Assembly (NCBI RefSeq): GCF_036785885.1
Contig: NC_092323.1
Span: 15,508,501-15,572,500, forward strand
Direction of reading: 5' to 3'
Length of the DNA: 64,000 nt
From: Coffea arabica
Taxonomy: Eukaryota > Streptophyta > Magnoliopsida > Gentianales > Rubiaceae
This document shows, piece by piece, positions 1 to 64,000 of this stretch. Below the pieces are notes generated by a model, which worked only from the letters and a program-made list of their open reading frames with translations, did no database searches and had not been told where the DNA came from. The stretch's first letter is position 1. Every line of letters starts with the position of its first letter. A program made the position numbers and the translations under genes.

Positions 1-1509
1 ACAAATTGTATTTTTGTTTATAGTGAACGTGATTTTTTATCCGTGTCTTGTTCATTTACATATCTATTATTTACTCCTCCTGTTTATCCATACTACCTTC
101 TTAAGGAAATCCCTGTTTTTAGTGAAGGAAATTTGAAATGGCAGCCATCAACCATTAAAAGTGTCTGTGATGCCCATTTTCTTCTGATTCAACTTTCTTT
201 TTTTCAACTCCAGTAATAGATTTTTGTTAATTAATTAACCCTAATCCTAGATTGTACTCCAAAAGCCGGCAACTCTTGAAATCATCCCAGGGACTTAACT
301 ACCCAACCCAAACCCCTCCCAGAACCGATGTCAACTTTCGTTTTTGTTCAATTTAGGATTATTAAAACAGCAGTACTGCAACAGATTATTTTTTTTCGAG
401 TTACAGATTTCTAATATGTTGCAATGGAAAATGCTTCAAATTTCGAACTGCTTGTTCAAAGAAGCAAAACTGCAGCCAGATTGGTGGTACTACCAACTAT
501 TTACCAACAAAAAACTAAAAATAGAGACAACGAAAACTGCTACTGAGGTCCAAAAAGGTTGTGGTGGATATTTTGTTCTTAATGCGTCACTAAGCTAAAA
601 AAAATTGCGAATTGCTCTCAGCTAAAAAGTGCATCCAAGTTTTTTGGACATTATGTATTAAAATTTGGTAGAATGCTTAGATAATAGACTCACGTAGCAT
701 TCTTCGCAGGAGAAAAAGTTGAGAGCAGAGTGCAATAGGCATCCTGCAAGTCTAAACACACAGACATTATGTGCAATAGACATTATGTGTTTTAGCGTTG
801 TAATCAGCTTTGTGAATTGCAGTGCCTAAGGGGCAGTTTTATTACCATAGGGTCACTTTTCTTTCAACAACTCTTGAATCTACTTAAAAAAGTGTTCAAA
901 TCATGTAAATTGATGTGAAAAAATACGACGACCGTCCGCCGAGTCCGGTGTGGGCAGCTGTTGCCGGCGGCGAAGATTTCTTGAGAAGGAGAAAGAGAAG
1001 TAAAAAGAAAGATAACAAAACAAAACAAAAATAAAATATAAAAAATACATATAATATTTGAAAAAAAAAGAGGAAATTTTTCTAACTTTTAAAATTCATT
1101 ACTACGAAGTTATCAAATACTCTTTGGTCTTTGGTTTTCATCAAAACCTATTATTATTATCCACTTTATTATACTCATACAGAAGTTGACTGTGCAATTT
1201 GAACCAAATAGCTCCTTAATTTATGGTTGTTCCATTCTTAATTTTTTTCTTTTTCTTTGTTCCTGTTTTTATTGAGCAAAAATATGTATGTATGGGACGA
1301 ATTGCATTTAACACTTGGTAGTACATTTAACATCATAATCCCCTATGGTAATAAAATTGCGCCTTATGTTTCAATATAAAGTATCACGATAAAGTCAAAA
1401 CTTTATAAAAAAAAAGTTTATTTTTGATTAATCAAAACTTAAAAGAGTTAAACTTTTCATGGCTAGATGAAAAAAGATTAACTCTTAAATCATTTAACAA
1501 AAAAAAAAA
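1..1509. other. AT-rich non-coding DNA, no gene seen
   Basis: No open frame here looks like a protein: the longest (about 84 codons near 344-598) has low-complexity composition and no recognisable motif. There are A- and T-runs and a short GC-richer patch near 925-960. I see no RNA gene or clear mobile-element end in this stretch. Confidence 0.6.
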
Positions 1510-2698
1510 GGATTAATTACATCTACCTCCCTTGTGGTTTGACCAAACTACCATTAAATCCCTGTGGTTTGGTAATATTACAAGCACCTCCTTTTTAAGT
1601 AACTCCTTCAAAGACACTTAAATAGAAGTAGTAAAATGTCATGTTTACCCTCTTTGTAAAAACTTGTAGTTAGAGAAAACTTACCGTTAAAAAATCGAAG
1701 GTAGTTTCAATAATAACGAATTAAACTAAGAGTTTGCTACTTAAATAAAACAGTTTTTAAACAGTATAAAAGAAAAAAAATAAAACCAAGCATGTAATAA
1801 TCAAATTTGATAAAATATGTGCAGAAAGGAACAAAAGAAAGAAAATGAATAAAGAAGGAAAGCCTAGAAAACAAAAAAGAAATTAAAAATTGAAAAGCAA
1901 AGAAAGGAATGGAAAAAAAGTATAGTAAAAAAAGAAACCAACAATTGAGCAACGAAAGAAAATTTATAGAAGCAACGTAAAGGTTCACTCAATCCATCAC
2001 AAAAGAGTCTCTACAAGCATGTAACCCTTTGTCGGCCAATAATCTTGTTTGTTGTATTTCCCTTCTCTGAAACTACCACAACCACATCGACCAATCCAGA
2101 GACGAGTACAATCTCAAACTCACTCAAATTGTCAATGAGGAATTAATGGTTATCAACCAGGATCTGACTTAATTCATGCGGGTATTTAGAGTTCCAAATA
2201 ATCATTTTTTCAACTCTGGGTTATATCTGTAGTTGGTCATTGGGTTTGATATTATCAAATGGATTTTTTCTCTGCTTATAATGGAGTTAAAAGAATGGTT
2301 GTTATGGGAATAATAGAGATGAAGACAATTAAATTTCTATAAACTTATTATGATTTTAACAGTGAAAACGTGCTCATCAAGAAAATGATCATGAAAGAGG
2401 TATCAATAATATGTCTCGATGATTTTGCTGCCATAGTTATGTCAACGGTGGTAAATGGAGTAGTCTAGATTTTGAAGAGAAGCAACGAAGGGAAGGGGAA
2501 GGTTATGGATTTAGGGGCATTTCATTAAATTTGTTGATGGCATCATTATAATCTTAACAGTCAACAACAACGGACTAACGGGAGGGGTGTATCTGTTATA
2601 CATCTTTCAGTTTGAGGGACCTTTTTGTAGTTTGGCTAAATTCCAGGGAGTAAATGGTAATTTGATTAAACCTCAGGGGAGCTAAATGTAATTAACCC
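1510..2698. mobile_element. Non-autonomous Mutator-like (MULE/MITE) element
   Basis: The left end begins GGATTAATTACATCTACCTC. The reverse complement of the right end begins GGTTAATTACATTTAGCTCC. The two ends stay alignable for roughly 80 bases through phrases such as CCCTTGTGGTTTGACCAAAC and CCCCTGAGGTTTAATCAAAT, so they are imperfect terminal inverted repeats. Runs of 8-9 A flank both sides and could be the 8-10 bp target duplication typical of Mutator-like elements, but homopolymer flanks are weak evidence. The 1.19 kb interior has no transposase frame. The superfamily assignment is inferred from TIR length and the possible duplication. Confidence 0.6.
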
Positions 2699-3214
2699 AA
2701 AAAAAACTATATAGAGAAAAGAACCATAAGCAAAAATGTCAACCTTTTCTTGACTTGATAAAAAAAATTAACCTTCAAATCATTTCACAAAAAAAAAGGA
2801 AAAAAGAAAAGAACCAAAGCGGAGTACTACTCCACGTCAGCAAGGGCTAATTGCTACTAATCTAGCAAAATTAAACACACAAAAATGAAAGGTCATTAAA
2901 GTTGAAAAAAAAAAAGAAACCCCCAATAGTCCGAACTACAAGAAGCACCATGCACAATTGCAATAAAGAAGATAGGAATGTTTAGTCTTTCGTTATCATT
3001 TCTCCTTTTCTCGACACTTTTGGGAGTATTTCACATATTAAGCGATTCAAGTAAATCATTAAATGCATTATATACATGTTTGTAACTTTTGGTGTATGTG
3101 ATGCTATATTATCCATTGCAATAAAAAAAAAAAAAAAGAGAAGGCTGAGATCTTCTCAATTGAAATTTGTATTTTTTAAATAACAAATTGGCAAAAAAAA
3201 AAAAAAAAAAATTT
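2699..3214. other. Non-coding spacer between two MITE-like elements
   Basis: AT-rich sequence with several A-runs, including about 18 A at 3193-3211. No coding frame or RNA gene is visible. Confidence 0.6.
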
Positions 3215-3616
3215 GGATAAATTCTTATAAACCCCTATAATTTTAAATAATACCAGATGAACCCCTTAAAATTTTAAAACAGTCAAATATCCCCTGTGGT
3301 TTGAAGTAAAATGAAGAATGAATGAAATGTATAATCAGTTATGACATTTATATAAAACACTTTTTAAAAGTACATATGATAAAATATTAATTTTCATGTA
3401 ATCTCCATGTACTTTTATACAAGATAGTTAGACTATCGACTGATTATCATTTAAACAAGCATACTATTGGCATTTCAATTAACAATGTTACATAGATTAT
3501 TTTCTGTCAAATTTTTACTTTGTATAAAATTATAAGAAGTGGGGTGAATATTTTAAAACGTTAGGAGGTCATGTGTTAATAGACGAAATTATAAGAGTAT
3601 GACGTGTAATTTATCC
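3215..3616. mobile_element. MITE-like element with GGATAAATT termini
   Basis: The left end starts GGATAAATTCTTATAAACCC. The right end, reverse complemented, starts GGATAAATTACACGTCATAC. The first nine bases are identical and the next ~60 align loosely (ACCCCTTAAAATTTTAAAA against ACCTCCTAACGTTTTAAAA). The flanks aaaaaattt and taaaatttt match at 7 of 9 positions, as expected for a decayed 9-bp target duplication. At about 400 bp with no ORF it fits a MITE, perhaps a shorter relative of the element at 1510-2698, since both carry GG(A/T)TAATT-like or GGATAAATT ends and CCCC-plus-TGTGGTTT phrases. Confidence 0.5.
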
Positions 3617-4166
3617 TAAAATTTTTAACAACCGTCCCAACTGGCACTAATTATTATTGAAGCCCACGATGGCCCAGTAGAATAGCACCAAAATTATGAT
3701 GGGTCCCACCCATCTAGCACTAATGAGCAATCATGCAACGAAGTTAAAGATCTAGAAACCTGAAAACGACCTCAAAACGACTCGTGTTTCTGCCTTAGTG
3801 GATGCAACAAAAGGTTTGTCGAAAAGCACCACTACCTGACCGGAGGTTGTTAGGGAGGTGGCGAAGCTGGTGCCGGCGGCCGGAGCTTCTGCAGTGAATC
3901 TCTTCAAATAGAGCTGACTACGGTGCTCGTTAACGACAGGTATTTTTAAATTCATGGAAATTGAAGAGGGAAAACAAGAATAAGTTGATTAATTGTTCCA
4001 TTTCATCTGCTGTTTATATATCCTGTATGTTCAAGGAAAAAATATAAACAAGGGAATGAAAGAGGCGGAGAACAAAATCAGTTTCCTAGTTGTACGTTTG
4101 ATACCTTATGCTCGGGTTTTTCAGTTTCGCAGTTGTTTGATGCCTTAACCGTCAGACTAAGCTAAT

Positions 4167-4168
<2 letters not shown>

Positions 4169-4213
<45 letters not shown>
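4169..4213. repeat. (GA)22 microsatellite
   Basis: An uninterrupted GA dinucleotide run of about 45 bases. Read directly. Confidence 0.97.
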
Positions 4214-4216
<3 letters not shown>

Positions 4217-5357
4217 AAGAAATTAAGGGGAAATTCTCTGAAAAGTTTCCTGCTTGACTAAGAAATTAGGACCACTCTATGACCATAAGTCATACTAGTA
4301 ATACTCTATGCAATATATTTAGTTTTTGAAGACAGGAAAAAAATGGAAAAATAATAAAAGCATCTGTTACGTGTAGTTGGAAAAAATTTTTTTATTCGAA
4401 ACGATAATTCCTATTCTACACACTCCTACTCTACACTAAGGGATGGGATAGATCCAAAGAAATCAATGAAAAATTTAAAAGGGACTGAACCATAATGAGA
4501 TGACACTTTTAGGAAATCGTAGAGAAAAATGTAAGCCAAAAGCTGTGATCCCTTGATCCAAACCCAAGGGAGTGGTGGTTAACTCAGCCTAGCTAAGTTG
4601 GTTGTTACTAATAAGTGGATAGATGATTTTTTTTTTTTGGAATCACGTTTGACATTTTTTCTTAACTAAAAATATTTGTTGCTCCACAAAGACTAATCTT
4701 CTGGGAACTTTTTCTATTGGGTCTGGCTTAATTTTTTGTCTTTGCCTTTTTCCCTTTTTTGGTAATCTCTGGGTTGATTTTAGGGAATCAACCGTAGAAA
4801 TTTCCAGTTTCAACTCTTCTTAAAAGAAAAATTATTTGAATGAAATTTTATTGCTATAATAACACCTAGGAGTTATCCAAAAAACAAATGTATTGCTTCA
4901 AATCATAATCTTTAAGCTCTAATTCAGTTCTAGAAAGCCAACCTTATGTAATTACCAAATTGAGCTCTACCTAAAGTCAATTTCATAATTATGTCTTGCC
5001 ATTATGAGACTCCAACAATCACATCACTTGGGTAATTCAACTAATTGGGTTGCATCATGCATGGCAGTTAGTTGATTTTGAATCTCACACTGATCTGTCA
5101 AACTAAGAAGTTGGCATTCTTATATATAGCTATATATATATATATAGTGCATTTTCATGTAATTGTTAATTTTAAACCCTTTCCTTAAGTATTTCCTTCA
5201 ATTCAAAATTTTATAGGTTTTTTTAATATACTTCTTTAGTTTCCAAAAGTGCATCCAGGAAATTTTCCTTAACAATCATGTTGAATGAGAAATTGACATG
5301 CTATTCTTCTTCAGTTCCAAAACTACTGCCAAAGAAGTTTCTAAAACTTTTCTCCTA

Positions 5358-5534
5358 ACAATTTATTTCCACACCATTGCTCAAGAAAATTAACAATTTG
5401 TTTCCACACTGTTGCTCAAGAAAATTAAGGAAATTTCCGTATTTGTTTATGCAATTAATTGACTGCTTAAAGCAATTTGTAAAACTTCTTTCCAAACATT
5501 TTCTTTCCATGCTATTGCTTAAGAAACTTTAGGA
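5358..5534. repeat. Degenerate three-unit tandem repeat
   Basis: Units at 5358-5392, 5393-5430 and 5496-5534 share the pattern ACAATTTGTTTCCACAC followed by (A/T)TTGCTCAAGAAAATTA. The first two abut; the third is more diverged and lies 65 bases on. No coding meaning is apparent. Confidence 0.6.
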
Positions 5535-6044
5535 GATCTCCATATTCCGGCTAATTACTTAGAATATAGTTAGAAAAAAAAAAAGTCGAACACTTATTGG
5601 TATGAGACATGTAGAATATAAATTTATTGTTGCCGGACTGACACAGTCCGTCACTTGACCCATTTTTTTTTTGTGTCAGACACCTGACCAAATTTTTGAG
5701 CTTTTTAAAAAAGCTGGCGGAGCTACAGAATTCCTAAAGCTAAGAATTCCTGCCTGTGTGTCAGAAGTGGAAAAAGGTTTGAGGGGACAAAAACTAGAGG
5801 TATTGCCAACAGATTGAAGAAACAGTTCCATGCATTTGTACCAAGCACGTATAGAAGGTAAGTTCTAGGCCTAATCTCCAAAATGCGTCTATTGAGCGAA
5901 AGACACCGAATTAAAGGAGCAAGAGAACTAGGAAACATCCTTTAACTGAACATCCTTTAATTCAGTTCCAAAACTGCTGCCTTTTTAATGCACCAATCCA
6001 CTAATGCAAACTTGCCTTTTTAATATAGTATAGACATATATAGA

Positions 6045-6215
6045 TGTATTCCAATTTGTGGAACTTTCTGTTCATCTGTTCATCTATAATGTATGTTAAA
6101 AAATTCATATTTTTAATTGGTGAAAATTTTGTAATGGCAGCCATGGAACATGGAAAATGGCCCTTTTTGGTTTAGCAAATCAGCTCAGGATTTTTATTTG
6201 GAAATCCTTAGATGA
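6045..6215. repeat. Diverged duplicated block Y, copy 1
   Basis: It shares with 8775-9075 a series of collinear phrases: GGAACTTTC near the left end, then TAATGGCAGC / TGATGGCAGC, then AAATCAG with AGGAT(C)TTT, and TTTAGATGAA / CTTAGATGAA at the right. The copies are clearly diverged and differ in spacing. A shorter echo (AAATGGCAGCCATCAACC) lies near 136. It could be an old segmental duplication or a decayed mobile element. Confidence 0.4.
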
Positions 6216-6314
6216 AGAGCGATTTGATTGAATTTTGATCTCGGATTGGTGTGTGATCTGGTTTCGATCATTTCTTGTGCTCCTCATATTTAGATTTGAT
6301 TGAATATTGCAGCG

Positions 6315-6490
6315 CTACAGATTGGCTATGTTTGGATAGCAAAATTTTCCAAAAAAAATTTTCGCTTGCATCATAAACACATTTCCTTTATATTCTCAAC
6401 CACTTTTTATCTCACATACATCACATTACAAAAAGTGATACAGTAATTATTCTAAATAATTATTTTCTTTCTACAGTAATGCTCTACACC
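6315..6490. repeat. Fragment of a probable dispersed plant repeat
   Basis: The segment opens with CTATGTTTGGATAGCAAAAT and continues through CACTTTTTATCTCACATACA, CATCACATTACAAAAAGTG and TACAGTAATTATTC. Phrases like these recur in non-coding dispersed repeats of many eudicot genomes, so I call it a repeat from general familiarity. No matching second end is visible in the window. Confidence 0.35.
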
Positions 6491-6595
6491 ATAATTGATT
6501 TTCTTTCTCTCTCTTTTTTGTCTTTTCAAAATAATAGATTAGTAATAATATGATTGCTACCGGCAATTTGCCCATCTAAAATACATTATATTCTT

Positions 6596-6870
6596 TGACT
6601 TGCTTGTTCAAATTCCTCAGTTTTTCCACCAAAATACAGAGAAAAGAAAACCAGTATGAACTTTAAAAAGGTTTTGGTAAAAGATATTCGTTGCAAATTT
6701 GTCATCTTTGCAACTTAAAAAAAAAACATTCAGCCCCTCATCTAAATGCATCTCTAATTTTTTAAACATTTGTTCCTCAAAATTTCTTAGATTGATTAAC
6801 TCAACATGCACCGTATGCTCATATGGTAATTCAACAGTTCAAATCCTACTCATATAGCATGCTTGTTACA
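6596..6870. repeat. Diverged duplicated block X, copy 1
   Basis: It aligns with 7705-8060. Both copies read CTTGCTTGTTCAAA(A)TT.CTC.GTTT.TCCACC, then ACAGAGAAAA, then a stretch around TTCGTTGCAAATTTGTCATC / TTTGTTGTGAATGTGTCATC, then CCCTCA, then a shared TTCTT.G.ATTGATT.(A/G)CTCAA, and finally ATAGCATGCTTGTT.C. The alignment is collinear for about 300 bases with many differences. An old gene-family remnant is possible: minus-strand frames in both copies carry a weakly similar Asn/Glu-rich phrase. No function is assigned. Confidence 0.5.
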
Positions 6871-7704
6871 AATTAAAGTGAGCAAGAAACCCCTTTATTA
6901 TCACTTGATTTGTTTAACATTTCAAAATTTCATGTAACTCTTTTATGACTTTATTTTAAATGAAAAAAAGATGAAAAGTACATCTCGTTAGAAAACAGAA
7001 CATATTTTTACTAGAAAAAGAAATATGAATGAGACAACCTTTTTACTAGAAAAGAGAATGCTCAATTTCTTTTCTAAGAAATATTGTCTTTTATAAGGAA
7101 CTACTTAAGCAAAGAAATGCAATATGTTCTTTTCTAGTAAAAAAATATTTATTTTTATTCTTGTCTATCCATTCGCCAACAAAATAATTTTTTGAAGGTT
7201 TAACCCATGACTCTTTTTTGTATCTTTTCCTTTTTTTTTTTGTCTGAAATTTAAATCAAAGTAATTTGCTGCTATCACAGTTTGTAGCAATAAGCAATGG
7301 TACTGAATGCTATATACCCAAGACAAATAAGTTGTTGCTGTAACATTTACATGTATTGGTTAGTTTCTGCATTCATGATATGCAGTTTATAATTTTGGAC
7401 TTTTCTTTACTAATCCCCACATGAAGTGTTTTTTTTTTTTTTTTTAATAATAGCCATCTTCAATTACTTCGATAGAGATTCTATTTTTCCATTCCCCACA
7501 AAAACATTATAAAGGCCATCAACATCAAATCAATTATAGTTGTAGAAGAGTTAGCAGTAACTAGTGAGTGTGCAAGTAAAAGATCATCTTGTGATCAAAA
7601 TTCAATTTTCTTAATTCTCTCTGAACAAAAAAAGAAATTTTCCATTAGCAAATAAATGGTGAGAATCGGCTCAATAATTCACTACATACATACATTACAT
7701 CTCT

Positions 7705-8060
7705 AATTGCTTGTTCAAAATTTCTCTGTTTCTCCACCCAAAAAAATATATGTTTACAGAGAAAACAAAATCACTACTAACTTAAAGTCAGGTTGTGATG
7801 CAAGATGTTTGTTGTGAATGTGTCATCACTGCAAATTACAAAGCCATCAGGCCCTCAGTTGAATGAATCTCTGGTTTTCAATCATTTCTTCATTAGAATT
7901 TCTGGGATTGATTTGCTCAATACGCATCATATACTCGTAGTCAGCCAACAAATTTTCGCGAAAATTGCAGCAACATATGATTATGCTTCTGAGGTTCATT
8001 ATGAGAAAAACAAATCTAAGCCTACTGATACAGCATAGCATGCTTGTTCCATAATAGAGC
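7705..8060. repeat. Diverged duplicated block X, copy 2
   Basis: The second copy of the block at 6596-6870, with the same collinear phrases and ending at TAGCATGCTTGTTCCATAAT. The copies lie about 1.1 kb apart in direct orientation. Confidence 0.5.
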
Positions 8061-8774
8061 GAGCTGTAATTACACAAGTATGCAAAGGAAAATTTTAAGA
8101 GCAAACTGCTATTTAGCATTCTGCAGGTCCAGGCCTCAGTCTTCTACCCAGTTTTGATCCTTAGGCCCTCCAAATTTACATGGCAGAGGTTCATTTGTAT
8201 TGTGTTGGGGTCACCAGCAGCATCTTCCCTTGATAAAGTTTCAAGTGGAGAAAGAAAAAGTCTTGCGATATTATCACTATCATGCCCCCACCATCTTTCC
8301 TCACCACACATGCAAAAGGGCCAAAAAAGCCTTGCCCACAATGTGTACGCACAAAAAAACAAAGAAACAAAAAGTCTCGACCGCGACGTATTACTATTGT
8401 TAGACAATAAGCAAGTTGTAGATCATAAGAAAGATGTAAAAATTTGAAATTTTCGAATGGTCACAAGTATTCATTAATACATTTAAATTATATGTAACTT
8501 AGTATGTGAGTATGTATAATCGTAATTATTACACACCTATATTTAGATGCTTTTTTAAATTGATTTAGCCCAAAATCTAAATTTTGGAAGATGTACATAC
8601 AATACACATTATTTTTTTGGTGATGTGTTAGAGCCTAGAGCAATGCTCGTTAATTACACTTCTATCTTGCAATAGATTTAGGATAATGTGTACAAGATGC
8701 ATAATCTGTTGGAAGCTTTTAAAAGGCTCCTTTTCCCACATAGGAGCTAGCTTCGAGCCCGACTTTCTCATTTT

Positions 8775-9075
8775 ACACGTATTCCCAATCCATGGAACTT
8801 TCGGGTTTTTTTTTCCAATTTGGGTTTTTTTTTCCAGTTTGGGTATTTTTTATATAAAAATCAAATTTTATTAATGAATTACTAAAAATTATTCAGTATG
8901 ATTTGATTTATATCACTATTTTAATAGTAGGTTAAACATATACTAAAAATAATGAATTTATAATTTAAAAGATATAATGTATCTAAAAATTCAGGCTTTG
9001 AAGGAAATTGTCTGATGGCAGCAAAGGGTCACAGAAATTTGATTTTCCAAATCAGGATCTTTAGTTGGAAAGCTT
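8775..9075. repeat. Diverged duplicated block Y, copy 2
   Basis: The second copy of the block at 6045-6215. It holds an extra AT-rich stretch of about 200 bases (8805-9000) between the GGAACTTTC phrase and the TGATGGCAGC phrase. Confidence 0.4.
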
Positions 9076-9129
9076 TAGATGAAAACCAGGTTGACCTCTG
9101 GTGCTCATTTTCGTGTTGTCTTTACCCTG

Positions 9130-9196
9130 TACTTTGAACACACCCTCCACCCCCCCAAAACACGCCCCAAAAACAAATTATATTTCACCCAAAAAT
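9130..9196. repeat. C-rich repeat fragment at the left edge of the retrotransposon block
   Basis: ACACCCTCCACCCCCCCAAA, then CGCCCCAAAAACAAATTATA and TTTCACCC. This looks like one half of a common plant dispersed repeat with alternating C- and A-runs, cut by the LTR that begins at 9197. I infer the rest of that repeat was displaced or lost. Confidence 0.35.
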
Positions 9197-9674
9197 TGAC
9201 AGGAGTCGAATCTGTGCAATAATAATTACTAAAAAGTCCTAATTACCACCACAATTAATTATAAAACAAATCCAAATACTGGAGCAGGGACCCTAGGTGT
9301 ATAATGGGTTACTTGATTCACCCTAGGTGTACCAGATTTGTCTATAAAAATATTAATTTTACGTACAATGGCAAGTACGGTCGATTCCACAGGAAGCGGG
9401 TAGGAAATTATTTCTTTCCAAGTCAATAGAATGAAATCGGGGGATAATTAATGGGATGAAAATAAAAATGAAATAAATAAAATTCAAGAGCTAACTCAAC
9501 AAGTACAATTTCCTAAAAATAGCAATTAATAAAATTCTACCCAAAGGATCAACTGTTCAGGCACGGTCCAATTAAATGATCATCGATGCAAAGATGTTTC
9601 ATCCATTCATCACTAGGTTGGTTATAGTTATCAACAAGTTCTGACAATCAGTTCTTCCTTACTTTTTCGACAGT
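9197..9674 (-). repeat. Element A 3' LTR, distal part
   Basis: It starts TGACAGGAGTCGAATCTGTG (the reverse complement of an LTR end in CTGTCA) and breaks off at TTTTTCGACAGT, where LTR B begins. The sequence resumes at 17369 with AAGTCAAGGTACGACC. The 5' LTR of A at 49232 is uninterrupted at this point (CGACAGTCAAGGTACGAC). Near 9300-9335 about 30 bases present in the 5' LTR are missing. Confidence 0.9.
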
Positions 9675-11323
9675 TGACAGGTGCCGAACCTGTGCAATAA
9701 TAATTACTAAAAAGTCCTAATTACCACCTCAATTAAATAATTATAGAACAAATCCAAGTATTGGAGCAGGGACCTTAGGTGTGCAATGGGTTACTTGATT
9801 CACCCTGTTCCCGAAGAGTTTGCTTGATCCGATATACCGGATTTGTCTATAAAAATACTAATTTTGCGTACAATGGCAAGTAGGGTCGATTCCACAGGGA
9901 GCAGGTAGGAAATTATTTCTTTCCAAATTAGTAGAACGAAATTGGGGGATTTTCAATGGGAGGCAAATAAAAATAAAATAAAATAAAACAAACAAAATTC
10001 AAAACTAACTCACAAAGCACAATTCACTGAAAATAGCAATTAACAAAAGTTCTACCCAAAGGATCAACTACGCAGGCACGGTCCAATTAAATGATCATCG
10101 ATGCAAAGATATTTCATCCATTTATCACTAGATTGGTTATAGCCATCAATAAGCTCTGACAACCAGCTCTTCCTTACTTTTTCGACAGTCAAGGTACGAC
10201 CATTGACTGCTTCTCTAACCAGATAACAACCCTAGATATGACCGTAGGAATTTAATTACCCAGTTGCATTAAAGCTAGAAGAACCCAACTCTAACCAATA
10301 AACACGCTAAGAGGGTTTATTTAAATTAGATCTTGCATTTCCCCATCATAAAGCCAATTATGGTGGTTGGCACGGGGTGTCAACTAAATGAACAATTACG
10401 GATTCTATTTAATTAACGTGGCAGTAGGCTATCAAATTAAATCAAATACCCGGCCGTTGATATTCAATTAATCAAATACCCATGAACAATTAATTCAGGA
10501 AATGCACGAATAGTAATAAATTGGAAGAAATAATGAAAGATTGATTAGATCTCACAGGTGTGATGGACCGCGCCCTCGCGTCACCCTTTGGGTAGAGGAG
10601 AAAATTAGCCGCTCCTCATCATGTCAAGCTCACGCGATTTAATTGATTTCATCCACGCAAACATCCAAACAATTAATTCCAAGGAGCGGAGCGATGCGAA
10701 TTAACTAAGGAACAAATGGGAAATTCCCTTGGTCCATTGTCTTATATTCGGTCGCTCCTGGAGCAAAGTCAAGAAAAGGGATAACAGCGATGGAAAATTG
10801 TAGCAAATCAAAAGCGAACGTCAAAGGCGTCTACAGCAAAAGACTGAAAAGGTGAACTCCTAAGCTAGTCTAAGTTGCGGCTGAAGAAAGCCAAAAGCCT
10901 CAGTCAAAAGCGTCTGACTGCTGACAAACCTAGGAAAAGAAAACTAAGCCTAAAAAGTAGATGCCCCTTGAATCTTCCTTGTTTCCCTTTTTATATCCGC
11001 CGCCCAAGAAAGTCAAGCAGAAGCCCACGGACGTCTGGCCTTTCTTTGCTTTTCAATTGAAGCCTTTGGAGTTTTAATCCTGTGCTCCTCGCGGTTCACG
11101 TGGACCAGGGTACGGCTTTCGGTTTCGTCCGCCTTCTAAGGCGTGGCCACGCCTTGGAACGGGAAGTCTTCTGGAAATTCACCCCGCGAGATCATTTTTC
11201 ATGCCTACCACCTATAATTCACACAAATATCGAATATGAGTGAAACTCCAATTCTTAGTACCGTGAATAGCCAAAATTAGGACAAGATAATAGTGCAAAA
11301 TACGCCAAATAACCGTTCTATCA
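9675..11323 (-). repeat. Element B 3' LTR
   Basis: 1649 bp, TGACAGGTGCCGAACCTGTG to ...GTTCTATCA on the plus strand, i.e. TGATAG...CTGTCA on the coding strand. It matches 15738-17368 base for base apart from 9 substitutions. A palindrome AAGGCGTGGCCACGCCTT lies inside at 11138-11155. Confidence 0.93.
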
Positions 11324-11362
11324 AATCCCCCCACACCTAGACAATGCTTGCCCTCAAGCATT
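11324..11362 (-). promoter_or_regulatory. 3' polypurine tract with adjoining hairpin (element B)
   Basis: On the minus strand: stem AATGCTTG, loop AGGG, stem CAAGCATT, 4 bases, then AGGTGTGGGGGGATT directly against the LTR (TGATAG). The polypurine tract is where plus-strand cDNA synthesis is expected to be primed. The hairpin is a perfect 8-bp stem. Confidence 0.8.
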
Positions 11363-12681
11363 TCGGAGCTCAGAAGTACAACCAAGAGAGCAGAGGTCAT
11401 GTAACAGTCTATACTAACACAAGCATCTAGGGTCCCTGACAATATCACCAAAAGTAGAACACACCGGACATGTTGTAATTCAAAGAGTATATACGAATAC
11501 TAGGAACGCTCAATTCAACATCACGGAATGTCATTACCATAGGCTTGCACATTTGTCACATCTCCACCCTTTAAAAGTGAACTAAACACATAAATCAAAG
11601 GGATTTTAATAGGGTTGTAACGGGGCTCAGGTGAAAGGCGGGTTAAGAAGGTGTAGATAGGGGGTAAAGTGTCAAGAGAATGTCCGAAACTCATCAATAA
11701 CCACAGTGCTTTACCGGGGGAGTTTCACTAACAAGACAATTTCCACTTGCTGTACACCCTGCACAAGTGCCCCATTTTTTTTTATTTTTTATTTTATTTT
11801 TTTTTTGGTCGGCTCGCAAGGCGTGGGCACGCCTTGTAGCCCATAGTCCTCTGGTCATGAGGTCTCTTCAGGAAAATTTTTTTTTTTTTTTTTCAGGAGA
11901 AAGTCCTGTAAGGCGTGGGCACGCCTTGTAAGCCAAAGTCCTCTGGTCAGTGGCCTTTTTCCCAATTTCCCCTCCTTTACACAAGGATAGCGTCATATAG
12001 CTCCTAATATATCAGCACTTGCAACCCTATTTCTGTTTGCTTTGCACAAATGATGGAATTCAGGCATCCCTTGACAACACAGGGGTAAACAAGAAAGTTT
12101 AAAGAGGTCTTGGGTTAACAAACACGGATATCAACCAGAAACGAAGGACAAAAGCTCAAATTGGTTCACTATTGGGAGATAAGATGAGGGCTTGATTTTT
12201 TTTTAGAAAGCTGAAGAGGATTAAATCCTAAATGCCCTTATCATTTCAAATGCATCCAGTTCATCAAAATGCGGTCTTGACATGTACAAAATAGCAAGTT
12301 CTAGAATGTTCATACCATGTGCGATACCCACTTAATCAAACAAAATAGAGCAACCAAGAATAATATGCTCAAGTAAAGCTCAAAAGCTCCCCAAAAGTTA
12401 CAAAAATGGGTGAATTCCAGCATACTCAACATTCAATGACATTGCCAAGGGAAACAAAATGCACAGCCAGCATATACGACCACATACCCACTCACTTTGA
12501 TTATGTCATTCATCACAGCAACATGCCCCAACACTAACAAGCATAAAAATAACCAAAAAGACGACTAACTACAATGTTTTTTTTTCTTTTCATGTTTTTT
12601 TTTCTCTTTTTTTTCTTTCCTAAAAGTAACAAAGCAAAAAGAACTAATGAAAAAGAACTAATGGAAAAGAACTAATGGAAA
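11363..12681 (-). other. Element B 3' untranslated region
   Basis: No coding frame. It contains two palindromes of the AAGGCGTGGGCACGCCTT type (11818-11835, 11910-11927), each followed by GTCCTCTGGTCA, plus T-rich tracts. The equivalent region is present in A (18655-19898) and in G (52739-54006, opposite strand), so it is conserved non-coding element sequence. Confidence 0.7.
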
Positions 12682-12722
12682 CCACTCCCCCACACCTAAG
12701 ACCTACATTGTCCGCAATGTAA
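12682..12722 (-). promoter_or_regulatory. Internal polypurine tract with hairpin (element B)
   Basis: Minus strand: stem TACATTG, loop CGGA, stem CAATGTA, then 5 bases and AGGTGTGGGGGAGTGG. It has the same layout as the LTR-adjacent module at 11324-11362 but lies about 1.36 kb further inside. The equivalents in A, D, G and F are at 19899, 41943, 52699 and 63931. Confidence 0.65.
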
Positions 12723-12779
12723 CCTGGAAAAATAATTCGCAAGGGCAGAGGGAGCGAAAACTTCCCTGACTACTGAAAA

Positions 12780-13040
12780 GGTGCGGCTGGAACCTAAGGA
12801 GGCGGCGCACAGGTGCAGGTTGTGCGTGGGGGTGGCGAGCAGGGCTGTGCGGCGCGCGGTGGGGCAGCGCAAGAGAGAAAGCAGGCTCGCTGGGCGCACT
12901 GTCGCTCGCGGGGCTGAGGCGGCGCGCGACTGGAGAATAGCGCAGGGGGCTGGCGCGCGATGGAGAGGCGCGCGCGGCTGCTGTCTGCGCGCGCGGGTTG
13001 GTGCTGGGCTGCGCAGGGGGTGGCTGCTCAGGTGGACAGT
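12780..13040 (-). other. GC-rich, CpG-rich segment (element B)
   Basis: A stretch dense in GCGCGC and GGCGGC within AT-rich surroundings. Long frames are open in several readings on both strands because the composition lacks stops, and they are Arg/Ala/Pro-rich without domain motifs, so I do not call a gene. A similar segment lies at the same place in A (21641-22160), D (42959-43560) and F (61740-62225). Confidence 0.6.
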
Positions 13041-13417
13041 GATGGAAGGCGGCGGCGGGCTTGACCAAAACAAAGGAGAAAAGTCTGGAAACGTAGGCAA
13101 TAGAAATTTGGAGAATATTGTCCAAGACTAGTCAAAGAAGAAGGGAAAGTGGAAGGAGTAGGGTCTTGGTCAAACTTTTTTTTTTTTTTTTTTTCCGCTA
13201 TCGGAGGGGTTGGAAGGCGTGGGCACGCCTTGGAGGGCATTTTCTTCTGCCCACAACATGTAAACGATGTCCAAACGAAATTTTTTTTTTTTGCAAGGCG
13301 TGGGCACGCCTTGGAACCCCTATGCTTCTGTCCAACACCACAAAAACCATCAAAACATTAAAATAAAACTGAAAAATCATAAAGTAAGGAAAAATGATCA
13401 AAACTAATATTGTAATC
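13041..13417 (-). other. Spacer with two palindromes (element B)
   Basis: Palindromes AAGGCGTGGGCACGCCTT lie at 13214-13231 and 13295-13312. Each is followed by a CTTCTG phrase (TTTTCTTCTGCCC, TATGCTTCTGTCC), and T-runs precede them. No gene. Confidence 0.7.
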
Positions 13418-13466
13418 CTTGGGTTGCCTCCCAAGCAGCGCCTTTCTTTAATGTCTTTGGCTAGAC
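13418..13466 (-). promoter_or_regulatory. Conserved post-gag/pol hairpin motif (element B)
   Basis: On the minus strand: CTAGCCAAAGACATTAAAGA, then AAGGCGCTG, then the perfect hairpin CTTGGG-AGGCAA-CCCAAG. It lies immediately 3' of the last large frame, as in A, D (twice) and F. Strong conservation across otherwise diverged elements argues for a function in the RNA; which one is unknown. Confidence 0.7.
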
Positions 13467-13479
13467 ACAGCACCACTCT

Positions 13480-15690
13480 TCAGTCTGGATGTAATTGAAT
13501 TTTCCTTGTAATTGGTGGCCCTCCTCCAGGATCCACATGGCCATTGAGTGCAACTTTTTTCCTAAATTTTCTCTCCATTTTTACTTCATAAATTGCTTTC
13601 ACCCTATAGGACTTGTTCGCAGCAACCTTGGATTTACCCCTATAAGAAAACTTAGAAAATTCTTGCACAGAGGGATTAGTGGTATACATAGCAAACACAG
13701 AATGAGAGTTAACAGGATGTTTCATTGTATCAAAAATATTAAAGTGGACTATTTCTCCATCAAATTCCATCGTGAGAGTACCCTTACTAACGTCAATTTT
13801 AGTCTGGGCAGTACTCAAAAATGGTCTTCCTAATATAATGGGTGATGGATTTGGGGCACTTCTATCATCCATGTAAAGCACATAAAAATCAGCAGGAAAA
13901 ATTAATCCATCTACTTGCACTAAAACATCCTCAACTATCCCATCCGGATAAGCACATGTACGATCAGCCAATTGAATTATTATCCCCGTTTCTTTTAAAG
14001 GTCCTAAATTTAGGGAATCATAGATTGACTTAGGCATCACATTAATAGAAGCTCCTAAATCTATCATGGCATTTTTGATACTAGAATGACCAATCTTATA
14101 GGGGATAGCAAACATACCTGGATCTCCGCATTTGGGTGGGAGTTTCCTTTGAAGTACAGCTGATACATTCTCTCCCACCATCACTCTTTCATCACCCCTT
14201 AGCTTTCTTTTGTTAACGCACAAGTCTTTCAAGAACTTTGCGTACTTGGGTACCTGCTTGATCGCGTCCAATAGGGGGATGTTTACTTGAATTTTGCGAA
14301 ACACATCCAGGATTTCTTTTTCCTTTTCTGCCCTCTTTGTCTTTTCCAACCTGCAAGGAAAAGGAGGTAAGTTAGATTTAATAGTGGGCGGAGAAGTGAA
14401 GGTTACCTTAGGATCCTTGCGAATACGCCCTTCCTCTTCAATTTCCTTCTCTATCTCCTCTTCACTTTTGCTTTTTGAACTTCCCACTTTAGGCCCTTCC
14501 AGTTCCTTGCCACTCCTCAGCGTCATGGCACTTACATTTCTAGGATTTACCTCGGGTTGCGATGGTAGTTTCCCATAAACGTGGGACTCCAAGCGGGTGA
14601 TGGCAGTTGCCAATTGGCTTATTCGAACATCTTGATCCTTCTTGTCAGCTTTGGTGTCCTGCTGGAACTGCGCGGTATTCGCGGCCAAGGATCTGATCTC
14701 CTGTTGAAACTGGGTAGTAGTCGTGGCCAGGTTGGTAGTAGTTGTGGCCAGGTTTTTGACTAGGTCCTCCAGGAAGCTTCCTGAATTGGAGGACGAGGGT
14801 TGAGATTTTGGTTGCCATGGCTGGTGGAATCCTGGTGGACGATTCGGAAAAGAATTTTGTTGCCTGTTCCCATAACTGAGATTGGGATGGTCCCTCCAGC
14901 CTGGATTGTACGTATTGGAATATGGGTCGTACTGCCTGCGGGGCGCGGGCACGCCTCCGGCCATGTTTACCTGTTCCGCCCCGTCCTCTTGCAAAATGGG
15001 GCACGAGTATGTGCAATGGTCCATGCTAGTGCATATTCCACACACCTTCGCTCGCGGCGCGTCTCTCATGGCTAATTGCCTAACAACTGACGTCAATTCT
15101 GACAGTTGCTGCTGTAAGGATGAAGTCTCTACCTCGTTGACTCTACGGGGAGGGTTGCTCTCACGGAAGCCAAATTGCTGGGAGTTCTCTGCCATGGCTT
15201 CGATGAGCTCCCACGCTTCCCTTGGTGTCTTGTTTGCCAGTGCTCCCCCACTTGCAGCGTCGATGATACTCCTATCGGTTGATTGGAGCCCTTCGTAGAA
15301 GTATTGGATTAACAGTTGCTCATTAATTTGATGCTGCGGGCATCTAGTGCACAATTTGTTAAACCTTTCCCAGTATTCGTACAAGGACTCACCGGGGTAT
15401 TGTTTAATGCCGCAGATCTCCTTCCTCAAACTCGCAGCTCGGGATGCAGGGAAGAATTTTTCCAAGAATTTCTTTTTCAGCTGCGCCCATGTGGTAATAC
15501 TACCTGCTGGTAGGTAGTACAACCAATCTTTAGCTGCATCTTTGAGAGAGAACGGGAAGGCTCTCAGTCTAATTTGGTCTTCAGTGACCCCAGGAGGTTT
15601 CATACTAGAGCAGACCACCTCGAACTCCTTTACGTGCTTGTGGGGTTCTTCGCCAGAGAGACCATGGAAAGAGGGTAAGAGTTGAATCAA
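13480..15690 (-). CDS. gag-pro: Gag-protease polyprotein of element B (N-terminus missing)
   Basis: 736 codons, uninterrupted. Residues ~1-150 are the Athila-type capsid region (LRAFPFSLKDAAKDWLYYL, then FLEKFFPASRA, then YWERFNKLC). A CCHC zinc knuckle is at about 217-230 (CGICTSMDHCTYSC). A Gln/Thr-rich linker and a charged segment follow. The retroviral-type aspartic protease is at about 520-640 with its DLGAS motif intact (Asp ~544). The frame then ends in about 60 unrelated residues instead of running into RT. The first methionine used is internal: compared with F, about 110 N-terminal residues are lost at the T/A-run junction just upstream. Capsid and RNA-binding domains could still act if another start is used. 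The lack of RT makes it dependent on a partner element. Confidence 0.85.
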   Translation of the reverse strand: MIQLLPSFHGLSGEEPHKHVKEFEVVCSSMKPPGVTEDQIRLRAFPFSLKDAAKDWLYYLPAGSITTWAQLKKKFLEKFFPASRAASLRKEICGIKQYPGESLYEYWERFNKLCTRCPQHQINEQLLIQYFYEGLQSTDRSIIDAASGGALANKTPREAWELIEAMAENSQQFGFRESNPPRRVNEVETSSLQQQLSELTSVVRQLAMRDAPRAKVCGICTSMDHCTYSCPILQEDGAEQVNMAGGVPAPRRQYDPYSNTYNPGWRDHPNLSYGNRQQNSFPNRPPGFHQPWQPKSQPSSSNSGSFLEDLVKNLATTTTNLATTTTQFQQEIRSLAANTAQFQQDTKADKKDQDVRISQLATAITRLESHVYGKLPSQPEVNPRNVSAMTLRSGKELEGPKVGSSKSKSEEEIEKEIEEEGRIRKDPKVTFTSPPTIKSNLPPFPCRLEKTKRAEKEKEILDVFRKIQVNIPLLDAIKQVPKYAKFLKDLCVNKRKLRGDERVMVGENVSAVLQRKLPPKCGDPGMFAIPYKIGHSSIKNAMIDLGASINVMPKSIYDSLNLGPLKETGIIIQLADRTCAYPDGIVEDVLVQVDGLIFPADFYVLYMDDRSAPNPSPIILGRPFLSTAQTKIDVSKGTLTMEFDGEIVHFNIFDTMKHPVNSHSVFAMYTTNPSVQEFSKFSYRGKSKVAANKSYRVKAIYEVKMERKFRKKVALNGHVDPGGGPPITRKIQLHPD

Positions 15691-15708
15691 CCCCGACTTC
15701 AGTAAGGG

Positions 15709-15737
15709 TTTTTTTTTTTTTTTTTTAAAAAAAAAAA
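15709..15737. other. T-run/A-run junction replacing primer site, gag start and LTR tip
   Basis: About 18 T followed by about 11 A sits between the truncated gag (CTTACTGAAGTCGGGG on the coding strand) and LTR base 19 (TGCAATAATAATT). The primer-binding site, leader, gag N-terminus and 18 LTR bases expected here are absent. It could be a deletion repaired with filler, or an assembly artefact. Confidence 0.7.
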
Positions 15738-17368
15738 TGCAATAATAATTACTAAAAAGTCCTAATTACCACCTCAATTAAATAATTATAGAACAAATCC
15801 AAGTACTGGAGCAGGGACCTTAGGTGTGCAATGAGTTACTTGATTCACCCTGTTCCCGAAGAGTTTGCTTGATCCGATATACCGGATTTGTCTATAAAAA
15901 TACTAATTTTGCGTACAATGGCAAGTAGGGTCGATTCCACAGGGAGCAGGTAGGAAATTATTTCTTTCCAAATTAGTAGAACGAAATTGGGGGATTTTCA
16001 ATGGGAGGCAAATAAAAATAAAATAAAATAAAACAAACAAAATTCAAAACTAACTCACAAAGCACAATTCACTGAAAATAGCAATTAACAAAAGTTCTAC
16101 CCAAAGGATCAACTACGCAGGCACGGTCCAATTAAATGATCATCGATGCAAAGATATTTCATCCATTTATCACTAGATTGGTTATAGCCATCAATAAGCT
16201 CTGACAACCAGCTCTTCCTTACTTTTTCGACAGTCAAGGTACGACCATTGACTGCTTCTCTAACTAGATAACAACCCTAGGTACGACCGTAGGAATTTAA
16301 TTACCCAGTTGCATTAAAGCTAGAAGAACCCAACTCTAACCAATAAACACGCTAAGAGGGTTTATTTAAATTAGATCTTGCATTTCCCCATCATAAAGCC
16401 AATTATGGTGGTTGCCACGGGGTGTCAACTAAATGAACAATTACGGATTCTATTTAATTAACGTGGCAGTAGGCTATCAAATTAAATCAAATACCCGGCC
16501 GTTGATATTCAATTAATCAAATACCCATGAACAATTAATTCAGGAAATGCACGAATAGTAATAAATTGGAAGAAATAATGAAAGATTGATTAGATCTCAC
16601 AGGTGTGATGGACCGCGCCCTCGCGTCACCCTTTGGGTAGAGGAGAAAATTAGCCGCTCCTCATCATGTCAAGCTCACGCGATTTAATTGATTTCATCCA
16701 CGCAAACATCCAAACAATTAATTCCAAGGAGCGGAGCGATGCGAATTAACTAAGGAACAAATGGGAAATTCCCTTGGTCCATTGTCTTATATTCGGTCGC
16801 TCCTGGAGCAAAGTCAAGAAAAGGGATAACAGCGATGGAAAATTGTAGCAAATCAAAAGCGAACGTCAAAGGCGTCTACAGCAAAAGACTGAAAAGGTGA
16901 ACTCCTAAGCTAGTCTAAGTTGCGGCTGAAGAAAGCCAAAAGCCTCAGTCAAAAGCGTCTGACTGCTGACAAACCTAGGAAAAGAAAACTAAGCCTAAAA
17001 AGTAGATGCCCCTTGAATTTTCCTTGTTTCCCTTTTTATATCCGCCGCCCAAAAAAGTCAAGCAGAAGCCCACGGACGTCTGGCCTTTCTTTGCTTTTCA
17101 ATTGAAGGCTTTGGAGTTTTAATCCTGTGCTCCTCGCGGTTCACGTGGACCAGGGTACGGCTTTCGGTTTCGTCCGCCTTCTAAGGCGTGGCCACGCCTT
17201 GGAACGGGAAGTCTTCTGGAAATTCACCCCGCGAGATCATTTTTCATGCCTACCACCTATAATTCACACAAATATCGAATATGAGTGAAACTCCAATTCT
17301 TAGTACCGTGAATAGCCAAAATTAGGACAAGATAATAGTGCAAAATACGCCAAATAACCGTTCTATCA
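15738..17368 (-). repeat. Element B 5' LTR (lacking 18 terminal bases)
   Basis: 1631 bp, matching the other LTR from its base 19 onward with 9 substitutions and no net indel. It ends at TATCA, then the A LTR resumes. The palindrome copy is at 17183-17200. Confidence 0.92.
17031..17043 (-). promoter_or_regulatory. Candidate TATA box in B 5' LTR
   Basis: Minus strand GGATATAAAAAGG, a good plant TATA box, in the LTR part expected to be U3. The same site is at 10986-10998 in the other LTR. Assignment by motif only. Confidence 0.5.
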
Positions 17369-18615
17369 AAGTCAAGGTACGACCATTGACTGCTTCTCTA
17401 ACCAAATAACAACCCTAGGTACGACAGTAGGAATTTAATTACCCAATTGCATTAAAGCTAGAAGAACCCAACCCTAACTAATAAACACGCTAAGAGGGTT
17501 TATTTAAACTAGATCTTACATTTCCCCAATATAAAGCCAATTATGGTGGTTGTCACTAGGTATCAACTAAACGAACAATTACGGATTCAATTTAGTTAAT
17601 GTGATAGTAGGCTATTAAATTAAATCAAATACCCGGCCGTTGATATTCAATTAATAAAATACCCGTGAACAATTAATTCAGGAAACGCACGAATAGCAAC
17701 AAATTGGAAGAAATAATGAAGATTCGATTAAATCTCACAGATATTATGGACCGCGCCTTCGCGTCGACCTTTGGGTAGAGGAGAAAATTAGCCGCTCCTC
17801 ATCATGTCAAGCTCGCGTGATTTGATTAATATCATCCACACAATTGCCCAGAAATTAATTGCCGAGGAATTGGGGAAAATGAATTACTCGAAATAACAAC
17901 AAAGAGAAACCTGGCTTCGTCTTCGTATTGGAGCCGCAATTACAAAGCAAAAGGCTATTCTACTTGCTGCCGAAGAGAAAAAGGGAAAAGCGTTCGACGG
18001 TAAAAAGAAACAAAAGCTAGCCTAATTGATTGCTACCTCAAAGAAGAGCAAACGTCTGACTTTTTAAAGCGAGCAAGAGCTAATCTAGGAAATCCCTCTG
18101 CCGTCTGGCCCCTTTTCTTGTCTTCTTATATAGCGCCGCAGGAGAAGTCCACCCAGGAGCAAAGCTTTTCTCTTCATTGGGGTTTTAATCCCGTGTAGCT
18201 GGTCCATATGGACCTAGCTTCCTCATTCTCATTGCCCTCGACCTCTGGCCCTTTCTTTTTTTTTTTTTAATGAAGCCGCTGCCCGTGGTCTCTCAAGGGT
18301 CAGGAGGGACTAAGCTTTTGTTTAAAGGTTCTGATCCAGTGCTTCGGGTTCACGTGGACCGGGATCCTTAGTTGGCTTTTCTGCAATTAATCCCGCAGGT
18401 CCGTCCTTTTGATGTACCTCTTTCGGTCTCTGGCGTGGGCACGTCCTGAGACAAAAAGTCTTCTGGAAATTTGTCCTGCGAGAGTACTTTTTACGCCAAC
18501 CACCTACACTTTACACAAATACCAAATATGAGCAAAATTCCAATTCTCAGCACCATGAGTAATCATAATTAGGACAAAATAATGGTGCAAAGTGTGCAAA
18601 ATAACCGCTCTATCA
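17369..18615 (-). repeat. Element A 3' LTR, proximal part
   Basis: It resumes exactly where 9674 stopped (AAGTCAAGGTACGACC) and ends CCGCTCTATCA. Together with 9197-9674 it totals about 1.73 kb, against 1744 bp for the A 5' LTR. A TATA-like CTATATAAG (minus) is at about 18124-18134. Confidence 0.9.
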
Positions 18616-18654
18616 AATCCCCCCACATCTAGACAATGCTTGTCCTCAAGCATT
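18616..18654 (-). promoter_or_regulatory. 3' polypurine tract with hairpin (element A)
   Basis: Minus strand: AATGCTTG-AGGA-CAAGCATT, 4 bases, AGATGTGGGGGGATT, then the LTR. The same layout and spacing as in B, D and G. Confidence 0.8.
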
Positions 18655-19898
18655 TCAGAGCTCAGAAATACAATCAAGAAAGCAAAAGTCATGCAGTAAT
18701 TTATACTAACACAGGCATCCCGCAACCCTGACAAGGTCGTCAAAATGAGAATGTACTGGACAGGCAATTTAACTACAAAATGTGCTCAGTAATACTCATC
18801 AGCTTCAAGAGAATGTATAAATACTGGGAACGCTCAAATCAACATCACGGAATGACATTACCATAGGTTTGCACATTTATCAAATTTCCACCACTCAAAA
18901 GTGAACTAGATACACTAATCAAAGGGACTTTCATAGGATTGTAATGGGGCTTAGGCAAAAGGTGGGATAAATGGTACAGATAGGGTCTAATGTATCAAGA
19001 AAATGCCCGATATTCATTTCACAACCACAAAGCTTTACCAGGGAATTTCACAAGCAAGGCATTTCCATTTGCTATACCCACTGTGCAAGGGATGAATTTT
19101 ACTTCTCTCTTTTTTTTTTTAAGGAGAAATCTTTGCAAGGCGTGGGCACGCCTTGTGACCTAGAGTCAGCTGTTCACCATTTTGCTAACAATGTCTCCCA
19201 TTTTTTTTCTGGTTTTTTTTTTCCTTTGCTTTGCTTCCGATCCCAGATGCACAGAAACAACACCATACAGCATCAAATCTGCCAACCAAAACTTGCTACC
19301 ATTGATTCCCTCGCCTTGAATAAGCCATGAATTTCAGGCATCTCTTAACAACACAAGGAAGTCTAAAAAGGTCTCAGGGTTTCAAACATGGTTGGCAAAC
19401 AGAAAGATGGATAAAAACTCAAATTGGTTCACTATTGGGAGATAAGATGAGGGCGTGGTTTGTAGATAGCTAAAGAGGGTTAAATCCTAAATGCCCTTAT
19501 CATTTCAACCGCATCCAGTTCAACAAAATGTAGTCTCGACATGTATAAAATAGCAAGTTCTACAATGCCAATACCATGTGTGATACCCACTCAATCAAAC
19601 AAAAATAGAGCAAACAAGAATAATATGCTCATATAGGGCTCAAAAGCTCTCAGAAGTTTCAGGAATGGGTAAAGTCCAGCATATTCAACATTTAACAACA
19701 GCGTCAAGGGAAAACAAAATGCATAGCTAGTATATTTAACCACACACCCATGCACTGTGATTGTATAATTCATCATAGCAAACAAAAAGTCAACTAACTA
19801 CCCCTTTTTTTTCTTCTTCTTTTCTGATTGTTCCCATTTTTTCTCTTTTTTTTTTGAATAAAAGGAAATAATGAAAGTAGAAAGAAATACTGGCAACC
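18655..19898 (-). other. Element A 3' untranslated region
   Basis: Non-coding. One palindrome AAGGCGTGGGCACGCCTT is at 19137-19154. Much of the stretch is recognisably the same as B 11363-12681 and, inverted, G 52739-54006. Confidence 0.7.
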
Positions 19899-19938
19899 AT
19901 CCCCCCCACACCTAAAATCCACATTGTTCTCAATATAG
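19899..19938 (-). promoter_or_regulatory. Internal polypurine tract with hairpin (element A)
   Basis: Minus strand: CTATATTG-AGAA-CAATGTGG, 5 bases, AGGTGTGGGGGGGAT. Compared with G/F (CTACATTG...CAATGTAG), two pairs have become G-U wobbles, so the stem would still form in RNA. It lies about 70 bases after the ORF3 stop. Confidence 0.65.
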
Positions 19939-20008
19939 AAATGACAAATGAAGTAGGAGGGGATAAGGAGAGAAACTCCCCTGACTACCGAGAGAGGGCA
20001 CCAAGACA

Positions 20009-21260
20009 CTAAGGTGGAGGAGGATGAGGCGGGGTGAATCTGATGTGAGCGAAGAAGGCCGTTTGATTCTCTGCCTGAATACGGGCGAAGACCTGTAGCG
20101 CATCAAGACGGCCATCTAATTTCGACACCTGGATGTTTAGTTCATCAAAGGAATCTTGGAGGTTCTGGTAGCGGGAGTCCCAAACAGGAGGAGTATGAGA
20201 GGAGGACGGACCCGCCTGATCTGGATGGGGTGGAGAGTCAGTGGAGGGAGCAGTCGGAGGCACCCGGGGCTGTGACCCGCTCTCGCCAGGGGGCATAAAC
20301 TGATAGACATCACCTACTTTAAAATAACCCCCATTCGCTCCAAGCTGCGCAAATCTAGGGGCTCAATTTCCCGAGCGAGAGCGAAGTCGTGCTCTTTGTT
20401 GAGATCCAGTAATCCCAGTCGAATGTCCAAGTGAGAATGAGCGAGCCCAGAATCAACGGTTTATTGCGCTTTTGAATGACTGACTGCATTTGAGTGGCTA
20501 CCCAACATCCAAAGTTAACTTGAACCTTGTTTCGCATGCACCAAAGAAAATAAAATTCTGCCTTGGTAAGAGTGCTGGAGGAATCCTTTCGCCCCGAGAA
20601 ATTGTGAGCCAAGAACCTGTGGATGACCTTCAAGACCGGATCCTTCAAATGAGAGGCCTTAGACTGACTCGGATTGTAAAGTTGCCGATCCGTGGACTAC
20701 TCCTTCTAAATGTCAATATACTCAGTAGAAAACGGTCTGGTACAGTCACAAGCACTGTTAATATACGCTCCAGTTGCAATGGTATCCTCACTGATAAATC
20801 CCAAAGTCAGATTAAACTCATTAATGGACATACTAAACTGGGTGCCTCTTAATCTGAATTGAATAATCTCCGGCTCATCCAAAGTGATAAATTCATTTCT
20901 GGTGAACTCGAAGGTGGAGTAGAATTCACAACATAGCTCCTCAAACGTAGGGTAGTCAATGATTAAACACTTTTGCCAACCTATTGCTGAGAACAACTGT
21001 TCAACTTCCCGTGCAATTCGCAAATGGTCCAGGGTTGAGGTATGGAAACACTTACAAGGAGCAAAAGGACGGTGCACCAAGCTATTAAACCGGTCCTATT
21101 GTGCCCTTGTAAGATTAGTGATTGGTTCCACCTACTTCCTAGGAGACATAGTGCTCTTATTCAGACCCAAACAGGACCGAATGGGGGGTTGAACCGGGGC
21201 TCGCCTTTTACGAGGTTGGGACCCAAACGGCCCAGCAGTTGTTGCCTTTTTCGGAGGCAT
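20009..21260 (-). pseudogene. Athila-type ORF3 (post-integrase ORF), broken, element A
   Basis: Equivalent to the plus-strand copies at 51374-52627 and 62640-63859. It starts from the matching MPPKK-type methionine at 21260 and ends in the same Pro-rich tail (TPPHPPPP) before TAG at 20009. The recognisable body includes FEELCCEFYSTFEF, RGTQFSMSINEFNLTLGF and the later FLAHNFSGRKDSS. The frame is split into at least three pieces (around 20300-20355, 20650-20706 and 21080), so no full protein is possible. ORFs in this position of Athila elements have been called env-like, but I see no signal peptide or membrane span here. The body resembles the uncharacterised 'plant transposon protein' type; function unknown. 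Confidence 0.75.
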
Positions 21261-21640
21261 TCGGGAACCACAGATAGAGTATAATCAATGACAGAGATAG
21301 CCAATCAACCACTCAAAAGAGGACAAGGGACCACAGTCAACAGATAATTCTCAATAGTCAATAGTCAAAGAGCAAAAAGGTAGTAGAATTACCCTACCAA
21401 ACGACGACAAGGTAACAAACACAAGAATTCCCCACTAGTGTCACGTGGCAGACAACAATAATTAAGACAAGCAGAATCAAGCCCCCAAACAATGAATTCA
21501 GTAGTCAAATATGTCCAACAGAGAGGATTACTAGCCACGTGCACCAAATATTCAAATCACCAGAACCCACAGATATAGCAAACTTGAATCTGAGTCAAAT
21601 ATAGCAACTAGATCCCAAATTCGAAGACAAGTGGCAAAAA
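21261..21640 (-). other. ORF3 leader region (element A)
   Basis: Non-coding spacer between the GC-rich segment and ORF3. It is also present in F (62226-62639) and partly in G (51134-51373), sharing AATTCATTGTTTGGGGG and GTCTGCCACGTGACA. Confidence 0.65.
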
Positions 21641-22160
21641 TTTAGGGAAAATATAGGTACCACTTTTGCCAGACTGGAGGAGGCCGTGGGAGAGTCCCAC
21701 GGCAAGAGAGAGAGTTGCGAGGGAGTTGGTGAGATGGGCAGTGCGCGCTAGGCTGGGCACGAGAGGGGCGGTGCGCGGATGTGCAGGTCGCGACGCGCAA
21801 GGGCGCTGGTGGCTGGGCTCGCGGGAGGTCGTGCGCGCTGGAGGGTCGCGCGCTGCTGCGCAGCTGACCACGCTCGAGGAGGGTTGCGGCCTGCTGGGCG
21901 CACTGGCTGCCCGGGCTGCACGCAGTCGCTGGGGGCACTGGCTGCGCGGATCTGGCTGCTGAGCGACTGCAGGCGTGCGCAGGCTGATGGAGGGGCAGAC
22001 GCGCAGGCAGAAGAGTTCGCACGGCCTGGTGCTCGCGGGCTGCGCAGGGGGGTTGCGCGCTGCTGCACAGCTGACCGCGCGGGGGGAGGGATGCGGCGCA
22101 TGGGCTACTGTGCACTGGTGGTGCGCGCGGATCTAGCGGAGGAGCGGTCGACAGCCGCGA
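21641..22160 (-). other. GC-rich, CpG-rich segment (element A)
   Basis: Dense GCGCGC-type sequence with overlapping Arg/Ala/Pro/Ser-rich frames on both strands. On the coding strand one frame ends in FLPLVFEFGI just before ORF3, as does the matching frame in F (ends 62290). This shared C-terminal phrase is the only hint of coding. Otherwise the open frames look like a by-product of composition. Confidence 0.55.
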
Positions 22161-22622
22161 CTGGCGGCATCGAGCAGCGGCGGATGGCCACTGGGAAAAA
22201 AAAGAAAAGAAAAGTGGAACTAAACAGAGCAAAAGAAATTTCAGCGGAGAAACTTAGACAGAGGGAATTGGCAAGGCCAAACAAAGAAGAAAACAAAGTA
22301 GAAAAGTACGGTCTTGGTCAAAATCATTTTTTTTAAACTTTCGTTATCGGAAGGGTTGGAAGGCGTGGGCACGTCTTGGAGGACATGGTCTTCTGACCAA
22401 CGCATCCTAATGATGCTCAAAGGAATTTGTGTCAAGGCATGGGCACGCCTTGGAACTGCCAGTCTCCAATTTGCCCAGGGCACCTGGTGCACTCTTTCCA
22501 AGGCGTGGGCACGTCTTGGAACCCCTAGCTTTCTGTTTATCATAACAAAATCAATTAGACTAGAAAAATAGAACTGAAAAATTGTAAAGTAATGAAAAGT
22601 GACCACAATTAATACTGTAATC
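22161..22622 (-). other. Spacer with three palindromes (element A)
   Basis: Palindromes at 22360-22377, 22434-22451 and 22500-22517, each with one base changed in an arm in this copy (for example ACGTCTT for ACGCCTT). GTCTTCTG follows the first at about 10 bases. The matching trio in F is at 61436, 61503 and 61577. Confidence 0.7.
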
Positions 22623-22676
22623 CTTGGATTGCCTCCCAAGCAGCGCCTTTCTTTAATGTCTTTGGCTAGACATGGC
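22623..22676 (-). promoter_or_regulatory. Conserved post-pol hairpin motif (element A)
   Basis: Minus strand CTAGCCAAAGACATTAAAGA ... CTTGGG-AGGCAA-TCCAAG. The closing pair of the stem is mutated here; otherwise it is as in B, D and F. It starts a few bases after the integrase stop. Confidence 0.7.
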
Positions 22677-22686
22677 CATCAGCTGT

Positions 22687-23627
22687 TTAGATCTCACAAT
22701 TTGGATCATCAAGAGATATAATCTCCACTTGCTCACCATTAAACCCTTCATAATAAGGCTTTAGACGGTGGCCATTGACTACGAACTTCCTCTCTGTCTT
22801 AAGACTTTGGATTTCCACTGCACCATAATGAAAAATATTAGAAATAACAAATGGACCAATCCAACGCAAACGCAACTTACCCGGAAAAAGCTTAAGTCTT
22901 GAGTGATAAAGTAGGACTTTTTGCCCTACTACAAATGACTTCCTTGAAACTTGTTGGTCATGAAAAATTTTGCTTTTCTCTTTATAAATCGCGGCGTTCT
23001 CATAGGCTTCATTCCTTAGCTCCTCTAATTCTTGCAATTGGAGCTTCCTATGCCCTCCGGCATCCATAAGGTCCATGTTACACTGTTTAAGCGCCCAGAA
23101 CGCTCTGTGTTCAAATTTCACCGGGAGGTGGCAGGACTTCCCAAAAACTAACCTGTATGGGGACATCCCAATTGGTGTTTTGTATGCTGTACGGTAAGCC
23201 CATAGAGCATCTTCCAACTTCAAACTCTAGTTTTTTCTATCAGGCCGCACCATCTTCTCCAAAATTGACTTAACCTCTCTATTCGATACTTCGGTCTGAC
23301 CATTCGTCTGGGGATGGTAAGGATTGGACACTTTGTGAAGCACGCCATACTTACGAAACAAATCAGTGATCGTCTTATTGCAAAAATGGGTGCCCCTGTC
23401 ACTGACTATGGCTCTTGGCATTCCGAAACGGACAAATATGTTAGATTTGATAAATTCTGCAACCACTCTTGAATCGTTAGTCCGGGTGGCCTTTGCCTCC
23501 ACCCATTTGGAAATATAATCGACGGCAAGTATAATATATAAGAAACCAAAGGACGAGGGGAAAGGACCCATGAAATCTATACCCTAGACATCAAAAATCT
23601 CAACAAATAATATGGGAGTTTGACTCA
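22687..23627 (-). pseudogene. pol: Element A integrase, catalytic core and C-terminus (second part of pol)
   Basis: It continues the pol frame cut by the copia insertion. The catalytic D-D-E residues are visible: Asp in GIDFMGPFPS, Asp in [10 protein letters not shown] and Glu in [15 protein letters not shown]. The C-terminal part has the usual [15 protein letters not shown] and [17 protein letters not shown] motifs. Two in-frame TAG codons (23584-23586 and 23227-23229) stand where F has Trp (DVWGIDF, RKDWSLK). It ends in DDPNCEI, directly before the conserved hairpin. The enzyme would insert cDNA into the genome; this copy cannot make it. Confidence 0.88.
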
Positions 23628-23880
23628 TGTGGGAAAATCTGTATTTTTGGGAAGTAGAATATTGAGTAATAAAATCGTGTAAATTAAGAGAGATTAGTGG
23701 ACAGAAATTCTATATAACTATAACTGTAGATTAGCTGTAGAGGAGCTAAATTAGTGTAAAATCTTATTCCTAGGATTAAGGATATAATTGTGTATAGTTT
23801 CCTAATATAGGCTGAAACCTGTTGTATATATTCTTTTGGATCAATGAAATAATTATTCCCCTCATTCATTATTTTCAAGT
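23628..23880 (+). repeat. Copia 5' LTR
   Basis: It runs from TGTGGGAAAATCTG to ATTATTTTCAAGT. The final AAGT is present in both LTR copies and the right one is followed at once by the target duplication, so the LTR seems to end in GT rather than the usual CA. Confidence 0.9.
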
Positions 23881-23898
23881 TGGTCTCAGAGCTAGGTT
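23881..23898 (+). promoter_or_regulatory. Copia primer-binding site
   Basis: TGGTCTCAGAGCTAGGTT directly after the LTR. It resembles the common TGGTATCAGAGC site complementary to initiator tRNA-Met, with one difference. Confidence 0.85.
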
Positions 23899-23951
23899 TG
23901 CCTGATTTTTCCTACTTCTTGTTTTTTCACATTGTCCCCTGTCTCTTCATC

Positions 23952-26900
23952 ATGTCTGAAACATCATCAGACTCTACCATTAATCCTCCAACTACTGCCT
24001 CTTCATCCAAAAACAGAATCGAATCCTTGAAAACTGGGGTTGATTCTCACTCAATTCAGATTACTACCATTCGGCTGAATGGAGATAATTTTCTCCGATG
24101 GTCACAAGCAGTCCGGATGTATATCAGAGGTCGTGGCAAGATGGGGTATTTAACTGGTGAAACAAAGGCTCCAATATGCACGGATCCTGCTTACGCAACA
24201 TGGGACACGGAAAACTCCATGGTTATGACATGGCTTGAAAACTCAATGGAGGAAAATATCAGTTCTAACTACATGTGCTATTCAACGGCACAAGAGTTAT
24301 GGGAAAATATCAATCAGATGTACTCTGATTTGGGAAATCAGTCCCGAATTTTCGAGTTGACTCTCAAAATTGGAGATCTACGTCAAGGGGAAGACACTGT
24401 CACAAAATATTTCAATTCGCTTAAGCGAATATGGCAGGATTTGGATCTCTTCAACAGCTATGAGTGGAAATCAACAGAGGATTTTCAGCATCATAAGAAA
24501 ACTGTTGAAGACAGCCGAATCTTTAAATTTTTGGCAGGGCAAAATGTTGAATTTGATGAAGTTAGAGGGAGAATTATTGGGAGACAGCCTCTTCCTTCAA
24601 TTAGTGAGGTGTTCTCAGAGGTTAGAAGGGAGGAAAGCAGAAGAAATGTAATGCTGGGAAAGAAGGGTGCTGGAATTGCTGTTGAAGGATCGACTTTAAA
24701 GGTTGCCTCATCCTTTAAAACATCAACTTATCAGCGTAGAACGGGAGAAAAATCCAGTGAAAAATCACAGGTCTGGTGTGACTATTGTAATAAGCCTCGT
24801 CACACTCGTGACACATGCTGGAAACTGCACAGAAAACCTCCAAATTGGAAAAACAAAGGAGGAGAGAAGTCTGGACGAGGAGTTCCTACTGCTAATGGAG
24901 CTGATGCTGGCCCTTTCACCAAAGAACAAATGGAGCATCTTCTTATGCTACTGAAATCTAGTTCTACCTCATCTGACTTTCCTAATGCTTCTATGGCTCA
25001 TACAGGTATTGGATCTAAGGCTCTATTCAATTCTTTTTTGTCTAATTCCTCAACCTTTCATGCTCCATGGATCATAGACTCTGAAGCCTCAGACCATATG
25101 ACAAATTCATTTAAACTCTTCCAATCATATACACCATGTTCTGGAAATAAAAAGATCAAGGTTGCAGATGGAGGTTTCTCTCCTGTTGCTGGAAAAGGTT
25201 CAATACAGATCTCAAAAAATATTAACCTGAAATCTGTTCTTCATGTTCCAAAATTGGTCAGCAATCTTTTATCAGTTAGTAAACTAACAAAAGATTCTAA
25301 TTGTTTGGCTATTTTCGATGAATCTCATTGTGCTTTTCAGGACAAGAATTCGAGGATGACGATTGGCAGAGCTAGAATGATCAATGGCCTTTACTGTCTT
25401 GAGGATAATTCACCTAGTGCTCAAATTGTTCAAGAGTCTAGTAGTAATATTTCTGTATCAGCTTATGAACAAATAATGGTTTGGCATTACAGATTGGGCC
25501 ATCCTAGTTTTATTTATCTAAAACATTTGTTTCCTTTGCTTTTTAAGAATGTGAACCCCCTGAAACTGAAATGTGAAAGTTGTTTGCTTGCTAAAAGTCA
25601 ACGAAAATCTTATGTCCCAAGACCTTATTTACCATCAAAATCATTTTATTTGTTTCATAGTGATGTTTGGGGACCCTCAAGGGTTACTACTGTTTCGGGA
25701 AAAAGGTGGTTTGTAACGTTCATAGACGACCATACTCGTCTATGTTAGGTATACTTAATGCATAAGAAGTCAGAAGTAGCAACCACTTTTCAAAATTTCT
25801 ATAACATGATAGAAAATCAATTTCAAACAAAAGCAAGTATTTTGCGATCTGATAATGGAACAGAGTACTATAATAGTATCCTTGGAACATTTTTTGAAGA
25901 AAAAGGGATCTTACATCAGTCTTCTTGCACTGATACCCCTGAACAAAATGGGATTGCCGAGCGTAAAAACAAACATCTGTTGGAAGTCGCTCGTGCCATG
26001 ATATTTTATATGAACTTACCAAAATATTTTTGGGGGGATGCTGTTTTAACAGCATCATACCTAATTAATAGGATGCCTTCCAAGGTCTTACAATATAGTA
26101 CTCCTTTAGAGTGTTTTAAAAAAATTTTCCCTGAATCAAGAGTTAATTCAGATTTGCCTTTAAAAATATTTGGATGCACTGCTTATGTGTATATTCCAAA
26201 GAAACCTCGGTCCAAGTTGGATCCTAGGGCCGAAAAATGTGTCTTTGTTGGTTATGCTCCAAATCAAAAAGGGTACAAATTCTTTAATCCTCTCACACAG
26301 AAAGTCTTTGTCACTATGGATGCAACTTTTTTGAAAGGTCTTCATTTCTTTAACAAACCTTTGATTCAGGGGGAGAATTCTAGTGAATCAAATTTTTGGG
26401 AAACTGAAGCTTTACCAACTATAATTTTTGAAACAGATAAGGAAACGAAGATCCCTCAATTTGATAGTGCAGAAACTGATATTGATTTATCAGATATGGA
26501 AATATTACGATGAGAAAAAAATTGTTCCAATCTTGAGCCTGTGGTATACACTAGGAGAAATATTTTTAAAAAGGGTGAAGGTCCATTGATGAGTTCAGCT
26601 CCTGTTCATGAGAAGTCCTCGAGGGAAGTCTGTCCAAATACATCAGGTAATACTTCACCTTTCTTTTCTTCTGCTGTTCCAGAATCTGACCCAGTTTTAA
26701 ACCTTCCTACTCAAGAATCTGATCTTGATCTTCCCATTGCCATTAGGAAAGGAACCCGTACTTGCACTAGACATTCAATTTCCAAATATGTGTCCTATGA
26801 TAACCTTTCCCCTAAATATAGAGCCTTTACCACTGAAATTTCAAAACTTATGATTCCTAGAAACATTAAAGAAGCGTTGGATGATCAGAACTGGAAATCT

Positions 26901-28393
26901 GCAGTGTTTGAAGAGATGGAAGCATTGAGGAAGAATGATACATGGGATGTGGTGGAGTTGCCTAGGGAGAAAAAGATTGTTGGGTGCAAATGGGTGTTTA
27001 CAGTTAAAAGCAAAGCAGATGGTACTGTAGAAAGGTACAAGGCCAGGTTAGTTGCGAAGGGTTTTACACAAACCCATGGAATAGATTATCAAGAAACATT
27101 TGCCCCTGTTGCCAAGATAAATTCTATTCGGGTCCTTTTATCTCTTGCTATTAATGCAAATTGGCCATTGTACCAACTTGATGTGAAAAATGCCTTTCTT
27201 AATGGAGACCTAGAAGAGGAGGTGTTTATGAGTCTTCCTCCAGGTTTTGTGGACAAATATGGTGTTGGAAAAGTTTGCAAACTGAAGAAATCTCTTTATG
27301 GACTTAAACAATCACCAAGAGCTTGGTTTGAACGCTTCAGCAAAGCTGTTAAAAAATTTGGTTTCTTACAAAGTCAGGCTGACCATACTTTGTTTTATAG
27401 GCATTCAAAAGAAGGTAAAGTTGCAATTTTAATTGTATACGTCGATGACATTATTTTAACAGGGGATGATTGTGGAGGATTAGAAAATTCAAAGAAGTTT
27501 CTGGCCAAGGAATTCGAAATCAAGGACTTGGGAAACTTAAAGTACTTTCTCGGGATGGAGTTTGCACGATCCAAGGAGGGAATTGTTGTAAGTCAAAAGA
27601 AGTATGTGCTTGATTTCTCAAAGAGACAGGTATGATGGGATGCATGCCAGCTGAAACTCCCATGGAGCCAAATTTGAAACTTCAACCAGCTAGTGTAGAG
27701 AAAGTAAGAGACAGAGAAAAGTTTCAAAAACGAGTTGGAAGACTTATTTATTTATCACACACTCGGCCTAACATAGCATTTCCAGTAAGTATTGTTAGTC
27801 AGTTCATGCATTCACCAGGCCCAGAGCACTTTGAAGCAATTCATAGAATCCTAAGGTACCTAAAGGGAACACCTGGCAAAGGTATTTTCTTTAAGGCACG
27901 AGGATATCTTCAAGTTGAAGCCTATACCGATGCAGATTAGGCTGGATGTATAACAGATAGAAGATCAACTTCTGGGTATTGTACGTATGTGGGAGGTAAT
28001 TTGGTAACTTGGAGAAGTAAGAAGCAGAATGTTGTGGCAAGGAGCAGTGCAGAAGCCGAGTTCCGGGCTGTTGCTCAAGGTATTTGTGAAGTGATATGGA
28101 TTAGAAGAATATTACAGGAGTTGAAGGTTTCAGAAATACTTCCTATGAAATTGCATTGTGACAATAAAGCGGCTAATTCTATTGCTCACAATCCAGTTCT
28201 TCATGACCGAACGAAACATGTTGAAGTAGATAAGCACTTCATCAAAGAAAAAATAGAAGGAGGTGTAGTCTGCATGACCTATGTGCCAACTAGAGACCAA
28301 GTGGCAGATCTGCTTACAAAGAGTCTTCCCAAAAAACAGTTTGATTTGTTAGTGAGCAAGCTGGTGATGAAAGATATCTTCAAACCAGCTTGA
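23952..28393 (+). pseudogene. gag-pol: Copia gag-pol polyprotein, broken
   Basis: The start is taken at MSETSSD (23952). Order: gag (WSQAVRMYIRGRG region); CCHC knuckle CDYCNKPRHTRDTC (about 24777-24820); protease, where the active-site triplet reads Asp-Ser-Glu (IDSEASDHM, Glu codon 25083-25085) instead of Asp-Ser-Gly; integrase with the HHCC finger (HYRLGHP ... CESCLLAK) and D-D-E (HSDVWGP, LRSDNGTE, EQNGIAERKN); RT with YVDDIILTGDD; RNase H to the end (KLHCDNKAANSIA). Lesions: TAG 25746-25748 and TAG 27938-27940 where relatives have Trp, TGA 26511-26513 (a likely Arg CGA), and a one-base shift near 27615-27622. The stops fit C-to-T changes on one strand or the other. Confidence 0.93.
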
Positions 28394-28400
28394 GGGGGAG
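28391..28400 (+). promoter_or_regulatory. Copia polypurine tract
   Basis: TGAGGGGGAG immediately before the 3' LTR; it overlaps the polyprotein stop codon (TGA at 28391-28393). Confidence 0.85.
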
Positions 28401-28653
28401 TGTGGGAAAATCTGTATTTTTGGGAAGTAGAATATTGAGTAATAAAATAATGTAAATTAGGAGAGATTAGTGGAGAGAAATTCTATATAACTATAACTGT
28501 AGATTAGCTGTAGAGGAGCTAAATTAGTGTAAAATCTTATTCCTAGGATTAAGGATATAATTGTGTATAGTTTCCTAATATAGGCTGAAACCTGTTGTAT
28601 ATATTCTTTTGGATCAATGAAATAATTATTCCCCTCATTCATTATTTTCAAGT
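28401..28653 (+). repeat. Copia 3' LTR
   Basis: 253 bp, same length as the 5' LTR with 4 substitutions, all in its first 75 bases; followed by ACTCA. Confidence 0.95.
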
Positions 28654-30810
28654 ACTCATTTGGTCTCTACGAGAGATATTCCCCACCCTTTGACACTTAT
28701 CACAAGATTTACAAAACAAATATGCATTCTTAAAAAGAGTAGGCCAATAAAAACCACTTTCTAACACCTTACGAGCCGTCCGCTTTGGACCAAAATGCTC
28801 TCCACATGCAAACGAATGACAGAAAGTCAAAATAGAATGAAACTCACCGGCACTTACACACCTTCTAAGTACTTGATCCGAGCATTGCCTCCACAAGTAG
28901 GGGTCATCCCAAATATAAGGTTTGGCTTCACTTTTCAGCTTATCTCTCTTAGCCTTTGGCCAACCTGCAGGGAATTGATTCGTTACTAAGAAATTTACAA
29001 TGTCAGCGTACCATGGCAAGGACGAATCAATGGCTAGCAATTGTTTCTCGGGAAATGACTCTCTCAACGGCAGATCTTCCTTATTCGTGAGCAATCGACT
29101 CAAATGGTCAGCGACCAAATTCTCGGCTCCACTCTTATTCTTGATCTCTAAATCGAACTCCTGCAGGAGCAAGATCCACCTGATGAGCCTCGATTTTGCA
29201 TCCTTATTCGCCAACAGGTACCGCAAAGCTGCATGGTCAGAGAAAATAATTACTTTTGCACCCAATAAATATGACCTAAATTTCTCTAGTGCAAAAATAA
29301 TAGCAAGTAATTTTTTCTCTGTCGTGGAGTAGTTAAGTTGAGCTCCACTCAATGCCCTCGATGCGTAGTAGATTGCGTGTGCCGCCTTGCCAATTCTTTG
29401 CCCTAACACGACCCCCACGGCGTAATCACTAGCGTCGCACATTATCTCAAATGGCCGGTTCCAATCTGGGGGTTGAATGATGGGTGGTGATGTCAACGAC
29501 TCATTCAATGTATCAAAGGCCGCCTTGCATTCACCAGTGAAATCAAATAGCACGTCCTTTTGCAGTAACCTGAACAGGGGTGCTCCGATCTTCGAGAAAT
29601 CCTTGATAAACCGCCTGTAAAAACCTACATGGCCTAAAAACGAACATATTTCCCGTACATATATGGGGTAAGGTAGAGCAGAAATAATATCTATTTTAGT
29701 TTTGTCTACCTCTACATCCATAGCCGACACAACATGCCCTAAGACAATGCCATGATCTACCATAAAGTGACACTTCTCCTAGTTAAGAACCAAGTTCGTC
29801 TCCATGCACCTTTTCAGAATTAAAGCAAGATTTTCAAGGCATTCATCAAAACTATCCCCGTACACAATAAAATCATCAATGAACATCTCAATTAATTTTT
29901 TCACATATTGTGAGAAAATACCTACCATGCACTTTTGAAAAGTTGTTGGAGCATTGCAAAGACCGAAAGGCATCCTACGGTAAGCAAACGTACCGAATGG
30001 GCAGGTGAACGTGGTCTTCTCCTGGTCCTCCGGTGCTATCGCGATTTGGAAGTACCCTGAAAAATCATCTAAAAAACAATAGTAAACACGACCTGTCAAT
30101 CTCTCAATTATTTGGTCAATAAAGGGGAGAGAAAAATGGTCCTTTTTTGTCACAGAATTTAATCTCCGGTAGTCAATGCACTGATGCCAACCAGTAGCTT
30201 TCCTAACCGGGACCATATCACCCTCTTGGTTCTCTTCTACGGTTACTCCCGCTTTTTTCGAGACCACTTGAACCGGACTCACCCAGGGACTGTCCGAACT
30301 AGCGAAGATGATCCCCACCTCCAGGAGATTGAGTATCTCCTTCTTCACAACCTCCATCATTAAGGGGTTCAGTCTTCGCTGTGCCTGCCTCACCGGCTTT
30401 GCATCATCCTCAAATCTTATCCGATGCATGCACAAGGACGGGTTTATCCCTTTGATATGACTATGCTCCACCCGATTGCCTCCTTATGATCTCTAAGGAG
30501 TCGCACTAGTTTTTCCTCCTGACTTGGAGACAGATGAGCAGAAATAATCACAGGAAGTGTCTCACTGTCTCCCAGGAATAAATACTTCAAATGCTTGGGA
30601 AGAGGTTTGAATTTTAATTCGAGTACCTGCACCACCGATGGCAATAATTTTGCGTGAGTTTCCGGCACAAAAAGGGAAGTGAGCTCATACTTGGGTTGAA
30701 TGGTTGGGAGTGAATGTAATGCTTCAATTGCTCGATGCAACTCGTCCCTTATGTCCACATCAGGGGTCACTCCCAACTCAAGATGTTTTGTTAGGGCCAT
30801 TTGCAGTGCG
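28654..30810 (-). pseudogene. pol: Element A RT, RNase H and integrase zinc finger (first part of pol)
   Basis: Reading down from 30810: linker after protease (ELTSLFVPETHAKLLPSVVQ), then RT with CIDYRRLNSVTKKDHF, FLDDFSGYFQIAIAPEDQ, RRMPFGLCNAPTTFQ and the catalytic FIDDFIVYG. RNase H follows ([45 protein letters not shown]). The integrase HHCC finger comes last ([12 protein letters not shown] ... CKSCDKC). These are Athila-type sequences. There is a frameshift near 30444-30471, and TAG 29779-29781 stands where F has Trp (LVLNWEKCHF). The frame is cut on the right by LTR E, whose duplication GTGCG is at 30806-30810, and on the left by the copia element. Confidence 0.9.
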
Positions 30811-32199
30811 TGATAGGTTGCAATTTTCTCATTTATTTTATTATTAATTTTTCCTATTACCTGACTTGATGTGGATTAATTGCTAGATTCTACTCACTTT
30901 TCATAATTTGTATTTATTTTAGGGAGTAGATCAAAAATACCACGATCACTGCTACTTTGACAGTCATCGGGAAAGAAATAAAATAGAAGGCTTGCAAGGG
31001 CACTTTTGGAAAAAAAGGGACACAAGTCGTTTTCGATCATTTGACCGACGTCTTGTTTTCCCTGGAAGCCACCGCACAGTGCAAGGGGGTGACTATCAGA
31101 TACAAAATGCAAGATTGCAGAGGATTAGGGGGCTGACCATCACTTTGAGCTTTTCGTCCTTTAGCTTAGCCTCACTTTTGTCTTTTCCTCTTAGGAGTTA
31201 TTCTCCACGGTTGTGAGAAAAACAACGAGTACTAGCTTAGCATTCATTGACTTTTTCCTTTAGCTTTCCTTTCGCTCGTTCCCATGCATGTCAGGAGATT
31301 GGAGCCTGCTTTCTTTGACTTTTCCTCCTAGTTTCTTTTGAGTGGCCTTGCGCTACGGATGCTAGAAACAATTAAGAGATTCAATTGTTACCTGTAACTT
31401 TCATTTGCTTTCTAATTGTTCGACGAATTGCGGCTTCCCGAAATGCAGACAATGACCGTGACTTTTGTTGAAATTTTGTATGGGTTTCGTTCATCAAATA
31501 TGAACTAATTCCCTCACTCTAGTCAGGGAAAAACGGAGGCTTTGGTTTGCCTAAAAAAATTGTGAGATCGATTTAATTTAATATTTTCCTTTTATTTATT
31601 GGTATTCGCATATTCCTTGATTGCTAAACTTATGGTTATTTAATTAATTGATTGTCTTGGATCCGGATAATTAATTAATTTGATAATTTATTGTCAATTA
31701 GGGCATTAAATCCGTAATTGTTTAATTGCCTTAAATTAGTGACAACTGGCACGATTAGGTTTGTGTCAGGGGGATACGCGGGTTAATCTGAAATAACCCT
31801 GGTAGTGTGTTATTTGGTTAGAATAGGACTTCTCTAATACGTAAGGTAATTGGGAAATTAAATCTTACGGGCGTACCTAGGATTATTTCCTAATTAGAGT
31901 AGTGATTAACGGGCGTACCTTAATCACCGACACAGTAAGGAGGAGTTGACTGCCATCGCTTGTTTGGTAGTTATAACCTATTTATTGATAAATAATTGGA
32001 ATTGCCTTTGCATCGATGATCAATTAGGTGAACCATTGCTGAAGTTATTTCTTGGCTAGACCATTAATTAATATTATCTTGATTTTAGTGAATTGCCATT
32101 TGATTTTTAGTTGCATATTTTATTTTATTTTTAATTGTCTTCTTGTTCTAATTGTTTTGGGTTTTTAATTCTTGTTACATTGAGTTTAGTGAATTGCCG
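30811..32199 (+). repeat. Solo LTR E, left part
   Basis: It begins TGATAGGTTGCAATTTTCTC. It has the family pattern of D LTRs in the opposite orientation: AAATCCGTAATTGTTTAATT, GGTTTGTGTCAGGG, CTTACGGGCGTACCTAGG, CATCGATGATCAATTAGG. It stops at GTGAATTGCCG, where the LINE tail begins. The right end of the same LTR is at 46742-46834. No internal region accompanies it, so it is a solo LTR that later received other insertions. Confidence 0.8.
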
Positions 32200-32287
32200 T
32201 TTTTTTTTTTTTTTTTTAATAAAATATGCTCTTTATTAATAAAATCGAAATTACAACCACAGCAGGCAGTACCCAAAATGGGCCATC

Positions 32288-35200
32288 CTACACTTGTCTC
32301 AGCCTAACACGTCTAATTGATGGCAATCCCAATCTGTTTAACCTAACCTCCCCCCGAGCCAACACGGGAAGATCCAGCTCACTATCATAAACTCTAACCA
32401 ACTGTTGCGAATGAGAGACACCCACGTTGGACAAAATATCAGCAACCTTATTCGCCTCTCTGTAGCAGTGCACGAACCTAGCCTCCCCTACCAAGTGCCA
32501 AATTTGCTCCACTTCTCTCCTAATGTGCCAGGGGCAGTGATAGCGTCGTTTGAGGATTTCCGTTAGCAACAACGAATCAGACTGAATCACTCTGGGGCCA
32601 ACTCCCTTTCCAAGACACAGCTGAATCCCCAATAAGGCGGCCAGCGTTTCAGCGCGAAGACTAGAACCCTCACCCAGGTAAGCCGAAAAAGCCACTAATA
32701 CATGGCCACCGGAATCCCTAAGCACTCCACCTCCACCGCTCACTCCAGGGTTACCCTTAGCACAACCATCCGTATTAAGCGTCGTGCATCCATATCCCCC
32801 TGCCTCCCAGCGGACTATCTTGCACTCATACAAATACGGCGCTTGAGACACTCCCGTATAGAATACCTGGAAATTACTCCCTTGAACGGCCACCTTGAAA
32901 TGGATCTCAAATGCCGCCTTCACATCCTGGAATACTGCACCACATATCTCCTTCGCCCGAACCCTTGCCCCATCGAACACCACTCGACACCTAGCCTTCC
33001 AGATGTTCCAACAAATAAATATCGGGGTAACAGAACAGATGAATCTCTGCTCGCCCGACGGAGCCAATGACATCCACCAGGCAAACAAATGTGACCTAAT
33101 GCTAGAGCTATCACTAGCTATACGACATATACTCTGGAAGTAATTCCAGACCTCCAGTGCCAATTGTCCCGTGGAGAATACATGTTCCAGCGTCTCACCC
33201 GTTGCATCCACACAACAAAAACATTTTGACGCCAACTTGAAACCCATCTCACCTAGAACATTATCTAACGGTAAGCGCCGCATAAGCAAGCGTAGCATGA
33301 AAAAAGATACCTTCAACGGTATCCTAGCCTGCCATATACGGGACAGCACCAGCGAGCTAGTGCGTCCCTGCCTTTCCTCCTGATACGCAGATGCCAAAGT
33401 GAATGCCCCCGACTTCGTAGGCATCCATACCACTTGGTCTGTCCCCCTCCCACTTGGAACCGGAGTTTTCATCACCAAATCCACAATGCCTGATGGAAGA
33501 ATCTGCAACAAACGTCCCCTGTCCCAGGCACCATTGGTCATAACATCTGCAAATGAACTGGCTGGCACCACTGGGGCTCTAAGGAAAAGACCTCCACTCC
33601 CCACCCAGTTGTCATACCAAAAGTCACAGCCCCCACCATTTAACAACTATAACATTGATAGTTCCATCTGGCGGCTCACATCAAGCATGCGCCTCCATGT
33701 TGCTGAAGCAGATTGAGCCCAGCCCACCTGACATGGGTGAACCCCTTTGCAATACTTTGCCCTCATGAAGGATACCCACAAAGACGATCCTGTGCGCAAG
33801 ATCCACCATAACTTACATGAGAAAGCCTTATATACGTCTCGGACCCGCCGAAATCCCGCGCCTCCCTCCTCCTCCGGATAACACAGCTGGGACCACTTTA
33901 TCCAATGATGCTTATTCAGCTCGCCAGACGATCCCCACAGGAAACTAGCGCATACCCGCTCAATAGCCTTAAAAACAGCCATCGGAATGACCGCAGCGGA
34001 TAGAAGATGCGTCGGAATTGCCGAGAGCACATGCTTTATTAGCACTAACCTCCCCCCAGGTGACAAAAGCTTTGACCGCCAAGAAAGGATTCTTGCTGAG
34101 ATGGAATGACACACCTCCCCAAAATACGCGGATTTACATCTGCCAACATAAAGCGGAAACCCCAGATACCGAACCGGGAACTGTTGCCTTGGAAAACCTG
34201 TAATACGCTCTATTACCCTTCGGCGAGAGAGACACACTGATGGGTGCACTAAATATCCACTTTTCTGGGCATTTACCAATTGACCAGATGCCCTTTGATA
34301 CATCTCCAACACCTGTACAATGTCTTTTAAAGATCTGGCAGAGCCATTCGCAAATATAAGTACATCATCCGCAAAGGCTAGGTGAGTAACCGGAGGACAT
34401 CCCCTGGGAACAGTGAACCCCAAGAATCCCGACTGCTAAGCTAGGCTATTAAGCCCTCGGGATAAGACCTCAGCTCCAATGACAAATAACGCTGGCGATA
34501 GCGGATCGCCCTGGCGGACGCCCCGACTCGATTTGAAAAATCCATACGATGCCCCATTGATAATGACTGAAAACCAAACGTTAGACAACAATCGCCACAC
34601 CATGTCAATAAACCTTTCACCAAATCCAAACTTACGCAAAACGTTTACAGTGAAAGTCCAAGACACACGATCATACGCTTTTGCCATGTCAAGCTTTACC
34701 GCTACATTACCCCCCCTAGACTTGTGTCTGATCCCCGACAGAAGCTCCTGGGCTAGGAGATAATTCTCTGTGATGTTTCTGCCCTTGACGAACCCTGTCT
34801 GCTGAGGAGATATAACCTTGGGCAGTATGGCTGCCAACCGATCAGCCAAAATCCTAGACAACACCTTATTGAAAAAATTACACAAACTAATCGGACGAAA
34901 TTTAGAAAAATCCTGAGGGTTAGGCACTTTGGGAATTAGGACAATGGATGTAGAGGTCACAAAGGGAGGCAACTCTGCCCCACAAAAGAAGCTTAAAACA
35001 GCAGTATAAACATCTTGCGCAATAATGTCCCATGCAAATGTAAAAAACTGACCGGTGAAGCCATCTGGGCCTGCTGCACTATCCCCATCCATCTCAAACA
35101 CCACCCGTTTCACCTCTTCAATCGTTGGACAAGCTTCAAGAGCCATCCTATCTGCCTGGGTAACAACATTTGGAATTAGATGGGCCCACTCTCTCGAAGT

Positions 35201-36424
35201 CCCCTCAACAGCAACCGAGAACATGTCCGTAAAGTATCTTACAGCCACAGCTGCTATCCCCTCATCATCCTCTACCCATGCACCATTCTCATTCTTCACT
35301 CTGTGGATCGCCCCCTGAGCTCTACGTTGCTGAACAGTTGCATGGAAAAATCTAGAATTCCTATCTCCGAAACGAAGCCACTTGACTCTAGCCTTCTGTC
35401 CCCAAAACTTCTCCTCATTCAAAAGTGCATTCCGTAGCTCAGCCTGGGCTTGATTCAGCTCGACCTGAGCCTCCGTAGAGGCATCCACCTCCGTGCGGTT
35501 CTCCGCAGCTAAAACCTTCTCCTCTGCCCTCCGAACATTCTCAAATACATTCCCAAGGACCCCCTTATTCCAATCTTGAATGGCCCTCCTAGTGCACAGG
35601 AGCCTGGAGCAAAGAGCCCGCAAAGGTGCTCCAGGAGTCTCCTCCTGCCAGGCTTGACGAATTACATTCAGTAACCCAGGATTCGTCGTCCAAATGTTTA
35701 GGAAACGGAAGGCCCTGGGTTTATTACCCATGCGCGAAGAGAGTGAAATCTTGAGCGGCGCATGATCCGATGGGTGACGTGCCAGGTGGACCACCGCTAA
35801 TGTTGGTGCTCCCTCAGCAAACCCACCATTGACGAGTACCCTGTCCAATCGCTTCCAGATTCTAGCCCGTCCTTGCCGATTATTGCACCAAGTGAAACTA
35901 GCCCCAGAGAAACCCGCATCAAAGACTTCGGCCTCCTCCATAAAGGATAGTAATTCCAATCCTTCAGAAGTAGTGAAAGGCCGACCTCCACGCTTCTCAA
36001 TAGGATCCCCAATGACGTTAAAATCCCCACACACACACCATGCCATTGAATCAGGTTTATCCACCAATAAGTCCTGCCACATAGTCCTCCGCTCCTCCAA
36101 GGTGCATTTAGCGTGCACAAAGGAAAAACACAAGGGCCGGGTCAGCCAAGGATGCTGGACAGATATCGTTATGTGCTGTGAAGAATTACCAAGTACAGCA
36201 CACACTATGGGGGTATTATAAAATACCCATATATCAGTCGATGAATTCACTACGACCGAATCAAAGGGTAACCTTATCTTAATCGAGTCAATTTGAGAAA
36301 CATCCATTTTTGGCTCACATATAGCAACAAACTTAAAATCATGCAACCGAATCAATCTTATCAATCGGCGCAAGTTAGGGGGTTTGGCAACCCCTCGTAT
36401 GTTCCAAAACAGACCATTAATCAT
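32288..36424 (-). pseudogene. LINE ORF2: endonuclease, reverse transcriptase, zinc finger, RNase H
   Basis: It starts at MINGLFWNIRG. The apurinic-type endonuclease shows NIRG, CEPKMD, GDFN and HPSDHAPL. RT follows with FRPISLCNFFNKVLSRILADR, VKLDMAKAYDRVSW, GVRQGDPLSP and the catalytic AFADDVLIF. Then come a zf-RVT-type segment (RIWQARIPLKVSFFMLRLLM) and a C-terminal RNase H (LNTDGCAKGNPG, LRAETLAALLGI, QSDSLLL, REANKVADILS). Two in-frame TAG codons, at 34436-34438 within RT and 33647-33649 after it, interrupt an otherwise continuous frame. Intact, it would nick target DNA and copy LINE RNA there. Confidence 0.92.
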
Positions 36425-37889
36425 GTGATAATCTTTGGAGAGCATTGTGAGAGTGTGTTACCGTCGATCGAAGTTGTCGATCGGATGGGACCAGACCTTT
36501 CTTTCTCGCCCGCTTACCACCATTGTCCATCACCCTGGATTGATCAATATGTAACCGGAGTAAAGTGTCCTCCCTACTCGAGCCGTCACCGACACCTCTC
36601 GCATCCTCTTGCTCCGTTGCCTCCTCATCCTCCCCCTCACTCACTGAACCTCTACTCCCACACAAAGGCAGATGCACCGTAATCTCCCCCACTGCTTGCA
36701 TTACCTCTGCCACCGCATCATCCTTGCTAGATAAAATCTGTCCATCATCCACAGCCAGCAGAGCGCGCGTAGCAGTCTGCACATGCTGGCCACACCGCTT
36801 GGCCTTGCTACCACCGCCATCTACTCCCTCCTCCTGGGCAGTTTGCTGCCCATCAGCCGACCTGCCACCCGGAAGGCAGACAACCGGCCTTCCTTCGGCA
36901 ACCAGGCCCTGCCCAGCCGCAAACTGCACAAATGCGTCCACCATTTGCACTCCACTACCGCTCGTTGAGTCCTCTGCCGTATCCTTGATCTCTATCAGCT
37001 TATTTCCACTTGGTGGCTCCGGCCTTCCTGCTGTGACCAACCCATGCTCAACCGTGCGCTGCACAAGTGCGGCCGAACCCACCACCCGCACATCACTGCT
37101 GCTAGTTAAGGCCTCCGCCGTATCCTTGGTCTCTGTCAAGTTATTTCCATTTGGAGGTTCCGCTGCATTAAGCGTGCTGGTATTGCCTGGTAACTCCGCT
37201 GTATGCTCCTTGGTGATATCTCGCTCCTTGACCCGATAAGCCTGTCGTGAATCCCTCATCCCATGCTGCTGCAGATTGGTCCTCTTCTCACCAACAGGTT
37301 TCAGAGTTGGGTTTTTCTTAAAACACTCCTCCTCCTTATGGCCAACCCGGTCACAGTAGTGACAGAACAAAGGCCAGTTTTCCACTTCCACCGGCTGCCA
37401 AAAACCATAGTCATCATCACCTATCCAGACTCTATTCGCCGGCTCCTTAGAAACATCCATCTCCACCAATACCCTGGCTACAGATGGTCTGCGCTGCGTG
37501 GATGTTGCAGAATCGATTTTGAGGACTCTTCCCAGCGTGGCCGCAAGTTTGGTAACCAGATTCTTTGCAAAGAAAAAGATCGGCAAGCCCGGAAAAGCTA
37601 CCCATATCGGAACTATGGAAGGCTCCTGATTGGTCTTGAAATCGATGGTCCACTTCGAGACCACCATTGGAGCGTTACTGACGAACCAGACCCTACGCAA
37701 GAAGAGCCTGGTGTAGTCCTCCTCAAGAGCAGGCCGAATCAGAATGTGCCGCTGATCCAGCAGCCCCACATCGCATTCTCCCTTGAGACCCAGTGACACG
37801 AAAAATTTCCGCACAACCTCCATTGAAGGTCTGGCTGCAGCAAATCTCCCTACCAGTGCGTTCCGGTATGGTGCCGCCAGAGCACACAT
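36417..37889 (-). CDS. LINE ORF1 (nucleic-acid-binding, DUF4283 type)
   Basis: 490 codons. The N-terminal part matches the plant LINE ORF1 pattern (NALVGRFAAARPSMEVVRKF, then LLDQRHILIRPALEEDYTRL and VARVLVEMDVSK). A CCHC knuckle CHYCDRVGHKEEEC is at about residues 182-195. A long hydrophilic Ser/Thr/Glu-rich tail follows. The methionine used is probably internal: in the same frame upstream a plausible continuation (FTLSGEPSLRLSRQD) meets a stop, and another frame continues it, so the true N-terminus is likely lost to a shift. Its last codons overlap the ORF2 start (ATGATTAA). Confidence 0.82.
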   Translation of the reverse strand: MCALAAPYRNALVGRFAAARPSMEVVRKFFVSLGLKGECDVGLLDQRHILIRPALEEDYTRLFLRRVWFVSNAPMVVSKWTIDFKTNQEPSIVPIWVAFPGLPIFFFAKNLVTKLAATLGRVLKIDSATSTQRRPSVARVLVEMDVSKEPANRVWIGDDDYGFWQPVEVENWPLFCHYCDRVGHKEEECFKKNPTLKPVGEKRTNLQQHGMRDSRQAYRVKERDITKEHTAELPGNTSTLNAAEPPNGNNLTETKDTAEALTSSSDVRVVGSAALVQRTVEHGLVTAGRPEPPSGNKLIEIKDTAEDSTSGSGVQMVDAFVQFAAGQGLVAEGRPVVCLPGGRSADGQQTAQEEGVDGGGSKAKRCGQHVQTATRALLAVDDGQILSSKDDAVAEVMQAVGEITVHLPLCGSRGSVSEGEDEEATEQEDARGVGDGSSREDTLLRLHIDQSRVMDNGGKRARKKGLVPSDRQLRSTVTHSHNALQRLSHD

Positions 37890-38003
37890 ATCTTGCCTGG
37901 AGAGACGTAGCGAAGGCTCCCCCGATAAAGTGAAACCTCACCGATCCCTTCATCACCCACAGCAGCTGGCGACCCATTGGCAACAACTGCAGCAAAGCTA
38001 ACT

Positions 38004-38138
38004 GCAGATCCTGAACGAAAATTTCTTTCCCTCAGGCGTGACCACCTGGCGTGGGCACGTCTAACTGCTATAGAGTTCGCAGAACCTGAACGAAAATTTC
38101 TTCCCCTCAAGCGTGACCACCTGACGAGGGCACGTCTA
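38004..38138 (-). repeat. 75-bp tandem repeat, truncated copy (element D, left)
   Basis: The same repeat as 43773-43939 but starting part-way through a unit because of the LINE junction. Units carry GAACGAAAATTTCTT, GCGTGACCACCTG and GGGCACGTCTAACT. Confidence 0.75.
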
Positions 38139-38233
38139 ACTATTAGCTTCCTGCCACAAAAGCAACAAATCACTAAATGCAACTAACACTTAACAAAAAT
38201 TCCAAAAAGCATAAGAAAACTAAAATAAAGAGT

Positions 38234-38288
38234 CTTGGGTTGCCTCCCAAGCAGCGCCTTTCTTTAATGTCTTTGGCTAGACATTGCC
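38234..38288 (-). promoter_or_regulatory. Conserved hairpin motif (element D, left copy)
   Basis: Minus strand CTTGGG-AGGCAA-CCCAAG (38234-38251) preceded by CTAGCCAAAGACATTAAAGA and AAGGCGCTG, directly after the ORF stop. Confidence 0.7.
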
Positions 38289-38296
38289 ATATTTAT

Positions 38297-39352
38297 TCAC
38301 GGAGGATAAAATCTTGTGACTCGTTTCAGTGCTTCATCCTCTATATAATCCTGATAGCCCTCGTAAATAGAGTAATTCTTGAGCACACGAGCTACGGGCT
38401 TCCATGGACTAGTAAATGGCGCCAAACAAGTCAACGATAATTTGCATTCTCCACTCTCTCCTCCATCACACGCCTTTATCGGTTCAAGATATTTGACCAT
38501 CGTAGCTCTTAACTTATTCCTGTCATGAAACTCAAAATCGTCTGGTATGATAAAATCAATCTCACTAACAGGAATTAAAGAATATGAGTCAGGAAAATAT
38601 TGATCAAGAAATGGATGAGATGTCACCGCATTTGGAGATTGTTCACTGGATTCATTCACTTGAACCATTTGATGTTGGGGTCTCATGTCTTGCACTTCAA
38701 CTTCCTTTTCAACTGCACTTTTAGATCCTTCTTCTTGAGATTCTCGCAGCACCATGTCATTCGTCAGGATAATTGCACTCTCATCTTCCTCATGGTCGAT
38801 AATAGTTTGTGAGGGCAATTCTTCACTTTGAGAAACCAATCGATTTATTCTGGATGTCAAAAGACATAGTTGATCTGCCAGATAATTCATTGCATCCTTC
38901 ATCATCTCATTCCTCATTTGTGTCTCCTGTTGGAATTGGTATGTATTAGTAGTTATTGGTTCAACTATCTCTTCAAGAGACATACCTGACATAGATGACG
39001 ATTCTTGAGACTCATACTGCTGAAAATTCATTGGCCCCGTTGTATAATTATAATTGGAGTTATCCCACCCTCCTTGATCATACCCGTATGGATTAGGGTT
39101 ATACCACGTTTGAGACCAGGGTGAAAAATCTCCATAATTATTGAGTGGGACACTCAGATTATCTTGATATTCGGGGCACATACTGGTTGAATGATCCCTG
39201 GCATAACAAATTTTACAGGTTGCAGCAGCCATTCTTTTTCTAATAGAGTTTACTGCCTCTGCATGTGCAAACTTAGAAAAAAAACTAGTCTCATCACCTT
39301 CCCCGGAAACAAAATTCAGTCTATCACCAAAATACGGAGTGTTAGAAGCCAT
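38297..39352 (-). CDS. Zinc-knuckle gag-like protein of element D, left copy
   Basis: 351 intact codons, MASNTPYFGD to RFYPP. CCHC knuckle CKICYARDHSTSMC lies at about residues 46-59. It is followed by a Tyr/Asn/Gly-rich segment, a region like the B/A gag linker (SLEEIVEP then TYQFQQETQ), an acidic stretch, and a C-terminal region with FIIPDDFEFHDRNKL. The Athila capsid domain present in A, B and F gag is absent. It is nearly identical to 44096-45151 with a handful of substitutions and no stop in either. It probably binds element RNA; whether it enters particles built by another element's gag is inference. Confidence 0.8.
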   Translation of the reverse strand: MASNTPYFGDRLNFVSGEGDETSFFSKFAHAEAVNSIRKRMAAATCKICYARDHSTSMCPEYQDNLSVPLNNYGDFSPWSQTWYNPNPYGYDQGGWDNSNYNYTTGPMNFQQYESQESSSMSGMSLEEIVEPITTNTYQFQQETQMRNEMMKDAMNYLADQLCLLTSRINRLVSQSEELPSQTIIDHEEDESAIILTNDMVLRESQEEGSKSAVEKEVEVQDMRPQHQMVQVNESSEQSPNAVTSHPFLDQYFPDSYSLIPVSEIDFIIPDDFEFHDRNKLRATMVKYLEPIKACDGGESGECKLSLTCLAPFTSPWKPVARVLKNYSIYEGYQDYIEDEALKRVTRFYPP

Positions 39353-39433
39353 AAACTATATAAAAAAAAATAAGAGAAAAATAAATAATAAAAAAAAATG
39401 AACTCAAAAAGAAACAAATTAATCTGGCACCAG

Positions 39434-39451
39434 TCCCCGGCAACGGCGCCA
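39434..39451 (-). promoter_or_regulatory. Primer-binding site, tRNA-Asp type (element D, left copy)
   Basis: Minus strand TGGCGCCGTTGCCGGGGA, complementary to the 3' end of plant tRNA-Asp, five bases from the LTR end. Confidence 0.9.
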
Positions 39452-39456
39452 AAAAT

Positions 39457-40940
39457 TGACAGGCGTCGAACCTGTGCAATAATAAAGACCTGCTTAAATA
39501 AAATACAAATTCTGTATATAGCGGTAAGCAGGGTCGAATCCACAGGGACTGGGGATAATTTAATTTCTTCTCAAGTTCCAGATATGGGGGGTTTTTGAAA
39601 ACGATAGTAACTAAATTACTTGGAATAAAATAAAATAACTACAACTCAAATAACTAATTATCACAATAAAAATAATAATGGACGAACTCTAGCCAAGAGA
39701 CAACTTCGGAGATGGTTCACTTAATTCGATCACAGATGCAAGGATTATTCCAGTTACTATCTGATAAATTAGTTATAGTTGTCATACACGCGATAAACAA
39801 CCAACTCTTTCTCAATTTGTCGATAGCCAAGGTACGACCGTTGACTATTTCTCTAATCAGGAAATAACCCTAGGTACGACCATAGAAGTTCAATTCCCTA
39901 ATTGCATGAATAATTAGAAGAGCCTAATTCTAACCAATCAACACGCTACGAGGGTCTCTTTAAGTTAGCCTGCCTATCTCCCTGACACAAACCCAATCAT
40001 GCCAGTTGCCACCAGTTTAGAATAATTAAACAATTACGGATTTAACTACCCTAATTGGCTTCAGGTTATTGAATTAATCTAGAATCCGGGCCCTGGATAA
40101 TCGAATAATAAAACAACCATATGAACAAAAAGCAGAAGATAGACGAATACCAGAAGATAATAGGAAATAAATAAAAACTAATTCGATCTCACAAATTTAG
40201 TAGAACCAAGTCCTCCGTTGTTCCTCGACTAGATGAGAAACTTAGCCACGCCTCATGAGAAAATCTCCACGTAATTTAATTGAGGTCCAGGCCATCAAAA
40301 GTGCCAAGAAAGAAACAAAACTAAAAACTACTCTAAAAAACTCTCAAATCCCCAAAGATAAAGCCGCGGCCAAAAGAAAAGAATTGTCTCCTAATCTAAA
40401 ACAAATTGCTTCACTTCTCTCCGTGGTCTCCACGAATTAGCACAAGCCTGCCGAATTCACCTCCTTGTTTTGAGCCCCTGTGCGGTCCCCACGAATTAGC
40501 ACAAGCCTCTGTACGTTTCTTTTCCAAAGAATTCCAAAGAATCACTAATGATCAATCTTTTTCGTGTGGTCCCTGCCAAGATTGGAGTAAAAGAGTACAA
40601 GCCGTGAACTGAAGCTCTGCCGAGTTTTTCTCCTTCTCGTTTCCTATTGCTAGGCAAAGACTTCCTAGTAAGAGTCCTAGTCAGCAATTCTTCTAATCAG
40701 CCAAAAGAAATGCCATCCGTCTGTAGCTTCATGCAGGCCAGTTCTGTGAGGCTTTTTGGACTTTTTTACGTGTGGGGCAATTTCCTCCAGCAAGTCCCCC
40801 TTTTTAAGCACTTTTCAAATCCCTTTCCTGTAGATAGGTCCAAATACCAAATATAAGTATATATCGACAATTCAAAACAATATTTGGCAAGGACAAAGGG
40901 GAAATTACCAATAAAATTACTAACAATTAACGCCCTATCA
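39457..40940 (-). repeat. Element D LTR, left (3' LTR of the complete unit)
   Basis: 1484 bp, plus-strand TGACAGGCGTCGAACCTGTG to GCCCTATCA. Three substitutions were seen against 45258-46741. It has a polypurine tract on one side and a primer site on the other, so it serves two element bodies. Confidence 0.94.
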
Positions 40941-40979
40941 ATTCCCCCCACACCTGAACCATGCTTGCCCTCAAGCATG
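40941..40979 (-). promoter_or_regulatory. 3' polypurine tract with hairpin (element D)
   Basis: Minus strand CATGCTTG-AGGG-CAAGCATG, 4 bases, AGGTGTGGGGGGAAT, then TGATAG. Compared with A, B and G (AATGCTTG...CAAGCATT), the closing pair changed from A-T to C-G, keeping the stem. Confidence 0.8.
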
Positions 40980-41942
40980 AGAACAACAATTGAACACCGA
41001 AATTCAATAATGGCTATTGCTCTAACTATCATATTACCAAGATACCCAGAAAAACATATATCAAGCATCACAGTTAAGATCCAAGAAAGACCACTCCGGT
41101 TAGCTTTCCAACCACCAACTTCTCCAATTTAAAACAAACTAATCTAAGAAAAAGGAATGGTTGCTCACATTAATCCGCAAATGGTCCAACTATTAACCAA
41201 AATCTCGACATTAAGATCACAAACCGGCAAGCTGACTTATTCACATACTAACACAATCTTTATTTTATTTTTTCCCTTTTTTTTTTTTTTTTTTTTTTAG
41301 TAACAAAAGACTTAGTCTATAGCCCTTAGAGCCTTTTGACGCGAACTCCAACATTTGATAGATGGAGGAGCCCGGTTACTCAGCTCCAATCGCTACAGGA
41401 CCACGCACTCATAGCAATTACTACCTTTTAACGAGAAAATCGACACTTTAGGTGAAGATCCCCGGTTACTCAGTAGTAACTACTAGCGGAGTACAGTCAA
41501 CTCTTATTTATAACCAAATAACACAATATCTAAAAACAACACATGAATAACAGCAGCCAGCCTCAAATTTCCAAACATGAAGAACTAGAATTAATAATTG
41601 GACCAATTCACAAGAAAAATGCCAATAATCATTCCCTATGCCTAGAAAAGTTAACTAAAAATTAGAAAAGTCAAGCAATTATTGAGATTCACCAAAAAGA
41701 TGTTCCTGAACTCAACCACATCAACTCGATACCTTTTATTAATAAACTTGGCAACATCAGAATCAGAGACAACAATCCAACATCAAAACTTGGTATTCAT
41801 ATGAAGACTGACCACTAGAAAAAAGAAAAGAAAAGCAAATAAACGAAAGATGGACAAAAAACAAACTAAAAAAAAAAAAAAAAAAGAAAAAAGTAAAACA
41901 AAAGACTCCAGAAACTAAAAACAAAATTACTATCACCACAAT
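40980..41942 (-). other. Element D 3' untranslated region
   Basis: Non-coding, with a long T-run near 41277-41300 and a repeated phrase CCCGGTTACTCAG (41371 and 41460). No palindrome of the A/B type seen here. Confidence 0.65.
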
Positions 41943-41983
41943 GATTCCCCCCCACACCTAATTCACACATTGCCCTCAATGTG
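41943..41983 (-). promoter_or_regulatory. Internal polypurine tract with hairpin (element D)
   Basis: Minus strand CACATTG-AGGG-CAATGTG, 6 bases, AGGTGTGGGGGGGAATC. In G and F the matching stem is TACATTG/CAATGTA, so a T-A pair has changed to C-G with pairing kept. Confidence 0.65.
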
Positions 41984-42958
41984 ATAATGTAAAAGTAGAA
42001 GGAAGGAGAGGGGCAACGGTACTTCCCTGGAGTAGGGGCGGTGCAGGTGGAAATTGTGGATCAACTCGCATCTAGAGCTAGTGCCATTCGTGGCTTCACC
42101 ATGGACTCTAGGTATCACTCTAAGCAACAAGAGACTACAATTGCCAACAAATAATGGAAGCCGGAAATTCAAAGCAATAACAATTTTAAAGCCAACCCAA
42201 CGAATAAAAAGCACAATTCAACCACATCACAGATTAAACCAGACCCCAACACTTATAGCAAATGCAATCAATAAATACTTAAGGAATCCATGTAGTCAAA
42301 TTCAGAATTAAGGCCGTCCAAAGTGCAACAACTGCTCCAAATACCCCAAGCAAGTCAATTAAAGGCAACCGACTTCAATAAGCAAATGTAAACGGCACAT
42401 TCATATCCCAATTCAACGAATAAATGCAGGAAAGTAGCCACAATACTAGAGCACAGCTCCCAATAATGCAACAGAACAGCAACTCGAACAAACTAGGAAC
42501 TGTGCTAGTGTCGTACTAAATCAACAACTTTCAGCAATTAGACACAATCGGACACAATATCGCGACAACTATCGCCAATTGGACAGATGATTGCACACTC
42601 AATCCAACCAAAAGTTCTAGCAACAGCCGTTCAGAATTGAAGCAACAAATTAATCCCAAGAACTCGAATTTTCAAACAAGCAAGCATCTCCAAATATAAG
42701 CAACAACTATAGTGAGAAGACCCCACCAGTACCACTGGTGGGCACACAAGGAAGAATTAAATCAAATATGATCGATCGATAGCAGGAGCACCCAAATTCA
42801 ATCAACAACAAGTAATTCAGACAAACAAAAGCAAAAGAGAAACACAAAAAGGGGCCAGATATCGATCAAACAAAAGCCATTGCCCACCATGAATAAAGAA
42901 TACACTAAAAAGCAACAGATACTGGTAAACCACAGAGGGAAAAAGGGACCGGACACCG
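41984..42958 (-). other. Element D internal spacer
   Basis: AT-rich with many CAA- and AAC-containing phrases and no coding frame. ORF3 should be here in a complete relative and is absent. The function of this stretch is not visible. Confidence 0.6.
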
Positions 42959-43560
42959 TTGTTGGCAGCGAGACCGAGCGCTTGGGGCAGCACGGCAGCG
43001 TTTAGGGCAGGCCGTGGGAGGAAGGAAAAGTCACGCGATGGAGCAAGAGGCTGCTGCAGAGGTGGGAGCGAGCTGGGAGGTCGCGGCGCGCAGCTGGTCA
43101 GCGGTGTGCAGCTGTGCGAGGCGCGGGAGCTAGCAGTGACGTGCGCTGGTCAGCTAAGGAGGAGATGGGCGGCGCTCGACTGTCGCGTGGCTGCGACTTC
43201 TGGCTGGAGCTACTGGCGGCGCGCGAGCTTTGTGGATGGACGCGAGAGGATCTGGGGTGGTCGAGCGCAGGTGGAGTGAGGTGGAGATCGAGTGGGTAGC
43301 CGCTGGTGGATGGCGGCTAGTCAGCAGCTGCCGCGGGCTGGAGATGGCGATAGAAGCTGCTGGAGTGGGGGCGAGCTGGCGGTGCGCTGGTCTCGGTCGC
43401 GCGATGCTGCCGCGCGGGAGGAAGAGGAGTGCGGCAGCGATGGCGACTGGGCAGTGGCGCTCTGGGCCGCGGCTTGGGCCAGGCGAGCTTGTGGCGGCGA
43501 GGAAGTTGGAGCTGATGTGGTGGTGGAGATCGATGATTTGGGTGGGATGGCCGGCGGCCG
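42959..43560 (-). other. GC-rich, CpG-rich segment (element D)
   Basis: The longest of the four GC-rich segments. Frames open on both strands are Arg/Ser/Pro/Ala-rich with no domain. It has the same position relative to the internal polypurine module and the hairpin as in A, B and F. Confidence 0.55.
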
Positions 43561-43772
43561 AAAGAAGAAAAGAAGGAAAAGGGAAATAGGGAAGAAGAAA
43601 GAAAGAAAAGAAGAAGAAAGAATTTTCTTCTTTTTTTTTTTTTTTGGAATAATTTTTTGTTCTAAATTGAATTGAGATTGGAAAATTCGATTTTTGAATA
43701 CCAAAACTGAAAATGAAAAAGGAAATTACTTTTATAAAATTTTTTTTTTTTTTCAAAGAACCTCTAGCTTAG

Positions 43773-43939
43773 GCGTGGGCACGTCTAACTGCTATAGAGT
43801 CCGCAGATCCTGAACGAAAATTTCTTTCCCTCAGGCGTGACCACCTGGCGTGGGCACGTCTAACTGCTATAGAGTTCGCAGAACCTGAACGAAAATTTCT
43901 TCCCCTCAAGCGTGACCACCTGACGAGGGCACGTCTAAC
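43773..43939 (-). repeat. 75-bp tandem repeat, 2.2 units (element D)
   Basis: Units begin GGCGTGGGCACGTCTAACTG and repeat at 75 bases, with a partial third. The unit includes half of the shared palindrome (GGCGTGGGCACG). Confidence 0.85.
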
Positions 43940-44032
43940 TATTAGCTTCCTGCCACAAAAGCAACAAATCACTAAATGCAACTAACACTTAACAAAAATT
44001 CCAAAAAGCATAAGAAAACTAAAATAAAGAGT

Positions 44033-44086
44033 CTTGGGTTGCCTCCCAAGCAGCGCCTTTCTTTAATGTCTTTGGCTAGACATTGC
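44033..44086 (-). promoter_or_regulatory. Conserved hairpin motif (element D, right copy)
   Basis: CTTGGG-AGGCAA-CCCAAG at 44033-44050 with the same upstream CCAAAGACATTAAAGAAAGG. It follows the ORF stop by about 10 bases. Confidence 0.7.
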
Positions 44087-44095
44087 CATATTTAT

Positions 44096-45151
44096 TCACG
44101 GAGGATAAAATCTTGTGGCTCGTTTCAGTGCTTCATCCTCTATATAATCCTGATAGCCCTCGTAAATAGAGTAATTCTTGAGCACACGAGCTACGGGCTT
44201 CCATGGACTAGTAAATGGCGCCAAACAAGTCAACGATAATTTGCATTCTCCACTCTCTCCTCCATCACACGCCTTTATCGGTTCAAGATATTTGACCATC
44301 GTAACTCTTAACTTATTCCTGTCATGAAACTCAAAATCGTCTGGTATGATAAAATCAATCTCACTAACAGGAATTAAAGAATATGAGTCAGGAAAATATT
44401 GATCAAGAAATGGAGGAGATGTCACCGCATTTGGAGATTGTTCACTGGATTCATTCACTTGAACCATTTGATGTTGGGGTCTCATGTCTTGCACTTCAAC
44501 TTCCTTTTCAACTGCACTTTTAGATCCTTCTTCTTGAGATTCTCGCAGCACCATGTCATTCGTCAGGATAATTGCACTCTCATCTTCCTCATGGTCGATA
44601 ATAGTTTGTGAGGGCAATTCTTCACTTTGAGAAACCAATCGATTTATTCTGGATGTCAAAAGACATAGTTGATCTGCCAGATAATTCATTGCATCCTTCA
44701 TCATCTCATTCCTCATTTGTGTCTCCTGTTGGAATTGGTATGTATTAGTAGTTATTGGTTCAACTATCTCTTCAAGAGACATACCTGACATAGATGACGA
44801 TTCTTGAGACTCATACTGCTGAAAATTCATTGGCCCCGTTGTATAATTATAATTGGAGTTATCCCACCCTCCTTGATCATACCCGTATGGATTAGGGTTA
44901 TACCACGTTTGAGACCAGGGTGAAAAATCTCCATAATTATTGAGTGGGACACTCAGATTATCTTGATATTCGGGGCACATACTGGTTGAATGATCCCTGG
45001 CATAACAAATTTTACAGGTTGCAGCAGCCATTCTTTTTCTAATAGAGTTTACTGCCTCTGCACGTGCAAACTTAGAAAAAAAACTAGTCTCATCGCCTTC
45101 CCCGGAAACAAAATCCAGTCTATCACCAAAATACGGAGTGTTAGAAGCCAT
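44096..45151 (-). CDS. Zinc-knuckle gag-like protein of element D, right copy
   Basis: 351 intact codons, the internal ORF of the complete D unit, about 100 bases from the primer site. Same layout as 38297-39352: N-terminal 45 residues, CCHC knuckle at ~46-59, Tyr-rich segment, gag-linker-like SLEEIVEP, acidic middle, conserved-looking C-terminus. The few substitutions between copies include changed residues (for example H/R at about residue 30 and H/P in the TSHPF/TSPPF phrase). No protease or polymerase follows. Confidence 0.82.
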   Translation of the reverse strand: MASNTPYFGDRLDFVSGEGDETSFFSKFARAEAVNSIRKRMAAATCKICYARDHSTSMCPEYQDNLSVPLNNYGDFSPWSQTWYNPNPYGYDQGGWDNSNYNYTTGPMNFQQYESQESSSMSGMSLEEIVEPITTNTYQFQQETQMRNEMMKDAMNYLADQLCLLTSRINRLVSQSEELPSQTIIDHEEDESAIILTNDMVLRESQEEGSKSAVEKEVEVQDMRPQHQMVQVNESSEQSPNAVTSPPFLDQYFPDSYSLIPVSEIDFIIPDDFEFHDRNKLRVTMVKYLEPIKACDGGESGECKLSLTCLAPFTSPWKPVARVLKNYSIYEGYQDYIEDEALKRATRFYPP

Positions 45152-45234
45152 AAACTATATAAAAAAAAAATAAGAGAAAAATAAATAATAAAAAAAAAAT
45201 GAACTCAAAAAGAAACAAATTAATCTGGCACCAG

Positions 45235-45252
45235 TCCCCGGCAACGGCGCCA
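45235..45252 (-). promoter_or_regulatory. Primer-binding site, tRNA-Asp type (element D, right copy)
   Basis: TGGCGCCGTTGCCGGGGA on the minus strand, five bases from the LTR; perfect match to the expected tRNA-Asp end. Confidence 0.9.
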
Positions 45253-45257
45253 AAAAT

Positions 45258-46741
45258 TGACAGGCGTCGAACCTGTGCAATAATAAAGACCTGCTTAAAT
45301 AAAATACAAATTCTGTATATAGCGGTAAGCAGGGTCGAATCCACAGGGACTGGGGATAATTTAATTTCTTCTCAAGTTCCAGATATGGGGGGTTTTTGAA
45401 AACGATAGTAACTAAATTACTTGGAATAAAATAAAATAACTACAACTCAAATAACTAATTATCACAATAAAAATAATAATGGACGAACTCTAGCCAAGAG
45501 ACAACTTCGGAGATGGTTCACTTAATTCGATCACAGATGCAAGGATTATTCCAGTTACTATCTGATAAATTAGTTATAGTTGTCATACACGCGATAAACA
45601 ACCAACTCTTCCTCAATTTGTCGATAGCCAAGGTACGACCGTTGACTATTTCTCTAATCAGGAAATAACCCTAGGTACGACCATAGAAGTTCAATTCCCT
45701 AATTGCATGAATAATTAGAAGAGCCTAATTCTAACCAATCAACACGCTACGAGGGTCTCTTTAAGTTAGCCTGCCTATCTCCCTGACACAAACCCAATCA
45801 TGCCAGTTGCCACCAGTTTAGAATAATTAAACAATTACGGATTTAACTACCCTAATTGGCTTCAGGTTATTGAATTAATCTAGAATCCGGGCCCTGGATA
45901 ATCGAATAATAAAACAACCATATGAACAAAAAGCAGAAGATAGACGAATACCAGAAGATAATAGGAAATAAATAAAAACTAATTCGATCTCACAAATTTA
46001 GTAGAACCAAGTCCTCCGTTGTTCCTCGACTAGATGAGAAACTTAGCCACGCCTCATGAGAAAATCTCCACGTAATTTAATTGAGGTCCAGGCCATCAAA
46101 AGAGCCAAGAAAGAAACAAAACTAAAAACTACTCTAAAAAACTCTCAAATCCCCAAAGATAAAGCCGCGGCCAAAAGAAAAGAATTGTCTCCTAATCTAA
46201 AACAAATTGCTTCACTTCTCTCCGTGGTCCCCACGAATTAGCACAAGCCTGCCGAATTCACCTCCTTGTTTTGAGCCCCTGTGCGGTCCCCACGAATTAG
46301 CACAAGCCTCTGTACGTTTCTTTTCCAAAGAATTCCAAAGAATCACTAATGATCAATCTTTTTCGTGTGGTCCCTGCCAAGATTGGAGTAAAAGAGTACA
46401 AGCCGTGAACTGAAGCTCTGCCGAGTTTTTCTCCTTCTCGTTTCCTATTGCTAGGCAAAGACTTCCTAGTAAGAGTCCTAGTCAGCAATTCTTCTAATCA
46501 GCCAAAAGAAATGCCATCCGTCTGTAGCTTCATGCAGGCCAGTTCTGTGAGGCTTTTTGGACTTTTTTACGTGTGGGGCAATTTCCTCCAGCAAGTCCCC
46601 CTTTTTAAGCACTTTTCAAATCCCTTTCCTGTAGATAGGTCCAAATACCAAATATAAGTATATATCGACAATTCAAAACAATATTTGGCAAGGACAAAGG
46701 GGAAATTACCAATAAAATTACTAACAATTAACGCCCTATCA
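45258..46741 (-). repeat. Element D LTR, right (5' LTR of the complete unit)
   Basis: 1484 bp, ends CGCCCTATCA. To its right the sequence is the end of LTR E, so this is a true outer boundary of D. Confidence 0.94.
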
Positions 46742-46834
46742 AGTCCCTACTCCAGCACTTGAAATTGGATTTTGGTCATTTTAACTGGCGATTAGGTTTA
46801 ATTTTATTATTGTACAGGTTTCGACACCCTGTTA
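46742..46834 (+). repeat. Solo LTR E, right part
   Basis: AGTCCCTACTCCAGCACTTG then TTATTATTGTACAGGTTTCG and an end in CCCTGTTA (from CTGTCA). It is followed by GTACG, matching the GTGCG before 30811 except for one base. Comparison with F suggests about 260 bases of the LTR between the left and right parts are missing. Confidence 0.8.
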
Positions 46835-49138
46835 GTACGTTTTCACCACCTAACTCGAAAGTTTCCTGTACAAGAGACTCAATAACAATCAAAGCAAAGA
46901 CTGAGTTAGAACCCTCTCGATACTTCATCGTCTCAAAAATATTAAAATGCACCCTTTCACCATCAAATTTCATTGATAAAGTACCCTCATTCACATCTAT
47001 CTTAGTTCTGGTAGTGCTAAAAAACGGTCTACCTAACAAAATAGGCGACGGATTTAACGACTTTTCATCTCCCATGTTCAGGATATAAAAGTCTGCAGGA
47101 AAGACTAATTCATTTACCTGAATTAAGACATCCTCAACTAGCCCTTCTGAGTAGGCGTTAGTGCGATCGGCTAGTTGGATTATGATGGCCGTTTCTTTTA
47201 GTGGCCCTAGATTTAGGGACGTATAAATAGTTTTTTGCATTACATTGATTGACGCCCCTAAATTCAACATGGCCTTCCTGATCGGCGTATTTCCAATCTT
47301 ATAAGGGATCGTGAACATACCTGGATCCCCACATTTGGGTGGGAGTTTTCTCTGGAGCATGGCTGATACATTCTCTCCCACCGCTACTCTTTCATCTGCT
47401 CTCAACTTTCTCTTATGAGTGCACAAGTCCTTGAGAAATTTTGCATATTTCGGCACTTGCTTGATAGCTTCCAACAAAGGAATGTTGATCTCCACTTTTC
47501 TGAATACCTCAAAGATCTCTTTCTCCTTCTCCGCCTTCTTCGTCTTCTCCAACCTGCATGGAAAAGGAGGTAAGTTAGATTTAATGGGTACAGAGGGAGC
47601 AAGAGTTACCTCAGAGTTGTCACGGATGTGTCCTTCCTCTTCCTTCTCCTTCTCGATTTCATCTTCACTCATACTTTTTAAGTTCGTGGCTTTGGACCCT
47701 TCCACTTCTCTACCACTCCTCAGTGTCATGGCACTAACATTCTTGAGGTTTGTCTCGGACTGCGATGGTAATTTTTCAAAAACTTGGGACTCCAAACGAT
47801 TAATCACGGTTGCCATAGGACTTATCTGATTCTCCAGGTTTTTCATACCCACTCTAGTCTCCTGTTGGAACTGAGTGGTGCTCGTGGCTAAACTCTTGAC
47901 GATTTCCTCCAAAGAGCCTCCTGAGTTAGACGACGAAGGTTGTGGCTTTGGTTGCCACGGTTGCTGGAATTCCAGTGGACGATTTGAAAATGAATTTTGT
48001 GGCCTATTCCCATAGCTGAAATTGGGGTGATCTCTCCAACCCGGATTATATGTGTTGGAGTATGGATCGTACGGTTTACGAGGCGCGGGCACGCCTCTAG
48101 ACATGTTCACTTGTTCAACTCCATCCTCTTGCATCATAGGATATGAGTCGGTGGGGTGGCCCACATTTGTGGAGATTCCACAGACCTTTGCTTGGTGCAC
48201 GTTCCCCACAGCTAATTGCCGCACGAAAGACGTTAACTCAGTTAACTGCTGCTGAATGGACGACGTCTCTACCTCATTAACCCTACGGGTAGGGTTATTT
48301 TCACGAAAACCAAACTGTTGGGAATTTTTCGCCATCGACTCAATAAGTAGCCATGCTTCCCTTGGTGTCTTGTTCGCCAATGCTCCCCCGCTCGCAACGT
48401 CAATGATACTCCTATCCGATGACTGTAGTCCCTCATAGATATACTGGATCAACAGTTGTTCACTAATTTGATGCTGTGGACATCTAGTGCACAACTTATT
48501 GAACCTCTCCCAATAGTCGTATAGGGATTTTTCAGGGTACTGCTTAATGCCGCATATCTCTTTTCTTAGACTCGCAGCCCGGGATGCAGGGAAGAATTTT
48601 TCCAAAAATTTCTTCTTAAATTGGGCCCATGTGGTGATACTACCGGCAGGTAGATAGTATAACCAATTCTTTGCTGCATCCTTAAGGGAGAAAGGAAAAG
48701 CCCTGAGTTTGATCTGCTCCTCTGTAATGTCTGGAGACTTCATACTGGAGCATACCACATCGAACTCTTGGATGTGTTTATGGGGCTCCTCAACCGAGAG
48801 GCCATGGAATGTGGGTAGGAGGTGAATCAGCCCGACTTCAATTCGAATGAGGTATTTTCAGCCAACGTTGGAAATGTGATGCACAAGGGCTGCTGGGGCA
48901 ATTCTGGAGCAGCCAACTCCCTTAGTGTTCTTGCATTCGCCATAAGGATGTCCTCTTGGCCTAAATCACTTAAACTATCACCACTTGAATCTGATGATTC
49001 GATCTCTGAATCTAGTTCCTGAGAAGCTATGCTAGACTGCTTCTCTCTGAGTTGTCTAGTCTATTTTCTAGTTCGGCGTACAGTCTTCTTTACCTCCAGA
49101 TCGAAAATCAATTCACCTGTGCGAGAAGAACGATGCAT
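46835..49138 (-). pseudogene. gag-pro: Element A gag-protease, broken
   Basis: From ATG at 49138 (MHRSSRTGELIFD) the frame meets TAG at 49061-49063 (F has Glu, RKETRQ). It shifts near 48824-48832 where one base is missing, then stays open to the E insertion. The capsid region is recognisable (LRAFPFSLKDAAKNWLYYL). The zinc knuckle is degraded (CGISTNVGHPTDSY: the second and last Cys are Ser and Tyr). In the protease the active-site Asp has become Asn (LNLGASINVM, codon 47262-47264). This protein would neither bind RNA normally nor cleave itself. Beyond QETFEL it continues in A pol at 30810. Confidence 0.92.
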
Positions 49139-49208
49139 AAATTAGAAAAATACCAGACAAATCCAAATAAAACAACCTGGAAAGAAACAAAATTAACCAA
49201 AACACCGC

Positions 49209-49226
49209 TCCCCGACAATGGCGCCA
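49209..49226 (-). promoter_or_regulatory. Primer-binding site, tRNA-Asp type, decayed (element A)
   Basis: TGGCGCCATTGTCGGGGA, two transitions away from the D site. Confidence 0.85.
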
Positions 49227-49231
49227 AAAAT

Positions 49232-50975
49232 TGATAGGAACCGAACCTGTGCAATAATAATTACTAAAAAGTCCTAATTACCACCATAATTAATTATAGA
49301 AAAAATCCAAGTACTGGAGCAGGGACCCTAGGTGTCCAATGGGTTACTTGATTCACCCTATTTCCGAAAAGTTTACTTGATCCGATATACCAGATTTGTC
49401 TATAAAAATATTAATTTTGCGTACAATGGCAAGTAGGGTCGATTCCACAGGGAGCGGGTAGGAAATTATTTCTTTCCAAGTCAATACAATGAAATCGGGG
49501 GATAATTAATGGGATGAAAATAAAAATGAAATAAATAAAATTCAAGAGCTAACTCAACAAGTACAATTTCCTAAAAATAGCAATTAATAAAATTCTACCC
49601 AAAGGATCAACTGTTCAGGCACGGTCCAATTAAATGATCATCGATGCAAAGATATTTCATCCATTCATCACTAGGTTGGTTATAGTTATCAACAAGTTCT
49701 GACAACCAGTTCTTCCTTACTTTTTCGACAGTCAAGGTACGACTATTGACTGCTTCTCTAACCAGATAACAATCCTAGGTACGACCGTAGGAATTTAATT
49801 ATCCAATTGTATTAAAACTAGAAGAACCTAACACTAACTAATAAACACGCTAAGAGGGTTTATTTAAATTAGATCTTACGTTTCCCTAACATAAAGTCAA
49901 TTATGGTGGTTGTCACTAGGTATCAACTAAACGAACAATTACGGATTTAATTTAGTTAATGTGACAGTAGGCTATTAAATTAAATCAAATACCCGACCGT
50001 TGATATTCAATTAATAAAATACCCGTGAACAATTAATTCAGGAAACGCACGAATAACAACAAATTGAAAGAAATAATGAAGATTCGATTAGATCTCACAT
50101 ATATTATGAACCGAGCCTTCGCGTCGACCTTTTGGTAGGGGAGAAAATTAGCCGCTCCTCATCATGTCAAGCTCGCGTGATTTGATTAATATCATCCACA
50201 CAATTGCTCAAAAATTAATTGCCGAGAAATTGGGGAAAGTGAATTACTCGAAATAACAACAAAGAGAAACCTGGCTTCGTCTTCGTATTGGAGCCGCAGT
50301 TACAAAGCAAAAGGCTATTCTACTTGCTGCCGAAGAGAAAAAGGGAAAAAGCGTTCGACGGTGAAAAGAAACAAAAGCTAGCCTAATTGATTGCTATCTC
50401 AAAGAAAAGCAAATGTTTGACTTTTTAAAGCAAGCAAGAGCTAATCTAGGAAATCCCTCTGCCGTCTGGCCCATTTTCTTGTCTTCTTATATAGCGCCGC
50501 AGGAGAAGTCCACCCAGGAGCAAAGCTTTTCTCTTCATTGGGGTTTTAATCCCGTGTAGCTGGTCCATGTGGACCTAGCTTCCTCATTCTCATTACCCTC
50601 GACCTCTGGCCCTTTCTTTTTTTTTTTTAATTGAAGCCGCTGCCCGTGGTCTCTCAAGGGTCAGGAGGGACTAAGCTTTTGTTTAAAGGTTCTGATCCAG
50701 TGCTTCGGGTTCACGTGGACCGGGATCCTTAGTTGGCTTTTCTGCAATTAATCCCGCAGGTCCGTCCTTTTGATGTACCTCTTTCGGTCTCTGGCGTGGG
50801 CACGTCCTGAGACAAAAAGTCTTCTGGAAATTTGTTCTGCGAGAGCACTTTTACGCCAACCACCTACACTTTACACAAATACCAAATATGAGCAAAATCC
50901 CAATTCTCAGCAGCATGACTAATCATAATTAGGACAAAATAATGGTGCAAAGTGTGCGAAATAACCGCTCTATCA
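49232..50975 (-). repeat. Element A 5' LTR
   Basis: 1744 bp, TGATAGGAACCGAACCTGTG to CCGCTCTATCA; pairs with 9197-9674 plus 17369-18615. Its right edge is followed by a polypurine tract and 3' untranslated sequence, not host DNA. Confidence 0.92.
50485..50495 (-). promoter_or_regulatory. Candidate TATA box in A 5' LTR
   Basis: Minus strand CTATATAAG within the LTR; also at about 18124-18134 in the other LTR. Motif only. Confidence 0.45.
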
Positions 50976-51127
50976 AATCCCCCCACATCTAGACAATGCT
51001 TGTCCTTAAGCATTTCAGAACTCAGAAATACAATCAAGAAAGCAAAGGTCATGCAGTAATTTATACTAGCACAGGCATCCCGCAACCCTGACAAGGTCGT
51101 CAAAATGAGAATGTACTGGACAGGCAA
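50976..51127 (-). mobile_element. 3'-end scrap of another A-family element
   Basis: AATCCCCCCACATCTAGACA then the AATGCTTG hairpin (50995-51014, one pair now G-U) and 3' untranslated sequence. It matches 18616-18767 almost base for base up to GTACTGGACAGGCAATTTA, then stops. It means the LTR at 49232-50975 is also the 3' LTR of a second, mostly lost, minus-strand element. Confidence 0.8.
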
Positions 51128-51373
51128 TTTAGGATTAATTCATTGTTTGGGGGTTCGATTCTGCTTGTCTTAATTATTGTTGTCTGCCACGTGACACCAG
51201 TAGGGAGTTCTTGTGTTTGTTGCCTTGTCGTCGTTTGATAGGGTAATTGTCTTCCCTTCGGGATATTGGACTACTGACTAGTGGATATTAATTGTTAATT
51301 GTGGTCCCCTATCTGTATTTGGTGGTTGGTTGGCTGTCTCTGAGCTGATTTACACTTCGCCTGTGGTCACCGA

Positions 51374-52627
51374 ATGCCTCCAAAAAAGGCAACAACTGCC
51401 GGGCCGTCTGGGTCCAAACCTAGTAAGCGACGAGCCCCGGTTCAACCCCCAATTCGGTCCCGTTTTGGCCTGAATAAGAGCACTATGTCTCTCGGGAAGT
51501 GGGGGGAATCGGTCGCTGACCTTACGAGGGAGCAGCGGGACCGGCTTAACAGCTTAGTGTACCGTCCCGTTGCCCCTTGTAAATGCTTCCATGCCCCAAT
51601 CCTGAACCATTTGCAGATTGCCCGAGAAGTTAAATAATTGTTCCCGGCAATAGGTTGGGAAAAGTACCTCACCATTGGTTACCCCACGTTTGAGGAGCTG
51701 TGTTGTGAATTCTACTCCGCCTTCGAGTTCTTAAAAAATGAATTCATCACTTTGGATGAGGAGGGGACTATTCACTTTAGATTAAGGGGCACACAGTATA
51801 GTATGTCCATTAATGAATTTAATCTGACTTTGGGGTTTGTTAGTGAAGATACCATTGCATCTGGGGCATATATAAACAGTGCGTGTGACTACACCAGACC
51901 GTTTTCTACGGATTACATTGACATTTGGAGGGAGTGGTCCACGGATCGTCAACTTTACAATCCGAGTCAGTCCAAGGCCTCTCATCTAAAGGATCCTGTT
52001 TTGAAGGCCATCCATCGGCTTTTGGCGCACAATTTCTCGGGCCTGAAGGATTCCTCCGGCACTCTCATCAAGGCGGAGTTTTATTTTCTTTGGTGCATGT
52101 GCAACAAAATTCAGGTTAACTTGGGATGTTGGGTAGCCACCCAAATGCAATCGGTCATTCAAAAGCATAATAAATCGGTGATTCTGGGCTCACTCATTGC
52201 TCACTTAGCCATTCGATTGGGGTTGTTAGACCTCGACGGAGAGCACCGCTTCGCTCTGCCTCGTGAGATAGAGCCACTGGATTTGCGCAGCTTGGAGCGA
52301 ATGGGGGTTATTTTCAAAATGGGCGATGTCTATCAGTTTACGCCCCCTGGCGAGGGCGGACCACAGCCCCGGGTGCCTCCGACTGCCCCCTCCACTGACT
52401 CTCCACCCCATCCGGATCAAGCGGGCCCGTCTTCCTCTCATACTCCTCCTGTTTGGGACTCTAGCTACCAGCACTTCCAAGATTCCGCTGATGAGCTAAA
52501 CACCCAAGTGTCAAGATTAGATGGCCGTCTTGAGGCGCTCCAGGTGTTCGCCCGTATTCAGGCAGACAATCAAGCGGCCTTCTTCGCTCACATCGGATTC
52601 ACCCCGCCTCATCCTCCTCCACCTTAG
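51374..52627 (+). pseudogene. Athila-type ORF3, nearly intact (element G)
   Basis: 417 codons with a single stop, TAA at 51635-51637 (F has Gln, EQLFSAIGW). The N-terminus is basic (MPPKKATTAGPSGSKPSKRR). The body carries FEELCCEFYSAFEF, RGTQYSMSINEFNLTLGFV and then YINSACDYTRPF, and continues through WCMCNKIQVNLGCW. A Pro/Ser-rich linker, a coiled-looking DELNTQVSRLDGRLEALQVF and a TPPHPPPP end follow. No signal peptide or transmembrane segment is seen, so an envelope role is not supported. A structural or nuclear role is possible but unproven. It is the best-preserved of the three copies. Confidence 0.8.
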
Positions 52628-52698
52628 TGCCTCAGTGCCCTCTCTCGGTAGTCAGGGAAGTTTCTGTACTTATTCCCCTCCTACTTCATTTGTCATTT

Positions 52699-52738
52699 CT
52701 ACATTGGGGACAATGTAGATTTTAGGTGTGGGGGGGAT
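52699..52738 (+). promoter_or_regulatory. Internal polypurine tract with hairpin (element G)
   Basis: CTACATTG-GGGA-CAATGTAG (perfect 8-bp stem, GNRA-like loop), 5 bases, AGGTGTGGGGGGGAT. It lies about 70 bases after the ORF3 stop. Confidence 0.7.
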
Positions 52739-54006
52739 GGTTGAGGATGGTTGTTATTATTTCCTTTTACTACCATTAATTCCTTTTACTGCAAAAAATA
52801 TATATATATATAGGGGTGTGTAGTTAGTTGACTTTCTTTCTATTGCTTCGTTTCTTAGCTGTTAGAGCATGCTGCAATGATGAATTGTACAATCATGGTG
52901 CATGGGTATGTGGTCAGATATGCTAGCCGTGCATTTTGCTTCCTTTGGCAATGTCGTCGAATGTTGAATATGCTGGATTTGACTCATTCTTGTAATTTGG
53001 GAGCTTTTGAGCCTTGTTTGGGCACATTATTCTTGTTTGCTCTTTTGTTGTTTGATTGAGTGAATATCACACATGATATTGGCATTCTAGAACTTGCTAT
53101 TTTGTACATGTCGATACCACATTTTATTGAACTGGATGCATTTGAAATGATAAGGGCATTTAGGATTAAACCTCCTTTAACTTCCTAAAAATCATGCCTT
53201 CATCTTGTCTCCCAATAGTAAACCAATTTGAGCTTTTATCCGTCGAGTTTGTTTGTTAGCCATGTTGATGACCTAAGACCTCTTTAGACTTTCTTTTTCA
53301 CCCCTGCGTTGTCAAGAGATGTCTGAATTCCATCATTTGAGCAAGGCAAATAAATTTGGGGTTGCAAGTGTTGTTAGATTAGGAGCTGTATGATGCTATC
53401 CTTGTATAAAGGGGAGAAATTGACAAAAGGCCATTGATAAGAAGACTCTGTCTTACAGGGCGTGCCCACGCCTTGCAATACATTCTCTCTTAAAAAAAAA
53501 ACCTGAAGGAAGTGATCAGAAGACTTTGGCTTACAGGGCGTGCCCACGCCTTGCAAGACATTCCTCTTTAAAAAATATATATATATATATATATAGCGGC
53601 ACTTGCTCAGTGTGTACAGCAGGTGGAAACTGTCTTGTTCGGGGAATTTCTCCGGCGAAACATTATGGTTACATGGTGGGTTTCGGACAGTCTCTTGACA
53701 CATTACCCCCTGTCTATACCTTCCTACCCCACCTTTACCTAAGCCCCATTACAACCTTATCGAAGTTCCTTTGATTTGTGTAGTCAGTTTACTTTTCAGT
53801 GGTAGAGATGTGATAAATGTGCAAACCTATGGTAATTCCATTCCGTGGTGTTGATTTGAGTGGTCCTAACATTCATACATTTTCTTTGAATTACCACCTG
53901 TCCTGTGTGTTCTAATTTTGGCAATATTGTCAGGGATCTGAGATGTTTGTGGTAGTATAGATTACCACATGACCTTTGCTCGCTTGGTTGTACTTCTGAG
54001 TGTCGA
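52739..54006 (+). other. Element G 3' untranslated region
   Basis: Non-coding. Palindrome variants are at 53457-53474 and 53535-53552 (AGGGCGTGCCCACGCCTT), each preceded by GAAGACT. TA-runs are at 52799-52812 and 53577-53594. The reverse-complement counterpart is in A. Confidence 0.7.
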
Positions 54007-54045
54007 AATGCTTGAGGACAAGCATTATCTAGGTGTGGAGGGATT
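54007..54045 (+). promoter_or_regulatory. 3' polypurine tract with hairpin (element G)
   Basis: AATGCTTG-AGGA-CAAGCATT, 4 bases, AGGTGTGGAGGGATT, then the LTR. The LTR-adjacent counterpart of the module at 52699. Confidence 0.8.
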
Positions 54046-55739
54046 TGATAGAGCAATTATTTGACACATTTTGCACTATTATTTTGTCCTAATTTTGGCT
54101 ATTTAATGTGCTAAATATTGAAGTTTTGCTCATATTTCATATTTGCATGGATTATAGGTGATTGGTGAAAAAAATGCTCTCGCAGGGCAAAAATTCCAGA
54201 AGACTTTTTGTCTCAGGACGTGCCCACGCCAGAGACCGAAAGAGATACATCAAAAAGACGGACCCGCGGGATTAATTGCAGCCAAGCCAACTAAGGAGCC
54301 CGGTCCACGTGAACCCGGAGCATTAGATTAGAACCTTTAAACAAAAGTTGTGGGCCTCCTAACCCTTTGAAGACTACTGGCGGCGGCTTGAATAAAAGAA
54401 AGAGAAAGAAAGAGAGGGGGATGGATGTTTTTTTCAGGAGATTGGCTTTTGCTCAGAGGGGCAGACGTTTTTTCTTCTTTTCTTGTTTCGAGCGGCCAAG
54501 GGGAGGAAGGCCAGATTCACGTGTACTTGAGACATTAGCTTTGGTTTTCTTTTCCAGAGCGGTCAGACGATTGCAGATTTTCGTTTTGCTTTTCGACTGT
54601 GACACTTTGACTCCTTGGCTCTTATTTTGGCTCTGTATAATTTACTTTAGCTTTTTTTCGTACATTGGTGGCTCCAATACGAAGACGAAGCCAGATTTTT
54701 CTTTGTTATTACTCCGATTAATTCACCTTCCCCAATTTCTCGGTAATTAATTCCTGGGCCATTGAGTGGATGATATTAATCAAATCTCGCGAGCTTGATA
54801 TGATGAGGAGTGGCGAAAATCCCCCTTCTACCCAGGGATTAACGCGAAGGCGCGGTCCATAACATCTGTGAGATCTAATTGAATTTTTATTATTTCTTCC
54901 AATTCGTTACTATTCGTGATTTTCCTGAATTAATTGTTCATGAGTATTTTATTAATTGAATATCAACAGCCGGGTATTTGATTTAATTTAATAGCCTACT
55001 GTCACATTAACTAAATTGAATCCGTAATTGTTCATTTAGTTGATACCTAGTGGCAACCACCATAATTGATTTTATGTTGGGGGAACGCAAGATCTAGTTT
55101 AAATAAATTCTCTTAGCGTGTTTATTGATTAGGGTTGGATTCTTCTAACTTTAATGCAACTGGATAATTAAATTCCTATGGTCGTACCTAGGGTTATTTT
55201 CTGGTTAGGGAAGCAGTCAACGGTCGTACCTTGACTGTCGAAAAAGTAAGGAAGAACTGGTTGTCAGAGCTTGTTGATAACTATAACCAACCTAATGACG
55301 AATGAATGAAATATCTTTGCATTGATGATCATTTAATTGGGCCGTGCCTGAGCAGTAGATCCTTTGGGTAGAATTTTACTAATTGTTAATTTTAGTAAAT
55401 TGTACTTGTTGAGTTATCTTTTGAATTTTACTTATTTTATTTTATTTTCATTTTCATCCCATTAATCATCCCCCAATTTTATTCTATTGACTTGGAAAGA
55501 AACAATTTCCTACCCGTTCCCTGTGGAATCGATCTTACTTGCCATTGTACGTAAAATTAATATTTTTATAGACAAATCTGGTATAACGGATCAAACAAAC
55601 TCTTCGGAAACAGGTTGAATCAAGTAACCCATTGCACACCTAGGGTCTCTGCTCCAGTACTTAGATTTGCTCTATAATTAATTGTGGTGGTAATTAGGAC
55701 TTTTTAATATTTATTATTGCACAGGTTCGACACCTGTCA
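54046..55739 (+). repeat. Shared LTR between elements G and F
   Basis: 1694 bp, TGATAGAGCAATTATTTGAC to TTCGACACCTGTCA. It has a polypurine tract to its left and a primer site to its right, so it acts as 3' LTR of G and 5' LTR of F. Same family as the A LTRs (GGACGTGCCCACGCC and CAGAAGACTTTTTGTCTC shared). A TATA-like TGTATAATTT is at about 54634. Confidence 0.9.
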
Positions 55740-55744
55740 ATTTT

Positions 55745-55762
55745 TGGCGCCGTTGCCGAGGA
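55745..55762 (+). promoter_or_regulatory. Primer-binding site, tRNA-Asp type (element F)
   Basis: TGGCGCCGTTGCCGAGGA, one base different from the D site, five bases after the LTR. Confidence 0.9.
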
Positions 55763-55832
55763 GCGGTGTTTTGGTTAACTTTGTTTCTTTTTAAGTTGCT
55801 TTCTTTGAATTTATCTGACATTTTTCTAGTTT

Positions 55833-58800
55833 ATGCCTCGTTCTTCTCGTACAAACGAGTTAATTTTTGATCCAGAAGTAGAGAAGATTGCGCGCCAAAC
55901 TAGGAAAGAGACTAGACAATTCATAGAGGAGCAATCTAGCATTGCATCTCAGGGACTTGATCCTGAGGACGAATCGACAGATTCAAGTGGTGATAATTCC
56001 AGTGACTCAGGTCAAGAGAATATCCGTATGGCGAATGCAAGAACACTACGAGAGTTGGTTGCTCCGGAATTACCCCAGCAGCCTTTATGCATTACATTCC
56101 CAGTTCTAGCAGAGAATACCTCCTTCGAACTGAAGTCAGGGTTAATTCACCTCTTACCATCATTCCATGGCCTTTCGGGGGAGGAATCCCATAAACACAT
56201 TCAGGAGTTTGACGTGGTATGTTCCAGCATGAAACTCCCAAGAATCACTGAAGAGCAGATCAAACTTAGAGCTTTCCCTTTCTCCCTAAAAGATGCGGCA
56301 AAGGATTGGTTATACTACCTACCTGCAGGTAGTATTACCACATGGGCCCAACTTAAGAAGAAATTTTTGGAGAAATTCTTCCCTGCATCTCGGGCTGCTA
56401 GCCGAGAAAGGAGATTTGCAGCATTAAACAGTACCCTGGAGAATCCCTATATGACTATTGTGAGAGGTTCAATAAGTTGTGCACTAGATGCCCACAGCAT
56501 CAAATTAGTGAACAACTATTGATCCAATATTTCTATGAGGGGTTCCAGTCGTCCGATAGGAGCATCATCGATGCTGCAAGCGGGGGAGCACTGGCAAATA
56601 AGACCCCGAGGGAAGCATGGCTGCCCATTGAAGCTATGGCAGAGAATTCTCAATAATTTGGCTTCCGTGAGAGTAACCTTACCCGCAGGGTTAACGAGGT
56701 GGAGTCGACATCTATTCAGCAACAGTTGTCGGAGCTAACATCCGTTGTTCGACAATTAGCTGTGGGGAATGTGCCCCAAGTAAAGGCCTGTAGAATCTGC
56801 ACAAATATGGGCCACCCTACTAACTTTTGCCCTATGTTGCAAGAGAATGGGGCTGAACAAGTGAACATGGCTGGAGGCGTGCCTGCGCCTCGTAGGCAAT
56901 ATGATCCATACTCCAACACGTACAACCCGGGTTGGAGAGATCACCCCAATTTCAACTATGGTAATAGGCCACAAAATGCATTCTCCAATCGTCCACCAGG
57001 ATTTCAGCAACCTTGGCAACAGAAGTCTCAACCCTCGTTCTCAAGCTCAGGGAGTTCTTTGGAGGAAATTGTCAAGAGTTTGGCCATGACTACCACTCAG
57101 CTCCAGCAGGAGACTAGAACCTTAGTCGCGAGCATTACCCAGTTCCAACAGGACACCAAAGCAGGCATGAAAGACATGGAGACTCGCATGAGTCAAATGG
57201 TAACTGCCATTAATCGTCTGGAGTCCCACGTCTATGGAAAATTGCCATCGCAACCTGAGACAAACCCCAGAAATGTAAGTACAATGACATTAAGGAGTGG
57301 CAAGGAAGTGGAGGGGTCAAAGGTCACGAATTTGAAGAGTAAAAGTGAATACGAGATCGAGAAGGAGATAGAGGAAGAAGGACACATTCGTGGAGGTACT
57401 GAGATAACTCTTACACCATCAATACCCGTTAAATCTAATTTACCCCCTTTTCCATGCAGGTTGGCAAAGACAAAGAAGGCAGAGAAGGAAAAAGAGATCC
57501 TGGACGTATTCAGGAAAGTGGAGATCAACATCCCCTTGTTGGAAGCAATTAAGCAAGTGCCGAAGTACGCGAAATTTTTCAAGGATTTATGCACCCATAA
57601 GAGGAAATTGAGAGGGGATGAAAGAGTAGCGGTGGGAGAAAACGTATCGGCCATGCTCCAAAGAAAGCTCCCACCCAAGTGTGGAGATCCAGGTATGTTC
57701 ATGATCCCGTGCAAAATAGGAAATACACCAATTAGAAAAGCAATGTTAGATTTAGGGGCGTCAATTAATGTGATGCCAAAGACCATTTTTACGTCTCTAA
57801 ATCTTGGGCCACTTAAAGAAACAGCCATCATAATCCAACTAGTTGATCGCACAAATGCTTATCCAGAGGGGCTAGTTGAGGATGTTCTGGTTCAGGTAAA
57901 TGAATTAGTCTTTCCTGCAGATTTTTATATCTTGGACATGAGAGATGAAAAATCATTAAACCCGTCACCTATTTTATTAGGTAGACCGTTTCTTAGCACT
58001 GCCAGGACTAAGATAGATGTGAATGAGGGTACTTAGTCAATGGAATTTGATGGTGAAACTGTGAATTTTAATATTTTTAAGGCGATGAAGTATCCAGAGG
58101 AATCTAACTCAATTTTTGCTTTGAGTGTTATTGAGTCTCTTGTGCAGGAAACTTTCGAATTAGATGGTAAACACGCATTAGAAGTGGCCCTAACCAAGCA
58201 TCTTGAGTTAGGTGTAACTCTTGATGTGGACTTGAGGGATGAGTTACATCATGCAGTCGAAACCCTGCACTCACTTCCACCCGTATCTCCAAGGTATGAG
58301 CTTACTTCTCTTTTTGTGCCAGAGACTCAGACAAAGTTGCTTCCTTCAGTTGTGCAGGCACCGGAACTAGAACTAAAGCCTCTCCCGAAGCATCTAAAGT
58401 ACGCATTCCTAGGAGATCGGGAGACACTTCCGGTGATCATCTCTGCACATCTATCTCCAAGTCAAGAGGACAGACTGGTACGAATCCTTAGGGAGCATAA
58501 GGAGGCAATTGGGTGGAGCATAGCAGATATCAAGGGAATAAGTCCATCCTTATGCATGCACCGAATTCGGCTCGAAGAAGATGCGAAACCAGTAAGACAG
58601 GCACAACGGAGGTTGAACCCCCTGATGATGGAAGTTGTGAAAAATGAGATATTTAAACTCCTAGAGGTGGGGATCATTTTTGCTATCTTAGATAGTCCGT
58701 GGGTGAGTCCTGTCCAAGTGGTCCCAAAGAAGGCGGGAGTGACGGTAGAGGAGAACCAGGAGGGTGATATGGTCCCGGTCAGGAAAGCTACTGGCTGGCG

Positions 58801-61266
58801 TCAGTGCATCGACTACAGGAGGCTAAATTCTGTGACTAAAAAGGACCATTTTCCCATCTCTTTTATTGATCAGATGGTAGAACGATTGGCGGGTCGTGTT
58901 TACTATTGTTTCTTGGATGGCTTTTCAGGTTACTTTCAGATCACGATAGCACTAGAAGATCAGGAAAAGACTACATTCACTTGCCCATTCGGTACATTCG
59001 CTTACCGCCGGATGCCTTTCGGTCTCTGCAATACTCCAGCAACCTTTCAAAGGTGTATGGTAAGTATTTTCTCCGAATATGTAGAAAAAATTATTGAGGT
59101 GTTCATGGATGATTTTAGTGTATACGGGAATAGTTTTGATAAATGCCTTGATAATTTAGCTCTAATTTTAAAAAGATGCATAGAGACGAATTTGGTTCTT
59201 AATTGGGAGAAGTGTCACTTTATGGTAGAATATGACATTGTCTTAGGGCACGTTGTGTCGGCTGAGGGGATAGAGGTAGACAAAGGTAAAATAGATCTTA
59301 TTTTTGCTCTGCCTTACCCCGTATGTGTACGGAAAGTACGTTCCTTTTTAGGCCATACAGGATTTTACAGGAAGTTCATCAAGGATTTCTCAAAGATTGG
59401 AGCACCCCTGTTCAAGTTGCTGCAAAAGGATTGATATTTGAGTTCACTAATGAATGCAAGGTGGCTTTTGATAAATTAAAGGAGTCGTTGACATCGCTGC
59501 CTGTCATTCAACCCCCAGATTGGAGCCTTCCGTTTGAAATCATGTGCGACGCGAGTGATTATGTCGTGGGAGCCGTATTGGGGCAAAGGATAGGAAAGGC
59601 GGCACACGTGATCTACTATGCCTTGAGGGCATTGAATGGAGCCCAACTAAATTACTCCACGACGGAGAAAGAATTACTAGCTGTTGTTTTTGCACTAGAA
59701 AAATTTAGGTCATATTTACTGGGTGCAAAAGTAATTGTTTTCTCTAATCATGCAGCCTTGAGGTACCTGTTGGCGAAGAAAGATGCAAAACCGAGGCTTA
59801 TAAGGTGGATCTTGTTCCTGCAGGACTTCGACTTAGAGATCAAGGATAAGAGTGGAGTCGAGAACTTGGTGGCTGATCATTTAAGCCGGTTGCTCACGAA
59901 TAAGGAGGATCTACCGTTGAGAGAATCATTTCCTGAGAAGCAATTATTAGCTATTGACTCGTCAATACCTTGGTATGCTGATATTGTTAATTTTTTGGTA
60001 ACGAATCAATTACCTGCAGGTTGGCCAAAGGCTAAAAGAGATAAATTAAAAAGTGACGCCAAACACTATATTTGGGATGAACCGTACCTGTGGAGGCAAT
60101 GCTCGGACCAGATGATAAGAAGATTTGTAAGTGCAGGTGAGTTCCAGTCTATTTTGACTTTTTGTCATTCATTTGCATGTGGAGGGCACTTTGGGCCAAA
60201 GCGGACAGCTCGTAAAGTGTTAGAAAGTGATTTTTATTGTCCTACTCTATTTAAGGATGTATACTTGTTTTGTAAATAGTGTGACAAGTGTCAAAGGGTG
60301 GAAAATATTTCTCGTAGAGATCAAATGAGTCAAACCCCCATGTTATTCGTTGAAATTTTTGATGTTTGGGGTATAGATTTCATGGATCCCTTCCCCTCGT
60401 TTTTTGGTTTCTTGTATATTTTACTTGCTGTTGACTATGTTTCCAAATGGGTGGAGGCAAAAGCCACCCGAACTAACGATTCAAGAGTGGTTGCAGAATT
60501 TATCAAGTCTAACATTTTTGTCCGCTTTGGAATGCCAAGAGCCATAGTGAGTGACAGGGGCACCCATTTCTGCAATAGGACGATCACGGCATTGTTTCGT
60601 AAGTATGGCGTGCTCCACAAAATATCCATCTCCTACCATCCGCAGACGAATGATCAGGCCGAAGTGTCAAATAGGGAGGTCAAGTCAATTCTAGAGAAGA
60701 TGGTGCGGCCTGATAGGAAAGATTGGAGTTTGAAGTTGGAAGATGCTCTCTGGGCCTACCGCACCGCATACAAAACACCGATTGGGATGTCCTCGTACAG
60801 GTTAGTTTTTGGGAAGCCTTGCCACCTCCCGGAGGAATTTGAACACAGAGCATTCTGGGCGCTCAAGCGGTGTAACATGGACTTTATGGAGGCCGGAGGA
60901 TATAGAAAACTCCAATTACAAGAGTTGGAGGAGCTAAGAAATGAAGCCTATGAGAACACCGCAATATATAAGGAGAGGAGCAAAATTTTTCATGACCAAC
61001 CAGTTTCGAGAAAGTCATTTGTAGTAGGGCAAAAAGTCCTACTTTATCACTCGAGACTTAAGTTTTTTCCTGGTAAGTTGCGTTCCCGTTGGATTGGTCA
61101 ATTTGTTGTTTCTAATATTTTTCATTATGGTACAGTGGAAATCCAAAGTCTTAAGACAGAGAAAAAGTTCGTAGTCAATGGTCACTGTCTAAAACCTTAT
61201 TATGAAGGGTTTAATAGTGAGCAAGTGGAGGTTATATCTCTTGATGATTCAAGTTGTGAGGTCTAA
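55833..61266 (+). pseudogene. gag-pol: Athila-type gag-pol polyprotein, broken (element F)
   Basis: From MPRSSRTNELIFDP the frame runs gag, protease, RT, RNase H and integrase as one polyprotein. Landmarks: capsid LRAFPFSLKDAAKDWLYYL; CCHC knuckle CRICTNMGHPTNFC; protease LDLGASINVM with the aspartate intact; RT CIDYRRLNSV, FLDGFSGYFQI and catalytic FMDDFSVYG; RNase [15 protein letters not shown] and [11 protein letters not shown] (an Asp-to-Asn change compared with A); integrase [19 protein letters not shown] and [11 protein letters not shown]. Lesions: frameshift near 56400-56410, TAA 56654-56656 (Gln), TAG 58034-58036, a one-base loss near 59433, and TAG 60277-60279 within the integrase HHCC finger. 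Ends in DDSSCEV. Confidence 0.93.
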
Positions 61267-61276
61267 ACAGCTGATG

Positions 61277-61330
61277 GCCATGTCTAGCCAAAGACATTAA
61301 AGAAAGGCGCTACTTGGGAGGCAACCCAAG
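61277..61330 (+). promoter_or_regulatory. Conserved post-pol hairpin motif (element F)
   Basis: CATGTCTAGCCAAAGACATT ... AAAGGCGCTA, then CTTGGG-AGGCAA-CCCAAG (61313-61330), starting about 10 bases after the pol stop. Confidence 0.75.
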
Positions 61331-61739
61331 GCTCAAAGCATTAATTGGGGGTTACTTTTCGTACTTTGCAATTTTTCAGTTCCATTTTTCCAATTTAATT
61401 GCTTTTGTGGTGATAAACAGAAGACTAGGGGTTTCAAGGCGTGCCCGCACCTTGGAAAGGGACACGCCAGGTTAACTGTGCGAATTGGAGACTAGCAGCT
61501 CCAAGGCGTGCCCACGCCTTGACAAAAACTCTTTTTAGCATCATTAGGATGCGATGGTCAGAAGACCAGGTCCTCCAAGGTGTGCCCACGCCTTCCAACC
61601 CTTCCGATAGCGAAAGTAATAAAAAATTTTTTTTTTGACCAAGACCCTATTTCTTCCACTTTTCCTTCTTCTTTGACTGGTCTTGGCCTATTTCCTCCCA
61701 ATTTCTTTTGGCTACGCTGCAACAACTTCTCTTCCCTTT
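61331..61739 (+). other. Spacer with three palindromes (element F)
   Basis: Palindromes or variants at 61436-61454, 61503-61520 (perfect AAGGCGTGCCCACGCCTT) and 61577-61594; CAGAAGAC occurs before the first and third. Corresponds to 22161-22622 of A. Confidence 0.7.
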
Positions 61740-62225
61740 TTGTTGTTCGTCGTCCGCTACCGCTCCACCACTCGTCGACGCCCGTCGCTGCCAGCCACCG
61801 TGAGCTACCGCCACCGTCTTCGCCACTGCCTGCGCGCCTCTCTCTATCGCTGTCCGCCGCCCCTCCATTCAGCCGCCGCCGCCAGATCCGTCGCCCCGAC
61901 AGCGCGCACCACCAGTACGCGCGCCTCCAGCACGCTGCCCGCCTCCCTCAGCACGTGACCAGCACCTGTTGGCGCGCGACCCGCGAGCCCAAGCTCGATA
62001 CTTCCAGTCGCGCGCGGCGCAGACCAGAGTCCAGCCGCGCGCGCGGGCTTTCTCCCCTGCGCAGCCCAGCAGCGCGCGCCCGCCTCGCGCGACCCCAGCT
62101 CGCTAGCCTCCCTCAGTGCGGGACCAGCACCAGCCGAGCGCCTCACCAGCAGCGCGCGCCCACCGCGCGTCTCCACGTCCGCCAGCCCCTCTCGCCGTGT
62201 GGTGCTACCACGACCTCCTCCAGCC
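61740..62225 (+). other. GC-rich, CpG-rich segment (element F)
   Basis: C-rich on the plus strand. An open frame of 236 codons (61580-62290) is Arg/Ala/Ser/Pro-rich and ends FLPLVFEFGI, as in A, but shows no domain. Coding status is doubtful. Confidence 0.55.
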
Positions 62226-62639
62226 TGGCAAAAGTGGTACCCATATTTTTTCCTCAATTTCTGCCACTGGTCTTCGAATTTGGGATCTAGTTGCTATATT
62301 TGACTCAGACTCGAGTTTGCTATATCTGTGGGTTCTGGTGATTGAATATTTGGTAAACGTGGCTAGTAATTCCCCCTCTGTTAGACATAATTGACTACTA
62401 AATTCATTGTTTGGGGGCTCGATTCTGCTTGTCTTAATTATTGTTGTCTGCCACGTGACAGCAGTAGGGAGTTCTTGTGTTTGTTGCCTTGTCGTCGTTT
62501 GATAGGGTAATTGTCTTCCCTTCGGGATATTGGACTACTGACTAATGGATATTAATTGTTAATTGTGGTCCCCTATTTATTTTTGGTGGTTGGTTGGTTG
62601 TCTCTAAGCTGATTTACACTTCGCCTGTGGTCACCGAAT
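62226..62639 (+). other. ORF3 leader region (element F)
   Basis: Non-coding, shared with A (21261-21640) and G (51134-51373); includes TTCATTGTTTGGGGG and CTGCCACGTGACA. Confidence 0.65.
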
Positions 62640-63859
62640 GCCTCCGAAAAAGGCAATAACTGCCGGGCCGTCTGGGTCCCAACCTCGTAAGCGACGAGCC
62701 CCGGTTCAACCCCCAATTCGATCCCATTTGGGCCTGAATAAGAGCACTATGTCTCCCGGAGAGTGGGGGGAACCGGCTTAACAGCTTAGTGTACCGTCCC
62801 GTTGCCCCCTATAAATGCTTCCATGCCCTAACCCTGGACCATTTGCAGACTGTCCGAGAAGTTGAACAGTTGTTCTCGGCAATAGGTTGGGAAAAGTACC
62901 TCACCATTGGTTACGCCACGTTTGAGGAGTTGTGTTGTGAATTCTACTCCACCTTCGAGTTCTTAAAAAATGAATTCATCACTTTGGATGAGAAGGGGAC
63001 TATTCAATTCAGATTAAGGGGCACATAGTATAGTATGTCCATTAATGAGTTTAATCTGACTTTGGGATTTGTTAGTGAAGATACCATTGCATCTGGGGCA
63101 TATATAAACAGTGCGTGTGACTACACCAGACCGTTTTCTACGGATTACATTGACATTTGGAGGAAGTGGTCCACGGATCGTCAACTTTACAATCCGAGTC
63201 AGTCCAAGGCCTCTCATCTGAAGGATCCTGTTTTGAAGGTCATCCATCGGTTTTTGGCGCACAATTTCTCGGGCCGAAAGGATTCCTCCGGCACTCTCAT
63301 CAAGGTGGAATTTTATTTTCTTTGGTGCATGCGCAACAAAGTTCAGGTTAACTTGGGATGTTGGGTAGCCACCCAAATGCAATCGGTCATTCAAAAGCAT
63401 AATAAACCGGTGATTCTGGGCTCACTCATTGCTCACTTAGCCATTCGATTGGGGTTGCTAGACCTCGACGGAGAGCACCGCTTCGCTCTGGCTCGTGAGA
63501 TAGAGCCACTGGATTTGCGCAGCTTGGAGCGAATGGGGGTTATTTTCAAAATGGGCGATGTCTATCAGTTTACGCCCCCTGGCGAGGGCGGGCCACAGCC
63601 CCAGGTGCCTCTGACTGTCCCCTCCACTGACTCTCCACCCCATCCAGATCAAGCGGGCCCGTCTTCCTCTCATACTCCTCCTGTTTAGGACTCTAGCTAC
63701 CAGCACTTCCAACATTCCGCTGATGAGCTAAACACCCAAGTGTCAAGATTAGATGGCCGTCTTGAGGCGCTCCAGGTGTTCGCCCGTATTCAGGCAAACA
63801 ATCAAGCGACCTTCTTCGCTCACATTGGATTCACCCCACCTCATCCTCCTCCACCTTAG
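62640..63859 (+). pseudogene. Athila-type ORF3, broken (element F)
   Basis: It aligns with G throughout. After MPPKKAITAGPSGSQP a 32-base deletion (relative to G, between GGGGGAA and CCGGCTT near 62771) shifts the frame. TAG near 63027-63029 stands where G has Gln (RGTQYS), and TAG at 63686-63688 where G has Trp (PPVWDS). The same Pro-rich end is at 63859. Confidence 0.85.
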
Positions 63860-63930
63860 TGCCTCAGTGCCCTCTCTCGGTAGTTAGGGAAGTTTCTCTA
63901 CTTATTCCCCTCCTACTTCATTTGTCATTT

Positions 63931-63970
63931 CTACATTGGGGACAATGTAGATTTTAGGTGTGGGGGGGAT
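63931..63970 (+). promoter_or_regulatory. Internal polypurine tract with hairpin (element F)
   Basis: CTACATTG-GGGA-CAATGTAG, 5 bases, AGGTGTGGGGGGGAT, identical to G. The terminal module should lie beyond the window. Confidence 0.7.
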
Positions 63971-64000
63971 GGTTGAGGATGGTTGTTATTATTTCCTTTT

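Follow-up and report, generated by a model that had tools for sequence, protein, structure and literature searches.

Athila-type elements in the window

The window, meaning the whole stretch of 64,000 nucleotides that was analysed, covers positions 15508501-15572500 of one contig of Coffea arabica, whose genome (1.198 Gb) was also searched. It is filled by Athila-type LTR elements, with gag, RT/RNase H and ATHILA ORF-1 domains found by Pfam profile search, and five of them are named here (A, B, D, F and G). Gag together with a PF03078 third ORF in the env position places these elements in the Athila lineage. The gag is of the Ty3/gypsy type (PF03732) and was found in element B and in the frame 46776-48857, which is a sixth Athila-type gag and has no module of its own, in the sense described below, within the window. 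RT and RNase H are present above the cut-off at 58037-60276, where an integrase zinc domain scores just below it. The third ORF (ORF3) of element G matches ATHILA ORF-1 (PF03078, E=1.6e-9) and Transposase_32 (PF20167, E=7.1e-12), both above the cut-off, and the ORF3 piece of element F is below the cut-off for both. In element B (LTR pair 9693-11325/15738-17370, 99.4% identical) gag is accompanied by a protease match below the cut-off, and neither pol nor ORF3 was recognised; of the seven sense frames of at least 60 aa listed between gag and LTR, six gave no Pfam match. In element D (LTR pair 38004-40946/43803-46747, 99.6% identical) no coding region was recognised: eleven of the twelve listed sense frames of at least 50 aa gave no Pfam match above the cut-off, and the twelfth lies mostly in the LTR.

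The window also holds a Ty1/copia element at 23628-28653, with short LTRs that are 98.4% identical, seemingly nested in element A, and a LINE-type remnant on the minus strand at 34439-36457, with endonuclease/exonuclease and RT domains. The string GCGTGCCCACGCC (at most two mismatches) gives 35 matches at about 25 window places against 0.29 expected, some sites matching on both strands. These sit in the LTRs, linkers and leader of Athila-type elements, at positions that include 53460, 53538, 54218, 38048, 43772, 43847, 11820, 11912, 13216, 13297, 19139, 61506 and others, and all eight exact copies are in element-sense orientation. By analogy with the boxes in the LTRs of Sireviruses, the string may be a repeat-motif box.

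Hairpin and polypurine modules

Each module consists of a stem with a 4-base loop, a short spacer and a purine tract with the core GGTGTGGGGG. An internal copy is present in all five named elements, as an earlier note on this DNA had claimed, and with three terminal copies the window holds eight modules. A scan of the window for GGTGTGG followed by four purines returns these eight and nothing else, and AGGTGTGGGGGGGAT, with at most two mismatches, occurs at 6 window places against 0.08 expected from shuffles. The features are the following.

51638..52627, plus strand: ORF3 of element G, an open frame in the env position (stop codon 52625-52627; Pfam PF03078, PF20167)
52653..52661, plus strand: CAGGGAAGT block 5' of the internal module, element G (from CAGGGRAGT conservation)
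52662..52697, plus strand: pyrimidine-rich tract 5' of the internal stem, element G (from pyrimidine content)
52698..52719, plus strand: internal hairpin of element G, TCTACATTG(GGGA)CAATGTAGA, 9 bp
52720..52724, plus strand: T-rich spacer TTTTA between stem and tract, internal module of element G
52725..52737, plus strand: internal polypurine tract GGTGTGGGGGGGA, element G (whole module 52698-52737)
54007..54026, plus strand: terminal hairpin of element G, AATGCTTG(AGGA)CAAGCATT
54032..54043, plus strand: terminal polypurine tract GGTGTGGAGGGA, element G (3' LTR start TGATAG at 54046)
63930..63969, plus strand: internal module of element F, with stem, spacer and tract letters identical to those of G
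19900..19939, minus strand: internal module of element A, with two T.G wobbles in the stem
12684..12723, minus strand: internal module of element B
11326..11362, minus strand: terminal module of element B (LTR start 11323)
41946..41983, minus strand: internal module of element D, with the 7-bp stem CACATTG(AGGG)CAATGTG and a 7-nt spacer
40942..40980, minus strand: terminal module of element D (LTR start 40940)

The terminal module is an ordinary 3' PPT, in which the tract is followed, usually after TT, by the LTR beginning with TGATAG. From the coordinates, the internal module lies 1,307 (G), 1,004 (D) and 1,359 (B) nt from it, which bears out the 1.0-1.4 kb given earlier; distances are available for these three only, as element F runs off the window and the terminal partner of A was not seen. 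The earlier description of a 7-8 bp stem, a 4-nt loop and a spacer of about 5 bases holds for the loop, and has to be widened for the rest: internal stems are 9 bp in G, F and A, 8 in B (with one wobble) and 7 in D, with spacers of 5, 6 and 7 nt, respectively. The internal tract of B reads GGTGTGGGGGAGT, which differs from the tract quoted at that time. The core GGTGTGGGGG, whose identity between internal tract and 3' PPT would be expected of a cPPT-like second origin, is shared by both tracts of D, of B and of most sampled loci; the terminal tract of G differs by one base.

The conserved unit is larger than first reported, and includes CAGGGRAGT and a pyrimidine tract before the stem, spacer and tract. 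CAGGGRAGT was found upstream of internal modules exactly in 26 of 35 cases and with at most one mismatch in 33, and in none of 45 terminal modules; pyrimidines make up an average of 82% of the 40 nt before the stem in the same 35 and 62% in the same 45. Measured from the final base of the ORF3 stop codon, in element G the unit begins 26 bases and the tract 98 nt further on. What comes after the internal tract is TGG in 30/38 cases and, by construction of the class, never the LTR-type TGATA.

Abundance and spacing in the genome

The searches covered this genome and viral contigs. Genome-wide, the loop-spacer-tract pattern has 1,492 matches against 3 for the reversed pattern, and tract plus LTR start, with two mismatches allowed, 2,649 against 0. 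Among the matches listed (100 of 1,492), the distance from CAA to GGTG is 11 nt in 52, which are of the internal type plus one further class, and 10 (46) or 9 nt (2) in the terminal type. A listed terminal module lies within 1.5 kb on the 3' side of 24 of the 50 internal-type rows among the matches listed, and on the 5' side of none; this pairing count is a minimum, because most terminal copies with other loops are outside that list. The listed pairs fall into 15 distances at 966-1,051 nt and 9 at 1,245-1,374, and 24 of 25 paired rows among the matches listed are 966-1,374 nt from the terminal tract. Under the stem search rule of this analysis, on which the counts depend, the stem-to-tract spacer measures 4-7 nt in 74 of 82 modules, with 57 of them at 5 nt; in four it is odd, and in another four no stem was found. 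Internal and terminal copies are shown to be separate sequence classes with nearly fixed spacing.

In the viral contigs, GGACAAN{4,14}AGGTGTGGGGG matched 15 stretches; by eye the matched strings contain no complementary stem, and these matches are therefore taken as chance.

Thirty 3' ends were sampled from the odd-numbered rows among the exact terminal junctions listed (100), each with 4.5 kb upstream. In 20 of them an exact AGGTGTGGGGG lies 532-1,391 nt upstream, and one more (L082) has a degenerate copy. No internal module was found in the 4.5 kb searched in the remaining 9, namely six near-identical copies from one 1.2-Mb stretch and L054, L073 and L081. The earlier wording that every element has the module thus applies to the five named elements of the window, and not to 9/30 of the sampled genomic ends.

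The six module-less copies (L062-L066 and L068; C2, 39.86-41.02 Mb) have kept a D-like linker, starting about 816 nt before the PPT, in which the module is absent. The sequence 3' of it was compared for five of the six in one piece and for three of these in a second piece: L062 and L064 remain alike to the end of the last 3' piece, and L068 diverges after 353 bases. Their LTRs are apparently longer than those of D.

Linkers around the module

Between ORF3 and the 3' LTR, where this second PPT lies, two groups of linkers can be told apart, G/B (79% identity) and D/L016/L073 (67-75%). The two do not align with each other except for one 36-nt match (L073-B), but the module does align. Mean pairwise identity among G, D, L016 and L073, taken in steps of 20 bases, reaches 0.82 and 0.79 over -30..+10 and lies at 0.15-0.55 elsewhere. 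Element B is 87-92% identical to L060, L067, L069, L075 and L078, an identity that sets in exactly 111 nt before the internal tract on its 5' side. GGG precedes one linker start in 75 genomic copies.

Some 3' ends are mosaics (L055-L083, elements B and G), with linkers that are 90-94% identical and ORF3-side regions that are 69-71% similar, and several of the block edges are near the internal module. Between L083 and B, identity is 94-97% at -900 to -400 and 61-68% at -400 to 0, and on the 3' side 80-84% over the first 200 and 82-97% beyond.

Covariation in the stem

Covariation was assessed in genome-wide copies with a changed 3' arm, whose 5' partner was then read, giving 84 distinct internal arm pairs. 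Two of the searches behind these were listed whole (30 and 97 rows) and the third as 100 of 454 rows, with distinct strings counted once each; a 27-row search for a further internal class, also listed whole, was kept out of the 84. The terminal set consists of 100 listed of 142 matches, minus 28 rows of unrelated type. Controls with reversed patterns gave 4 (30-row), 0 (454), 5 (97-row), 1 (27-row) and 0 (142, terminal) matches. The 28 rows that matched the terminal pattern are a different repeated string, TCTACTTCTTGGACAAGATGATG..ATGGTGTGGG with variants, which is found on several contigs (e.g. C12, 29.0-29.4 Mb) and is not a hairpin-PPT module.

The outer pairs of the stem covary, and changes at inner pairs are mostly uncompensated. 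Internal pairs 7 and 8 are paired in 59/84 and 58/84 arm pairs against shuffle means of 48.8 and 46.1, values that 0/2000 shuffles reach; as the shuffles ignore relatedness, such figures are not probabilities. Terminal pair 8 covaries as well (27/30 against a shuffle mean of 16.3). No covariation was seen at pair 9 in the 84 internal arm pairs, and terminal pair 5, which is G.T or A-T in 25/30, does no better than shuffles. Internal pairs 1-4 are nearly fixed in the 84, and changes at pairs 5 and 6 mostly lack a partner change, with 14 of the 84 showing a C.A mismatch at pair 5; the set is by choice rich in changed 3' arms, which biases it against pairing at pairs 5-7. The further class (L084 type, with a linker that is G-like by eye) has CCTTG/CAAGG for CATTG/CAATG in 20/27 rows, a double change at pair 4, and in five other rows pair 4 has an uncompensated change (A against C). 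The common terminal stem ATGCTTG/CAAGCAT differs from the internal TACATTG/CAATGTA at pairs 4-7, and both stems pair there; this is a sign of structure only if the two share descent. What had been reported for the window, T-A in G and F, C-G in D and wobbles in A, is correct (pair 7 is T-A in B also) and extends to pairs 7 and 8 genome-wide. The strength of covariation that was implied does not carry over, as internal pairs 1-4 hardly vary and most changes at pairs 5 and 6 disrupt the pairing.

Predicted RNA folding

The predicted folds are ambiguous: the stem would dominate locally, but with more context the internal tract would mostly pair upstream. The mean core-pair probability is 0.88 (internal) and 0.83 (terminal) in the local 38 nt, and 0.37 and 0.36 with a context of -90..+60. 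In these predictions the tract bases pair with -90 to -19 at a mean probability of 0.79 in internal and 0.45 in terminal modules. The hairpin is part of the best predicted fold in four of the eight window modules, of which two (G and F) are the same 61 bases. No larger structure is proposed, as shuffled sequences fold about as well as the 701 nt around the G module (z 0.49). Folding z-scores of single modules are -2.10 to +0.17, so that thermodynamics alone gives the hairpin no support and the case for it consists of partial covariation and spacing.

A probable second plus-strand origin and its alternatives

Judged from sequence, the internal module probably gives Athila-type elements a second origin of plus-strand DNA (PPT2), with the same layout as the terminal 3' PPT. 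Minus-strand synthesis would copy through both modules, RNase H would spare the GGTGTGGGGGG RNA at both tracts, and plus strands would start at both. The strand from PPT2 would run 1.0-1.4 kb to the 3' LTR and displace or abut the strand from the terminal PPT. The outcome would be one extra plus-strand discontinuity, which may help to free the plus strong-stop strand; priming, displacement and any benefit are what we infer from the arrangement. As TGG and not an LTR-type TGATA follows the internal tract, a strand started there would lack an integrable end. For the hairpin, RT stalling is the favoured guess.

Of the two explanations in the earlier note, a priming site or an old duplication, the former is best supported, because the internal and terminal modules have the tract core, the hairpin context and the spacing in common and because elements B and D have retained both. 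With gag only in B and no recognised coding region in D, this retention also suggests a role in cis that is not tied to ORF3, with the caveats that B and D retain the whole 3' block, so that retention of the module is not independent of the block, and that the six-copy family has its linker but no module. That the PPT and cPPT of HIV and SIV share an RNA structure motif (PMC4439019) speaks for a second origin as well. Against it count the mostly uncompensated changes at pairs 5 and 6, the competition of the hairpin with other predicted folds, the absence of the module from 9/30 sampled ends (six of them near-identical), a position that is not central, unlike that of lentiviral cPPTs, and the fact that no central PPT is reported to have been identified in Ty3.

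An old duplication would be compatible with the second priming site rather than its rival. A different matter is a mere relic, an ancestral 3' end (hairpin and PPT) that was left behind when sequence was gained before the LTR and that has little or no present function. The common plan of the two modules, the six-copy family and three other ends that lack the internal one, and an internal tract with no LTR-type end would all suit a relic, and the C.A mismatches at pair 5, in a set enriched for such changes, look like decay. The relic is nevertheless unlikely, since the module is conserved across linkers that do not align; its nearly fixed spacing, its covarying outer pairs and its presence in elements with 99.4-99.6% identical LTRs also speak against decay. 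Recombination or template switching at the module, with hairpin stalling and shared sequence letting elements swap ORF3 regions or 3' blocks, we consider rather unlikely. When B is compared with other copies, the block that holds the module starts between -111 and -25 in 13 of 21 cases, the L083-B identity profile is a mosaic, and Marco and Marin (2008) report acquisition of env by recombination in Athila, but other block edges lie at -389, -461 or further, the edges may merely mark the end of ORF3, and in 8/21 of these comparisons the module is not covered by any single block.

The module might instead act as RNA, with the G-run in a fold, in nucleocapsid binding, packaging or dimerisation or as a 3'-end or stability signal of an ORF3 message. 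The start of the tract 98 nt after the ORF3 stop in G, the purine-rich tetraloop, the stronger predicted upstream pairing of the internal tract and the restriction of CAGGGRAGT to internal modules in the sets compared would fit such a cis element, which is quite improbable all the same: it is kept in B and D, where no ORF3 was recognised, and the identity of the tract core with the 3' PPT core is left unexplained. A 3' splice site (a pyrimidine tract and then TTTTAG/GT, where the slash marks the junction) appears extremely improbable. The Y-tract and AG are there, but the terminal module also has AG/GTGTGG, with no Y-tract, no recognised gene follows downstream, and the hairpin lies between the pyrimidine tract and the AG.

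Returning to the second origin, the hairpin may act as a ruler that measures off the primer, one device retained at both origins of an element with a different stem at each, an idea that we hold to be doubtful. RT, having just copied the tract, would stall at the stem, whose base is about 5 nt 5' of the tract, and the RNase H site about 18 bp behind would then fall near the 3' end of the tract and give the primer terminus. In the usual terminal module, 5 nt of spacer, 12 purines and 2 nt to the LTR add up to 19, which the 18-bp spacing reported for HIV RT fits to within a base. The spacing of about 13 bp reported for the Ty3 type, a closer relative, would put the cut inside the G-run and argues against the ruler. 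It has been suggested that PPT processing begins with a pause of RT at structure (PMC4439019), and the HIV/SIV motif may be taken as a partial precedent for RNA structure in that process. Lavender et al. (2015; PMC4439019), however, hold that pausing at the HIV structure would not give an exact cut, and Pollom et al. (2013) consider RNA structure as such unlikely to modulate the HIV/SIV tracts as primers; both speak against the ruler.

How RT chooses one short RNA from a whole genome as second-strand primer is still debated, and hairpins with different stems, at nearly fixed spacing before two tracts of one element family, would be natural paired tests of whether RNA structure helps to set the cut. 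If the module is a second origin, it would also give a concrete role to some of the noncoding 3' sequence in this large lineage of plant retrotransposons, and its retention may be a sign of what non-autonomous copies need.

Comparison with known systems

EVADE, a plant LTR element like Athila but of the Ty1/copia type, has central PPTs, and extra plus-strand starts were reportedly seen in its VLP DNA by Lee and colleagues in 2020.

Lentiviruses, with their central PPT, and Ty1 likewise have a second tract besides the 3' PPT (PMC2829016). Those tracts are in coding regions, and central in lentiviruses, whereas the tract described here lies in a noncoding linker, mostly 1.0-1.4 kb from the 3' PPT and away from the centre. 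In HIV the helix involves the 3' part of the tract (PMC4439019), and here the hairpin lies 5' of the tract.

A close parallel comes from Athila4 and Calypso, whose linker has an extra PPT according to Wright and Voytas (2002) as cited by Bousios et al. (2010; PMC2829016). These are env-containing elements of the Athila lineage with one extra PPT in the linker, so the extra PPT itself is not new, and the statement in the earlier note that no description was known does not hold for the tract. In the section that cites them there is no mention of a hairpin, upstream block or spacing. It also cites a 2004 proposal that such repeats take part in reverse transcription. In the literature searched, which did not extend to the original of Wright and Voytas (2002), no description of the hairpin or of paired modules was found, and the paired hairpin architecture is apparently new. 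The observation is real, conserved and partly known, and its function is what we infer.

Bousios et al. (2010; PMC2829016) also describe extra PPTs in Sireviruses, clustered near the 3' LTR and mostly after env, as here. Sireviruses are Ty1/copia elements with the octamer AGGGGGAG 10 bp before the 3' LTR and about four PPTs per linker; the coffee elements have the tract GGTGTGGGGGGA, eight modules in the window and a Ty3/gypsy-type gag. In that account an inverted repeat flanks only the terminal PPT of Sireviruses and the upstream PPTs have none, whereas in the Athila-type elements of the window a hairpin lies 5' of both tracts.
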